NCBI GenBank assembly: GCA_964036195.1
Contig: OZ038454.1
Span: forward strand, 25,158,315-25,222,314
Reading direction: 5' to 3'
DNA: 64,000 nt
Source: Sphaerolaimus hirsutus
Lineage: Eukaryota; Nematoda; Chromadorea; Monhysterida; Sphaerolaimidae
Position numbers and translations under genes: made by a program. A model generated the notes under the pieces. It made no database searches and was not told the origin of the DNA. It saw only the letters and a program-made list of their open reading frames with translations. Positions 1 through 64,000 of the stretch are shown piece by piece. The first letter of the stretch is position 1. Each line of letters opens with the position of its first letter.

Positions 1-3000
1 CATCGCGCAGTAGTACCGTCCACTACAATACCATCCTCAATTTCTAAGGTTGTGGACAGTCGGCTGTTTGGCCCGCCAGTTGGTTTAGCCCAAAGTGTCT
101 GCGGCGAACAGGGTTGGCAAAATCTCAGAACTAAAAATAAAATGGAAAATTCAAAAAAGTAGAATGTAAAATTTAAAAAAATGTAAAAAAATGCGAATTT
201 TTGTAAATTTTTTTGTGAAACTGTAAAATAATTCATATTTTTGTAAAGCCGACGCTTTGTTAAGTGACAAATGACATGTAAAATGTCATGCACACGGTCA
301 ATTGTCATGACAAATATGAAGTCAGGTGTCAATTGTCATGACAAATATAAGTTGGTATACTCGGGCAACTTTACAGCCTACATTTTCCTGGAGGTAACAC
401 CATGGTCGGCAGTGAACTGCGGCTGCCTGAACCGGTTCAGAGTCGGGATGAAGTGTAATGAGGTGGGGAGTCGGCGGTCAGAATAAATTCCAACAGAACA
501 CATTTCTGTCGCACAGTTATAAAAACGCGTACTGCACGTAACACACGTTTTGTTGCGACGATTTTGACTGGTTTTAGTCGATTGGAAGTGGTCGGAACAT
601 GTTCCAATGCACAAGAAACTTGTTGCACAGTTTTTGCGTGACACAAGTTTGTAGTGCAGGTAGTGATGGAATGGTGCCATAGTGCTGGCACCATTCCGTC
701 ACTACCTGCACTACAAACTTGTGTCACGCAAAAACTGTGCAACAAGTTTCTTGTGCATTGGAAGTTCCGACCCAGTGACGAAAAATGTGGCGGTGACGCA
801 GTGATTGTAACCGATTGCTTTTTGGATGTCACCGCGAGAAAATGAAGGGTCTTCGCGGTGACAATCACCGCCACATTTATTGAGCGGCAGTTCTGGGGGC
901 AGTCCCAAGCCCTGTAAAGTGTAAAGTAAAGTGTCAAATGTAAAGTAAAGTGTCAAGTCAAATGTCAAATGTAAAGTAAAGTGTCAAGTCAAATGTCAAA
1001 TGTAAACTAAAGTGTCAAATGTAAAGTAAAGTGTCAAATGTAAAGTCAAATGTAAAGTAGTGTCAAATGTAAAGTAAAGTGTCAAGTAAAGTGTCAAATG
1101 TCATCAAAAACGTAAAATATTCACGAAAAAAATAAAAATATCAAATGGAAAGTTATGAAATCCAACTGAAGTGAACACCGACATGTATTGAATCATGTCG
1201 GATGTATCGTGAATCCGCACTATTGATTATTGACAGATTGACAGATCTTAAGTATGACATGGATTGAGTATCCAAATCGACTGCTTGAATTTAACAAAAT
1301 AAGATTGGCTCATGTATGTTAAGTTGGCCCATGTCCAAGTTACTGGTTATGTGTTGTTCAAACGAGAGTGAAAGCTATTGAAATGGGAGTTTTTGCTCAA
1401 AATTGCTAAAACTAGCTCAATTTTGACATTCATTATTTTGGCCTTTATAATTGTCTATGTTCATAGTTGAATACCTATTTTTATAGCGATTTCTGAACTT
1501 TTGGCCATCTGCCAACTTCACATAAGGCGTATCTCCGAAAGAAATCATCGTATTTATTTTGAAACGTTGATTCGTTACCAAACAAGGGAGGATCAACGCG
1601 TCGCGCTGTTACAAAAAGATATAAAAAGGGAGAGGAAATAATTGTAAATATGTACATACAAAATTATCAACTGTCAGAAACAATAACTAAAGTGAAACTG
1701 AATGGGAAGCGAAAGATTTTTGTGTGAAAATGACTATTTTTTATACGTACAGGGGATCGCCGACATTATGTGAACTTGGCGTCTTTCCAATAAAGTCTAA
1801 TTTTGTATATGGACATTGTACGAACGACACAGTAGAGTACATGTAGAGTACAAGACACAAGATTACAGTCCGGGTCGCTGATAGTGTTGGCGGAATGTGA
1901 TAAAGCCACCGGATATGGTTGCTGATGGCCGCCACACACTGGCTGCAGCGCCGGTTCCCCATTGTCAATGGCAGTATACAAACGGGATATCCATACGGGC
2001 TTTTGGACAGGTGCCAAGTTCACATAATGTCGGGATTCGGTACAGGGCACGTATGGAAATTGTCCCACATCCAAGTTATATTGGGTATGGTTGCGTATTA
2101 TTTCTGATATTATTACTGTGATTATTACTATTTATGACTGTTCAATACTATGTTTATATACATTTTATTAGCGATGGTGTCACTTGTTGATCCTTGCTTA
2201 TTTGGGAATGAACCAACATTTCAAAATAGGTACTAATATTTTATATTCGACATTGCAGTTTCACAATACTTTGAGTTCATTTCACTCGCATTTCATGACT
2301 TTCCTTTAATTTTTTTTCTTTTTTCGTGAATATTTATCTTTGTCATGAAAATTGACACTTGACTTTACACTTTACTTTACATTTGACACTTTACTTTACA
2401 TTTGACATGACATTTAACACTTGACTTTGCATTTGACTTTACATTTGACACTTTACTTTACATTTGACATTTGACTTGAAACTTTACTTTACATTTGACA
2501 CTTTACTTTACACTTTACAGGGCTTGGGATTGGCACCAGGTGCCAATCCCAAGCCCTGTAAAGTGTAAAGTAAAGTGTCAAACGTAAAGTAAAGTGTCAA
2601 GTCAAATGTCAAATGTAAAGTAAAGTGTCAAGTCAAATGTAAAGTAAAGTGTCAAATGTAAAGTAAAGTGTCAATTGTAAAGTAAAGTGTCAAATGTCAT
2701 GTCAAATGTAAAGTTAAGTGTCAAATGTAAAGTTAAGTGTAAAGTCAAGTGTCAATTGTCATGAAAAATGATAAATATTCACAAAAAAAGAAAAATTTCG
2801 AAAAGAAAGTCACACAATCCAACTGAAATCAACTCCGACATGAAAGTATTGTGAAACTGCGATGTCGAATATAAAATAAAGTATTTTTAAATGTCGGTTC
2901 ATTCTAAAATGAGTGAGGATAGACGCGTGACACAATTGCTATAAATGTATAGAGAAAAAGTATCGAGTCCGATATATTGTGAATCCACAATGTCAAATAT

Positions 3001-6000
3001 TTGAAAAATTGCAAGAACTTAATCACATTCCGCGGTGGAAATCCTGCGTCTTTAACCCTCATTTGTACAATACGAAATTGTATTCAATACAGTTGGTGGA
3101 GCTGGTTGGTGGTTGCTGGTTCATTGGCTGGAGTGCTGTCTGCTGGCCTGGTGGGGCTCAGCTATCACATATTTAAACAATGAAACGGGAAGAGAGATCA
3201 CACACGTATCACGTATCACACATTTCCTGGCACAGGCATTGCTTATGCCCTTCGATCACCCATCTCAGTGCAAATTTGCCTGAATAATTTCTCCAACTCA
3301 GGTGTCCATTTCAATTGTGCCTTACAGCTTTCAGCAGCTTGGACAAATTTGCGCAATGGCGCCAACCTATGGGACAGGTTGTGGTGAAAGCGCCGCATGT
3401 AGCTGATGAGTCCCATGAATGAAATGCCTTCCTTCTTGGTGGCAGGCAATGGGTAATTCTGACTGGCTGTGGCTTTGTCTGGATCCACATGGATTCCATC
3501 ACCACTAATCACATGCCCTAAATACTGAATTTTGTTTTTCAGGAAATGGCACTTGCATGGATTCAGTCTCAATCCAGCTTTGCATGTAGTTGCAATCACT
3601 GCCTTCAGGTGGGCAATGTGCCCCTCAAGTGTGGTGGATGCCACAATGATGTCATCTAGGTAGGCTCTGCAGTAGCCTTGATGTTCAATCAGCATGTTGT
3701 TGATGGCTCTTTGAAAAGTAGCCGGAGCCGAGTGAAGCCCAAATGGCATGCGCTTCCACTCAAACAACTGATCCAATGCAGTAAATGCAGTTTTATGCTG
3801 ATCTTCTTTTTTGATGTGGATGTTGTAATATCCACATTTTATATCCATGGTGGAGAAGAATTTCCTCCCAGCCCACAAATCAAGCATGTCATCCATGCGG
3901 GGCAATGGGTAGCTGTCACACTTTGTGTTCAAATTCAACTGGCGGAAATCCACACAGAATCTCCATGAGCCATCTTTCTTTTTCACTAGCACAAAAGCAC
4001 TGCTGTAATTGCTATTTGATGGCACAATGCATCCTTGGTCAAGCAAGTCCTTTAGCATTGTTTCAACTTCTGGGCGCAGTCTACTAAGTGGAATGCACCT
4101 TGGTGGAACTCTAAATGGCAGGGTGTCACCAGTGTCAATTTCATGTTCCACATCTGTGCACCCAATCTCATCCACATTTTGGCATGCATCTGTTTTGTAC
4201 ATCGAGCTGAATGCATGACGCAGCTCAAACAGTGCATCCACTAGGTTGGCTTTTTCTGCATCTGAGCAGTTGCCAATGTTGAGCATTTTTGCCCATTCAC
4301 TTTTGTCCAAATTTTGCACTTGGCCTATGAGCACTTCAGTTGGGGGCTCATTTTTGTGCAGTGGCACATGGGCAGCATGCATTGGCTGGCCCTGTTTGTC
4401 AGAAAATATGACCAGTGCTGACTGGTCATCACTGTCCAATTTGCAGTGTTTGATCAACTGCTTTTGAATGTCATTTGTGACAGGCACATTTTTGGCCTCT
4501 GGCAGCAGATTACTGCCATCTGCAGCTCTCATGTAAATGCCCAGCTTTGGCATCACATCCTGTCCCAACAGGACATCATAGTCAATGTCATTTGAAATTT
4601 GACATGTGTGCATGGCTGTGCCACCTGCATATTCAATTCAGATGTCTATGCACCCTTTTGTATCAATTGGCATCTGATTGGCAGCAAGCAGTTTATGCTT
4701 GGTGGGCCTTGGCATCAAGCCAAGCCTTTTGACCACATTTTCGGTCACCACAGTCACATCAGCACCACTGTCCGGGCGACAGGTGTCAAATTGTGTGCCA
4801 TTCAAAAAGGCACATGGCTGATTGACTTTTTAGCCAATTTTTGGCTTCATTTGCACTTTTTGTGGCTGTGCCACATGCTGCACGCGATTCACAGCATTGG
4901 GAGATTCACCCTCCTGGTCACAATCAATGTTGTGCACCTTGGACCTTGTCCATTCCTTTTTCACAGGTTGCTTGTTGAAATTGTCCGTCCTGGACATCCA
5001 GCAGTCCTGTGTGTCATGTGTGACAGACTTGTGGAAATTGCACCACTTTTTCTGGTGCATTGGGCTGTTTTCAGCACCTGCAGCATGCTGCTGCATTTTA
5101 GGCGGGAAGCGATTGGCATTCCACTGCCTGGGCTTACTGAAGCGATTCACTCCAGGTTTGCCATTTTGCCTTGCCAGCTTTTCATTTGCAATTTGCTTGG
5201 CTTGGCTTTTTGTGATATCACACTCCTCAGTGGAATGTGTGTAAGTGCCATGCATGGCACAAAATTTATGTGCATTTGGTGCATGCACTTTCACTCTCTT
5301 TTCAGCAAATTCAAGCCTTTCAGCATTTTCAACCAGCTCCTTGAATGTCATGAGCTCATAGGCTGGCAGTGCATACAATGCATTCTACATGGTCTTGTTG
5401 TACAAGCCACCCATGAAATAGTGCTCCAATTGCACTTTCAGTGCTGTGGTATTTGTGTCAGGCAGTGCCTGGCGCACTAAACTTTCCACTAGCAAGCCGT
5501 AATCATGGACATGCTCTTGCGCAGACTGTTTGGTTGTGTGTGATCAACTTGTTCATTGCATTTTGTGTGGCAAAGTGATCACCATATTGCAATTCTAAAA
5601 ATGCACACACTTGTTCAAAAGTCTGCCTGTCTTCATCTGGCAGGTGCTCAAATTGGCGCAGAGCCCTGCCACTCAGGCATTTGCGCACATGGATGACAGA
5701 AAATTCATCAGGTGCTCCTGTGAGCCTTATCCTGGCTTTCAAGTCACCCATCCACAGTTTGAATTTCAGGGCATCTTCCCCATCAAACTTGGAAAATCTG
5801 TCATTCATTAGTGGCGTCCACAAACGCCTTTGGTCAGGTGTATACTCAGTGTCACCTGTCAAGTCAGTGGAATTTGTCACAGGTGTGCCACTTGATTGAT
5901 TGCTGCACAGTTTCTCTGTCAGCATTTGCATCATCTGATTTTGCTTGTCCATCATGTTTTGCATGAAAGTGCACATGCAATTGACCATATCAACTTGGTC

Positions 6001-9000
6001 ACTTTTGTTTGTGGCAGTACTTGCTGCTGGTGCCTCAGCATTGTGCCTTGTGGCACTGCTTTGTGTGGCACATCACTCATTTGTGAGCGAGTGTTATATG
6101 CAGGGGCATCATTGGCACCCTGTTCATTGGCCATCTTTTAGATGCCAGTTCTGGTGTATAATACGTGTGTACTTTCACCTTTACCAGTGCCTGTGTGGCA
6201 GTGTTTGCGGTGAAAGCAGACCGTATAGTTAGTCAAGCACCACTCTAGGGTGGGCAATCACTCAAAAGTCATAAATAGGTCCTTTTTTGCAATTCACTGC
6301 CTTGTGGCAGGTTTGAGCGTGTGCCTTTCGCGTTGTGCACTTTTGTGCATGCTAGGGCAGACCTCAAAATAAAGCTTTGGTGTGAGTCCAGACCTTGGAG
6401 TCCACCAAGCTATTAATGCAGGCCCAATGGGCTTTGACTGTTTCACTTTGTGAATTGTCACTTAAATAAGGTGTACAACTAACTGGTACACACTAATTAT
6501 AACAGTCTAACAGGCTCTCAATGCCTGCTGCATACTGGTCCAGTTGTTGATGCCAACAGGTTTTAAAGCCTGCTGCTCACTGGCCAGGGGGTTCCACTGC
6601 TCGGCGTGGTCACGGCACCAGTTGGTGGAGCTGGTTGGTGGTTGCTGGTTCATTGGTTGGAGTGCTGTCTGCTGGCCTGGTGGGGCTCAGCTATCACATA
6701 TTTAAACAATGAAACGGGAAGAGAGATCATACACGTATCACTAGATGAACTTTTTGTTAATTCAATGCTGTGTGCCTAGGATCACTTTTATCACTGGAAG
6801 TCACTGCTAACTATACAAACTTGGATGTGGGCCAATTTCCATGTGCCCCATTCTAAATGGATAGTCATCTTTCACACAAAAATCCCAGAACACCCCCATT
6901 CAGTTGCACTTTAGTTGTTGTTTGGGACAGTTGGTTGTGCCACCCAAGTTTGTATGTATTCACAATTGAGGCATCTAATTCTAAAAGTCGACAAGTCCAC
7001 AGAATGCGATTTTGAGTGAATTGCATTTTAAGTTTCACACCCAATTCCAGGCCCGTGGCGCGTGTCCAGGGACGTATCCAGGATTTTTGAGCGGGGGGCT
7101 GCTTGTTTACGGAGCCCGGCGAGGGGGGGGGGCTCACCCCCCCCTAAAATTTTAGCTACATAGTGGCGGAATGGTGCCATTAGTAGACGCCACACCATGG
7201 CGCCATTGGCGTTGGCGTCAGCGCCATGGAACGCTGTATATGTATGTAAATATGCATACAAAACAGCAAAAAGCACAACATTTTTAATGATTTGCAACCA
7301 CATGGAGCAAATCTGATGATAATACCTTATATCTGGTGAAGAATGCGCGCTTGCACGCAAAATTTTTTACGCTGACGTTGAAAAAGTCGCATTTTCTGGT
7401 CACTTTCTGGTCTCGCCCCGGGAGGGGGGGGGGCTGCAGCCCCCCCCCCCCCGCCCCCCCTGGATACGGCCCTGCGCGTGTCCAATTTGGCTCTCTCATG
7501 CTTTCCATTAAGTTCCATATGTTGACAATAAAGTGTCAAATTTTCAGCCCCTAATCTCAACGTATATGTGAAAAATGGGGTGTACATAAAATTCCATTCA
7601 GTCAGAGCAAAACTGTTTTTGGGAGGGTAATGGACTTGCCGCCTTCTTGCACGCGGACTTGTCGACTTTTAGCCCAAAACTAAGTGGACTTGTCAACTTC
7701 TTGCCCAATTTTTTTGCATTTTTCCCCGAAAATGTCAAATTTGGCACTATGCCATATGGGCATGTTAGGTCAAAAAATTTATGGAAAATGATGAAAAATC
7801 TGCGGAAGTAGCCCCATATGACGTTTCCGGGCCTAACTCGAAATTTTCATATTTTGGACTTGTCAACTTTTAGAATTGGACGCCTCAATTTTTTTCCCCT
7901 CCTTCTTTTTCATATATTTTTGTAACAGCGCGACGCATTGATCCTCCCTCATGTGTTACCGACATTTTGAAATATGACGATTTTTTTCGGATAGCTGTAC
8001 TTATTAACACTGGCCCTAGTCCAATTTGCTAGTTACATATTGTATTTTATACGATTTTTCCCCCAATTTTTCAGAGTCGATAAAATTTGCTTCCTTTTGC
8101 AAATTTTCATGTTCATAATCGCTATTTTTGTCTATATACATGGTTATATGGCATAGTCTAGTCATATACATATAATATATGTATAGCGATTTCGAAATTT
8201 TTGGCAGACTGCCAACATAAATTTTTGGCCAGTAGCCAAGTGTTAATACAGTATGGTTCCCTTTTTTTCAGAGATACGCCTTATCTGAAGTTGGCTGATG
8301 GCCAAAATTTTTGAAATCGCTATAAAAAAGCTATTCAACTATGAATATAGACTATTATGAAAGTGAAAATTATGAAGGTCAAAATGAAGCTAATTTCAGC
8401 GATTTTGAGCAGAAACTACCATTTCAACAGATTTCACTCTTGTTGGTACAACACATAACCGGTAACTTGGACGTGGGCCAACTTAACATATATGACCTGA
8501 TCCGATTTTAAAATTAAAGCAGTCGATTTCAATTGGATACTCAACACATGTCACATTGATGATCTGTCAATCGGCCAATTATCGCTATTGTGGATTCACA
8601 ATACATCCAACACGAAACAATACATGTCGGAGTCGATTTCAGTCGGATTGCATAACTTGCTTTTAAATATTTTATTTTTTCGTGAATATTTATAATTTTT
8701 CATGACAATTGACACTTGACTTTACACTTTACTTTACATTTGACACTTTACTTTACATTTGACTTTACATTTGACACTTTACTTTACATTTGACACTTTA
8801 CTTGACACTTTACTTTCCATATGTGCCCCGTACCGAATCCCGACATTATGTGAACTTGGCACCTGTCCAAAAGCCCGTATGGATATCCCGTTTGTATACT
8901 GCCATTGACAATGGGGAACCGGCGCTGCAGCCAGTGTGTGGCGGCCATCAGCAACCATATCCGGTGGCTTTATCACATTCCGCCAACACTATCAGCGACC

Positions 9001-12000
9001 CGGACTGTAATCTTGTGTCTTGTACTCTACATGTACTCTACTGTGTCGTTCGTACAATATCCATATACAAAATTAGACTTTATTGGAAAGACGCCAAGTT
9101 CACATAATGTCGGCGATCCCCTGTACGTATAAAAAATAGTCATTTTCACACAAAAATCTTTTGCTTCCCATTCAGTTTCACTTTAGTTATTGTTTCTGAC
9201 AGTCGATAATTTTGTATGTAGATATTTACAATTATTTCCTCTCCCTTTTTATATCTTTTTGTAACAGCGCGACGCGTTGATCCTCCCTTGTTTGGTAACG
9301 AATCAACGTTTCAAAATAAATACGATGATTTCTTTCGGAGATACGCCTTATGTGAAGTTGGCAGGTGGCCAAAAGTTCAGAAATCGCTATAAAAATAGGT
9401 ATTCAACTATGAACATAGACAATTATAAAGGCGAAAATAATGAATGTCAAAATTGAGCTAGTTTTAGCAATTTTGAGCAAAAACTCCCATTTCAATAGCT
9501 TTCACTCTCGTTTGAACAACACATAACCAGTAACTTGGACATGGGCCAACTTAACATACATGAGCCAATCTTATTTTTTTAAATTCAAGCAGTCGATTTG
9601 GATACTCAATCCATGTCATACTTAAGATCTGTCAATCTGTCAATAATCAATAGTGCGGATTCACGATACATCCAACATGATTCAATACATGTCAGTGTTC
9701 ACTTCAGTTGGATTTCATAACTTTCCATTTGATATTTTTATTTTTTTCGTGAATATTTTACGTTTTTGATGACATTTGACACTTTACTTGACACTTTACT
9801 TTACATTTGACACTACTTTACATTTGACTTTACATTTGACACTTTACTTTACATTTGACACTTTAGTTTACATTTGACATTTGACTTGACACTTTACTTT
9901 ACATTTGATATTTGACTTGACACTTTACTTTACATTTGACATTTGACTTGACACTTTACTTTACATTTGACACTTTACTTTACACTTTACAGGGCTTGGG
10001 ACTGCCCCCAGGGCATGATTTGTTAGACACATTCCATAATTGGAATTCCGTAAATAGAAGCGCAAGCAAAAAGCGTGGCGCCGAATTAGCATTTTACACG
10101 CATAAAAACATTCACGTAGCGGCTCCTCTGCCCCTTTGCACACTGCCGTTTGAGAAAAAAATTCAAATCGTTTTGGTGTACACAAACACGGAAAGGAGAG
10201 CATTGCAAGCAATGTGAAAGCATTCACACATAGCTTTTAGGATTTCGTTTTTCACATCCTTTAGCAGTGTATTTTTCAGAATACCTAGGAATTTTCCAGT
10301 GTGCAGAATTTCGTGACATCGATCCTTAACGCTTGTTTTCTTTTCTTAACACCTATTTTTAATAGACTTTCAAAGTTGTTTAAAGGTACGTACGTTGACT
10401 CGAAAAATACGCGTACGCGAGTACGCGGTAAATACATTTACACATGCTTTTTAAAAATTTAAAAATTTTGCCTCGGTATAGATAGATAGCTGAGCGGCCT
10501 CCGGGTACGATAGATAGCTGGCCGATTTCGGGGGGGGGGGGGCAGCCCCCCCCAGCCCCCCCCCCTAGGATACCCCTGTATCTTTCCAATTCTCGGAGGG
10601 CCGAAATCTAGGGGACCCCTGATGGTGTACCTATATATGTTGGTATCACTGCCTTAAAAATGCCTGTCACTAACTGTCACCGCCAGAATTTTGGACCTTT
10701 TTTCGTCCATGTTCCGACCACGTCCAATCCACTAAAACCAGTCAAAATCTTCGCAACAAAACGTGTGTTGTGCAGTACGCGTTTTTAAAACTTCGCAACA
10801 GAATTGTGTTCTGCATTGGAATTTACCCTGAGCCGGGAGTCGGTGCGTAAGTTTTCGGTTGGCTGTCTGCAGCCGAAGACATAAATCACATCTATTTGTA
10901 GAGTATCATGTCTGCCGAGTATAATAGGTGTCAATAATGTCATATGTTTTGTATATAAATCTTGCAGTTTCTGAATCCAAATATTATATAAATATTTGGA
11001 TACAAATACATAAGATTAGGATACAAACCATAAGCTTTGGATACAAGGCGTAAGATTTAGATACACAGGGGTAAAATAGGGTAAAACGGAAGAGATAAGC
11101 AAATATTTACTCAAACATTTTCATCGTGAGCCTCGAGCACCGGAGGTTCAGCGAAGTAGTCAAACCAGAACCAGCCCTTGTGCATGTGCGGCGCCCCCGT
11201 GGTTTGATTGTGACGGTACAGACCGATTCTGCATAACGATGGCAAACGGTTGGAAAAAAAGTATTTAAATTTTTAAGTGTTTTTTCTGATATGAATTTTC
11301 GAATTTTCGAATTTTTCTCCAAAATAATTTTCGAATTTCGAATTTAATTTTCGAATTTCGAATTTTCGAATCTTTTTTGGCAATTTTCGAATTTTTTTGG
11401 CTATTTTTCGAATTTAAAAAAATAATTTTCGATTTTTTTTTGAAAAATATAGAATCTGAAGCTTAAAACAGAGAATTTGGACTGTTTTGATGTTTTGATC
11501 ACTTTTAAACCTTATTTTCACCATAATTTAGCACTAAAAATGGTGGAAGGAAGGACTTATGGGAACCAGTGTGCTGCATTGCGTGTTTGCACATTCGTCC
11601 TACACACACTAGTTTTCACTGTGAATTGGGTGAAAACTGAAATGAAAACATCACAACATTCAGGTTACAGTATGCTATTGTATGCTATTATATGTGTTTT
11701 AGTTTTCACATTTTTTAGTTTCAACTTTCATTAATCAAAATTAAAATTCAATTAAATCATCCCACTGTGATGATTAATTTGCATTTGAAAAAAATTTCAG
11801 TTTCACTAGTGATGCGAAAAGCGCCAGAACTAAGGCGCCAAGCGCCAAAAGCGCTATGGCGCTTTTCTGGCCCCTAGCACCAAGCGCCAGAAGCGCCATG
11901 GAGCTTTTTGCTTTGGCGCTAGCACCAAGCGCCAGCACCAGGCATTTTGTTCCTGACGCCTGTCAAAAATAGCGCCACATGCCAAAAGCGCCATGGCGCT

Positions 12001-15000
12001 CTGCATGGGCATGGCGCCAAGCAACAATGTAGCCACAACAAAAAAGCGCCAAGCACCAAAAGATCCATGGGGCTTTTTGCTTTGGCGCTAGCGCCAGGCG
12101 CCAGTGCCATGGCGCTTTTACATCACTATTTTTCACTGAAGTCAAGGTGAAAACTAGCGTGTGTAGGCACAATGCGGCACCATTTTCCCTTGGGCTGAAT
12201 GCCTTCAAAAAACACATGTCAGACACAACGAATAGTCAATTTTCATGTCATGAAAGCCAGAAAATTTTTGTCTGCACACTGAAAGTGTAAACGCTGCTTA
12301 ACGTTCCCCTTTTTCATACGCGCCGCGTATCAATTGTCGATTTATGTCACATGTTGAACTTAGGAGTGCATATTGCCTTGAATTCCCTGAAAAATTCGAA
12401 AACTATTTTCGAATTTTTGAATTTTCGAATTTTCGAATTTTTTAAAAAATAAATCGATTTTTAAGTGTTTTTTCTAGGGGCAGAATAAAAATTCGAAAAT
12501 TCCAAAAAAATTCGAAAATTCGAAAATGTTTTCGAATTTTCGAATCTTTTTTTGCCATCGTTAATTCTGCATTCATTTGCGTGAACGAATAGTTTAACGT
12601 ATTACCTCGAATTATCCCCCCTTGAATCAACCCACCCCCTCAAAATACCTTATTTTAATTTTGCGTTACCTGATTGCATGAACAGACATAACAAAACATA
12701 AAAATTAGTCCCCTGACGGCAAATTTTTATTGAAAATCATCACTTTTAAAAGTTTTAGTTCGATCCATCTGTGACCGCTGACGCTTTATTTTGATTACAA
12801 TGAAGGTATTGATAAATATACACTACCGTGCAGAATAGTTAAGACTTTTTTTGCTGCATGACTAACATTGCCAAAATTTTTAAATGTTGTGTGTGCACAA
12901 CATTTGGATAGGGTTCAAACGGGATTGACTTTTCGGGATCGGGATCTGGATCAGGATTCACTTTTTGAGATTTCGGGATCGGGATCGGGATCGGGATTGG
13001 AGTTTCGGGATCGGGATCGGGATCAGGATTGGTATTTTGAGATTTCGGGATCGGGATCGGGATTGGCCGGGATTGGGGTCACGGGATCGGGATCGGGATC
13101 GGGATTGGCATTTTTTCGGGATCGGGATTGGGGTCTAGGGATAGAGATTTTCGTCACTGTTCTGGCATTCAATGTTGGTCATAAAGGTCTCAAAACACTG
13201 TTGGATGCCAGACAAGTGACATAAAATGGACGCTGGGGGTTTGCATTCACATTTTTGCATGCAGAAATGTCATTTTTTCACTTTTTATAATTTTCACTAT
13301 TTTTTCCGGGATTGGGATCCCGGACTTGGGAGTTTCTTGGGATCGGGATCGGGATTTGAAAGTTTTCAGGATCGGGATCGGGATTGTGATTGGTATTTTT
13401 GGATTTCGGGATCGGGATTTGGATCGGGATTGGTGTTTCGGGATCAGTATCGGGATCGGGACTGCTAAATCCCGGAATTTCACTGGATCTGGGATCGGGA
13501 TCGGGATCCCGTTTGAACCCTACATTTGGATGCCATTGGTGGGTACCATGGGGGGTTGGCTACATGTGCCCAGGATGACTGCTCCTTGACTTCATTTATA
13601 TGCTTATATTCTTAGTGCAGTAACATATTCATTCAGTTTCTTTGTGTTTCAGAATAGTTGAGACTTTTCTTGTTTTGGGCAGTAGCTGAATTTTTGTTCA
13701 TTTTTGAACAAGATTTTCAATATGGTGGATGTCCACCAGTGTTGCTGTGCTGTGTGCACAGCAAGGAACATTCTAAGCATGAACAGCATATGTTGGACTG
13801 TAGCATGTATTTATCTCAGCTGCAGTTTTGCATTCATTGCCAGCCACTCAGAAATGTGGGTGGGCATACTAGTCAGTAGGGCTATTTGGTGGGTAAATTT
13901 GAGGTTTTGGCTTTGCTCTATTGTGGAGAAAAGTTGGCCCGACTGAAATGTAAAATGTAAGTATTTAGTATGGAAAGATAGTGAAAGTTTGAAGTTCTAT
14001 AACTTTTGACGGGAATGAGATATTGAAGAAAATTTGTTGCCATATGAATCATCTTTGTCTACAGTATGTTATAGAATGTTCAAACACAAAAATATCTTAC
14101 TGAAAGCCCCAGTCAAAATGCATAAAAATTTAGACACCACTGATAAGTTCGTAATGTCATAACTTTAGATTGGAATGGGATATTGAAAAGATTGAAAAGT
14201 CAGATGAATGCTTTTTGTCTATAGTATATGATAGAATGTTCAAAAAAAGTTATTTTTAGTATTGGTAAACAGGGTCAAATTGAGCTAATGAATATAGACA
14301 TCACTGATTCGACCTCAAAAATAGAATATTCAGGTTGTCCTGATCATTTAAAGTGTTCAATGACACAAATCGGCCCAGAAATGGCTGAGTTATTAAGCTT
14401 CAAATTCAATCATTCAGATCTGCCATTTTTTTATTTTTTATCAAACACCTTTTTATAGACCTCCCCTTATCTCAGGACTGGGGTATTATTCAAGCAATCA
14501 AAATTTTTTGCATATAGCCTCAACATAAAACCTCAACATACCCAAACAGAATTTAAATTGGACAAGGTACAACAAAATGGGAAGCAACAAAAGTGTGGTG
14601 GACCCCCAGCCTCTGTTTCTCTATGGGTGAAAAGTCTCAACTATTCTGCACGGTAGTGTATTTTCCATGAAAAATTTGAAACTTTTATCACGGTGAAAAC
14701 TGGAATTTTTTCAAATGCGGATTGATCAACACAGTTGATTGATCTAATTTTAATTTAATGTGAATTTAAATTTATGAAAGTTTAAATTTGAAAACTAAAA
14801 CACATATAGCATACAGATACAATATGGGTAGGCTGTATGTCGTCTTGTGTGTGGCCATTTCAGTTTTCACAGAAGTCGCGGTGAAAACTAGTGTATGTAG
14901 GGGAATGCAGTAAATGCCTACCGTATCTATAGAATTGTCAAAATATTCACCTATAGTGACCGACTGACAAATCCGCGTCGGCAAGAGCCGTGCGCACCCT

Positions 15001-15600
15001 CCTGGGGCTATCCCAGACCCTGTAAAATGTCCTGTAAAATGTAAAATGTCATGCAACGTGTCAAAAGTCATGGAAAATTCCCTGCAAAATGGCAACCGAG
15101 TTGCCTTTTGCGGGGGATTTTCCAAGACTTTTGACACTTTGCATGACATTTGACATTTTACAGGGTATTTTACAGGGTCTGGGAGTGCCCCCTGGTAATC
15201 ACATGGGCCAAATGTCCTCCGGGCAGCTGGGGACACACCTCCTCCCGGGACAATGCAATCAGATCTGCGTGGTTCCGACTCGCACCATCGTCGCGCCACC
15301 GGGGGGCAGTCGCAGACCTGTAAAATGTCCTGTAAAATGTCAAATGTCATGAAAAGTGTCAAAAGACATGTAAAATGCGCGGTAAAATGACAAACGTGTT
15401 TGTCATTTTACAGGGAATTTTACATGACTTTAGACACTTTGCATGACATTTTATATGTTACATGGCATTTTACAGGGTCTGGGACTGGCACCAGCACGAC
15501 CCATCCATATACATCTTTTGGTTGCTCAGCGCCAAACAGGCCGCCTCCAGGGGTGTGCTTCCGTGAATGAATATGTTTGGATTGCCGCACGCGAGCCATA
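1..15600 (-). CDS. C-type lectin + PAN/Apple gene, copy A (partial, runs off the left edge)
   Basis: Five exons on the minus strand, in transcript order: 15492-15600, 15192-15299, 14951-15001, 11117-11228 and 1-98; the PAN exons lie beyond the window start. Joined, they read in one frame through a C-type lectin domain: CPQLPGGHLAHV (the GGHLA signature), then VRTALADADLSVGHY, RIGLYRHNQTTGA, GWFWFDYFAEPP (matching the lectin WIGL and W-x-W-x-D region) and the last strand LWAKPTGGPYSRL. Such proteins are normally secreted or surface glycan binders in recognition or adhesion; the ligand cannot be read from the sequence. Introns 1 and 2 are introner-like foldbacks. The intron between the exons at 11.1 kb and 0.1 kb has grown to about 11 kb by nested insertion. 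Exon 2 is followed by GGGGCA instead of GT in both A and B, and the acceptor of exon 2 is CCG unless an AG 21 bp further in is used. No signal peptide or start was found, so an upstream exon is missing. It may be a pseudogene. Confidence 0.6.
131..250. mobile_element. Remnant of the CAGGGTTGG hAT-type family
   Basis: CAGGGTTGGCAAAATCTCAG begins right beside the acceptor of the last lectin exon and runs into AT-rich sequence of the same kind as the complete element at 23057-23384. The same remnant lies at the same place in copy B (from about 34132) and copy C (from about 57286), so it inserted before the triplication. The other end is not recognisable. Confidence 0.6.
500..765. repeat. Foldback repeat, split in copy A by the 773-10711 insertion
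   Basis: About 130 to 200 bp of sequence is followed by its own inverse, with the hairpin centre near 675-690 (GTGCCATAGTGCTGGCAC). The right arm resumes at 10712 after a 9.9-kb insertion and ends near 10850. In copy B the foldback is uninterrupted at about 34500-35030 and has a slightly different loop. It has no coding capacity and lies in an intron of the lectin gene. Confidence 0.7.
2190..2880. repeat. Two introner-family ends joined head to head
   Basis: A near-perfect inverted repeat is centred at about 2538, where TTGGGATTGGCACC meets GGTGCCAATCCCAA with one base between. Both sides then run outward through CCCTGTAAAGTG and AAGTGTC words for some 300 bp. In a normal copy these ends face away from each other; here they touch. 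Read as splice signals the junction is CACCAG|GTGCCA, an acceptor directly followed by a donor. Confidence 0.75.
3094..3211 (-). repeat. 3' LTR of the short-LTR gypsy element
   Basis: 118 bp, differing at about two positions from 6623-6740. On the minus strand it starts TGATACGTG and ends CCACCA, giving the usual TG..CA limits. The near identity of the two LTRs argues for a fairly recent insertion despite the damaged genes. Confidence 0.75.
3243..4830 (-). CDS. pol: gypsy Pol fragment: protease and reverse transcriptase (broken)
   Basis: Starting at the protease end, the frame contains an aspartic-protease motif DSGADVTVV, then VLLGQDVMPKLG, then the RT: the KKDGSWRFCVDFRQLN block and the catalytic YLDDIIVAS. 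It continues through the RT thumb and connection (YLGHVISGDG) and stops before any RNase H. An in-frame TGA lies near 4636 between protease and RT, and a TAA near 4830 separates gag from protease. RT copies the element's RNA into DNA in the particle; protease matures Gag-Pol. It is a pseudogene. Confidence 0.85.
4830..6134 (-). pseudogene. gag: gypsy Gag (broken)
   Basis: Reading frames at 6134-5952, 5988-5503 and 5378-4830 together look like one Gag. There is a Met- and Gln-rich start, then a capsid-like part (FSKFDGEDALKFKLWMGDL, with RALRQFEHLPDEDRQTFEQ). Near the C-terminus are two histidine-rich knuckles, FCAMHGTYTHSTEEC and WCNFHKSVTHDTQDC, a C-x2-H variant of the Gag zinc knuckle. Frame changes near 5990 and 5500 and a TAG near 5390 break it. 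Gag packages the RNA in the element's particle. Confidence 0.7.
6608..6620 (-). promoter_or_regulatory. Primer-binding site, tRNA-His type
   Basis: On the minus strand, TGGTGCCGTGACC follows the end of the 5' LTR by two bases. It is complementary to the 3' end of animal tRNA-His (GGTCACGGCA plus CCA). This fixes both the orientation and the LTR boundary. Confidence 0.75.
6623..6740 (-). repeat. 5' LTR of the short-LTR gypsy element
   Basis: Partner of 3094-3211, the same 118 bp. It is followed on the minus strand by the primer site. At 118 bp it is at the lower end for Ty3/gypsy LTRs. Confidence 0.75.
6741..7066. other. Non-coding, inside the giant foldback
   Basis: AT-rich sequence with no supported gene. 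It has short stretches like the foldback arms (ctttcacacaaaaatcc, cttggatgtgggccaa). Confidence 0.5.
7067..7474. mobile_element. hAT-type non-autonomous element, 408 bp
   Basis: Ends CAGGGACGTATCCAGG and CCTGGATACGGCCCTG form inverted repeats, and the exact 8-bp duplication cgcgtgtc flanks it (7059-7066 and 7475-7482). The interior has long G and C runs and no coding capacity. Confidence 0.85.
7475..8815. repeat. Second, diverged copy of foldback-arm sequence
   Basis: The part from about 7900 to 8815 repeats, in the same direction, the arm sequence found at 9240-9780 (atacgccttat, then aagttggc, then tattcaactatgaa, then the AAGTGTC words in inverse form). The right side of the giant foldback therefore holds arm sequence twice. 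No gene seen. Confidence 0.6.
10365..10575. repeat. Fragment of a GTACGCG-rich element with G/C runs
   Basis: The words gtacgtacgt, tacgcgtacgcgagtacgcg and ggtaaatacatttaca match the sequence at 57777-57920 and show one element family. Here it joins a block of G and C runs. No coding capacity. Confidence 0.5.
11234..12563. mobile_element. hAT-type element duplicating a splice acceptor
   Basis: Termini TAACGATGGCAAA and TTTGCCATCGTTA, with the exact 8-bp duplication attctgca (11226-11233 and 12564-12571). Copy B has one attctgca. On the minus strand the duplication reads TGCAGAAT, the acceptor of lectin exon 4, so the insertion leaves one acceptor on each side of the element. The interior is rich in TTCGAAAATT palindromes and contains the GCGCC element at 11807-12128. 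No transposase. Confidence 0.85.
11807..12128. mobile_element. GCGCC-array element (TAGTGATG family)
   Basis: Ends TAGTGATG and CATCACTA enclose dense repeats of GCGCCAAGCGCC and ATGGCGC. The flanks agtttcac and tttttcac may be a decayed 8-bp duplication. Relatives lie at 26405-27597 and 56178-57024. Confidence 0.65.
12821..14658. mobile_element. Tc1/mariner-type element, 1.84 kb, no intact transposase
   Basis: Inverted ends CACTACCGTGCAGAATAGTT and the complement of CACTACCGTGCAGAATAGTT, with a TA on each side. Copy B shows the empty TA (about 35703). TA duplication and the CACTACCGTGCA end are typical of Tc1-like elements. It holds the (GGGATC)n element at 12909-13522, so the original was about 1.2 kb. 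I found no DDE/D-like frame. Confidence 0.8.
12909..13522. mobile_element. (GGGATC)n element with hAT-type ends
   Basis: Ends TAGGGTTCAAACGGG and CCCGTTTGAACCCTA with the exact 8-bp duplication catttgga (12901-12908 and 13523-13530). The inside is made largely of GGGATCGGGATC and GGGATTGG words. Open frames here only translate the repeat (Gly/Ser/Asp/Arg) and are not genes. Confidence 0.85.
15002..15191 (-). mobile_element. Introner-like foldback forming intron 2 of copy A
   Basis: The whole intron is a hairpin: CCCAGACCCTGTAAAATGTC at one end and its inverse at the other, centred on GGCAACCGAGTTGCC. The acceptor AG lies at the end of the terminal repeat (GATAGCCCCAG). The donor side reads GGGGCACTCCC where GTG would be expected. 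It is the same subfamily as intron 6 of copies B and C. Confidence 0.7.
15300..15491 (-). mobile_element. Introner-like foldback forming intron 1 of copy A
   Basis: The donor GTGCCAGTCCCAGACCCTG is itself the terminal repeat, and the element ends in its inverse (CAGGTCTGCGACTGCCCCCC). The centre is ACAAACGTGTTTGT, a second subfamily. No AG lies directly at the end; the first AG is 21 bp into the next exon and keeps the frame. Confidence 0.65.
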
Positions 15601-15839
15601 CTGCGTGTACGAGTCTTTTTGGACGAAACTACAAAACAAATGCCCTCAGTTTTGTACACATGTCTGTCTGGTCTATATGTCTTGGTTTTTCTAATCTACA
15701 GAACATGTCACGTAAACTGCTTCCGACTCAGGTTCGCCACTTGAATGACTTTTTTTGCGCACTACATTACTTTATTTACGGGGGTGTAAGAAGCCAAAGT
15801 TTAGGAAAATGTAGACCAAAGACCACATCCACTCTGGTA

Positions 15840-15965
15840 CATCAGCGTTTTAACCCCCCCCCCCCTCCCCGAAACACCCCCCACAAAATTTCCACTATGA
15901 AAAAATGAACCCCCTGGGGGTATTTCGAGGAAATCTGGTAATCATATTTTCCTCAAAAGCACCTA
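15840..15965. repeat. Diverged member of the C/G-run TACCGTATTTCCTCGAA family
   Basis: C runs, a small centre (ccactatgaaaaaatgaacc) and the end ctgggggtatttcgaggaaa are seen; copy B has the matching element at about 36880-36960. Non-coding. Confidence 0.55.
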
Positions 15966-15994
15966 TTCTTTCAATGCTAATCACAGCTCATCAC

Positions 15995-16501
15995 TAACGA
16001 TGGCAAACCCTCTGGAAAAAAGTATTTAAATTTTTAAGTGTTTTTTCTAAAAACTACTTTTCGAATTTTGAATTTTTTCAAAAAATAGTTTTCAAATTTT
16101 CGAATTTAGTTTTCCAATTTTCAAATCTTTTTAAGACTTTTCGAATTTTTTCCATCAATTTACTGCATTTTCGAATTTATCTGGTGAAATCTAAATACAC
16201 TTTCATGTTTTACAGTCTTCCAAGCTGTTTCTGCAGACACGTCTGCACATTTATTGATCTACCGCTACAAAAACTTCATGTAAATTTGATGTTTTGGATT
16301 GCGTTTCTGCATTTTTTTAATGCGTTTTCAACCAAAAATGGAAAAAGATTCGAAAACTCGAAAACGTTTTCGAATTTTTCTATTAAAAAAATCGATTTTT
16401 AATTATTTTTTCTAGGGGTGCAATAAAAATTCGAAAAGTCCTAAAAAATTCAAAACTTCAAAAACGTTTTCAAATTTTTGAATCTTTTTTTGCCATCGTT
16501 A
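15995..16501. mobile_element. hAT-type element (TAACGATGG family), 507 bp
   Basis: Ends TAACGATGGCAAA and TTTGCCATCGTTA with the exact 8-bp duplication ctcatcac (15987-15994 and 16502-16509). Copy B keeps only the right part (about 37005-37118). Interior of TTCGAAAA-type repeats; non-coding. Confidence 0.85.
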
Positions 16502-16512
16502 CTCATCACACC

Positions 16513-17386
16513 TAGGGTTCAAACGGGACCAGTTTTTCGGACCGGGACCGGGACCAGAAATTTTGTAATGTCTGGACCAGGACCGGGACCGGGACTGGGG
16601 GGTCAGGACCGGGACCAGGACCGGGACTGGCTTTTTTCAATTGTCGGTACCCGTACCGGGACCGGGACTGGGGGATCGGGACCGGGACTGGGATTTGCCG
16701 AACCAGGTACCGGCACCGCGGTATTGTTTGAACCTTATTGGTATGTAATATCCAGCCAATGTTGCTCCACACACCTCCACTGTGTGAAGGACCACTCTCA
16801 ATGTATTAGCCTTTTCTTATAACATTATTCAAGCAGTATTCCATTGCCATCTTCACTTGAAGTTGTGAATATATGATGAAACACAATGTACACAGGATTT
16901 TTTTGGGAGGGGGGGGGCGGCGCCAGTTGTAGGTGCCAACGCCATGGCAGTATTGGCGCTGGCGCTGGCGGACAATAAAGGTATCTTTATATACCTATAT
17001 TTCATACTAGAATCATGTTGGGGACCTTTCTAACGCTGTCACTTTATGGAAAAATACATAGTAATCAATGGCTGGGTATTTGCGCTTAGATGTTCCTACA
17101 AAATTTTTTTAGATGTTCCTACAAAATCGCTTTAGAAAAGTGCCATTTCTGGCAAATTATTTTGAAAAATACATTTTTCCCATCCCTTGTCGGGACCGCT
17201 ATAAAATTCCGGGACCGGGACCGGGACCGGGACTGGGTGGTAGGGACCGGGACCGGGACCGGGACTGGCTTTTTAAAATTGTCGGGACCGGGACCGGGAC
17301 TGGGGTGTCGGGACCGGGACCGGGACCGCCCCAGTCCCGACTTTTTGCCGAACCATGTACCGGGACCGCGGTCCCGTTTGAACCCT
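16513..17386. mobile_element. (GGGACC)n element with TAGGGTTCAAACG ends
   Basis: It starts TAGGGTTCAAACGGGACC and ends GGTCCCGTTTGAACCCT; the flanks atcacacc and aacacacc differ at one base, and copy B has the empty site (about 37120). The two GGGACC blocks (16513-16738 and about 17180-17386) are separated by about 440 bp of other sequence, and the first block has its own right end, so two members may be nested. Confidence 0.7.
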
Positions 17387-17756
17387 AACACACCCAGATT
17401 TTCCCTGCGTTGGTCAATTTTTTTAATCAATATTGTCACATATTCGGTGTGGGTAAAAAATGTGATCGAACTAACATATCAGGCCTTTGGCAGCATTTAG
17501 AATCGTCATTGTTACACTGCTCGGCTACATAAACTTTGTTTTATTTTGCACAGTTGAGTTAGGTAGTTAGAAAAACATCACATAAACCTAAATTCGGATT
17601 ACATAATCGTCCAAATAAGTTGCTTGAAAGGTATACCTCCGTAGGGGATCAATTCAAGGTATTTTATACAGTTACTGAGTTAGAAACACATACAGTACTT
17701 CGTCTAATAGAAGAGCACCATTCTATTTTTTTTCTATTTTTTTACCTGCCGCTCTA

Positions 17757-18240
17757 TTGGCCCTAAACATACTAGTTTTCACCGTGAAAACTGAAATGGC
17801 GACGTGGCGACGTTCAGCCCATACTCCGGTTACTTTACACCCTCCACGCGTGGTTCCCGCTGGAAGTGTGCCAACGATGGTTAGCGCGTGCGAGTTTCAT
17901 AAAAAGATGACAAAATTGATTGTTGTTATGATGTTATTCATTAACATATTCACATCGATGAATTTTTTCATCTTTTTATGGAAATCGCATGACTTAACAA
18001 TCATTGGCACGCTTCCAACACGAGACATAAATCAGTGCGACGGCAGAGTATCATGTACGCCGAGTATACTCGTTTTGTATGCTATATGTGTTTTAGTTTT
18101 GAAATTTTCAAATTTTTACTTTCATTAATTTAAACTCTAATTTAAATAAAACCAAATCATTCAACCGTGTTCATTAATTTGCATTTAAAAAAATTTCAGT
18201 TTCCCCACGAAGTCACGGTGAAAACTAGTGTGCGTAGGCT
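17757..18240. mobile_element. Element with CCTACACACTAGTTTTCAC-type ends
   Basis: Starts CCCTAAACATACTAGTTTTC with GAAAACTGAAATGGC inside, and ends GGTGAAAACTAGTGTGCGTAGG. The flanks tctattgg and ctcattgg are nearly alike. The same ends recur near 11600, 12150, 14890, 25700, 26800, 35960, 37650, 39415 and 51130. In copy B this element received the 11.5-kb gypsy insertion. No coding capacity. Confidence 0.55.
18165..18168. other. Empty target site of the copy B gypsy element
   Basis: The uninterrupted sequence tcattcaaccgtgttcatta is found here. In copy B the same sequence is split by the gypsy element, with ctgt on the left (39566-39569) and ccgt on the right (51076-51079). Confidence 0.8.
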
Positions 18241-18594
18241 CATTGGATCAATGTCATCCATATGTTCTTGTGTTTTGGGCACTATGCGAATGCAATTTCT
18301 ACCTGGCGTATTCACTGTTGGAGGTGCCGTTCAATTGGAGGCTGCCGTTCTATTGTTTTCGTGAGCGCAAAAACATGCCAAAACCTGCCGTTCTATATTG
18401 TAGGTACCGTTCATTGGAGGTATGCCGTTCTATTAGAAATAATACTGTACCATACACATAAATAGTAGCTACAAAAAATTCTTTGCAGCTTCCAATTCAT
18501 GAAGCCCAACTGAGCATCTTAACGAAACCGAAAAAGTCTACGTAAAATTAATTATATTAGAAAGGATAATAATATGATCCGAGATATGTATGTG

Positions 18595-20510
18595 ATGAAG
18601 TACCGCATTTCCTCGAAATACCGTATTTCCTCGAAATACCCCCCGGGGGGTGATTGTTTCATAGTGGTCCCGAGAGGGGGGGGGGGGGTATTTCGAGGGG
18701 GGGGTTATTATTTCACAAGAAATTTTTTGAAAACCAAGTACGAAATAGTCGTCTGAAACGTACGCAGACGTCGAAAAATGCAACAAAAACCGCCATTTAT
18801 AAGGTTCTGTAGACTAATATTAGTATGTAGATGGTATGTACACTGTTCTAACGTGACACCGACATTGTTTTAACGTGTGTTCTGCAGTACACAGAACACA
18901 AACTGCAGTATTTGTCATGTACGTTCCCTTTACACTCAATTGGGGGGGGGGTATTTCGAGGGGGGGGGGGGGGGTGATTGTTTCATAGTGGTCCCGAGAG
19001 GGCGGGGTCAAACGAGGGGGGGGGGAGTATTTCGAGGGGGGGGGTATTTCGAGGAAATACGGTACCCCCCGGGGGGTGATTGTTTCAGAGTGAGAATTTT
19101 TAGGGGGGGGGGTTAAACGAGGGGGGTATTTCGAGGGGGGCTTATTATTTTGCCAGAAATTTTTTTGAAATTCCAGTACTAAACTGTTGTCTGTAACGTA
19201 CACAGACGTAGAAAAATGCAACAATAACCGCTATATATAAGAGTCTACTGAGTTATATAAGTGTGTATACTCCGGTTACTTTACACCCTGCACGCGTTGT
19301 TCCCGCTGGAAGTGTGCCAACGATGGTTAACGCGTCCGAGTTTCATAAAAAGATGACAAAATTGATTGTTGTTATAATGTCATTCATTAACATATTCACA
19401 TCGATGAATTTTTTTCATACTTTTACGGAAATCGCATGATTTAATAATCATTGGCACGCTTCCAACACGAGACATAAATCAGTCCGAGGGCCGAGTATCA
19501 TGTACGCAGAGTATAACACTGTTCCAATGTAACAATTCATTGTTTTTAACGTGTGTTTTGCATTGCCCGAATCACAAACCGCAGTTTTGACATGTACGTT
19601 CTCTGTACGCTCAATTGGGGGGGGGGGGTATTTCGAGGGGGTGGGTGATTATTTCATAGTGTCCATTTTTAGAGGGGTATTTCGCGACGGGGGGTATTTC
19701 GAGATTATACGGTAAAAGTAAGTACCTAGTAAATACCTATTATCTTTATCGGATAAAACGATCCGTACGGTCTCAATTTACGAAATAAATATAAATTTTT
19801 CGGCGATTGCCGTCAATTTTATGTTGTAATTGATGAGATAAAATCGACTGAGTTCATCAAAAAAATCGGAAAACATGGATTGCCGATTTCTGAAAAATGA
19901 ATGTTATGTTAGCACTTGTTCACGACAAATTTTAGAGTTACCGTATTACCTCGAAATACCCCCAGGGGGTTTATTATTTCGCCAGCAAAATTTTAGGGGG
20001 GGATAATTCGAGGGGGGGGTTTATTCGAGGGGGGGGTCTATTATTTCGCCAGAAAATTTCGGAAATTCCCCATACTCAGACGTAGAAAAAACACACAATT
20101 ACAAGGACATATATGTGTTTATAGGCATTTATAACTGTATATACACAGTAACCCTTCTCTAACGTCACTTTATCATCAGTTTTAACGTGTGTTCTGCATT
20201 GTACAGATCACAAACTTCGGTATTTGTCATGCACGTTATCTTTACACTCAACTTTAGGGGGGGTATTTCGAGGGGGGGGTTTATTATTTTCTCAGCCGAA
20301 TTTTAGGGGGGGTATTTCGAGGGGGGGGTTAATTCAAGGGGGGGGTTAATTCGAGGTAATACGGTACATCTTCATCTGATGTACCTAGGTAGGACCGTAT
20401 TTCCTCGAAATACCCGCCTTGAATTAACCCCCCTTGAAATACCCCCATGAGTGTTCGAGCTGAGGAAAAAATTGACCCCCTGGGGGTATTTCGAGGAAAT
20501 ACGGTAAAAA
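18595..20510. repeat. Cluster of TACCGTATTTCCTCGAAATA elements with G runs
   Basis: At least five short elements share the end ACCGTATTTCCTCGAAATAC, runs of 6 to 14 C or G, and the core ATTGTTTCATAGTG or TTATTATTTCGCCAG. A neat complete one is at about 20395-20506. Copy A also holds, at about 19262-19515, a second copy of sequence from 17820-18060, so part of the neighbouring element was duplicated here. Other members: about 24955-25080, 26158-26245 with 27235-27290, 29145-29258, 33865-33935, 51515-51620, 52630-52750 and 53010-53125. Non-coding; superfamily not assigned. Confidence 0.65.
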
Positions 20511-21027
20511 AAATTCATGTTACTGCGTGGCTCAGTTTTTCCTTTCAGCGCAAATTTTTAATAAGTTTTAATAAGAGTGTATGATGCCACGGCAGATGTG
20601 CCTAACAACAGTCGCTTCGAATCGAAACTGATAGATGTTTGCACTGATGCATTGTCATGTGCCATATTCAAACATGAGAATGAGAACTAGTGATGGAAAA
20701 GTGCCTGGAAAAATGGTGTCATGGTGTCTTCGGGGTTTCGTTGACGATATTGTGGTGTCATGTACAGGATGTTGTGTGTACAACTACCGTTTTTTGGCGA
20801 ATTACCTCCAGGGGGTTTGTTGTTTCATAGTGCAAATGTTGAGGGGGGGCTAAACGAAGGAGGGGGTATTTATAGGGAGGGTGGGGGTTATTATCGTGAA
20901 ATTCATAGTAAAGAATATGCCTTTAAGTACCCTAAACCTGTAATAAATGTTTCCAAATATGAGTTTTTTGAACACATCGACGCACACGTCATACATGTGA
21001 TAGTGATTAGTGATGATGAACCGTGAC
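20511..21027. other. Non-coding, partly shared with 53125-53360
   Basis: The first 220 bp match copy B up to about 53360, where the collinearity of A and B ends. The remainder has one diverged G-run element (about 20800-20900). No supported gene. Confidence 0.5.
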
Positions 21028-22084
21028 CAGGGTTGGTTTTATAAAAATTCATTTTAGTAAAATTGTATAAAAATTGTATAAAAATTTTATTTTATTTTAA
21101 TTTTATTCTTGTTTCATTTTATTTTATTTTATTTTATTCCCAAAAGTCATTAATAAAATAAAATGACTCATTTTACAAAAATTTTACAAAAATTGTACAA
21201 AAATTTTACAAAAAATCAGAAACATGCATGCAAAGCCAGAAAAATGTTATAATTAGACCTTACATGAAAAACCTGCGACAAATTTTGCCCTTATTTTTCA
21301 AAAGTTGCATGCAATATGTATTGTTAGCTAGCTGCAAGTGTAAAGTTACAATTATTGATAAGAATGGTTTGCATTTTCAGAGGAAGGACTACTGGAGTGT
21401 GCTGGGCACATTGTAAAATGTCATGCAAAGTGTCAATTGTCATGACAAATGTAAAGTAAAGTATCAATTGTCATGCAAAATGTCAAGTGTCATGTAAAAT
21501 TTCAAGCAAAGTGGCAATTGTCATGACAAATGTCATGCAAAGTGTAAATTGTGTATCCAAATCTTGTGTTTTTGTATCCATAGTATGTTTTATATCCAAA
21601 TCTTATGTTTTTGTATCCAAATGTTCACATAAAGTTTTGGAGTTAACAACAACATAATTTGGATACAAAACATAAGATTTTGAAATAAAACATGAGATTT
21701 GAACACAATTTGCTTGACAATTGATACTTTAATTTTTACATGTCATGACAATTTACACTGTACTTTACATTTGTCATAACAATTGACACTTTGCATGACA
21801 TTTTACATGACATTTGACACTTTACAATGCTTGGGGCACCCCCCAGATCCATGAATAAATAGGTAGAGACTCGAGAAATAAGACAAAATTTTACAAAAAA
21901 TGTGAATTTTTATACAATTTTACAAAAATATGAATTTTTATACAATTTTACAAAAATTTTACAAAAATTCGAATTGTTATACAATTTTTTTTTTTATTCT
22001 TAAATTTTCCATTTTATTTTATTTTATTTTTTTCTTGAATATTCCATTTTATTTTTATTTTTTTCTGAGATTTTGCCAACCCTG
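21028..22084. mobile_element. hAT-type CAGGGTTGG element carrying a foldback
   Basis: Ends CAGGGTTGG and CCAACCCTG, with AT-rich arms (ttacaaaaattttacaaa, ttttattttatttt) like the smaller member at 23057. No 8-bp duplication was found. Inside, about 21408-21845, is an introner-family foldback (GTGCTGGGCACATTGTAAAA to TTTACAATGCTTGGGGCACC). Confidence 0.65.
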
Positions 22085-23056
22085 GTCTGGAGTGTGCATC
22101 ACTTCCACACAGCTCACGCTGGTGTGATAAAGTTGGGTGAAATTGTACTACATTTCACCACTGTTCCTTGAAGAAACCTTTAATATACTTCTTTTAAGAG
22201 CTCAACTGCACTGTAACATTAAGTGATATACTCCTTTTCAGAGCTCAAACTCACAAACACACTGTAGGATAGTAAGCAATATATTTCTTTTCTGCATTTA
22301 AATGCATTGCAATATTGATGCAGTGTCCACTTTTTGCTGGCTTTAGCCATTTTTTATGAGATTAAAAACTTTGGATTAGATAAAACGTACATCGTTGTGG
22401 ACTGAAAGATACGAACCCGACCGAAGGTACGAAAATGTTGAACTGCTAGTTTCGGTATATAGCAGGAAAATCGCGATAAAAATCCTGAGGCTAGGTATGT
22501 AAAATGTATGGAATATTAACACAAAAAAAACATTTGTATATTTTAGTGAAGTTTCAGTCGATTTTATCTCATGTTTTTCTTCAATTATTCATATACTTTT
22601 ATTTTACATCTACTTATTTCTGATAAAATAATTTGTCAAACTGATTGATTTGTCGCAGAAAATGAGATCGCGATTCTTGATGCATCTGCCCAATAAAATT
22701 GAAATTATGAGGTTCCCTAAGAATTTTCCAGCTGTCCAAAAGTGATGACGAGCCGTTGCGAAATACTTTGGTATGCAAGGAATGTGGTTGACGGGAGTGC
22801 AAAAATATTTTCCTACCATATATCTTCTAAAAAGTTAACCTGTTTCTCCACCCTATAGAGTGTTTAAAGAAGTGTCAAATTTCATGCAAATGTATTTTGA
22901 CAATGAAACAATTAAATCCGAAACATTGAATAACGGTCCGTCAAAGATGTACAGATTTACAGAAGTCGTATGTGAATTGACAACTAGCTCCTGCTAAAAA
23001 TGAAGGGCTATAAAATTTCCCTGGAAAATTTGTTCTACAATATATGGTGTGCAGAT
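22085..23056. other. No gene or clear repeat seen
   Basis: AT-rich sequence. Short open frames have no coding character. Confidence 0.4.
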
Positions 23057-23384
23057 CAGGGTTGGTTTTAGTAAAATTCTTTTTACTAAAATTGTATTTT
23101 ATTTTTATTAAAATTGTATTTTATTTTTATTTTATTCTTCAATTTTCCATTTTATTTTTATTTTATTCTTAAATTTTTCATTTTATTTTTATTTTATTTT
23201 TTATTTGAGTTCGTGACCAGGATTGATTTAAGTAAAATTCTTTTTACTAAAATTGTATTTTATTTTTATTCAAATTGTATTTTTTTTATATTTTATTCTT
23301 CAATTTTACATTTTATTTTTATTTTATTCTTCAATTTTCTATTTTATTTTATTTTTATTTTTTTCTGAGATTTTGCCAACCCTG
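23057..23384. mobile_element. hAT-type CAGGGTTGG element, 328 bp
   Basis: Ends CAGGGTTGG and CCAACCCTG with the exact 8-bp duplication gtgcagat (23049-23056 and 23385-23392). Made of ttttatttttattttatt repeats; a degenerate internal end near 23216 suggests two fused units. Confidence 0.85.
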
Positions 23385-23972
23385 GTGCAGATGTATACTT
23401 GGCGGACCGCATGCTATGCATTTTTCTGAAGGAAACACTCCATCATGACATCATCATTGATAAAATAAAAACAATTCCAGCAAAAAAAGGAAGAAACATC
23501 TCGGGAAAAAACATTCCTCGTGTGTACGCCTTTTTTAATATTTTGGTTTTTGTGAAAGTGCATACAGACCGCACGTTATCGACCAAGACATAAATAATTT
23601 TGGGCGCATACTTTGCGGTCCGCCGAGTGTACAAACGTGACGTGACGTAACGATGGCAAATTTTCCGAAGAGGTCTTAAATTAAAAAAATCAGGTGTTTT
23701 TTCTAAAATCAATCTTTAATATTTTCGTAAGTATCGTTTTGAAATTAAGTTTCCAATTATCCAATTGTTTTCAAGTTTTCAAATTTTTCACACCGGATTG
23801 TTCCTGCAAGCAGTAAAAAGTTTACTAAATGAAATTTTGAGAGTTTCGTAAACTTATAAATCAGCCTGAACAGACGAGGTTACTGTAAAGAGTCGTTTTT
23901 ACAAGCAGTCAACTACATTTGACCAGCACCTAAATACAGTAAGCTCAAATTCAATGTTGCTTTATATTTGAT

Positions 23973-24409
23973 TACCATATTTCTTCTAATAGAATGGCAT
24001 ACCTCCAATAGAACGGCACCTCCAATAGAACAGCAGGTTTTGGCTTTTTTTCCACTCACGAAAACAATAGAATGGCAGCCTCCAATATAATGGCACCTCC
24101 AATCGAACGGCAGGTAGATATTACATTGGAAGGGTGCCAGAACACTTACAAACATAGAAATCAATGGAAAGAATGTTCATTCAAACAATGATATTTAATC
24201 ACAAATTGATACAATACATTACTGTGATATTAGAATGTTGCTCAAGTTTCATAAAAATAGAACTGTGTACAAAATGAAAAATGTGTGAAAAAATTGGTGA
24301 AAAAAACAGAATGGTAGCCTCCAATAGAACGGCACCTCTGATAGAATGGCAGGTAAAAAAGTTGATGAAAAAAATAGAATGGCACTCTTATATTAGAAGA
24401 AATATGGTA
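23973..24409. mobile_element. Element with TACCATATTTCTTCTAATA ends
   Basis: TACCATATTTCTTCTAATA on the left and its inverse on the right enclose repeats of aatagaatggcacctccaat. The related motifs in copy A (18310-18440) and copy B (51220-51350) are in the opposite direction. No coding capacity. Confidence 0.7.
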
Positions 24410-24454
24410 TCACATTTTTAGTTCACTGATGTAAACTAGTGTGCACAGCACACT

Positions 24455-26029
24455 TAGCATTCAAAAAATCACCAATTGTTTGGAAAATATATATAAATAT
24501 ATCACCCTAAACTTGGAAAAAATATAAATATATATAAATCACTCAAGGCCTTCAGAAACTATAATTAAATCACTGAAAAAATAAGCTCAAAAAATCACAA
24601 AAAATCACTTGCAGTTTATTTCAATTACAAGCAAAATTGTGGGCTATTGCGGGCTTAATTTACTATTTGCAAGCACAAAAATGTACTCTAACATCCCACA
24701 ATCTATTTATTATTGTTTCACAAGCAGTATTCATTTCATACAATATTGACAAGTGAAAATATCACACAAATATCAAAACAGAAAAATTCTACCTACAACC
24801 TCAATGACAACTTCAAAAACATTTTGCACTGCAAACATGTTGCACTGAACCTATAGTGCCTGGTTGTGGCAGTGATGTTTGACTGAATAGGTGCTTTGTA
24901 CTTGCAGCAGTGCCAGGTATGCCGAGGAAGTTTAGTGCGAATTCACTTACCATATTTCCTCAAAATACCCCCAGGGGGTTTATTTTTTCAGAGTGAGAAT
25001 TTTGAGGGGGTTAAACCAGGGGTGTTATAAATTCATAGTGTCCATTTTGAGGGGGGGTATTTAGAGGAAATGCAGTAGTTCATGCAATCATCTAGTGTTT
25101 GTTTAAGAGCTACTTTTTCAACAGTGGTGAGCTGTGAAAACTCAGGGCACACGGCTACATGTTTGGCAAAATTTTGGTGACATTATGGTGACACCATGGT
25201 GACAGTTTTCCACAGTTGTCCCCCATATTTGATAACTGGCAACATTGGTGGATGTCACCAAGTGTTGCCAGCTTTCAAAAGTGGTGAAGTGAGTTTTAAA
25301 TTACTGTAGATCATTTTTGATGACATCAAGCAGGTATTTTTGATTCAATGTTCTGTTTTATTTAAGAAAAGTATGTTATAAGATAGAGAGGTGCTTTTTA
25401 CACCAAAACGTGTCAATACAAGTCATATCATGATGACATAAGAAGTTACTAAAACAGTTTACATCATTGTCACACACATAATGAAGACTCAGTGATGGTG
25501 ATATCACTATTTGTCATCATTTCAGTTTTCACATTAGGTAAACACAGTGGCAAACTAGTGACTTGCCAAAACAACCCCACTGAAATGCACGCTATTTGTG
25601 AAAACTGAACATCTACAGCATTCTATTGTGGAAAACTGGATGGTGACATGTCACCATTTTTGGCCATTTCAGTTTTCAAAAAAGTCATGGTGAAAACTAG
25701 TGTGAGTAGGCACAATATTTACCTGCTTCAAACACTATTTTAACTCAATAATGCTCTACATGAGCAGATGAGAGATTTTCAGGAGAAATCTCTCTTGCAA
25801 AATCCAAAATTCTCTTGCACAAAAACATGCCTACTCATGAAGCGCAATACTTGCACCACAATGTATCTAGTATGAGTGATTTTCTCAGTGATTTTTTTTC
25901 AAATTTGAAAAATATATATAAATATATCACTCAAGATTTTAAAAAAATATAAATATATATAAATCACGGGTTATTTATATTTATTGTGATTTTCAAAAAT
26001 ATAAATCACGGGTTATTTTTTGAATGCTA
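24455..26029. mobile_element. hAT-like element, TAGCATTC family, 1.6 kb
   Basis: Ends TAGCATTCAAAAAAT and ATTTTTTGAATGCTA, flanks agcacact and agcaaact (7 of 8 match). Just inside both ends lie ATATATAAATATATCAC motifs. The relative at 37325-39239 has the same ends. The inside carries no long frame, only many GTGACA/TGTCAC words and two smaller elements. Confidence 0.7.
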
Positions 26030-26404
26030 AGCAAACTGAATTTCTGAATGTGTCAGATCATTTTAAACTTTTTGGATGGCTTTGTTTTGGCAGGGTTTCT
26101 AAACTCTTGCTGCAAACACTTTGCTTTTTCTTTTTTCACTATGGATGTTTTATGTTTACCGTATCTCCTCGAAATACCACCCCTCGAAATACCCCCCCTC
26201 GTTTGACCCCCCCCCCCCACGTAACCACTATGAAACAATCACTCCCCCCCCAAATTGAGTGTAAAAGGGAACGTAGATGACAAATACTGCAGTTTGTTTT
26301 CTGCGTAGTGCAGAACACACGTTAAAACAATGTCGGAATCACGTTAGAACAGTGTTTATACCATCTACGTACTAATATTAGTCTACAGGAGTCTACGTAC
26401 TAAT

Positions 26405-27597
26405 TAGTGATGTAAAAGCGCCATGGCGCTGGCGCTTGGCGCTAGCGCCAAAGCAAAAAGCGCCAATGCGCTTTTGGCGTTTGGCGCCTTTTTGCTGTGG
26501 CGCCATTGGCGCTTGGCGCTGTGCTACGGAAAAGCGCCATGGCGCTTTTGGCGCTTGGTGCTATGATGTCGAGGCGCCATTGGCGCTTGGCGCTAGTGTT
26601 TTATAAAGCGCCAAAAAAGCGCCAAGTAGGTAGTACAAAAATAATCATTTTTCTTATGTAAAAAGACCTTGCCTGCATGAGTTACACAAGTGAATGTGTT
26701 ACTGTAAGTGTGTAACAGGAAGAACAAACCCTCTACTTGCTTATTTTGTAAACCATGTCCATGCAATTGCAAGGATATTCAAAACTTTTACCAAAAAATG
26801 GGCCTACACGCACTAGTTTTCAACTACATTTGATATCAAGTGGTTTTCATCCCAATTCAAGGCTTGATGGCGAGCCGACGAACAGCGTTCAAATACATAG
26901 TGTTGCATTATATTGCAAATGAAGTTGTATTGTTATTTGTTGCTGTGGTATGAAGTACCTACCGTTTTTCTTCGAAATACACCCAGGGTTTTTTTTCAGG
27001 GTGCAAATTTTGAGGGGAGTTTCGAGGGGGGCTTATTCGGGGTGAATTTTTATGAAGGGTCATAGTAAAGTATAGTTTTTTGTACCCAAAACGTAATAAA
27101 TTGACCAAATTGGATATATTTTGGTCATATTATCATAGATCGTTCCATAAACAAGGCCATGTATAGCTGCGATGTAAATTCGCAGCTATAAAGATATCAT
27201 GTTCATTGGATACATGATCTACCTTATTCCAGATGGGGTGTATTTCGAGGGGGGTTTATTGAAGGGTGGTATTTCGAGGAAATACGGTATATGTGTATAC
27301 AACACTGGATAGTGTTACTAGTCAGCAAGCTTTGAATTGGGATGGGAACCAGTTGACAAACAAATAGATAGCACTGTATTTGCATCGCTGCACTTTATGC
27401 AGCAAAATTTTTTGGCGCTGGCGCTATTGGCGCTTGGCGCCATCATTCCCTGGCGCCATTGGCGCTTGGCGCCATGGCGCTTTTGGCGCTTGGCGCTATT
27501 TTGCTGTGGCGCCATTGGCGCTTGGCGCTCGCATGCCAAAAGCGCCATGGCGCTTTTGGCGCTTGGCGCCAAAAGTCTGGCGCTTTTTACATCACTA
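26405..27597. mobile_element. GCGCC-array element (TAGTGATG family), 1.2 kb
   Basis: Left end TAGTGATGTAAAAGCGCC (to about 26625) and right end GCGCTTTTTACATCACTA (from about 27400) are arrays of GGCGCTTGGCGCC. The middle holds non-coding sequence and a G-run element. The flank gtactaat lies at 26397-26404 on the left; the matching gtactaat is found only after the next element, at 29039-29046. Confidence 0.7.
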
Positions 27598-29038
27598 AAC
27601 CCATGTTCATATGAGTTCGGGCACTTGAAAAATTTTCATTCAAAGATTAATTCCACCAGAACGGGTGAACTCTGGAACTTTTGGGCAGTATCAAAAGAAA
27701 GCCCAAACATTTCTCTACAAATCCTTGGGCCACCCTCTGGCAGTATCCCATGTGGGCCGCGCAACTGGCCCACACATTTTTTTATACAAAATTCCATTGC
27801 TCACTTGGGTTCGGGCATGTTCTTTTTTTAGCGATAAATCTATCTTTCAAGGCCGAATTTTGGCCTTGAAGACAGACTAGAGCTTTGGCTAGTTGCCGGC
27901 AACTGATTCCTTTAAAAAAATCTGATTTGGATATATTTTTTTCAACTCACGCTTCTTGATGCTTATTGGGTGAGTTGACAGTTATTTTTCTCAGTTTTTT
28001 TGGTAAACTGAGTTGACAAAGCTACGCTCCACTTCTCATCCATCCACAATGCCCCCATCGACCAGAAGGACCATCAAAGAGTGCAATGAGGCACTGCACA
28101 GTGAGGAATACTCACTGATTTGGATTGCTCAAGCACAGTTGGTGATTTTGGCAAGTAATTCTGGGCATTCAGCAGTATGTAGGCCACTGAAAACAATGAG
28201 GACAGTTAGATGAGGTTGTGGCAAATTTTTTATACACCCCTCCACAAAAGGAAAACTCCCCAAACTCAGCATGTTTAAGTGCAAAAAAATAGTGTGTTTT
28301 TCTTACCTTTTTACTACTCAATATTGCGTTTTTCTCAGTCCCAAAATTTTGCATTAAAACGAGCTGAATTTGGGGAGCTTTCCTCAAGTGGGGGTGTGTA
28401 TAAAATATTTGCCACAACCTCCTCTAACTGTCCTGGTTGTTTCCAGTGGCCTACACACTGCTGAATGTCCAGAATTGCTTGCCAAAATCACCAACTGTGC
28501 TTGAGCAATCCAAATCAGTGATTATCCATCACTGTGCAGTGCCTCATTGCACTTTTCAGGGTCGTTCTGTTTGGTGGGGGCATTGTGGATGGATGTGAAG
28601 TGGGGCATGGCTTTGTCAAATCAATTTACCAAAAAAAACGGAGATAAATGACTGTCAACTGATCTGTGGAGCCTAAAAAAGCGTGAGTTGAAAAAAGCTT
28701 ACCCATAACTGAATTTTATAAAGGAATGGGTCACTGGCAACTAGCCAGAGCTTTGTTCTGTTTTCAAATCCGAAATCTGTCATTGGAAGACAGATTTATC
28801 GCTATAAGAAGAAAGTGCCCGAACCCAAGTGAGCGACACATTTTTGTATAAAAAAATGTATGGGCCGGTTGCGCGGCCCACATGGCGTTATGCTGGGGGG
28901 TGTCCCTAGGCATTTGTAGAGAAATGTTTGGGCTTTCTTTTGATACCGGCTAAAAGTTCTAGAGTTCACCCGTTCTGGCGGAATTAATCTTTGGATAAAA
29001 TTTTTTCAAGTGCCCGAACCCATATGATCATGGGTTTA
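27596..29038. mobile_element. Long foldback element with about 600-bp arms
   Basis: Left arm about 27597-28230 and right arm about 28390-29038 are inverted copies. Markers are the ends TAAACCCATG and CATGGGTTTA, GTTCGGGCACTTGAAAAA, ATTAATTCC, CATTGTGGATGGATG and AGTTGACA. The arms differ at many sites, so it is old. The frame in the left arm (about 28013-28213) has a broken mirror copy in the right arm and is not supported as a gene. Confidence 0.75.
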
Positions 29039-29995
29039 GTACTAATATCTACAGGAGTCTATACATGTCAGTTATTGATGCATTTTTCTTCCCCAGCGCA
29101 CATCACAAACAACGATTTTGTACTAGGATTTCAAAAAATTTCTTGCGAAATAATGACCCCCACCCTCGAAATACCCCCCCCTCGTTAAACCCCCCCCCCC
29201 TCTCGGGAGCACTATGAAACAATCGCCTCCGGGGGGTATTTCGAGGAAATACGGTACATACCTAGGTAAATATATTATGAAGAATCCTTTAAAACGTTTG
29301 AAATTAATTTGAAACCTTTGCATGATTTTCAGTGTAGAAAAAAGCGCAAAATAAAAAATCCATCAAATTTCAGGTGTATTCAAAATGGGTGTTTTTCCAT
29401 TGCTATCGAAAAAGTATTTATACTGCACACCATTTTTCTATTCACACTGAACTATCAGCTTTATTCTAGTGGAAACTCTGCCAGTAACCTCCTGATGGTG
29501 TCATTCAAAAACTATAAACAAATATTTAAGTACCGTATTTTTATGAATAATGATTTTGGTACTTCTTCCTGGGAGTTATTTATTTCTCTAAACTTTTAAC
29601 GCGGGTTATTCAGGGGGCTTATTTACTTTCTCCTGACGCTCTACTGGTGCTTTTTGTCACCAATCTATTGAAACTGGACAGACAGTTCCCTATACAATGA
29701 ATGATACGCTATATATGCAATGACTGATACCATATTTTGATGAATAAAGTTACGTGAAAAACTGCACCAAATTCACCTGAATTCACCAGTTTCATAAATA
29801 TGATAAGAAAAATTGAATTGAGTGTTCTTTTATTCAGATGGGACATGGTAGATTTCATTGGAAATAAAATCTGCCGTCGGTAGTCTATTCACAGCGGGAT
29901 GAGTGAATAAGTGGTCATTCGAGGGGAGGGGGGAGGGGGTCCGCTCACTACCCACAACTAACAAAAAACATGGCAAATCTCACACCTCGCCTCAG
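29039..29995. other. Non-coding, one G-run element
   Basis: A TACCGTATTTCCTCGAA family member lies at about 29145-29258. The rest is AT-rich without supported features. Confidence 0.45.
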
Positions 29996-30094
29996 GTGGA
30001 CGCCATGTACAAGGGCAAGCCGCCGATAGACGTCGGCTTCTGCGACTACGAGGCCTTCGCCAAGCTCATGACCACCGGCGGCGACGAGGTCTAA
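29996..30094 (+). CDS. Orphan terminal exon, product unknown
   Basis: A 99-bp GC-rich block follows a good acceptor (cacctcgcctcag) and is open for 32 codons to a TAA, with third positions mostly G or C as in the real exons elsewhere in the window. The peptide is acidic to neutral (GKPPIDVGFCDYEAFAKLM, ends GGDEV). No partner exon was found within reach on the same strand; it may be a duplicated fragment of a gene. Family not recognised. The downstream 30 to 31.9 kb could include its 3' UTR. Confidence 0.5.
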   Translation: MDAMYKGKPPIDVGFCDYEAFAKLMTTGGDEV

Positions 30095-31890
30095 ATGCGG
30101 GCCTCGTCCCAATTTGGAGACCACTTTTGGATTCGGGCCAACGCATTTCGTTTTCGTTCACTCTGCCTTTTTGTTTTCACCGTCTCATGTAATTTTTCGT
30201 TGTCTTTTTTTATCGCGACGCGCACCGGGGTCGTTTTGTGACGGCAATTTTATTGAATAATCCCCCCATTGAATTTTGAGTGACTTTCAATATGACTGAT
30301 GCTTGTAGTGAGCGGGGAGAAAGCAATTTCGGGGGCATTTATTCAAAAAACGCCGGACACATAAGATTACCGTGTGCGCGTCGGTCGGGCGATCTGTATG
30401 TCAATGATGGCTAAATTACGTTTCACTTTTTGAGAAACCTTCACCACCAACACCACCGAAACGCAAATGAATGCAAAACTTTTACATGTATTGTATTTTA
30501 CATACGATTTTTATGTAGGCAGCCAATTTTTTACAAAAATAAATTTACATTTTTCAAAAAATGACAGACAAAAACTACGGCAACCCCAATGCAATGATGT
30601 ACAATTGGCCCCACAGAACGGGAAAATCAGAACATTTCTGAATTTCATTTCTGCTCATAACCAAGTTTTTTAATTTTTTTTTTTGTAAAAATTTCCCAAA
30701 AATGCTAGAGGGACAGCAGTGGCGGCAGCGCGGACCTGCACTCACTCTGCTCATTCCATCGGTTACCCCCGATTTTACCATCTGTACCGCTTTTCCAATG
30801 TCCTAAAATTCGAGACATAAGTCAAAATTACCTTTGTTTGTAATGATGTAAATCGAATGTCGTAATTTGTTTCTAGGTTGTAAACGCGAATGCTACATTT
30901 TTTTGTGAATTCTGTGCCATTGGGAAGAGGGGATTTCCGAGGGTCTCGCCGCCCCTCTGCTTTGCATTTAAGATTTTTTTTTCTAATTTTTTTCTAGGGC
31001 AGTCGGTAAGATCGGCAAAAATTTGTGGTGCACTGATGAAAATTTTTGGTGCTCGGAAAATGGTGCACATCCTATTACATTCTCATCCCAGCCTGTTTTT
31101 TCTTCATGCAAAATCTAGTCAAATCGTGCTATTTAGAATTGACAGAAACTACTTCATTTCTAAAAACAACTAATTTTGTTTTTCTTTTTTTTAATACAAA
31201 TATTTAGCGTTTTTTGTTCATACAATGGTGACATCAGCTGCCGCACTGAGTCCACTTGTGATTATATTATTTCGTTTTACTTTTCTCCTGGGGTTTCCTG
31301 TGAAAATGTCGACAATTTTTAACATCACTGGGCACTGCATTTTCATAGGACAATCGCCATTGTTTTAAAAAATACGAAAAATAAAAACAGAAAAAATTGC
31401 TTGGTGTCTGTGGGCAAATGATAATCGGCGACTGCGGTGACGTTCCACTGCGATTTCGATCAAAAATTTTTTTCACACATTTTCACACATGTAAACATGA
31501 CAACATAAATAGGAAACGTCAAGTAAATATTTATAAGTATTTGAATGGCTGTCGTCATACATAGCGGACTCTACGGCAGAAAAGCCACGGCGCGGAAAGC
31601 CAAAAGCCCCATGGCGTTTTGTAAATAAAGGCATAGTGCCATACATTAAATGTGCCACAGTAAAATGGCCGTTTTGCTTTGACGTCGGAGATTTCACATT
31701 TCTAGTAATGTGTCACTTTTGATGCTGAGCGAAACTATATAAACACCTTCCCGATCAAGTCCGGCCCCCTATTTTTATTTTCACTTCGCATGCCCTATCT
31801 CCGGTTGTGTGAGGGGTGGAAAGCTAATACTTGTGGGGTAAATAGGTGCAACCCCCCACTACCCCTCATGAATAAATGGGGCAGCGGCGA
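30095..31890. other. No gene seen
   Basis: AT-rich non-coding sequence. Short open frames lack coding character, and no paired element ends were recognised. Confidence 0.4.
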
Positions 31891-33300
31891 CTCATTATAG
31901 AGGGGGTCGCTGTAAATGTGAAATTTTTTTGCGGCGTTTTCACTGTCCTGCACAGGTCCGGCCCCCAGTTTATTTCTTACGCTATGGCTTGTAAAAGGGG
32001 CGTCAGACGCCAATAACGCCACAGGAAAATGGTGCTAAGTGCTAATGACCTTCTCAAATGGTGCCAGTGCCATGGCGCCATTTTATCACTAATCCCGATG
32101 CCTCGATATTTTTTCCCAATCCCAAACCTTAAATTTTTAACAACTTTTTTCGCTTTTATTTTGTGACAAACTTGACCCGCTGGTTTAGGGTGTTTTAAGC
32201 GGGAATTAGATTCGTGTGTCGGCTCAGTGAATTAGGCTCAGTGTCGATTCGACGTGAAATGACGACGTGAAATGATGTCGTGAAATTAATTACACGAGTG
32301 TGGATCATGCTACGGGTCTACAATTTTCTGCAAGCAATAGTCTGACGTGAAATGTCAAGTTGTTCCCTGATGTAAAATGATGACGTGGAATGATAAAAAT
32401 TGAATTTTTCAATTCGCTCTAGTTGTGGCTGATAACACTCAGTATTGGACACGATTAAGGTATTGATTCATACATTATCCTTAGAAAATTGTAGACCCGT
32501 AGCATGATCCACACTCGTGTAATTAATTTCACGACATCATTTCACGTCGTCATTTCACCTTGAATCGACGCTGAGCTCTAATTCCCGCTTTATAGAGGAA
32601 GGTTTAAGGTTTCAAGTTGCGTAAAGAACTATACCCCAAAAATGCCTCCATTAGAAAATTTACTTGGGGTTAATTCAAAATAGAAAATTTTGACAATTTT
32701 TGTTCCTGTAATGGCGTAATTTTGACATCATAAAGTTCACCCCAAGTAAATTTTATAATTGAGGCATTTTAGAGGTAAAGTTTTTTATGCAGCTTGGAAC
32801 CTTATACCCCACTCTTAAAAACATCCTAAACCAGCGTGTGAAGTGTGTAAAAAAATAAAAGCAAAAAGTGAATTTTTAAATTTGCCAAGTTCTTTTTCTT
32901 GTCTGCTGCTTAGGGGGTGGGTGTTTGTGGAATGTTTGTGGCTTAGGGCCATGGCACTGGCGCCATTTGAGGTAGCCAAGTGGTGCCACGCCATGGCACC
33001 TAAACAAGTGGGGGCCGGACATATGCGGGACAGTGAAAACGCCGCAAAAAATTTTCACATATACGGCGACCCCCCCTATAGTTAGTCGCCGTAGCCTCAT
33101 TTATTCATGAGGGGTAGTGGGGGGTTGCACCTATATACCCCACAAGTATTAGCTTTCCACCCCGCCCACAACCAGAGGTAGGGCGTGCGAAGTGAAAATA
33201 AAAATAGGGGGCCGGACTTGATCGGGAAAGTGTTTATTTACAAGGTAGTTCCATTTCAAGCATCCAGATTCAGAAAGGTTCAATTGACAAATAGGTAATA
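31890..33300. repeat. Left flank of copy B, duplicated in copy C (53735-54790)
   Basis: The two blocks are collinear at high identity, starting attatagagggggtcgctgt and ending ttcaattgacaaatagg. Copy B differs by the Harbinger-type insertion at 32198; copy C by a hAT insertion at 54791. Both show a GGGGTCGC/GGCGAC foldback with the sequences ggtccggcccc and taagctttccaccc inverted around the middle. Non-coding. Confidence 0.7.
32198..32589. mobile_element. Harbinger-type foldback element, 392 bp
   Basis: Ends AGCGGGAATTAGA and the near inverse CTCTAATTCCCGCT, with TTA on both sides; copy C has a single TTA at the same place (about 54034). A 3-bp TTA duplication is typical of PIF/Harbinger. 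Inside, a long hairpin is formed by tacacgagtgtggatcatgc and its inverse. Non-autonomous. Confidence 0.75.
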
Positions 33301-33375
33301 CAAATATGTAAAAATTCGAACACAGCTCATCGCAATTCACTCCCGTATAGATTTCAGATAGAAACATCAGGCCAT

Positions 33376-36300
33376 TCAGTATTCGAGAATACGCCACTCA
33401 TAATTCTGCGCCGTCTCGATGTGGTTGTTGTGTCCCTTGGGCATGGGTTTGTGCAGCTGGCAGTGGGCGGAGTCGGCGCCGTAGCTGAACGAGAAGCAGA
33501 AGCGGTTGGCGGCGCACTTGTGCTGGCAGCGCACCACCGACGCCACGCCCCACTCCTCCGACAGCACCAGCACGCTCCCTGTGGGGCAGTCCCAGACCCT
33601 GTAAAGTGTCAAATGTCATGCAAAGTGTCAAAAGTAATGGAAAATGCCCTGCGAATTGGCAACCGAGTTGCCATATTGCGGGGCATTTTCCATTACTTTG
33701 GACACTTTGCATGACATTTCACATTTTACAGGGCATTTTTCAGGGTCTGGGACTGCCACCTGACACCAGACGACGGTTGCGCAATGTTGTTACAGCCTGC
33801 AACAAGGGATCAAACAATTTTAGGGTGCAGTTTGCAAAAGTCAAATATTGCCCTCAGTCAGCTAACAAGCAGGAGTTATACAAGGGGGGGGGGTGTTTCG
33901 AGGGGGGGGGGGGGGTTGATCGAGGATGTACGGTAAATAAAAAACCCAAAATAAATTCCAAACCGAAGGAACGGACAACAAATTTTTTTATAAAAGCCTG
34001 ATCCTCCAGCTGGCACATGACCCATCGCGCAGTAGTAGTGTCCTCTACAATACCCTTCTCAATTTCTAAGGTTGTGGACAGTCGGCTGTATGGCCCGCCA
34101 GTTGGTTTAGCCCAAAGTGTCTGCGGCGAACAGGGTTGGCAAAATCTCAGGAAAAAAAATAAATAAAAAATAAAATGGAAAATTCAAAAAATAGAATGTA
34201 AAATTTATAAAAAATGTATAAAAATGCGAATTTTTGTACATTTTTTTGTAAAATTGTATAATAATTCATATTTTTGTAAAGCCCACGCTTTGTTAAGTGT
34301 CAAATAACATGTAAAATGTCATGCAAACTGTCAATTGTCATGACAAATATAAAGTCAGGTGTCAATTGTCATGACAAATATAACTTGGGCTACTCGGGCA
34401 ACATTACAGCCTACATTTTTCTGGGGGTAACACCATGGTAAATAACATCATGACGTCATAACCGCAGTCGGCCGGCAGTGAACTGCGGCTGTCTGGACCG
34501 GTTCAGAGTCGGGATGAAGTGTAATGCAGTGGGGAGTCGGTTGTCAGAATAAATTCCAACGCAGAACACATTTCTGTCGCGCAGTTATAAAAACGCGTAC
34601 TGCACAACACACGTTTCGTTGCGAAGACTTTGATTGGTTTTAGTGGATTGGAAGTGGTCGGAACATGTTCCAATGCACAAGAACATTGTTTCACAGTTTT
34701 TGCGTGACACAAGTTTGTAGTGCAGGTAGTCATGGAATGGTGCCATAGTGCTGGCACCATTTGGGGCTATTGTGCATGAGACAATGCTGGTGATGGAATT
34801 CCACCATTCCATCACCACCTGCACTACAAACTTGTGTCACGCAAAAACTGTGCAACAAGTTTCTCGTGCATTGGAACATGTTCCGACCACTTCCAATCCA
34901 CTAAAACCAGTCAAAACCTTTGCAACAAAACGTGTGTTGTGCAGTACGCGTTTTTAAAACTGCACAACAGAAATGTGTTCTGCGTTGGAATTTACCCTGA
35001 GCCGGGAGTCGGTGCATAAGTTTTCGGTTCAAATTAAGCACTCCAACAAAAATGACATTGTAAATATTGTACTTTTACTCATCAAATAAAATACTATAAG
35101 TAAATCAGATCAATCACAAATATCTCAAAATGAAAATAATAACTTTAATTATGGACACAATACAGGTTCGATATATCGAAAAAATGGTCGATATTTGATA
35201 TCGATATTCGATATTTTTTCAAAATTTTTGATATCGATATTTGATATTCGATATTTTTTCAAAATTTTTGATATCGATATATCGTTTGAACCCTAGGTAA
35301 AACGGAACAGATAAGCAAATATTTATATTATACTAACATTTTCATCGTGAGCCTCGAGCACCGGCGGTTCAGCGAAGTAGTCAAACCAGAACCAGCCCTT
35401 GTCCAGGTGCGGCGCCCCCGTGGTTTGATTGTGACGGTACAGACCGATTCTGCATTCATTTGCGTGAACGAATAGTTTAACGTATTACCTCGAATTACCC
35501 CCCTTGAATCAACCCACCCCCTTAAAATACCTTATTTTAATTTTGCGTTACCTGATTGCATGAACAGACACAACGAAACATTAAAATTAGTCCCCTGACG
35601 GAAAATTTTTATGGAAAATCATCACTTTTAAAAGAGTTAGTTCGATCCATCTGTGACCGCTGACGCTTTATTTTGATTACAATGAAGGTATTGATAAATA
35701 TATTTTCCATGAAAAATTTGAAACTTTTATCACGGTGAAAACTGGAATTTTTTCAAATGCGGATTAATCAACACAGTTGATTGATGGATCTAATTTAAAT
35801 TAAATGTGAATTTAAATTTACCTATGAAAGTTTAAATTTGAAAATTTGAAAACTAAAACACATATAAATATGTAGCATACAGATACAATATGCTGGTAGG
35901 CTGGGCTGTATTGTATGTCGCCTTGTGGCCATTTCAGCTTTCACAGAAGTCGCGGTGAAAACTAGTGTATGTAGGGAAATGCAGTAAATGCCTATCTATA
36001 GAATTGTCAAAATATTCACCTATAGTGACCGACTGACAAATCCGCGTTGGCAAGAGCCGTGCGCACCCTCCTGGGGCAGTCCCAGACCCTGTAAAATGTC
36101 CTGTAAAATGTCATGCAACGTGTCAAAAGTCATGGAAAATTCCCTGCAAAATGGCAACCGAGTTGCCTTTTTGCAGGGCATTTTCCAAGACTTTGCATGA
36201 CATTTGACATTTTACAGGGCATTTTACAGGATCTGGGAGTGCCCCCTGGTAATCACATGGGCCAAATGTCCTCCGGACAGCTGGGGACACACCTCCTCCC

Positions 36301-36636
36301 GGGACATCGCAATCAGATCTGCGTGGTTCCGACTCGGACCGTCGTCGCGCCACCGGGGGGCAGTCCCAGACCCAGTGAAATGCCAAGTAAAATGGCAAAT
36401 GTCATGCAAAGTGTGAAAAAGCATGTAAAACGTGTTTGTCATTTTACAGGGAATTTTACATGACTTTAGACACTTTGCATGACATTTGACATTTTACAAG
36501 ACAATTTACAGGGTCTGGGACTGGCACCAGCACGACCCATCCATATACATCTTTTGGCCGCTCAGCGCCAAACAGGCCGCCTCCAGTGGTGTGCTTCCAT
36601 GAATGAATATGTTTGGATTGCCGCACGCGAGCCATA
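33376..36636 (-). CDS. C-type lectin + PAN/Apple gene, copy B (seven exons)
   Basis: Exons in transcript order: 36528-36636, 36246-36353, 36020-36070, 35338-35449, 33998-34120, 33760-33796, 33376-33578, ending EWRILEY and TGA. All junctions keep one frame. Exons 1 to 5 make a C-type lectin domain: EEVCPQLSGGHLAHV, then HYRIGLYR, GWFWFDYFAEPP, LWAKPTGGPYSRL and RWVMCQLEDQ. Exons 6 and 7 make a short PAN/Apple-like module with the spaced cysteines RCQHKCAANRFCFSFSY and HCQLHK. Such proteins are usually secreted or surface bound; the target is unknown. Introns 1, 2 and 6 are introner-like foldbacks. Intron 5 seems to use a GC donor (CAG|GC); exon 2 ends at GG instead of GT. The first visible exon begins after an acceptor, so the 5' end with a signal peptide is missing or lies further up. 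With two weak splice sites it could be a young pseudogene, but no exon contains a stop. Confidence 0.7.
33579..33759 (-). mobile_element. Introner-like foldback, exactly intron 6 of copy B
   Basis: Minus strand: exon ends GTGTCAG, intron begins GTGGCAGTCCCAGACCCTG and ends GGGTCTGGGACTGCCCCACAG (21 bases, last three the acceptor), and exon 7 resumes GGAGCGTG. The two intron ends are inverted repeats of each other and the 181 bp between fold on GGCAACCGAGTTGCC. Removing it joins the frame LVS-GSVLVL without change. CAG stands on both sides of the element, as a 3-bp target duplication would. Confidence 0.8.
34500..35035. repeat. Foldback in intron 4 of copy B
   Basis: Two arms of about 230 bp (AAACGCGTACTGCACAACAC and inverse, TGTTCCAATGCACAAG and inverse, GACACAAGTTTGTAGTGCAG and inverse) around a short centre at about 34770. 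Copy A has the same foldback split by the 9.9-kb insertion. Non-coding. Confidence 0.7.
35165..35296. repeat. (GATATC)n member of the GTTTGAACCCTA family
   Basis: Repeats of TTTGATATCGATATTCGATA end in ATCGTTTGAACCCTA, the same right end as the (GGGATC)n and (GGGACC)n elements. The left end (AGGTTCGATA) is shortened. Copy A lacks it at the matching place (about 11070). Confidence 0.6.
36071..36245 (-). mobile_element. Introner-like foldback forming intron 2 of copy B
   Basis: 175-bp hairpin, subfamily with the GGCAACCGAGTTGCC centre. Acceptor at its end is CTGCCCCAG; the donor side reads GGGGCACTCCC, lacking GT. Collinear with 15002-15191 in copy A. Confidence 0.7.
36354..36527 (-). mobile_element. 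Introner-like foldback forming intron 1 of copy B
   Basis: Donor GTGCCAGTCCCAGACCC is the element end; the other end is GGGTCTGGGACTGCCCCCCG. 174 bp, subfamily with the AAACGTGTTTGTC centre. Collinear with 15300-15491 in copy A. Confidence 0.65.
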
Positions 36637-37324
36637 CTGCGTGTACGAGTCTTTTTGGACGAAACTACAAAACAAATGCCCTCAGTTTTGTACGCATGTC
36701 CGTCTTGTCAGTATGTCTTGGTTTCTCTTATCTACAGAACATGTCACGTAAACTGCTCCCGACTCAGGTTCGCCACTTGAATTACTTTTTTTTGCGCACT
36801 ACATTACTTTATTTATGGGGGTGTAAGAAGCCAAAGTTTAGGAAAATGTAGACCACATCCCCTCTGGTACATCAGCGTTATAACCCCTCGAAATACCCCC
36901 CTCTAAATTTCCACTATGAAAAAATAAACCCCCCTGGGGGTATTTCGAGGAAATCCGGTAATCATATTTTCCTCAAAAGCACCTATTCTTCAAAAGCACC
37001 TAAACTCGATTTTTAAGTATTTTTTCTAGGGGTGCAATAAAAATTCGAAAAGTCCTAAAAAAGTCGAAAATTCAAAAACGTTTTCAAATTTTCGAATCTT
37101 TTTTTGCCATCTTTACTCATCACACCCACATTTACCCTGCGTTGGTCAATGTTTTTTATCACATATTGTCACATATTCGGTGTGGGTAAAAAATGTGAAC
37201 TAACATATCAGGTTTGTGGCAGCATTTAGAATCGTCATTGTTACACTGCTCGGCTACACAAACTTTGTTTTATTTTGCACAGTTAGGTAATTAGAAAAAC
37301 ATCACATAAACCTAAAGTCGTATT

Positions 37325-39239
37325 TAGCATTCAAAAAATAACCCGTGATTTATATTTTCAAAAATCACAATAAATATAAATAACCTGTGATTTATATATA
37401 TTTATATTTTTTCCAAATTCTGAGTGATATATTTATATATATTTTTTAAATTTGAAAAAAAATCACTGAGAAAATCACTCATAAGCATTGTGGTGCAATT
37501 ATATTGTGGTGCAATTATTGCACTTTATGACTAAAACATGTAATCTGTGCAAGATAATATTTGCGAGTGATTTTCTCCAGAAAATCTCTCTGTTCATGCA
37601 GAGCATTATTGGGTTAAAATTGTATTTGAAGCAGGTAAATATTGTGCCTACACACTAGTTTTCACCCTGACTTTTTTGAAAACTGAAATGGCCAAAAATG
37701 GTGACATGTTTCCATCAAGTTTTCCACTACTGAAAGCTATATACAGGGTGGTGCACATCAGGTGCACGGTTTCAATCTGCTCTCAACAAGTCAATTTTAA
37801 ATGAAACCTGTTCAAATTTGGTATGGCAGTAGATAAATGCACCCCATTCAGTATGTTAAGAGCAGGTATTCATATAGCAAGATTTTTATGTCGGAACATG
37901 TAGCACATTGAATGGATGTTTTCCTTTGGAGTTATGTGAAGGAGAAGGTCCACAGTCCACAGTTGCCTAAAATGATGGACATTGAGCAGTTGAAGCATCT
38001 GATGGTCCAGCAGTTCAATGAAATTTTGCCTAGCATGCATGTGAATGTTGTGGGTGAAATGCTAAATCATTTGGGTATTGTCATATTGTGATAATGGCAG
38101 TGGTTCTGTGGAGTGGTTCTTTCATATGGTTTGATGTATGTGAAAATTTAGCAAATATGAATGTGTGCCCTTCACATACTAAATGGGGCACATTTATCTA
38201 CTGATATACCAAATTTCAGCACTTTTCATTAAAAATTGACATGTTGGGAGCAGATTGAAACTGTGCATCTGACATGCACCACCTGGTATGTTCAGTTTTC
38301 ACAAATGGCATGAATTTTGGTGTGTGGTGTTGGCAAATCACTAGTTTGATTACAACTCAAACTCAAATGATGACAAATGGTGACATCACCATCAATTAGT
38401 TTTCATTTTGTATGTGACAAAAATGTAAACTGTTTTAGTAATTTTTTATTTATGTCATCCTGCTATGAATTCTATGGTTATCTTTTAGGTATAAAGCATC
38501 TCTCTATCTTATAACATACTTTTTCTGAAATAAAACATGATTTTGAATCAAAAAATACCAATTTGATGTGATCAAAATTTATCTACAGTAATTGAAAGCT
38601 CAGTTTACCATTTTTGAAAATGCTTGGTGACATGCACCAATGTGAGCTGTTTTCAAATATGGGGAACAATTGTGGAAAACTGTCACTATGGTGTCACCAG
38701 TGCCACTACTGTCATTACAATGTTGCCAAAATGTAGCCATGTGTCCAAAAATGACTTTTCACAGCACATCACCATTGAAAAAGTGCTGAGCATGAGCACC
38801 TATTTAGTCAAACATCCATTGCCACAACCAGACGCTATAGGTTGAGTGCTAAATATTTGCAGTGCAACATATTTTTGAAGTTTTCATTGAGGTTGAACTG
38901 AAGGTTGAATTTTTCTGTGATATTTACTTGATGTTTTCACTTGTAAAATATTGTATAACTGAATACTGCTTGTGGAATGATAATAAATGGACTGTGGTAT
39001 ATTAGAGTACATTTTTTGTGCTTGCAAATGGTAAATAAAGCCCAGAATATTGCTTGAAATTGGAATAAAGCGCAAGTGATTTTTTTGAGATTTTTTTTGA
39101 ACTTAGAGTTATTTTTTCAGTAATTTAATTATATTTTTTGGAGACCTAGAGTGATTTATATATATTTATATTTTTTCCAATATTGGAGTGATATATTTAT
39201 ATATATTTTCCAAAAAATCAGTGATTTTTTCGAATGCTA
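37325..39239. mobile_element. hAT-like element, TAGCATTC family, 1.9 kb
   Basis: Ends TAGCATTCAAAAAAT and the right end TTTTTTCGAATGCTA, with flanks gtcgtatt and gtcatatt (7 of 8); copy A has the empty site near 17595-17605. Both ends carry ATATATTTATAT blocks. Inside, a piece near 37760-38280 is again an inverted pair (caatctgctctcaacaagtc). No transposase frame. Confidence 0.75.
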
Positions 39240-39569
39240 GTCATATTACATAATCGTCCAAATATCTGCTTGAAAGGTATACCTCCGTAGGGGATCAATT
39301 CAAGATATTTAATACAGTTACTGAGTTAGAAACACATACAGTACTTCGTCTAATAGAATAGCACCATTCTATTTTTTTATCTTTTTTTTTCACCTGCCGC
39401 TCTATTGGCCCTACACATACTAGTTTTCACTGTGAAAACTGAAATGGCGACATGGCGACATTCAGCCTACTTGTTTTGAATGCAATATGTGTTTTAGTTT
39501 TGAAATTTTCAAATTTTAACTTTCATTAATTTAAACTCTAATTTAAATCAAACCAAATCATTCAACTGT

Positions 39570-39985
39570 TGTAGGGTTCGTAGGCAGCGGTGATTGGCTG
39601 CAGGCTATTTTCTGTGTTTTTTGTATTTTTCATATTTTTGTGAAGTTTCGAAAAGTTGGTAGGTCTCGTAGGGTTTTTCCTTGATTTTAAGGAAATGTTG
39701 GCGCGCATATAAATAGCACCCGTGATTTTGAATCGCCACTTGTGTTTCGTAACTTTGGCAGCGTGTGTAAAAAGTAAAAAGGAAAAGTTCAACTTTTGGC
39801 TTGTTTTTGACACTCTTGCACTTGAAACGTTCACTTGACGCCATGTCATGGCGCCGTGTGTCTTTGGGTAAGTTGGAATAGGTCTGAGAGTCGGTTCTGG
39901 TCACTTGTTGTTGGGGTTTTGGCCAAGTGCCAACTTGTCAGTGTCTTTTTGGTATCCGCAGTCGTTCTCTGTGGTGTTTGCTACA
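39570..39985 (+). repeat. 5' LTR, 416 bp
   Basis: Begins TGTAGGGTTCG and ends TTTGCTACA, so TGTAG..CTACA are inverted ends. It carries tataaatagcacc near 39710 as a likely TATA box for the element's promoter. Confidence 0.9.
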
Positions 39986-39989
39986 GAAG

Positions 39990-40009
39990 TGGAGGTCTCA
40001 CCGAGATTC
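39990..40009 (+). promoter_or_regulatory. Primer-binding site, tRNA-Gln type
   Basis: TGGAGGTCTCACCGAGATTC, four bases after the LTR, is complementary to the 3' part of a tRNA-Gln-like acceptor arm (CTCGGTGAGACCT plus CCA). The U at the discriminator position fits tRNA-Gln. Confidence 0.7.
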
Positions 40010-40200
40010 GTATTTCGTCCGGTTGCAGGAGTTGTCGAGTCTCATGCGGGTCAACTTTTTCGAAACCCGGATCTACGTGTCGCTGGCGTGCGTGTTGGCA
40101 TCGAAGCGCCGCCTATCGGGCATATGCATTTTGGCCGCGTGCAACCGGGTCGCGAGCGGTACGTTTGATTTGCTTTGAGTGTTTTTTGAGTTGAGAAAAA

Positions 40201-42060
40201 TGGCTGGGTCCGATAGCACGGTTCCGAGTAAGTTGCGCCTCCCCGCTGCCACATTGCGTCGCCGCGTCACGCTTAATGATGCGCTTTTAGCTACTGTGCG
40301 CGAGGATGCGACTCTAACGGGTACTATGTTGAGTTTTTTTCGAACAAATGGGAAATTTGATTCACGTGAAATGGTTACAAAAAAAGGGTTTATCGACCGG
40401 GAGGGGTGAGGAAATTGACAGGGTTTTTTCGACAGTTGTTAGCTAGTCAGCGGCGTGATTTAGTTGAACGTGAGGAAGCTGAGCGCCGCGCGGCTGGCCG
40501 GGACATTTGCCCGCGGCATGATTCACTGGACGATTTTCCACCTGAACCCATGGCTCGTGGCGAGTCCGTCGACCGCGATGGTCCGTTGTGCCCGATCCAG
40601 GAGGCGGAGTCGGAAGCCGCCTCGGTGAGTTCACAGCGTTCGTCTTTGGGGATATTAGAGGAACCGGCGGGGTACTTAGCCGGGTTGGCGTTGGCGTTAG
40701 ACTGACTGAGTGAAATTATGCAGGGGGGAGTTGATAAAGTCAATTGGGGTGAACAGCGCGCCGAATGTCGTTTTCGGGAAATTGAAAAGAAGATAGATAA
40801 CCTGGCAGTTTGCCCAGAGAAAAACGAGGCTGGGTATAAGGAAAAGAGGTTTCCGAAGGTGGTTCTAGCGGGGTCAGAGGGAAATACCGGGGCGGAAATG
40901 GGTAAAGGGGTTGGGGGTTGGCGCGGTGCCAACCTGTACCGTAGCCAAGAGTATGTGTCGTATGAATTGCTTCCAGATGAGCGGGGGACAAATCAAAAAG
41001 CAGGTTCTATTCCTGAACCCGGCATGCATTACAGTATATCCCGTACACAGATGAATTGCCTGCTGGACGGTCTGGAGAGTTATGACGCCACCGGTGGAAT
41101 CCCACAGTTGAACACTTGGGAAGATTACGCTCGGACCGCGGAAACGCAGGTACATCCCAGTCAGAGGTCGGTTTTTTGGCGGTTGTTGTTTGGGGCAAAG
41201 TTGAAAGGAAAAGCAGGGTGATTTGTTAAAGTCGATAAAGCATATCGACCAGGATAAGCCTGATTTAGTTTTTGAGCAGTTGCGACAATTCATTGAGGGG
41301 CAGCGGGAACGCATGCGCGAAAGTGTTTTATTCCACAATGCATGGCAACGCGCTGTTGAATCAGTACTCCAGTACCATAATCATTTGAGGGAATGTATGC
41401 CCGACGCTCTCATTGCGTCGGATTGCAATGTCCGCCAAACACTGGGAATGAAAATACTAGGATCATTGGACAAGCAGATTTTGTATGAGCTGCATGTTTT
41501 GGATAGGGTGTGGGAAGACTTAAGGCACTCAGACAAACCGCTGATATTGTTGATTGGCATTTTAGACCGCATGCGGGATGAATTTTTGCAAAAAAGGCCC
41601 GGTGGGGGGGTAGCGCGTAATGCAAACATTCCTATGGGTGGGCGTTTTCAACCTAATAATTGACAAACGTTTCAGCCGACCCGAGCATTGAGCAGCTGGC
41701 CGCCCGCTGGCACTCCCGTCGAACGGAATGGGTACCCGCTGTGCCGCGACCCGGAACACTGTGGCCGGATACTGTACCATCACCCGGCAAATTGTTGGTT
41801 TAACCCGAACGGAAATGCATTCCGCCCGGACATGTTGAAACAAGGTCCTGGAAACGGCGCAAACAATAGTGGGACAAATCCCCGCGCAGGGGGATCTGGG
41901 CCCGGCGCATATCCCCATCTTGGAATGCAACAAAATCCCGCCTTTTTGCAGTGAAAGTCGACTCAATATTGACAAGCGTGAGCTGCGATCGAAACCGACA
42001 ATCGTGGACTGTACCGGTCGGAACAGGAGGGCGGAGCTTGTGAGCCTGAAGAAGACCAGT
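40201..42060 (+). CDS. gag: gypsy Gag (interrupted)
   Basis: Reading runs from an ATG at 40201 in three successive frames (40201-40409, 40406-41221, 41223 onward). It has an Arg/Glu-rich first part and a helical middle (LRQFIEGQRERMRESVLFHN, with ALIASDCNVRQTLGMKI) like a capsid. Near the end is a knuckle-like CRDPEHCGRILYHHPANC followed by a Gly/Asn-rich tail. All in-frame stops (40703, 41661, 41952, 41970, 41979) are TGA. Gag forms the particle that holds the element RNA. Confidence 0.65.
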
Positions 42061-42068
42061 GGAAAGAG

Positions 42069-42722
42069 ATGGTGAGTGGAGGATTGGAAAAAGATCGGGT
42101 TGGGGATTACGTGAACCGATTAGCGGCACTCGAAGGAGTGCCCCAGGTGGGGTGTCCAAACCGTGTGGTGTGTACTGAGCGATATGAAAATGCGAATGCC
42201 GCGAACGCGGTACGGTTAGGCCCAGGCCCGCACAGTGGGAAAGTGCTGCCCAAAAATGTGGTTACGGTCACTCCCGAAGATGAAGTCATTCCTGGAAGGT
42301 TGCCAAGTTGTTTACCAACAGCACATGTAGGCATGTTCAAGTTAACTGTGCCGGTTCCTTTGGACACCGGTTCTAGTTGTAGCATTTGCCCACTGTCTTT
42401 GCTAAGAGCTTTGTGGAATTGGGTCGGAATGGATCCAAAAGTCGAAATGAAAAAGTTCAAATTGGCGGAAAATGGCAATAAGTTAAATACGGTCAGGAGT
42501 GAAATCAGTAGTGGGGATATCACTTTCTATCCTATGCGACTCGAGCACGTTAGTCCACTAGATGGGGAAACTTATCAGGTAACCGCCGCAGTGATGGTAA
42601 TTAACGATGGAAAACCGGGGTCGGGTTTTGGAAAGGAATTTTTACTGGGAACTGACTTATTGGCCCCGCTCCATTGCCATCGCAATGTTCATATTAGATT
42701 ATCATTGGACTCGAACATGTGA
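42069..42722 (+). CDS. pro: gypsy aspartic protease
   Basis: In the frame of late gag. It has the catalytic motif PLDTGSSCSICPLSLLRALW, a flap-like part and FLLGTDLLAPLHCHR, which fits the second conserved loop of retropepsins. It ends at TGA 42720 where the RT frame takes over in +1. It cleaves Gag and Pol inside the particle. Confidence 0.8.
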   Translation: MVSGGLEKDRVGDYVNRLAALEGVPQVGCPNRVVCTERYENANAANAVRLGPGPHSGKVLPKNVVTVTPEDEVIPGRLPSCLPTAHVGMFKLTVPVPLDTGSSCSICPLSLLRALWNWVGMDPKVEMKKFKLAENGNKLNTVRSEISSGDITFYPMRLEHVSPLDGETYQVTAAVMVINDGKPGSGFGKEFLLGTDLLAPLHCHRNVHIRLSLDSNM

Positions 42723-45021
42723 AAATCATTTTGACCCCGCAGGTTCAAGCAGTGTGAAGCCACCACACACGAGTCTACCGTATGCCAGCGTCGCACGCCG
42801 AGCCGAATATTTGCAGCGCACGGAAATGACGCTTGGCGAAAAGCGCTCAAACATCGCCGGAAAAGGTTTGGGGGCGCTGGAAAAGTTTAGGTTGGTGAGT
42901 AGTGGGAACTATGTCATTGAGGGCGGGGCGTCTAGAGTTATGACATTAAAGTGTGCTGATAGGGCGGTGGTATTGGAAAAATGTGGAGTGGAAAATGTCG
43001 GAAAAAATGCTGTTTGGATGATTGACAGTTCACCCACGTTTGGGGCAGAAAATTGTAACGAAAATAGCTTCCTGGAAAATCTACAAGTAATGGGCACCGC
43101 GGTGGAGGAGGAGATGCCGATTCAAACAGCATTTTCTGTCGTCGTCACAAATCATTCGGCGGAAAAAGTGCATGTAAAAAGAGGGACAAAAATCGCAGAA
43201 ATTTCGCCGGTTTCTGGCTTGTGGAGGGCTACGTCGTGTGGTGCCGTCGTTTTGCCCGACGCGCCCGCGCCGAGTGACCCGACTTTCAATGTGGCGCCAA
43301 ATGTGGAGCGGGCAAGGAACATCCTGGATATGCTGCCAAAGGAGGAATGGAAAAACGTGCCAACGGAAGTCTTGGAACAGTTCCAAGGGTTAGTTGGAAA
43401 GTTTCACGACATTTTCTCGCTCAGCGAGGAGGAAATAGGTTGCACACCACTGTTGAAGCACAAAATTGACATTGTGCCCGACGCGATCCCTGTGAAGGTG
43501 AAACCGCGATATGAATCGCCTAGTCGTCGGGAAATTGTGCAGCGCACCATCAAGAAGTGGGAAAAATTAGGAATTATTGAAAAATGTGACAGCCCCTGGG
43601 GATTACCATTAGTCGTTGCGAAACGGGAAGATGGTAGGCCGCGGGTATGCGTAGATAGTCAGTTTTTGAATGAGGTCACAGTGAAATCCGCGTATGCGTT
43701 GCCACGCATTGCCAATTTAGTGCAGGAACTGGGGGGAAAAGTGATTTTTAGCTCCATTGACATTCGAGATGCGTACCACCACGTTGAGATCGCGTCGAGC
43801 GCGGAAAAAGATTTAGTTTCATTTGTGTGTAGCGAAGGGTTGTTCCGGTGCAATAGGCTCAGTTTTGGCCTCTGCAACGCTCCGGCAACTTTCCAACGTC
43901 TCATGAACCTGGTAATGTTGAAATTAAATACGGATCCCCGGTCCCCGTGGTGCCACTGTTATCTCGATGACATTTTGCTGAGTTTGAAACATTGGGAAGA
44001 GCACCTGAAACACATTGAGTACGTGTTTTGTAGGCTAAGGTGGGCGGATTTGAAAATAAATCCAATAAAAACGAAGTTTTGGCGCACCCATTTGGACTAT
44101 CTGGGGTTTGAAGTGCAGCCTGGGGGAATTCACCCTAAATTATCAAAAATCAGCGCCATTATGGAACAACCAAATCCCGCTACCAAGTCCGAGTTGCGGA
44201 TGTGGTTAGGTCAGGTGCAATATTTCAGTCAATTTGTTGAGAAATGGCTTCAGTTGAGTGCACCTTTGTATGAGCATTTGAAGGGGCATGTGCCAAAGAA
44301 GGATAAGACACCCGTTGAATTTTCGACCCACGAGCTTCAATGCATCGATAAAATTAAGGCTTCCTTGTGTCAACGCCCAATTTTATATTTGCCCAGGTAC
44401 GACCGGCCGTTCTACCTTGAAACCGATGCCAGCGACCACGGCCTCGGCATCATGTGCGCGCAGTTCCAGGACGATGGCAGCTACAAACCTGTCGCTTATG
44501 TGAGTAAGAAATTGGGTGCGGGAATGGAGGGCTGGTCGATTCCACAGCTGGAAGCACTAGCCGTTTCTTTTGGGATTATGAGATTGTCGGACATTTTGGA
44601 TGGAATGGACATCGTGATACGGACAGATTGCCGGGCGCTAGTGGATACTTTGCAAAAGAAAGAAAAGTCGAAATTAACACAGTGGAGTATTTACAAGAAA
44701 ACGCAAAAAGTGCGTATTGAGTTTAAAAAGGGGACGGATAACACGTTCACTGATGGATTAAGTCGGATGCCAGTCGATAGTGAGAAAGATAATGACGTGC
44801 TAGAACGTGCAAAATTGCTGTTGGGTGAAACTCATGCTGCGATTGCAGAAAACGTTGCCGAAATCGCATCCGCCGCTGGTCCCGCCGTCGACTGCATCGA
44901 ACGGCCAGTGCAGCAGTCGATAGATCCAGATTTGGTCGATATTGTGAAGAATTTGGACACTCAGGATGATGCCAAGGTATGTATGTGTGGGAATGTTTTA
45001 ATGTACAAAGGGGTAGAGTGA
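42720..45021 (+). CDS. pol: gypsy reverse transcriptase and RNase H
   Basis: A long intact frame (open back to 42607). The RT has KREDGRPRVCVDSQFLNEV, the FGLCNAPATFQRLM block, and the catalytic YLDDILLSL; YLGFEVQPGGIHP follows. RNase H: YLETDASDHGLGIM, VAYVSKKL, QLEALAVSF, IRTDCRALVDTL and a final DGLSRMP. All catalytic acidic residues expected are present. It ends with TGA 45019, and the same frame continues directly into integrase. Confidence 0.9.
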
Positions 45022-45879
45022 TTCAAACCATTCCCGCCGTGTCACATGAGGGATGCATTGATCGTGGAAGCCCACGCGGGCGATCTAGGCGCACATAGTG
45101 GTCGATATTGCACTTTTCGTCTGTTGTCGGTGTTTGCAGCGTGGCCTGGAATGATGAAACAAGTTCAGGCGTTTGTGGACCAGTGCGACGTGTGTCGAAA
45201 GACGAAACCGCAAAAAGCGCCACCATTTATTCCATTGCCATCCGAAGTTGAGGTTGTGCCTTTTCGAAAAGTAGGTGTGGACTTGATGACACTTCCAAAA
45301 TTTGGTCGATATACTGCTGTACTTACAGTGGTAGATTATTGCACCCACTTTGTACTGTTCACTCCCATTACGCAGCACACTGCCGCCAATGTGGCCGACG
45401 TGTTCCTGCGCAACGTGATTTACCGATATGGTGCGCCGCGCCATGTCGTGTGTGACCAAGGGGCGGAGTTTGTAGGCAAAGCATTCCAAGTGTTGGCTGA
45501 ACGCTTGGGGTATAAAATACATTTTTCGCTGCCGCGAAGTCCGCGCGCCAACGGAATGGCAGAGCGTGCACACCGCACGCTCCAACAAATTTTGCGCGCA
45601 CACTTTTTAGAATTAGGTGCCATAGATGAAGTCGGCGAATTGACAAAGTGGAATTGGGTGGATGAGATTGCGCAGGCTTGCTTAAAATACAACTGCACCT
45701 TGAATATAAGCACCGGCTTGGCGCCATTCCAAGCTTTGCATGGCTACATGCCTGACTTGATAGTGCGCGTAGGTTCAAAATTGCAACGTGTCAGCGGGGG
45801 CGTGACTGAGATAGGGGAGTTACAACGGCTGAAATGCGCGCCAACACTGTACGCGACAAGACCTTGTCGCAGGAGATAA
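45022..45879 (+). CDS. gypsy integrase
   Basis: HHCC zinc module: EAHAGDLGAHSG with QCDVCRKTKP. Catalytic core D,D,E: VGVDLMTLPKFG, VVCDQGAEFVG and RANGMAERAHRTLQ. It inserts the DNA copy. The frame is lost near 45830, where a second frame (45834) takes over; a one-base shift is the simplest explanation. Confidence 0.9.
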   Translation, partial: FKPFPPCHMRDALIVEAHAGDLGAHSGRYCTFRLLSVFAAWPGMMKQVQAFVDQCDVCRKTKPQKAPPFIPLPSEVEVVPFRKVGVDLMTLPKFGRYTAVLTVVDYCTHFVLFTPITQHTAANVADVFLRNVIYRYGAPRHVVCDQGAEFVGKAFQVLAERLGYKIHFSLPRSPRANGMAERAHRTLQQILRAHFLELGAIDEVGELTKWNWVDEIAQACLKYNCTLNISTGLAPFQALHGYMPDLIVRVGSKLQRVSGGVTEIGELQRLKCAPTLYATRPCRRR

Positions 45880-46316
45880 CTACCAAATTAGAGCCGGGCT
45901 GTCAAGTTTATGTCCAGCGTCATTTTGACTCTCTGCACTCCGCATCAAAAAAATTGGCTCCAATTTGGTGGGGCCCTTATGTTGTCACTGCCGTCTTTAA
46001 TAATGTAGTTCAGGTGGAAACCGATGGTGGAACATGGTTGATTCCAATTGATAAGGTTTCTGTGTACAGGTCCGACTCGTTACTGGAGCGCCCGCGCGCG
46101 CCGCCGCCGTCGAATGCGCGCTATGCGACCCGCTTCAATGGCTGTTTTTTTTGTCGGCTCTCGGACCACAAATGGGCCACCTGCACCAAACGAAAAATAA
46201 AGTTGTTTGTACAGCCCATTAAGCGTCTGCATATCATTGCGGAAGCTTTGGCCGAGCGCACTGGCGAAGAATATTGCCAGGGCAGTTTGGTCAGTTTACA
46301 GTGTGACTCGTGCTAA
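45834..46316 (+). CDS. Pol C-terminus: GPY/F module plus a CCHC zinc knuckle
   Basis: KLAPIWWGPYVVTAV is the GPY/F motif found after the integrase core in gypsy elements. About 50 residues later comes CFFCRLSDHKWATC, a perfect C-x2-C-x4-H-x4-C knuckle. Such a knuckle normally belongs to Gag; at the end of Pol it is unusual. Ends at TAA 46314. Confidence 0.75.
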   Translation: MRANTVRDKTLSQEITTKLEPGCQVYVQRHFDSLHSASKKLAPIWWGPYVVTAVFNNVVQVETDGGTWLIPIDKVSVYRSDSLLERPRAPPPSNARYATRFNGCFFCRLSDHKWATCTKRKIKLFVQPIKRLHIIAEALAERTGEEYCQGSLVSLQCDSC

Positions 46317-46365
46317 TGTGACGTTGTTGATTTTTATTTAGAAAACTTTAGAAAAAAAAAGAAAA

Positions 46366-46581
46366 ATGAGAATATTGGGAAAAGTTTTCATTGGTTTTAT
46401 TTCATTTGGTGGATTTTGGCTTTTGAATTTTGGTGTTGTGTTTAACCAATTTGTTCGAGTGGCTTTGCATTCTTTTTCTTTCCCTGTTATTTATATCATT
46501 TCCAGTTCTTCACTTATTTATGTTGCACTTACCTATTTAGCGCTGTGGTGTTGGTGGACTAGTTTTACTTCGGTGAGATAG
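46366..46581 (+). CDS. Small hydrophobic frame, doubtful
   Basis: 71 codons, very rich in Phe, Leu, Ile, Val and Trp, with room for two membrane spans. It lies between pol and the first exon of the extra gene, so it may be the rest of an envelope gene or only AT-rich intron sequence. Base use is AT-rich, unlike the exons. Confidence 0.2.
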   Translation: MRILGKVFIGFISFGGFWLLNFGVVFNQFVRVALHSFSFPVIYIISSSSLIYVALTYLALWCWWTSFTSVR

Positions 46582-46610
46582 ACGTGGGCGACGTTGCTTT
46601 GCTTATTTAG

Positions 46611-49600
46611 CTCGACGACCAGCGTGTGGCGGCCTACATCAAGACGCTTGAGGATCACCCCACCCAAAGCGACAACTCGGTGCGCACGGCCATCGCGTTC
46701 TTCACGTCCAACTGGTTCAAGTTGACCGTGTTCGACATGGACGCCCGCCCAGCCGAGGAACTGGCAGCCCTGATTGGCGAGCCGATCTATGCCCCGCGCC
46801 CCATCATTTCAGACTTGCCTGACTATGCGCGCCGCGGGCCCTGGCGCCGTGCCAGCCAGCGAAAAATGCGCCATGCGCAGTACTTGGCGCCGCGCGTCGG
46901 TTTTCTTTGCTTTGGTATTTACTAATTTTGGCTATCCCCGTATTCTCAAACTTAGAATTGGGTAATGTAGGGCACCATGCTAATGCGAGCCGTGATGGAG
47001 CCCAGTTGGGGCCAACCGGCACCCGAGTTGATGGATCTCCCCTGGAAATCAGACACGCGCTTGATTTTTCAGCACATGCCCCGCAACGAGCATGCTGCGT
47101 ATGGCCTGGCGAACAACTTCCGTCAGGAGCCAACGCCGATGCAAGCCGCCACGCACCCGAATGCTCCGCAGGTACTTTATGGCGCATTTTGAAGTCATGA
47201 GAAAAATGACGGTATGGTACTGTCACAGGTTTACCGCCCCGAACCGTCCATCCCCTTGGAGCTGACGCACACCGAGTCGGCCAAGCACGCGGTCAGCTCC
47301 GGCAGCACTGTCGCCGCCGCCACGGATAAATTGGACGTTTTTTTGGGGGGGGGGGGGGAAACGCGTCATGCGTGAAGGTGTGAAGTGCCATGCGAGAAGT
47401 CATGTGTAATTGTGGTGATGAAAAGAAAACTGAGTAGACGTTTTGTGAGTATTTTGCGAGTTAAAAAGTTTTTATTGAGTTTTGGAAAAATTGAGTGGAC
47501 GTTTTGTGAATATTTTGCGAGTTAAAAAGTTTTTATTGAGTTCAGTAAATTGGTACGCTCAATTACGTTGTGGAAAATGGTTATCGACAAAAACTTTTCC
47601 AGGCCTGTGGCAAGGGCGCACACATGACGCTGGAGCAGGTCAAGCAGGGCACCAGCATGCTGTATAGCCTGCTGGATCCGGCGAGCACAATCGCACTCAT
47701 GGCGCGCAAGCTTGGCAAAACCGAGTGGGGCCAGCAGAGGGTGAGTGTCTTGTTAAGAGTGTGAGATAAGTGGAGGGAAATGGAACTCGTGTGAGAATGT
47801 CGTCGGTACCGCGCAGGCGCCCACCTAGGGTGTCAAATTTCCGTTTCCGTTTTCCGTTTCCGCCTTTCCGCAGGAAAATTTTTTACCTTTCCGTTTTCCG
47901 TTTTCCGGCAGCCGAAAAATTTTTACCTTTCCGTTTTCCGTTTTCCGGCAGCCGAAAATTTTTTACCTTTCCGTTTTCCGTTTTCCGGCAGCTGAAAATT
48001 TTTTACCTTTCCGTTTCCGTTTTTCCGGCCCATTTTTCCGTTTTCCGGCTGAAAAATTTTTACCTTTCCGTTTCCGTTTTACCAGGCCATTTTTCCATTT
48101 TCTGGCTCGATTTTCAGTTTTCTGGCATTTTTCCATTGTTTTTCCAATCTGTATTTATCTTCAATTGGCTCATTGCATTGTGTTGTTTTTGTCTCTTGGA
48201 GCAGCATTGACAACTGGGATTTCAGGGTCAGTGAAACAGGTGCTGTGAACCCAATATGCTGACACCAATAATTTATTCAAGTTTCATCTGGTTGGTGTTG
48301 TGATGCTGTCAATTTGCAATTTTGGTGTTGATATTGCCAGCATGTCTGTTCAGTGATTTTATTTCATGCCCATTACTGCGACAATTTTATTCACCTTTGG
48401 ACTCCTGTTGTTTTCTGCTATTTCATTCATGACTGATCTGGAGTTTGACAGCCATTCCCTCATGTTCATACAACATTGGTTAAATAAAGCTTTGACTTTG
48501 TAATATAGTTCTAAACTTCAACTTCATTCGTGACACTCATGATGAAGTTATCGACATAAATGTTGTTTATTATCATCACCAACTGGTTTCGTTCCCCTTC
48601 ATTTTCTTCATATTCATTCATGTTGTTTATTGTCACATTTAAATGGTATTTTATGACTGCTCCCAAAATTGCTGGGCTGCAGACAAGTCCAAACAGTACC
48701 GTTTAAAACAAAGTACTATTAAGTTATTTTCAGTTACTGGTTTTGAGGCATCTTTCAGCCAGAAAAATCGTGTGTAGTCTCTAGCTTGGTCATGCAATCC
48801 TATTTGCAAAAATGTCTTTTCAATATCGGCAATTAATGCTAGATTGCCTGCCCTGAACCTCAGGAGTAAGCCCAGTGCTAATGGTGTTGTAATTGGTCCT
48901 CTAAAGAGGCACTCATTGAAACTGGGCTTACCTGCCGACCCATCGTACACGATTCTGCATGATGTTGATTTGCCTGGCGTGATTACTGGCTGGTGTGGCA
49001 GGTAATGAATCCCCTTGTTGTCTGTTTTGTTGTCACAGATCTCAATTATTCCCTTTTCTAGTTGGTCGTCCAAAACTTTCCGGTAATGTTCGAATAAGTT
49101 TGGATCTTTGTTGAATCTTCTTATCAGTGATTTAAACTGCACCAAGGCTTCTGCTTTTCCTGTGGGCAGGTCACTGATACTCTATTTATACAGCCAGTCA
49201 ATATAGTATTGTTTGTTGTTGTTGTTGAATTTTATGCTATTTATTATCATCTCCTCTGCAATGTTGTCATCAATTGCATAGGGGTCATCAGTGATTCCCA
49301 CTGCTTCTAGACTGTGAAATTGTTGTAGTGTTTCCTTTCCTATGGCCACTATGGCTACTTTTTGATGATTTTTTGTTGGTTCAGTAAAGCTTGAACTACA
49401 AGTGAAGTTACAGGCATGATCCATAGTTACAGAATGTACAGCTACCACAATCAAAGCCAAACAAGCAAACCTGCATGCAGGTTTTCCTTCTGCAAATTTG
49501 TCTATTACCGTGCTAATTTCACTTTATTTTTTTCCATTTCCGTGAAAATTTTGCTTTCCGTTTTCCGTTTTCCGGCATTTCATTTTTCCGTTTTCCGTTT

Positions 49601-50278
49601 TCCGGCTGACAATTTTTTTTTACCTTTCCGTTTTCCGTTTTCCGCTGAGTGAAATTTTTTTACCTTTCCGTTTTCCGTTTTCCGGCAGATTTTTTTTTTT
49701 TACCTTTCCGTTTTCCGTTTTCCGTAAAGTGAAAAATTTTTACCTTTCCGTTTTCCGTTTTCCGTAAAAAAAAATTTTTGACACCCTACGCCCACCCCAG
49801 TGCCTGACTCAGGCCCGCTGCCTCCGTACCTGCCGGAGACGCAGCCGAGCGACCCGCAGCCCACCGTTCTGCCGAAACCGCCCGTAGCAGCCGTGCAGCT
49901 GTTCTGCTCGGTTGTCAGCGTGGCGTCCAGCCTGGAGGGCGAGGCCGGCTCGCCGCCCCCGTCGTCGCCGGGCAGCGCCGGCACACTTGGCTCCCAGCTG
50001 TTGTTCGACGACGCGGACGACACCGAGCTGATTGAGGCTATGGCGGGCAACATGGGAATGGATGAAGTGAGTTCTGGGAGTGGAGTATTTTCTGAGTAGA
50101 TAATGAAAATATTATGGACGATGGGCGCCTCTGGAGGAAACACAGCATAAGTCCGGTGAAGGAAAACTGTTTGTTATAGGATGCGGCCGCGATCGACGCG
50201 ATGCTGCAGTCGCCGGCAGACAACACCGAGGACTGGGCGGACCCGGAATTGGATGACCTGCTCCCGGAAGAGGACTAA
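46611..50278 (+). CDS. Extra spliced gene inside the LTR element, product unknown
   Basis: Exons: 46611 to about 46910 (end unsure), 46971-47171, 47229-47336, 47603-47740, 47817-47825 joined to 49797-50066 (split by a hAT element), and 50180-50278 with TAA. Acceptors (tatttag, aatgtag, gtcacag, tttccag, gcgcag, gttatag) and most donors (CAG|GTACTT, AGG|GTGAGT, GAA|GTGAGT) are good; exon 3 ends at a weak GTTTTT. Exons 2 to 5 are whole numbers of codons and all join in phase 0. The roughly 380-residue product has no cysteine pattern, membrane span or Env motif. Parts read FFTSNWFKLTVFDMDARPAE, QVKQGTSMLYSLLDPAS and a Pro-rich segment. The end is strongly acidic with scattered Leu/Met/Trp (EDWADPELDDLL), like an activation domain; that is inference. 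No start codon exon was found; it may be spliced from the element's leader. Not recognised. Confidence 0.6.
47826..49788. mobile_element. hAT-type element, 1.96 kb, inserted in an exon
   Basis: Ends TAGGGTGTCAAA and TTTGACACCCTA, exact 8-bp duplication cgcccacc (47818-47825 and 49789-49796). The arms are arrays of TTTCCGTTTTCCGTTTTCCG. The centre holds BEL/Pao pol sequence on the minus strand. With the element and one duplication removed, the exon reads on as A-P-T-P-V-P-D-S. Confidence 0.9.
48651..49460 (-). pseudogene. BEL/Pao retrotransposon pol fragment
   Basis: Two minus-strand pieces, 49460-49182 then 49145-48651, separated by one stop. The first has FHSLEAVGITDDPY (the lead-in to Pao RT), the second HYLPHQPVITPGKSTSCRIV, YDGSAGKPSFNECLFRGP and ALIADIEKTFLQIGL, all typical of the BEL/Pao RT palm. 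It stops before the YxDD motif. A retrotransposon piece carried within a hAT-type element is a nested capture. Confidence 0.85.
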
Positions 50279-50605
50279 GGAGACCTGGTTTTGGTAAAAG
50301 TTGAAGGGGCGTGATTTTTTTGTTTTCGTTTTAATCGCTGTATTTTGTGTATGTACAATTGGATTGCTAATTTTGGGGTCGTTTTTTTGTGTCAATTAGA
50401 GTGGTAAAGTAGCCCCATTGAGTGTTTTTGGGTCCTATAAGTGGCCTTTTATGTACAGAATTGCTCAATTTTGCTAATATTGGATTGCAGTGTTTTGTAT
50501 TTTTTTTACTGTCGACATTGCACTCGTTTCACCAGTCAGGGAAATTGTCATAATATTACTAAGGGGTAGAGAAGGGTACGTTTTACCGGGACACCGTTTT
50601 TTTTT

Positions 50606-50621
50606 TGGGGGGGGGGGAAAT
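50606..50621 (+). promoter_or_regulatory. Polypurine tract
   Basis: A run of eleven G followed by AAAT stands right before the 3' LTR, where plus-strand synthesis is primed. Confidence 0.75.
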
Positions 50622-51075
50622 TGTAGGGTTCGTAGGCAGCGGTGATTGGCTGCAGGCTATTTTCTGTGTTTTTCGTATTTTTTGTATTTTTGTGAAGTTT
50701 CGAAAAGTTGGTAGGTCTTGTAGGGTTTTTCCTTGATTTTAAGGAAATGTTGGCGCGCGTATAAATAGTGCCCGTGATTTTGAATCGCCACTTGTGTTTC
50801 GTAACTTTGGCAGCGTGTGTAAAAATTAAAAAGGAAAAGTTTAACTTTTGGCCCGTTTTTGACACTCTTGCACTTGAAACGTTCACTTGACGCCATGTCA
50901 TCGCGCCGTGTGTCTTTGGGTAAGTTGGAATAGGTCTGAGAGTCGGTTCTGGTCACTTGTCGTTGCTTGTCTACCTCGCCTTGGTTCTCGCTACCTGTTG
51001 TTGGGGTTTTGGCCAAGTGCCAACTTGTCAGCGTCTTTTCGGTATCTGCAGTCGTTCTCTGTGGCGTTTGCTACA
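50622..51075 (+). repeat. 3' LTR, 454 bp
   Basis: Same ends as the 5' LTR. It has 38 extra bases (around 50960-50997) absent from the 5' LTR, otherwise close. Confidence 0.9.
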
Positions 51076-53360
51076 CCGTGTTCATTAATTTGCATTTGAA
51101 AAAATTGCAGTTTTCCCACGAAGTCACGGTGAAAACTAGTGTGCGTAGGCACATTGGATCAATGTCATCCATATGTTCTTGTGTTTTGGGCACTATGTGA
51201 ATGCAATTTCTACCTGGCGTATTTACTGTTGGAGGTGCCGTTCAATTGGAGGCTGCCGTTCTATTGTTTTCGTGAGCGCAAAAACATGCCAAAACCTGCC
51301 GTTCTATATTGGAGGTACCGTTCATTGGAGGTATGCCCTTCTATTAGAAATAATACTGTACCATACACATAAATAGTAGCTAAATACAAAAAGTCTTTGT
51401 AGCTTCCAATGCATGAAGTCCAACTGAGCATCTTAACGAAACCGAAAATGTCTACGTAAAATTAATTATATTAGAAAGGATAATAATATGATCCGAGATA
51501 TGTATGTGATGAAGTACCGTATTTCCTCGAAATACCCCCTGGGGGTGATTGTTTCAGAGTGAGAATTTTGAGGGGGGGTTAGACGAGGGGGGGTATTTCG
51601 AGGGGGGCTTATTATTTCGCCAGAAATTTTTTGAAATTCCAGTACTAAACTGTCGTCTGTAACGTACACAGCAGAGTTGCGAAAGCGTATTTACGCTTAC
51701 CCGAAATACCCGGGTAAATGGGTATTTATACTTACGCTTACGCTTATGCTTTCATAAAATACCCGTACGCTTTATTACGCTTTGCCGGCCGAAATACCCG
51801 GGTACTAAAAGCGTAAAAAAGTTTTTCACATGGTCCAGTTTTATGCTTTTGTAAAAAGTGTAAAAATATAAAAAAGAAAGTGAATGAAACTGCATACCAA
51901 AAAGTGACTGCATGTGTGCAGTAATGCACTGGAAATCGTGGCACATGTACAAATTGTGTCGCAATATGAATGTCACTTTTATACTGTGTCCTCGGGCAAA
52001 TTATTTAGATGGCTTTAGAATAGAAATTTTGCGGCCGAAAATGCACGACGTCCGAGTTCGAAAATGAAGATGACATAAGTACGTAGTATGTCTTACGTTT
52101 ACGCTATTAGAAGACATGTGGTAAGTATTTATGAGAATTAGGTATAAATACATCGCAAAAATCGACAGCACAAAGTCCGAGTACAGAAATGAAGATTGAT
52201 TAACTGTCGCTGTCGATTAATTGCTATCAACATCTAAGGGCAGACTACCAAGTGGACATCCGAAAAATGTCGCTGAAAGCTTGATTTTGAACGAATTCAC
52301 TGAGCAAAAACTCCCTGAAATTTTTTTACACTTACGCTTTATTTTACGCTTTCCTAGGTATTTAAAAAATACCTTGCGCTGTCAGTATCCACACTCAAAA
52401 TTTGGAAAGTGTATTTACGCTTACACTTACGCTTTCCAAAAATACCGGTATTTTAACAACTCTGGTACACAGACGTAGAAAAATGCAACAATAACTGCTA
52501 TATATAAGAGTCTACTGAGTTATATATGTGTGTAACACTGTTCCAAAGTAACAATTCATTGTTTTAACGTGCATTGCCCGAATCACAAACCGCAGTTTTG
52601 TCATGTACGTTGTCTGTACGCTCAATTGGGGGGGGGGGGTATTTCGAGGGGGTGGGTAATTATTTCACAGTGTCCATTTTGAGGGGGGTATTTCGAGACG
52701 GGGTGGGGGGTATTTCGAGGGGGGGGGGGGTATTTCGAGGAAAAAGGGTAACGGTAAGTACCTAGTAAATACCTAGGGTCCCTATTATCTTTATCGGATA
52801 AAACGATCCGTACGGTCTAAATAAACGAAAAAAATGTAAATTTTTCGGCGATTGCCGTCAATTTTATGTTGTAATTGATGAGATAAAATCGACCGAGTTC
52901 ATCAAAAAATCGGAAAACATGGATTACCGATTCCTGAAAAATGAATGTAATGTTAGCACTTGTTCACGACAAATTTTAGAGTTACATCTTCATCTGATGT
53001 ACCTAGGTAGGACCGTCTTTCCTCGAAATACCCGCCTTGAATAAACCCCCCTTGAAATACCCCCATGAGTGTTCGAGCTGAGGCAAAAATTAACCCCCTG
53101 GTGGTATTTCGAGGAAATACGGTAAAAATAATTCATGTTACTGCGTGGCTCAGTTTTTCCTTTCAGCGCAAATTTTTCATTTTACTGTAAGTTGGGTTTT
53201 AATAATTAAGAGTGTATGATGCCACGGCAGATGTGCCTAACAACAGTCGCTTCGAATCGAAACTGATAGATGTTTGCACTGATGCATTGTCATGTGCCAT
53301 TCAAACATGAGAATGAGAACTAGGTAGTGATGGAAAAGTGCCTGGAAAAATGGTGTCATG
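51076..53360. repeat. Right part of copy B, collinear with 18165-20730 of copy A
   Basis: Collinear non-coding sequence with the G-run elements. Copy B lacks some of the extra G-run units of copy A and contains the hAT element at 51672. Confidence 0.75.
51672..52464. mobile_element. hAT-type element (CAGAGTTG family), 793 bp
   Basis: Ends CAGAGTTG and CAACTCTG with the exact 8-bp duplication gtacacag (51664-51671 and 52465-52472); copy A has a single gtacacag at about 19196-19203. Dense TACGCTTACGCTT and ATACCCGGGTA words near both ends. No transposase. Confidence 0.9.
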
Positions 53361-53734
53361 GTCAACGATGGCAAAAACACACATATTAAATTTGGAAACT
53401 CATTGAGTTTCCGTGTTTTTGTTTAACACAGAAACACAGAAACTCAACAATTTTGAAAAACACGGAAACTCAAATGAGTTCTTTTTTGGAGAACACGGAA
53501 ACACGGAAACACAGAAAATACGGAAATGTTTTTTTGAGTTTTTTTAATCCAAGCAATTGAAGGCACATGATTTGAACTGAACAATGTGTGTATGTGCATA
53601 CATAAGGTATGCATGTATGTATAGTGTGTAAATATGTACATAGTATCCAAGTTCAACGATGAAAAAAGTATCCAAAAAATAATGGTGTCCGCATCTCCTC
53701 TGGTGGTTTGGACAATATTAGGGACCGTGAAAAT
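53361..53734. other. Junction of copy B and copy C
   Basis: Starts with a lone left end of the AACGATGGCAAA family and goes on with GAAACTCA/ACACGGAAAC repeats and ATGTATGTA words. Neither copy A nor copy B has it, so it marks the duplication boundary. Confidence 0.5.
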
Positions 53735-54790
53735 TATAGAGGGGGTCGCTGTATATGTGAAAAAATTTTGCGGCGTTTTCACTGTCCTGCACAGGTCCGG
53801 CCCCCAGTTTATTTCTTACGCTACGGCTTGTAAAAGGGGCGTCAGATGCCAATAACGCCTCAGGAAAATGGTGCTAAGTGCTAATGACCTTCTCAAATGG
53901 CGCCAGTGCCAGGGCGCCATTTTATCACTAATCCTGATGCCTTGATATTTTTTCCCAATCCCAAACCTTAAATTTTAAACTGCTTTTTTCGCTTTTATTT
54001 TGTGACAAACTTGACCCGCTGGTTTAGGGTGTTTTATAGAGGAAGGTTTAAGGTTCCAAGTTGCGTAAAGAACTATACCCCAAAAATGCCTCATTAGAAA
54101 ATTTACTTGGGGTTAATTCAAAATAGAAAATTTTGACAATTTTTGTTCCTGTAATGGCGTAATTTTGACATCATAACGTTCACCCCAAGTAAATTTTATA
54201 ATTGAGGTATTTTAGAGGTAAAGTTTTTTATGCAGCTTGGAACCTTATACCCCACTCTTAAAAACATCCTAAACCAGTGTGTGAAGTGTGTAAAAAAATA
54301 AAAGCAAAAAGTGAATTTTTAAATTTGCCAAGTTCTTTTTCTTGTCTGCTGCTTAGGGGGTGGGTGTTTGTGGAATGTTTGTGGCTTAGGGCCATGGCAC
54401 TGGCGCCATTTGAGGTAGCCAAGTGGTGCCACGCCATGGCACCTATTTCCTGTGGCGTTATTGGTGCCTGACACCCCTTTTTCAAGCCATAGCGTGAGAA
54501 AAAACTGGGGGCCGGACATGTGCAGGACAGTGAAGACGCCGCAAATTTTTTTCACATATACGGCAACCCCCTCTATAGTTAGTCGCCGCTGCCCCATTTA
54601 TTCATGACGGGTAGTGGGGGGTTGCACCTATATACCAACAAGTATTAGCTTTCCACCCCACCCACAACCAGAGATAGGGGTGCGAAGTGAAAATAAAAAT
54701 AGGGGGCCGGACTTGATCGGGAAGGTGTTTATTTACAAGGTAGTTCCATTTCAAGCATCCAGATTCAGAAAGGTTCAATTGACAAATAGG

Positions 54791-55593
54791 CAGAGTTGCG
54801 AAAGCATATTTACGCTTACCCGAAATACCCGGGTAAATGGGTATTTATACTTACGCTTACGCTTACACTTTAATTAAATACCGCTTTATTACGCTTTCCC
54901 GGCCAAAATACCCGGGTACCGAAAGCGTAAAAAATATTTCACATAGCCAATTTTAATGCTTTTGAATAAGCATAAAACTACAAAACAGAAAGTTAAGTAG
55001 AACGTGTAGAGATAAAAAGTAACTGCGTGTGTGTAGAAACGCTCTGAAAATAGCGTCACATGTACAAATCCTGTGAAAATATGAGCACAATGTGCCTACT
55101 GGCTAAGTATAGAGTCTAGAAATTTTGCGGTTTCTGAATTCGGAATTTTGGTGCCATAATTGATTCTGACGACGATGTTGTCACCATTGACAGCACTAAG
55201 TCTCAGTTAGAAGATAACGCAGACCAGAGTGCCGCTGCTTTAAAACACCATAACATCCTAGCGCAGACTACCAAGTGGGTGTCCTACTAGACCCCTGGTG
55301 TTGAACAATGTTTATTTGTTACGTTGATCGTGATCTTTGATTGTGTTGATAAAAAAATGTGAAAATGAATGGAAACAACGTATGAACTTATCTAAAAGTG
55401 AATGCAAAGGTGTTTTTTGATCCTCAACAGCCAGATCACTTTCTAAGAAAAAGTTTACGCTTACGCTCTATTTTATGCTTTCCTAGGTATTTTAAAAATA
55501 CCTTACGCTTTTAGTATCCATACTCAAAATTTGTAAAGTGTATTTACGCTTACGCTTTCGCTTTCCAAAAATACCGGTATTTTAACAACTCTG
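54791..55593. mobile_element. hAT-type element (CAGAGTTG family), 803 bp
   Basis: Same ends as 51672-52464, exact 8-bp duplication caaatagg (54783-54790 and 55594-55601); copy B has the empty site at about 33290. The centre differs from the other member. Confidence 0.9.
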
Positions 55594-55681
55594 CAAATAG
55601 GTAATACAAATATGTAAAAATTTGAACACAGCTCATCGCAATTCACTCCCGTATAGATTTCAGATAGAAACATCAGGCCAT

Positions 55682-57272
55682 TCAGTATTCGAGAATACGC
55701 CACTCATAATTCTGCGCCGTCTCGATGTGGTTGTTGTGTCCCTTGGGCATGGGTTTGTGCAGCTGGCAGTGGGCGGAGTCGGCGCCGTAGCTGAACGAGA
55801 AGCAGAAGCGGTTGGCGGCGCACTTGTGCTGGCAGCGCACCACCGACGCCACGCCCCACTCCTCCGACAGCACCAGCACGCTCCCTGTGGGGCAGTCCCA
55901 GACCCTGTAAAGTGTCAAATGTCATGCAAAGTGTCAAAAGTAATGGAAAATGCCCTGCGAAATGGCAACCGAGTTGCCATATTGCGGGGCATTTTCCATT
56001 ACTTTGGACACTTTACATGACTTTCCCATTTTACAGGGCATTTTTCAGGGTCTGGGACTGCCACCTGACACCAGACGACGGTTGCGCAATATTGTTACCG
56101 CCTGCAACAAAGAATCAAACTATTTTAGGGTGCAGTTACAAGTGTCAAACATTTCCCTCAGTCAGCTAACAAGCAGGTAGTGATGGAAAAGCGCCAGAAA
56201 AAAGGGCGCCAGGCGCCAAGGGCGCCATGGCGCCATTCGGAAAGCGGGCGCCAGGCGCCAAGGGCGCCACGGAAAGAGGGCGCCAAGCGCCAAGGGCGCC
56301 ATGGCGCCATTTGAAAAATAGGGCGCCAGGCGCCAAGGGCGCCAGGATAAATAAGTGCATAGAACACCCTGCCTGTGCTAAAACAGTTTCTACAGCACCC
56401 TAGTACACACATTCACTACTTGATTTGCGTTTTCCAGGATGTAATGAACAAAAACAACACTAGAACAAAAAAATTAAAATAGAATCCACATGACGAATTC
56501 AAACACAATGGATATTGTCATTTGACAACAATACATTCTCTTCAAATAGACTTTCCCAATCAATGTTTCCTTAAATTGGCCAAAAAATGGAATTGCAACG
56601 ATTTTAATCTGTTGATTTTTGATGTTGCAAGTTCAACGGTTCATTATTCTCATCTTCTGATTTGTCAGACACATCTGATGAACCGTTGCAAAAGCATTTC
56701 ACTCGCTCACACCACTTCGTCCATTTTTCTGGCAAATTAAGATGATCCACTGATGCGTTTTTTATATTTTTTTCATTTACACAGCACTCACCTTGAAACC
56801 CTGCTGGCGCCTTTTTGGCGCCCTTTTAAAGCAGGGCGCCAGGCGCCAAGGGCGCCACGGAAAAAGGGCGCCAAGCGCCGAGGGCGCCATGGCGCCTTTC
56901 AGAATATGGGCGCCAGGCGCCAAGGGCGCCACAGAAAAAGGGCGCCAAGCGCCAATGGCGCCATGGCGCGGCGCCCTTTGGCGCCCTCAATTGGCGCCAG
57001 CGCCATGGCGCCATTCCATCACTACAAGCAGGAGTTATACAAGGGGGGGTGTTTCGAGGGGGGATTTGATCGAGGATGTACGGTAAAAAAAACCCCCCAA
57101 AAAAGTCCAAACCGAAGGAACGGACAACAAATTTTTTAATTAAAGCCTGATCCTCCAGCTGGCACATGACCCATCGCGCAGTAGTACCGTCCACTACAAT
57201 ACCATCCTCAATTTCTAAGTAGCGTGTGTACAGTCGGCTGTTTGGCCCGCCAGTTGGTTTAGCCCAAAGTGT
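55682..57272 (-). CDS. C-type lectin + PAN/Apple gene, copy C (3' part only)
   Basis: Exons 57147-57272, 56065-56101 and 55682-55884, equal to exons 5, 6 and 7 of copy B, in one frame: SRLYTRYLEIEDGIVV, then RWVMCQLEDQ, AVTILRNRRLVSG and the PAN/Apple part identical to copy B. Upstream of 57.77 kb the lectin exons 1 to 4 are missing, so the copy is truncated. In exon 5 it differs from copies A and B by LYTRY for LSTT, with one codon more. Intron 6 (55885-56064) is the same introner-like element as in copy B; intron 5 holds the 847-bp GCGCC element. Unless fused to another promoter and exon it cannot make a complete lectin. Confidence 0.65.
55885..56064 (-). mobile_element. Introner-like foldback, intron 6 of copy C
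   Basis: Same position, ends and GGCAACCGAGTTGCC centre as 33579-33759; a few substitutions on the right arm. The exon junction is again in frame. Confidence 0.8.
56178..57024. mobile_element. GCGCC-array element (TAGTGATG family), 847 bp
   Basis: Ends TAGTGATGGAAAAGCGCC and GGCGCCATTCCATCACTA, exact 8-bp duplication caagcagg (56170-56177 and 57025-57032); copy B has the single site at about 33862. Arms are arrays of GGGCGCCAGGCGCCAAG. Non-coding. Confidence 0.9.
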
Positions 57273-57495
57273 CTGCGGCGAACAGGGTTGTCAAAATCTC
57301 AGAAAAAAATTCAAAAAATAGAATGTAAAATTTAAAAAAATGTATAAAAATGCGAATTTTTGTAAAAATTTTGTAAAATTTTTGTAACATTGTAAAATAA
57401 TTCATATTTTTGTAAAGCCCACGCTTTGTTAAGTGTCAAATAACATGTAAAATGTCATGCAAACTGTCAATTGTCATGACAAATATAAAGTCAGG

Positions 57496-57718
57496 GGCCA
57501 GTTCCGCAAGTGGAAAAGTGAGGAGTTAAAACTTAAGGGTTGAGTAAAATGACAAATGACAAGTTATGACTAGAGTTAAGAGTTAAGAGTTGAGTAAACC
57601 GACAAATGATTTTACTCAACTCTTAACTTTTAACTTTACTCTCAACTTATCATTTATCATTTCACTCAACTCTTAACTTTTAACTCTTAACTTTTCCACT
57701 TGCGGAACCGGCACCTGG
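57496..57718. mobile_element. Small foldback related in form to the introners
   Basis: About 220 bp, ends GGCCAGTTCCGCAAGTGG and CCACTTGCGGAACCGGCACC, body of AGTTAAGAGTT words and inverse. Copy B shows the uninterrupted sequence (about 34351-34370, gtcaggtgtcaattg). There is no 8-bp duplication, only two or three bases, so it is not hAT-type. Confidence 0.7.
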
Positions 57719-57771
57719 TGTCAATTGTCATGATAAATATAACTTGGTATACTCAGGCAACATTACAGACT

Positions 57772-58170
57772 ACCAGAGTTGTTAAAAGGTACGTACGTTT
57801 ACTCGAAAAATACGCGTACGCGAGTACGCGGTAAATACATTTACATATACTTTTCAAAAAAATACCGTACGCACTTGTACGCGTACACTTTCAAAGCGTA
57901 CGCGTACGGAAAATGTATTTATGAAAATTCAATGTGGGACATATTTATAAAGTAACTACACTGCTATGTATTTACAGAAGTGGTTCCATTGAATATTTTA
58001 GATATGCGGGGGAAGTGCCTTTAAAAAATTCGCAACCAAATCGAGATGGTTGTGGAGACAATGTGGCTGTACACGCTAGTTTACCAACACGGCACGTCGA
58101 TCAAAAATGTAAACTGAAACGCGACGCATCGCGCGTCGGTTTACATTTTTGATCGACGTGTGTACTTTAG
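57772..58170. repeat. GTACGCG-rich element and a hairpin
   Basis: Repeats of gtacgcgtac and cgagtacgcg (57785-57915), related to 10365-10575. Then a hairpin from about 58095 to 58160 with arms TCGATCAAAAATGTAAAC. From here the sequence is no longer shared with copies A and B. Confidence 0.5.
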
Positions 58171-58679
58171 TTTACGTTGGTGTTTCACTTTCTGGGGTTA
58201 GTGGTTTCGGCAAGTCACAAAAGTGCGACGCGTCGCATGATTACACATGAATGTGACACAGCTGGGTAAACTGGAAGTGACAATTATGCGACGCGTCGCT
58301 TTCGTCGCGCGATGCTTTGTATGTGACTCGCGACGCGTCGTACAGCCAAAAATAAGGAAGGATTTATTCCCCTGAGACTTATCAGGTGAGCAGTAAACTA
58401 ATTTTTTTAGACTTTTCAAATTCCCTAACGTATCTTTGTTGCGAAACGTAGACAATTTAGACGTGACAATTACGTTTGTGTGTGTCTGCTAACATTTGTT
58501 CTTTATCGTGACTGTTGATATTTCATTTTTTATCGTGACTGTTGATAATTCGTTTTTGTTACTTTTTACTGTTAATTTACAAATTGAAATCTACTCAACA
58601 GATTTATTGCGTGATTTCATCATGTTGTTACGGATAGAAAAATTAAAGATTACATGGACACTTGATTTGTATGGATGTT
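58171..58679. other. No gene seen
   Basis: Non-coding; several CGACGCGTCG-like words between 58200 and 58345 and a short repeat of ttatcgtgactgttgata at 58503-58545. Confidence 0.4.
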
Positions 58680-58896
58680 CGACAAAAAGAAATGCAAGGA
58701 AGTGCGACAAAAAAAATGCAAACTTTGTACTCGCTAATTTTCAATTTAAATCTAAAACTGTAAAAAGAAATCATTCTCCTTCTCGCTTCGACAAAAAGAA
58801 ATGCAAGGAAGTGCGACAAAAAAAATGCAAACTTTGTACTCGCCAATTTTCAATTTAAATCTAAAACTGTAAAAAGAAATCATTCTCCTTCTCGCT
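58680..58896. repeat. 109-bp tandem duplication
   Basis: Two nearly identical units, each starting cgacaaaaagaaatgcaagg, at 58680 and 58789. Recent local duplication; apparent open frames simply repeat. Confidence 0.85.
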
Positions 58897-59439
58897 GTAA
58901 CAAAAACCAAGAAAAAACAAAAACAAGACTATATTGCTGTTGACAAGAGTTACACTTTTGAGCAAAATTTAAAACTTGTTTACCTATCTCAGAATGCGAA
59001 ATTTGACAATTGTATAAGGAAGAAACTAAAAAAGTACATAACGTTTTCACTTTGAAATGTGATAATTTGCGAATGATTGAAATGTTACAAAAAAAGGAAC
59101 TGGATGAAAACGTAAAATGATAAGAAACTGCATTAAAACGTATTCACTACTTTCAGCACTTTCACATGACTGAAGCCTTCTGTGCATGTAAACCCAGTGT
59201 GCATGTGGACCCTAATTTTAACTCAAATTTGTCAATTTCCATAACTTTTTATCTATTTTCACCTTTGAAACCACTAGTCCATGTGTTTTATTTTTAAGAA
59301 CTATCAATCGCTCCAGAGGAGTCTACCCAATCCCCTGGAGCCTCGTGGAAAGTCAACATGTAGAATACCGCTGACATGCACATGGGGTAAACATGCACAG
59401 AGGCACACGTCCCTTTCACATTACCAAAAAACACACATT
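58897..59439. other. Downstream region of the 18-exon gene
   Basis: AT-rich, no gene. It would contain the 3' UTR of the minus-strand gene; no single polyadenylation signal stands out. Confidence 0.4.
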
Positions 59440-62400
59440 TCAATCATCAAAATCCTCCAGTTCCTCGTAATAGTCTTCATTGGTCGCCTGAGAATGTGTG
59501 CAATTTCAGTATACTGTTCTATTTTTTTAAATTTTTCAAAGTAAACAGTTTACATCTGTGAACATCTGTAATGGTAAACTTATAGAAAACTTTCCAACTG
59601 TTTCCCAGAAATATATATGCACACTGGGGAACTGTACATATCAATTACTGTAGAAATACTAAAGTCTAGTAGACACTGCACATTGAAACATGTACAACAC
59701 CGAAAACCACAATTGAACCGAATACGTACCGCAAGTTGTTTGGCGTAGCGCTCCTCATCTAAAGGGCAATTGCGCGGCCTCGTACCGGCGCGCGATTGGC
59801 GGATCGGCTGTGGCACGGTAGGGCGCTGTTCACTGGTCGGCGGCGGTTCGCTTGTCTGCACATTTTCATACTGTAAACATAGATTACAGTACGAAGCAAA
59901 ATATCGAAGCAATTTTCTATCCTAACCGTTTCGTTCCCAGCAGCCGCTTGCTCATTCTTCTTTGCACTTTTGTGCGCGCTGGCCGGGGAACTGGCAGCAG
60001 TCTGATTCTGAGTTTATATTATCAGTTTATAATGGCAACAAAGTTGTACAACAGAAGCACTGCAGACGGAAACTTACTGTCAGGCGGTACCGCTTCGCAG
60101 CACATTCTGTGTCCGGTACATGCTGGCCAGTGCGTTTCTGGGCACTTTGCGGCAGTACGACGCCATCGTCGTTCTCGCAGTCCATTTCAGCGGGCTGTAA
60201 AAAAGCGGATAGAATTTACTTGCTTCTTAACACTGAATTATAAGTAGGAAAAAAACAGAAACTGTCAGTCACCTCGGCATACTGCAGCTGTTGATGCTGC
60301 CGCTGCGGCGCCTGCGATGCCACAAACGAGTACGTGATGCCGTCTTCAGTGGCATCCACCTGGTGGCACGACTGCAAATATACATGAGAAATTTCAATTT
60401 GCATATGGTATTGCACATGAAGAAGTAATGAAATGTCTTACTAACGTTAACGTTTTGCAGGGCTTGCTGCAATTGCTTCACCTCAAACCGGGTCGCCTGA
60501 AGCTTGGCAGCCTGGGCAACCTCGAAAGCCTGCCTTTGCATCAAGTGTGCGGCGATGGTCGTCGCTGTGTTCACATTCACCGGTGACGTGTACGGCAAAC
60601 TCGGTGCTTGCACGTTCTGTTGCAGAGTGGGCAATTTCTGCACGGTGTGCAATTTGCCCTTTTCCGTCGGCACGGATTTCTTGGCTTTTTTCATAGACCC
60701 GGCATATTGGTCCAGTTGTTGCGTCGGCTGTAAGTACGATATGTCACTTTATCATAATCAAAGAAATGCACTACTACAAATAAGTACCACTGTGCACACT
60801 GATTTACCGAAATATGTATAAGAATGTGTAAATTGGATTTCATCAAAAGTAACAAGAAGTAAATCTTTTAAATTACACATTTTCAATTTACCAAAAGATG
60901 CATCTTAAGTAGTTTGTTGACACAAAAGAAAGAGTGCAATCCTCACAATTTGAGCCAGGTATTGTACCAGACTGTCATCTTGGTCCGGTTCGGCAACTTT
61001 CGCCTCCTGCTGCAGAAATGCAAAGTTGCCCGGCTTTGTTTTCTGATGTAAGTAACATTAGTAGTTAGTACAGGGTTGTTAGTTACATGCTGTTTACATA
61101 CATCATGAAACACCACCGTTATACTCACCTGCACCGGCGTGACGTTGTAGTCCATTTCCGCGTTCTTTTGCGGCGCGGCGAGGGGCGACACAATGAGCCC
61201 GCTGGTCCTGCGGCGGCAGCGTTTGAGCAGCGCACTGCCAGACGGATTGGCAGGCGGTGCCGCAACGATCGGCAAACTGGTCGTTCCAGTATGGGCGGAT
61301 TCCTACGAAAAGTTAACATCATTTACGAAACGTTTCAAGTAAATTACTTTTTCCTACTTTTAAGTGGTGATGTTGAGATACGTTCAAGGCAACAGTCCCG
61401 AAAACACACACACTCCATCCACGAAATGTTTATCAATCAAATAACTTGGTTCATGATGAAGTCCTCGATCATGTCACAGAACTTGTTCAGATCGGCCTTC
61501 AGCAGCGTGTTGATGACGCCGATTTCCTGCTGCACCACGCCGATGAACCGTATGTTGTTGATGAACGAGCAAATGCAGGGCAGTTTGCTGCGCTTCACGC
61601 TGTCCGCATTCATGCTTGTGCTCTGCAAATTAGCACATTTGAAAGATATGGTAGAATTGACTGAATACATGACAATAAAGAATAGTTTACCGATTGGGTG
61701 CACTGCGACAGAATACTTTCCATATTTTGGCGCATTGCACGGATCGCTTCAACGTCCATCTTGTCGATAATGGGCGCGCACTGTTGCAGCACGCTGTGAA
61801 ACTGGGGGTTCGTCAGCGGCTCGTGCACACGGCATGTCTGGCGGTGGTTACGGCAATGTAAAAAAGTGTATATTAAAAATGGGAAATAAAACTAAAATGG
61901 TCAAAACGTAACACTTAACAACAACAATTTACTATTACACTTTAACGTTAACACAAAGTACATTTTTCTTCACTCCTTACAATTTTCCTGTTACATTCAT
62001 GCAACTCGCACCTGGTTGTTGTCCTGCGCCATGATGGGCGCGTTGTCCTGCGCCATGATGGGCGCATTGTCCTGCGCCATGTCGGGCGCCTTGTGAAAGT
62101 CCTCCGGCGGTGGGCTATCGACTGTTTGCACCGTCCCTGGCGCGGGGGGAACGGCACTCGCAGCCTGTTTAACTCGGTAATCCACGAGTTGCACCGCCAT
62201 ACTTTGTGGCTCCAATTTCTCCGGCGTGAACGTGGTTTTCACCAATTTGCCGAGCATGATGTAGAAGTTTCCCTGGCACACGTTGTGCCAGTAAACTTGC
62301 ATTGCCCGGCGCCAATCGGTCGCTGTAAAGTGCACAACCACTGCTACAAACATACAAACATAAAAACAACATTAAATGATACATTTCAGTAAACCAACAT

Positions 62401-64000
62401 CTACTGGCCTTTCCCTCTTTGAACACAATCATGGGCATGGTGGAGAACTGGATCATTTCTTCCGCCAGTTGCATAGCCTGGGCCTCCGATTGCCGCATTT
62501 GGTGCACCAGGGTAAAAACGATGTCCGCCTTCAAGTCGTTTCGCACCTTGTCCAACTTGATTTTCCACGCGTAGTGCCCCAGCTCGCGCCAGCTGATCTG
62601 AATAAACGTGTTGAAAAGGTTAGTACTGTTCCCCAAACTGTGATAATTCACTGACGCAAGGCTTATCTGAATCAACCTCGGGCAGTTCTCCTGGCTTCAC
62701 TTTCGGAATGGCAGCTTTTTGTTCAGCGGTGCGGCCCTGACTGCGCAGGCGTTCCACGATGTCGGGAAACACTGAGTAGTTGTACCATTTTTGCGTAATG
62801 CAAATGCAAAATTTACATCTACATGGCCCGGAAAGGGTAAACTCACCGGACTCGTCTGCATAGTAGTCCATGTGCTTCAGAGTCGCGAAATTGAGCTCCA
62901 TGATCTTCTTGTAGTAGTGCGCCCCGAGGTCCTCGTTTGACACGCCGCTCAGACGGCCTCCGTAAAGTATGTGCGCTTGGGTCAACGCTCTCTGAAAGGA
63001 CAGTGAAACAGTGTTACGTGTACGGTGTAAAACAAAGTTGCTTACTTAAAACTGAAAGTAAAAGATTGTTTTCACTTGCTGTAAAATGGAAACTGAAAGC
63101 TATTTGCACTTGCACAAAAACAAATACTGCGAAATGTTTTGCACTTGCCAGAAAAGGGAAACAGATACATTTCCCGCACTTGCCGTAAAACGGCATACAG
63201 AAATTTGACACAGCAGTACTCGTCAACTGTAAACTGAGAAGTCTAAAACATGGTTAACCTTGAACTGCCGCTTTTTCGTGTCCCACATCGACTGCAACAT
63301 GCCGCGGCGGGCCACCAGAGCGTCCTGGTTTGTTTTGGCGGACTCGTTCGCCACCTCGCGGGTCAACCACATCTTGTTGTCGGGGTAGTTGTCGTACGGG
63401 GGCTCGAAGTAGCTCTCCCTTGTGAAGTTGTTCCACAACCTGTTCACCGCCGGGTGATCGGACCGCTGAAAAAAGAAATGAAAGAATGGTTACAGAAAGG
63501 AATCTTTAACTCTCAAATGAAAGTAAGCAGTAAACTGCAACTAACGTTCGTTTGCCTTTCCGGGTGATGCAGGTCGTACTTGGTGCACTCCTTCATGCTC
63601 CAGCACCTGTGAGTAATGTACGTGTTCACAACGTCCATTTACTTGTGTGATAAAAAAATACAAACAGAAACAAACAGCGGGTATTTCTGGAACAGCTCGT
63701 GGAACTTCTCCCAGAATTCTTCCGATTTCTCGGCCGGAATCAGCACGCTTGGCCGGCCTCCGACGCCGATGCGGCTCACATCGCCGGTAATCTGAGGTCA
63801 CTCACACACCATCTTAACTGTCCAGTATACTGTTTCCAGCCATGCACGTTTGTAAATATCCTGTTAAATACAGGTAGCCTTTCGGCTAACCGTTTTATCA
63901 TGATATTGTACGAATTGCAAGGCAAGCAACAGTTTACATTAACTTGCAGACGGTGTGTGACTGTCACCGGTTTTTTCGTTTTTTTCCCAGCCACTTTCAG
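59440..64000 (-). CDS. Gene of at least 18 exons, product unknown (5' end beyond the window)
   Basis: Exons in transcript order: 63968-64000, 63679-63791, 63546-63606, 63259-63465, 62847-62991, 62677-62771, 62405-62597, 62012-62322, 61691-61837, 61446-61622, 61129-61302, 60947-61009, 60446-60727, 60273-60371, 60078-60194, 59927-60007, 59730-59870, 59440-59487 (TGA). They join into one frame of about 828 residues; 14 of 17 introns are phase 0. The N-terminal half is folded-looking and rich in W, Y and charged residues (EEFWEKFHELFQKYP, NRLWNNFTRESYFEPPYD, ISWRELGHYAWKIKLDK). Then come three MAQDNAPI-type repeats (about 62020-62095), a helical part (FINNIRFIGVVQQEIGVIN), a long Gln-rich, low-complexity part with basic patches, and an acidic end (EELEDFDD). 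The composition suggests a nuclear or regulatory protein; the EFWEKF..YPCW..Y pattern faintly recalls a MADF/Myb-like fold but too weakly to name. The intron after 63679 appears to use a GC donor. No mobile element sits in its introns, unlike the lectin gene. Confidence 0.75.

What the first reader, a model, noticed from the sequence alone, without database searches (positions are those of the whole stretch)
46611..50278. An LTR retrotransposon carries an intron-containing gene in sense orientation
Seen: six exons with good splice sites, one frame, between pol and polypurine tract. LTRs, tRNA-Gln site, polypurine tract and near-identical 4-bp flanks define one element, and copy A shows the empty site. 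Since a retroelement passes through RNA, sense introns should be lost unless unspliced RNA is packaged, as retroviruses do for env. So either this is a spliced accessory/env-position gene maintained by the element, or host DNA was captured at DNA level.
Basis: partly seen in the sequence, partly recalled or inferred. Interest (0 to 1): 0.88.

Follow-up and report, generated by a model that had tools for sequence, protein, structure and literature searches.

The report
Retrotransposon with a nine-exon accessory gene
A family of jumping genes that copies itself through RNA carries its own multi-exon gene, introns included, which is surprising because introns should be lost on that route and suggests that the family keeps spliced and unspliced RNA for different jobs, as complex retroviruses do.

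Summary
[quoted passage not shown] It is not a private capture: all five close family members found in the 348-Mb host assembly, this one included, carry it. Exons and splice sites are kept, while introns 0, 2 and 5 have mostly diverged to chance level. Two of the five have LTRs 99% identical, so recent insertions kept their introns. Exons are under purifying selection (dN/dS 0.12-0.25). Both distant relatives examined (of 17) carry exons 1 and 2. Aligned copies extend the gene: an ATG exon in the LTR, an exon before gag and one in the pol tail (zinc knuckle), in phase: nine exons, about 500 aa. A second polypurine-tract-like motif lies at or near the start of intron 3 (5 of 5), and exon 3 resembles the C-terminal helix of histone H2B. 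Best reading: a spliced regulator working like CERV of C. elegans Cer1. Splicing and function are inferred; there are no RNA data.

The parts
39570..39985 (+). 5' LTR
   Evidence: pair with 50622-51075, 400/416 identical without the indel; alignment with 4 other copies
39843..39867 (+). exon A: ATG plus 22 nt in the LTR, donor GTAAGTT at 39868
   Evidence: ATG and donor aligned in 5 of 5 copies, always 25 nt; no third-position bias, reading frame inferred
39990..40005 (+). primer binding site, tRNA-Gln type
   Evidence: TGGAGGTCTCACCGAG; aligned in 5 of 5; tRNA name from general knowledge
40029..40158 (+). exon B, between primer site and gag ATG
   Evidence: 130 nt, GCAG| acceptor and GT donor in 5 of 5; open in W, C7, C2, one stop each in C736 and C759
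40200..42719 (+). gag and protease-position region, split over several frames in this copy
   Evidence: ORF list; gag ATG; the piece 41982-42719 has no Pfam match, the rest was not scanned
42601..46313 (+). pol: RT, RNase H, integrase, then a zinc-knuckle tail; one in-frame stop and one frameshift in this copy
   Evidence: Pfam RVT_1, RNase H, rve, Integrase_H2C2
46070..46289 (+). exon C: pol tail with CX2CX4HX4C knuckle; acceptor TACAG, donor TTTG|GTCAGT
   Evidence: TA[CT]AG in 5 of 5 and conservation ending at the donor; the donor reads GAG in C759
46290..46610 (+). intron 0; holds the stop of unspliced pol
   Evidence: conservation stops at the donor and resumes at TAG|CTCGACGAC; within the range of 10 shuffles in 3 of 3 pairs
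46611..46895 (+). exon E1; Arg-rich end
   Evidence: 95 aa open in W, C736, C7, C2; C759 has 2 stops
46971..47171 (+). exon E2
   Evidence: 74-93% nt identity in 4 of 4 other copies, differences mostly at codon position 3
47229..47336 (+). exon E3, with a histone H2B alphaC-like segment
   Evidence: acceptor not found in C759
47338..47361 (+). internal polypurine-tract-like motif (T run then G run) at the start of intron 3
   Evidence: one such internal motif (at least 5 T, then at least 6 G) in each of 5 elements; 3 such 11-mers in the window against 0.13 expected
47603..47740 (+). exon E4
   Evidence: C7 and C2 seem to use other CAG acceptors at this end (read)
47817..47825 (+). first 9 nt of exon E5; 47818-47825 is the target duplication of the TIR element
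47826..49788 (+). hAT-like TIR element inserted into exon E5
   Evidence: TIR TAGGGTGTCAAA, 8-bp TSD, high-copy family; absent from the C736 copy
49797..50066 (+). rest of exon E5; ends in an acidic stretch
50180..50278 (+). exon E6 with stop; acidic end DPELDDLLPEED
   Evidence: stop at the aligned place in 5 of 5
50597..50620 (+). 3' polypurine tract with T run
50622..51075 (+). 3' LTR

Best explanation
The element belongs to a Ty3-type LTR retrotransposon lineage that encodes, besides gag-pol, one spliced accessory protein. [quoted passage not shown] Unspliced RNA serves as gag-pol message and genome, so introns survive retrotransposition; fully spliced RNA makes the accessory protein (about 500 aa: zinc knuckle, arginine-rich stretch, H2B-like segment, acidic end). 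Shown: structure, conservation, purifying selection, recent copies that kept their introns. Inferred: that splicing happens, that the protein is a nuclear regulator of the element (export of unspliced RNA, as CERV does for Cer1, or transactivation through the acidic end), and that the second polypurine motif at the start of intron 3 primes plus-strand DNA.
For: Five of five close family members have the gene (E1). Fourteen junction sites in five copies: 68 of 70 read GT or AG at the aligned place (whose search patterns mostly presupposed GT/AG, so the alignments are the real evidence; the two misses are both in C759, donor of exon C and acceptor of E3). In the window all phases agree. Differences fall at codon position 3 (166/134/428); dN/dS 0.12-0.25 over six pairs of four copies. 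Of nine comparisons of introns 0, 2 and 5, eight lie within or below the range of ten shuffles. Two copies have LTRs 99.3% and 99.1% identical and retain the introns, with perfect 4-bp TSDs. Two of two distant relatives examined carry E1 and E2 (0 of 2000 shuffles reach the E1 scores), one behind an open frame of 2097 aa.
Against: No transcript evidence. The exon 1 donor is weak. Intron 1 (W-C7) and intron 3 (3 of 3 pairs) are more alike than shuffles, and intron 4 was not tested. This copy is dead: pol has a stop and a frameshift and exon 5 is split by a transposon. C2 has a stop in exon C and an indel in E5; C736 has a base inserted in E2 and, like C759, a stop in exon B; C7 has a stop and a probable frameshift in pol. 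No protein homologue among the candidates scored (7,696 and 7,996) and no Pfam match above cut-off, so the function rests on composition only. Exons A and B rest on conservation and phase; exon A shows no third-position bias.
Confidence: 0.82

Rival explanations
1. A host gene was captured, introns included, as DNA by this element, and rides along without function.
For: High G+C exons and a segment like histone H2B; this copy's exon 5 is broken.
Against: Same gene in 5 of 5 close copies, and E1 and E2 in 2 of 2 distant copies examined; dN/dS 0.12-0.25; splice phases run on into the element's own pol and LTR. E1 finds no place outside the five elements at E 0.001 (25 candidates scored), but that search also missed the two distant E1s found later, so it excludes only a close parent gene.
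Confidence: 0.05
2. The gene is an envelope (fusion) gene in env position, spliced as in gypsy errantiviruses, so the element is a retrovirus-like particle maker.
For: Position after pol; spliced arrangement.
Against: No env or fusion domain in Pfam; a zinc knuckle, an Arg-rich stretch and an acidic end do not look like a surface protein. The short membrane-like ORF at 46366 lies in intron 0 and is not conserved in C7, C2 and C759.
Confidence: 0.05
3. The downstream exons are used as a spliced C-terminal extension of Pol (Gag-Pol-X), not as a separate regulator; exons A and B belong to a small independent leader peptide.
For: Pol tail and E1 join in phase 0; the exon C acceptor could be incidental.
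Against: A TA[CT]AG site of the right phase in 5 of 5 copies, and exactly 130 nt of exon B in 5 of 5 with matching phases.
Confidence: 0.12

Closest known systems
Cer1 of Caenorhabditis elegans and its CERV protein (PMC10309623; passages seen)
   Same: Ty3/gypsy-type element; large ORF in env position that does not resemble Env; multi-exon spliced mRNA (5 exons, 517 aa) that also uses coding sequence of gag; genomic RNA keeps its splice sites and is exported unspliced.
   Different: Here nine predicted exons, a start ATG in the LTR, an exon shared with the pol tail instead of gag, several introns behind pol, a tRNA-Gln-type rather than tRNA-Pro primer site, an H2B-like segment and an intronic second polypurine motif; sequence relationship to CERV not tested.
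Ogre (plant) and EVADE (Ty1/copia) introns (PMC12786077, passages seen; primary papers not read, one not held)
   Same: LTR retrotransposons with functional introns that make subgenomic RNAs.
   Different: From recall those introns serve expression of gag or pol; here introns serve a separate multi-exon accessory gene.
Retand pol-3'LTR region with antisense TRP28 ORFs (PMC11963269, abstract seen)
   Different: Antisense ORFs there; sense and multi-exon here.
Complex retroviruses (Rev, Tat, Rem, Tas; recalled)
   Same: Multiply spliced regulators, genome kept unspliced; central polypurine tract in lentiviruses.
   Different: No sequence relationship found; no env found; an LTR retrotransposon of a host not named here.

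Membership tests
Ty3/gypsy-type LTR retrotransposon | LTR pair, short TSD, tRNA primer site, polypurine tract | tested here: met
Ty3/gypsy-type LTR retrotransposon | order RT-RNase H-integrase with Ty3-like pol | tested here: met
   Pfam order; the best protein hits are pol proteins, many with the same domains; no tree built
Cer1 family | spliced non-Env gene in env position sharing coding sequence with gag-pol | tested here: inconclusive
   arrangement predicted from conserved splice sites; no RNA
Cer1 family | tRNA-Pro primer site | tested here: not met
   primer site TGGAGGTCTCACCGAG; Cer1 requirement TGGGGGCCG in PMC10309623
Cer1 family | sequence homology to CERV | not tested
   CERV sequence not fetched; protein searches with the gene gave no hit at all
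Retrovirus-like env gene | env, fusion or glycoprotein domain | tested here: not met
   no Pfam match above cut-off
hAT DNA transposon (inserted element 47826-49788) | TIRs and 8-bp target duplication | tested here: met
   both ends in 18 of 19 other loci, exact 8-bp duplication in 15 of these 18 and in the window
hAT DNA transposon (inserted element 47826-49788) | hAT transposase | tested here: inconclusive
   one ORF scanned (48651-49181 minus), no match above cut-off; probably non-autonomous
Histone H2B (segment of exon E3) | PGELAKHAVSEGTK alphaC segment | tested here: met
   C2 PGELDKHAVSEG, C7 AKHAVSEGTK; profile E 6.6e-4 for the best chain, which holds H2B twice, 0.56 or more for the rest; C2 exon alone 1.7e-7 for that chain, 0.014-0.045 for the other 59 shown of 173; 0 of 5000 shuffles for C7 and C2, 14 of 5000 for W
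Histone H2B (segment of exon E3) | histone fold in the rest of the protein | tested here: not met
   E1 of W, C7 and C2 and E2 and E4 of C7 score like shuffles against H2B

The most novel reading that the evidence does not exclude
A plain LTR retrotransposon lineage has evolved a lentivirus-like programme by itself: a nine-exon regulator that starts in the LTR and carries an H2B alphaC (nucleosome acidic-patch) mimic, with a second plus-strand primer tract at the start of a retained intron, so that only unspliced RNA carries it and splicing itself separates genome from message.
Probability: 0.25. Interest if true: 0.9.

Novelty: new variant of a known kind. Interest (0 to 1): 0.74.

Why it matters
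Sense introns in an RNA-copied element should disappear; here they persist in recent insertions and in deeply separated copies. That makes the question how retrotransposons keep unspliced genomes testable outside retroviruses and Cer1, and suggests that spliced regulators arose more than once. A conserved H2B-like segment would be a new way for such an element to touch chromatin.

Tried and rejected
Rejected: recent private capture (the five copies); env gene (no domain); the membrane-like ORF at 46366 (not conserved, inside intron 0); histone fold in E1 (suggested by eye, not better than shuffles); protein A match of E1 (repeat artefact); Nef match (E 1.1). C359 is a 99.985% overlap of window 49520-56199 and was not counted as a copy. 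C1 (L048 about 4553-5972) is a decayed remnant with the end of E1 and E2-E6 but no pol or LTR found, also not counted. A tblastn of E1 against phage records found nothing; tRNA and Rfam scans of the window were empty. One search read exon E6 one base out of frame (it gave 0.15-0.29); one search replaces it (0.12-0.25). One search leaves out E3, the first part of E5, C736's E2 and all of C759. In one search the C2 intron 1 was cut at a wrong anchor, so its rows should be ignored, and intron 4 was not measured. Host H2B genes were not searched, for lack of service time.
Full report
What is there. The window element is a full-length but dead Ty3-type LTR retrotransposon, 39570-51075. LTR identity is 400 of 416 aligned bases; RT, RNase H and integrase are recognised by Pfam; pol has an in-frame stop after 45018 and a frameshift near 45810. 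Flanks CTGT and CCGT and the empty site in copy A (near 18164) confirm one insertion. Its pol is 28-37% identical to the 120 listed of 781 protein hits, so the lineage is poorly represented in that database.

Corrections inside the coordinates. Most of the long fourth 'intron' is a transposon: 47826-49788 has ends TAGGGTGTCAAA/TTTGACACCCTA and an 8-bp duplication CGCCCACC. The search listed 43 rows, 38 of them other near-full copies at 95-99%; of 19 other fetched loci 18 show both ends, 15 of them with an exact 8-bp duplication. It lies 9 bp inside exon 5. The C736 copy lacks it: its two matches overlap exactly in the 8-bp target.

Other copies. A DNA search with 46320-47815 found four further loci. 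Fetched stretches and local alignment showed all four to be LTR elements with the same pol and the same gene: C736 (LTRs 94.3% alike), C7 (99.3%), C2 (99.1%), C759 (78.6%). TSDs are GCGC, CCGG and TCGT for C7, C2 and C736; unresolved for C759. The pol-tail census listed 37 rows from 72 scored candidates: five close members (six rows, 68-100%), all with the gene; 17 distant ones (41-50%) whose match spans the knuckle; three partial and eleven weak. C6:17995107 and C530 have equal scores and frame lengths and may be duplicates. Of the 17, two were read: L055 and L056 both hold E1 and E2 behind pol (against C7, E1 34% and 30% identity, E 3e-8 and 2.6e-6; E2 46% and 50%, E 6e-7 and 4e-8; 0 of 2000 shuffles for E1). 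Later exons were not recognised there. L055 also has an internal T9G5AG5 run (L055:1602); L056 was read for only 1.5 kb and shows none there.

The gene model. Aligned, exons are conserved and introns much less. Between W, C7 and C2, introns 0, 2 and 5 lie within or below the range of ten shuffles in eight of nine pairs (intron 2 of W-C7 slightly above); intron 1 of W-C7 and intron 3 of all three pairs are above; intron 4 was not measured. Conservation of pol stops at GGCAGTTTG|GT and resumes at TAG|CTCGACGAC, both phase 0, so the env-position exons continue the pol-tail frame by splicing; unspliced RNA meets a stop inside intron 0. Further upstream a TA[CT]AG acceptor of phase 2 lies in the pol tail (5 of 5), the donor of a 130-nt exon between primer site and gag has phase 2 (same length in 5 of 5), and an LTR exon of 25 nt beginning with ATG has phase 1 and an invariant GTAAGTT donor. 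Of 14 sites in five copies 68 of 70 read GT or AG; C759 lacks the donor of exon C and the acceptor of E3. The patterns mostly presupposed GT/AG, so that table illustrates the alignments rather than testing them. The two sites of intron 3 are outside the table: its donor coincides with the T/G motif, and its acceptor is a different CAG in C7 and C2 than in the window, still in phase 0 (read). Exon B's differences peak at the third codon position in 10 of 10 pairs, exon A's do not. C7 is open in all nine exons, although its pol has a stop and probably a frameshift. Selection: differences by codon position 166/134/428, dN/dS 0.12-0.25 over six pairs.

What the protein looks like. A zinc knuckle in exon C, an arginine-rich end of E1, an acidic C-terminus ending DPxLDDLLPxE. 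E3 in C2 and C7 matches the H2B alphaC helix PGELAKHAVSEGTK; the two copies together retain nearly all of it, W less (14 of 5000 shuffles as good), and in C759 it is degraded. From general knowledge this helix holds acidic-patch residues of the nucleosome; whether it works as a mimic is a guess. E1, E2 and E4 do not resemble H2B. No homologue of the gene was found in a database of about 5.8 billion proteins; 7,696 and 7,996 word-sharing candidates were scored, of limited lengths. In the host genome the window's E1 finds only the five elements, but that search also missed the two distant E1s, so an old parent gene is not excluded.

The second polypurine motif. In each of the five elements a run of at least 5 T followed by at least 6 G occurs at two places: before the 3' LTR and at or near the start of intron 3 (W and C736 also have a shorter TTTTGGGG near the 3' end). 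In the window such an 11-mer occurs three times against 0.13 expected (the third is at 57093 on the minus strand). It overlaps the predicted intron 3 donor, so it is absent from fully spliced RNA. A plus-strand primer is the natural reading, not shown.

How it most likely works. Inferred by analogy with Cer1 CERV (PMC10309623, passages read): unspliced RNA is exported, translated to gag-pol and packaged; spliced RNA yields a nuclear protein that promotes export or transcription of the unspliced form. The arginine-rich stretch and knuckle fit RNA or DNA binding, the acidic end fits activation. Regulator of some kind: about 0.6; export factor specifically: about 0.35.

Literature. Searches for intron-bearing captured genes, accessory spliced genes, second polypurine tracts and histone capture in LTR elements listed Cer1 CERV and, through PMC12786077 (passages), Ogre and EVADE introns; none of the titles and abstract beginnings listed described this combination. 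The library holds open-licence papers only.

Caveats. No RNA data; few copies; the distant copies only sampled; host H2B not compared; the weak exon 1 donor is unexplained. On checking I mended counts and limits (splice table, intron shuffles, transposon copies, reach of the E1 search, start of exon C); none changed a score.

Noticed in passing
47826-49788: Young hAT-like element family (38 other near-full copies at 95-99%) whose ends are tandem 40-bp TTTCCG-rich repeats; its internal minus-strand ORF 48651-49181 has no Pfam match above cut-off.
   Followed up: partly
L031 3348-6222 (contig C736): About 2.9 kb of extra DNA inside intron 0 of the C736 copy; the matching ends overlap by about 9 bp (46380-46388), so probably another insertion.
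   Followed up: no
914-2059 and 8814-9959: Inverted repeat of 1146 bp, 98.7% alike, around a region with a reverse transcriptase ORF (3243-4634 minus, RVT_1 5.4e-34).
   Followed up: no
12564-20725, 35447-39569 and 51075-53362: Duplicated stretch, colinear pieces 86-97% alike; copy A lacks the LTR element.
   Followed up: partly
L048 about 4553-5972 (contig C1): Remnant with the end of E1 and E2-E6 and an internal T/G run but no detected pol or LTR; might be decay or a gene freed from the element.
   Followed up: partly
46070-46289: CCHC knuckle at the end of pol, after integrase; the pol-tail match of the 17 distant relatives spans it, and it was seen in L055. Whether gag has one was not tested.
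   Followed up: partly
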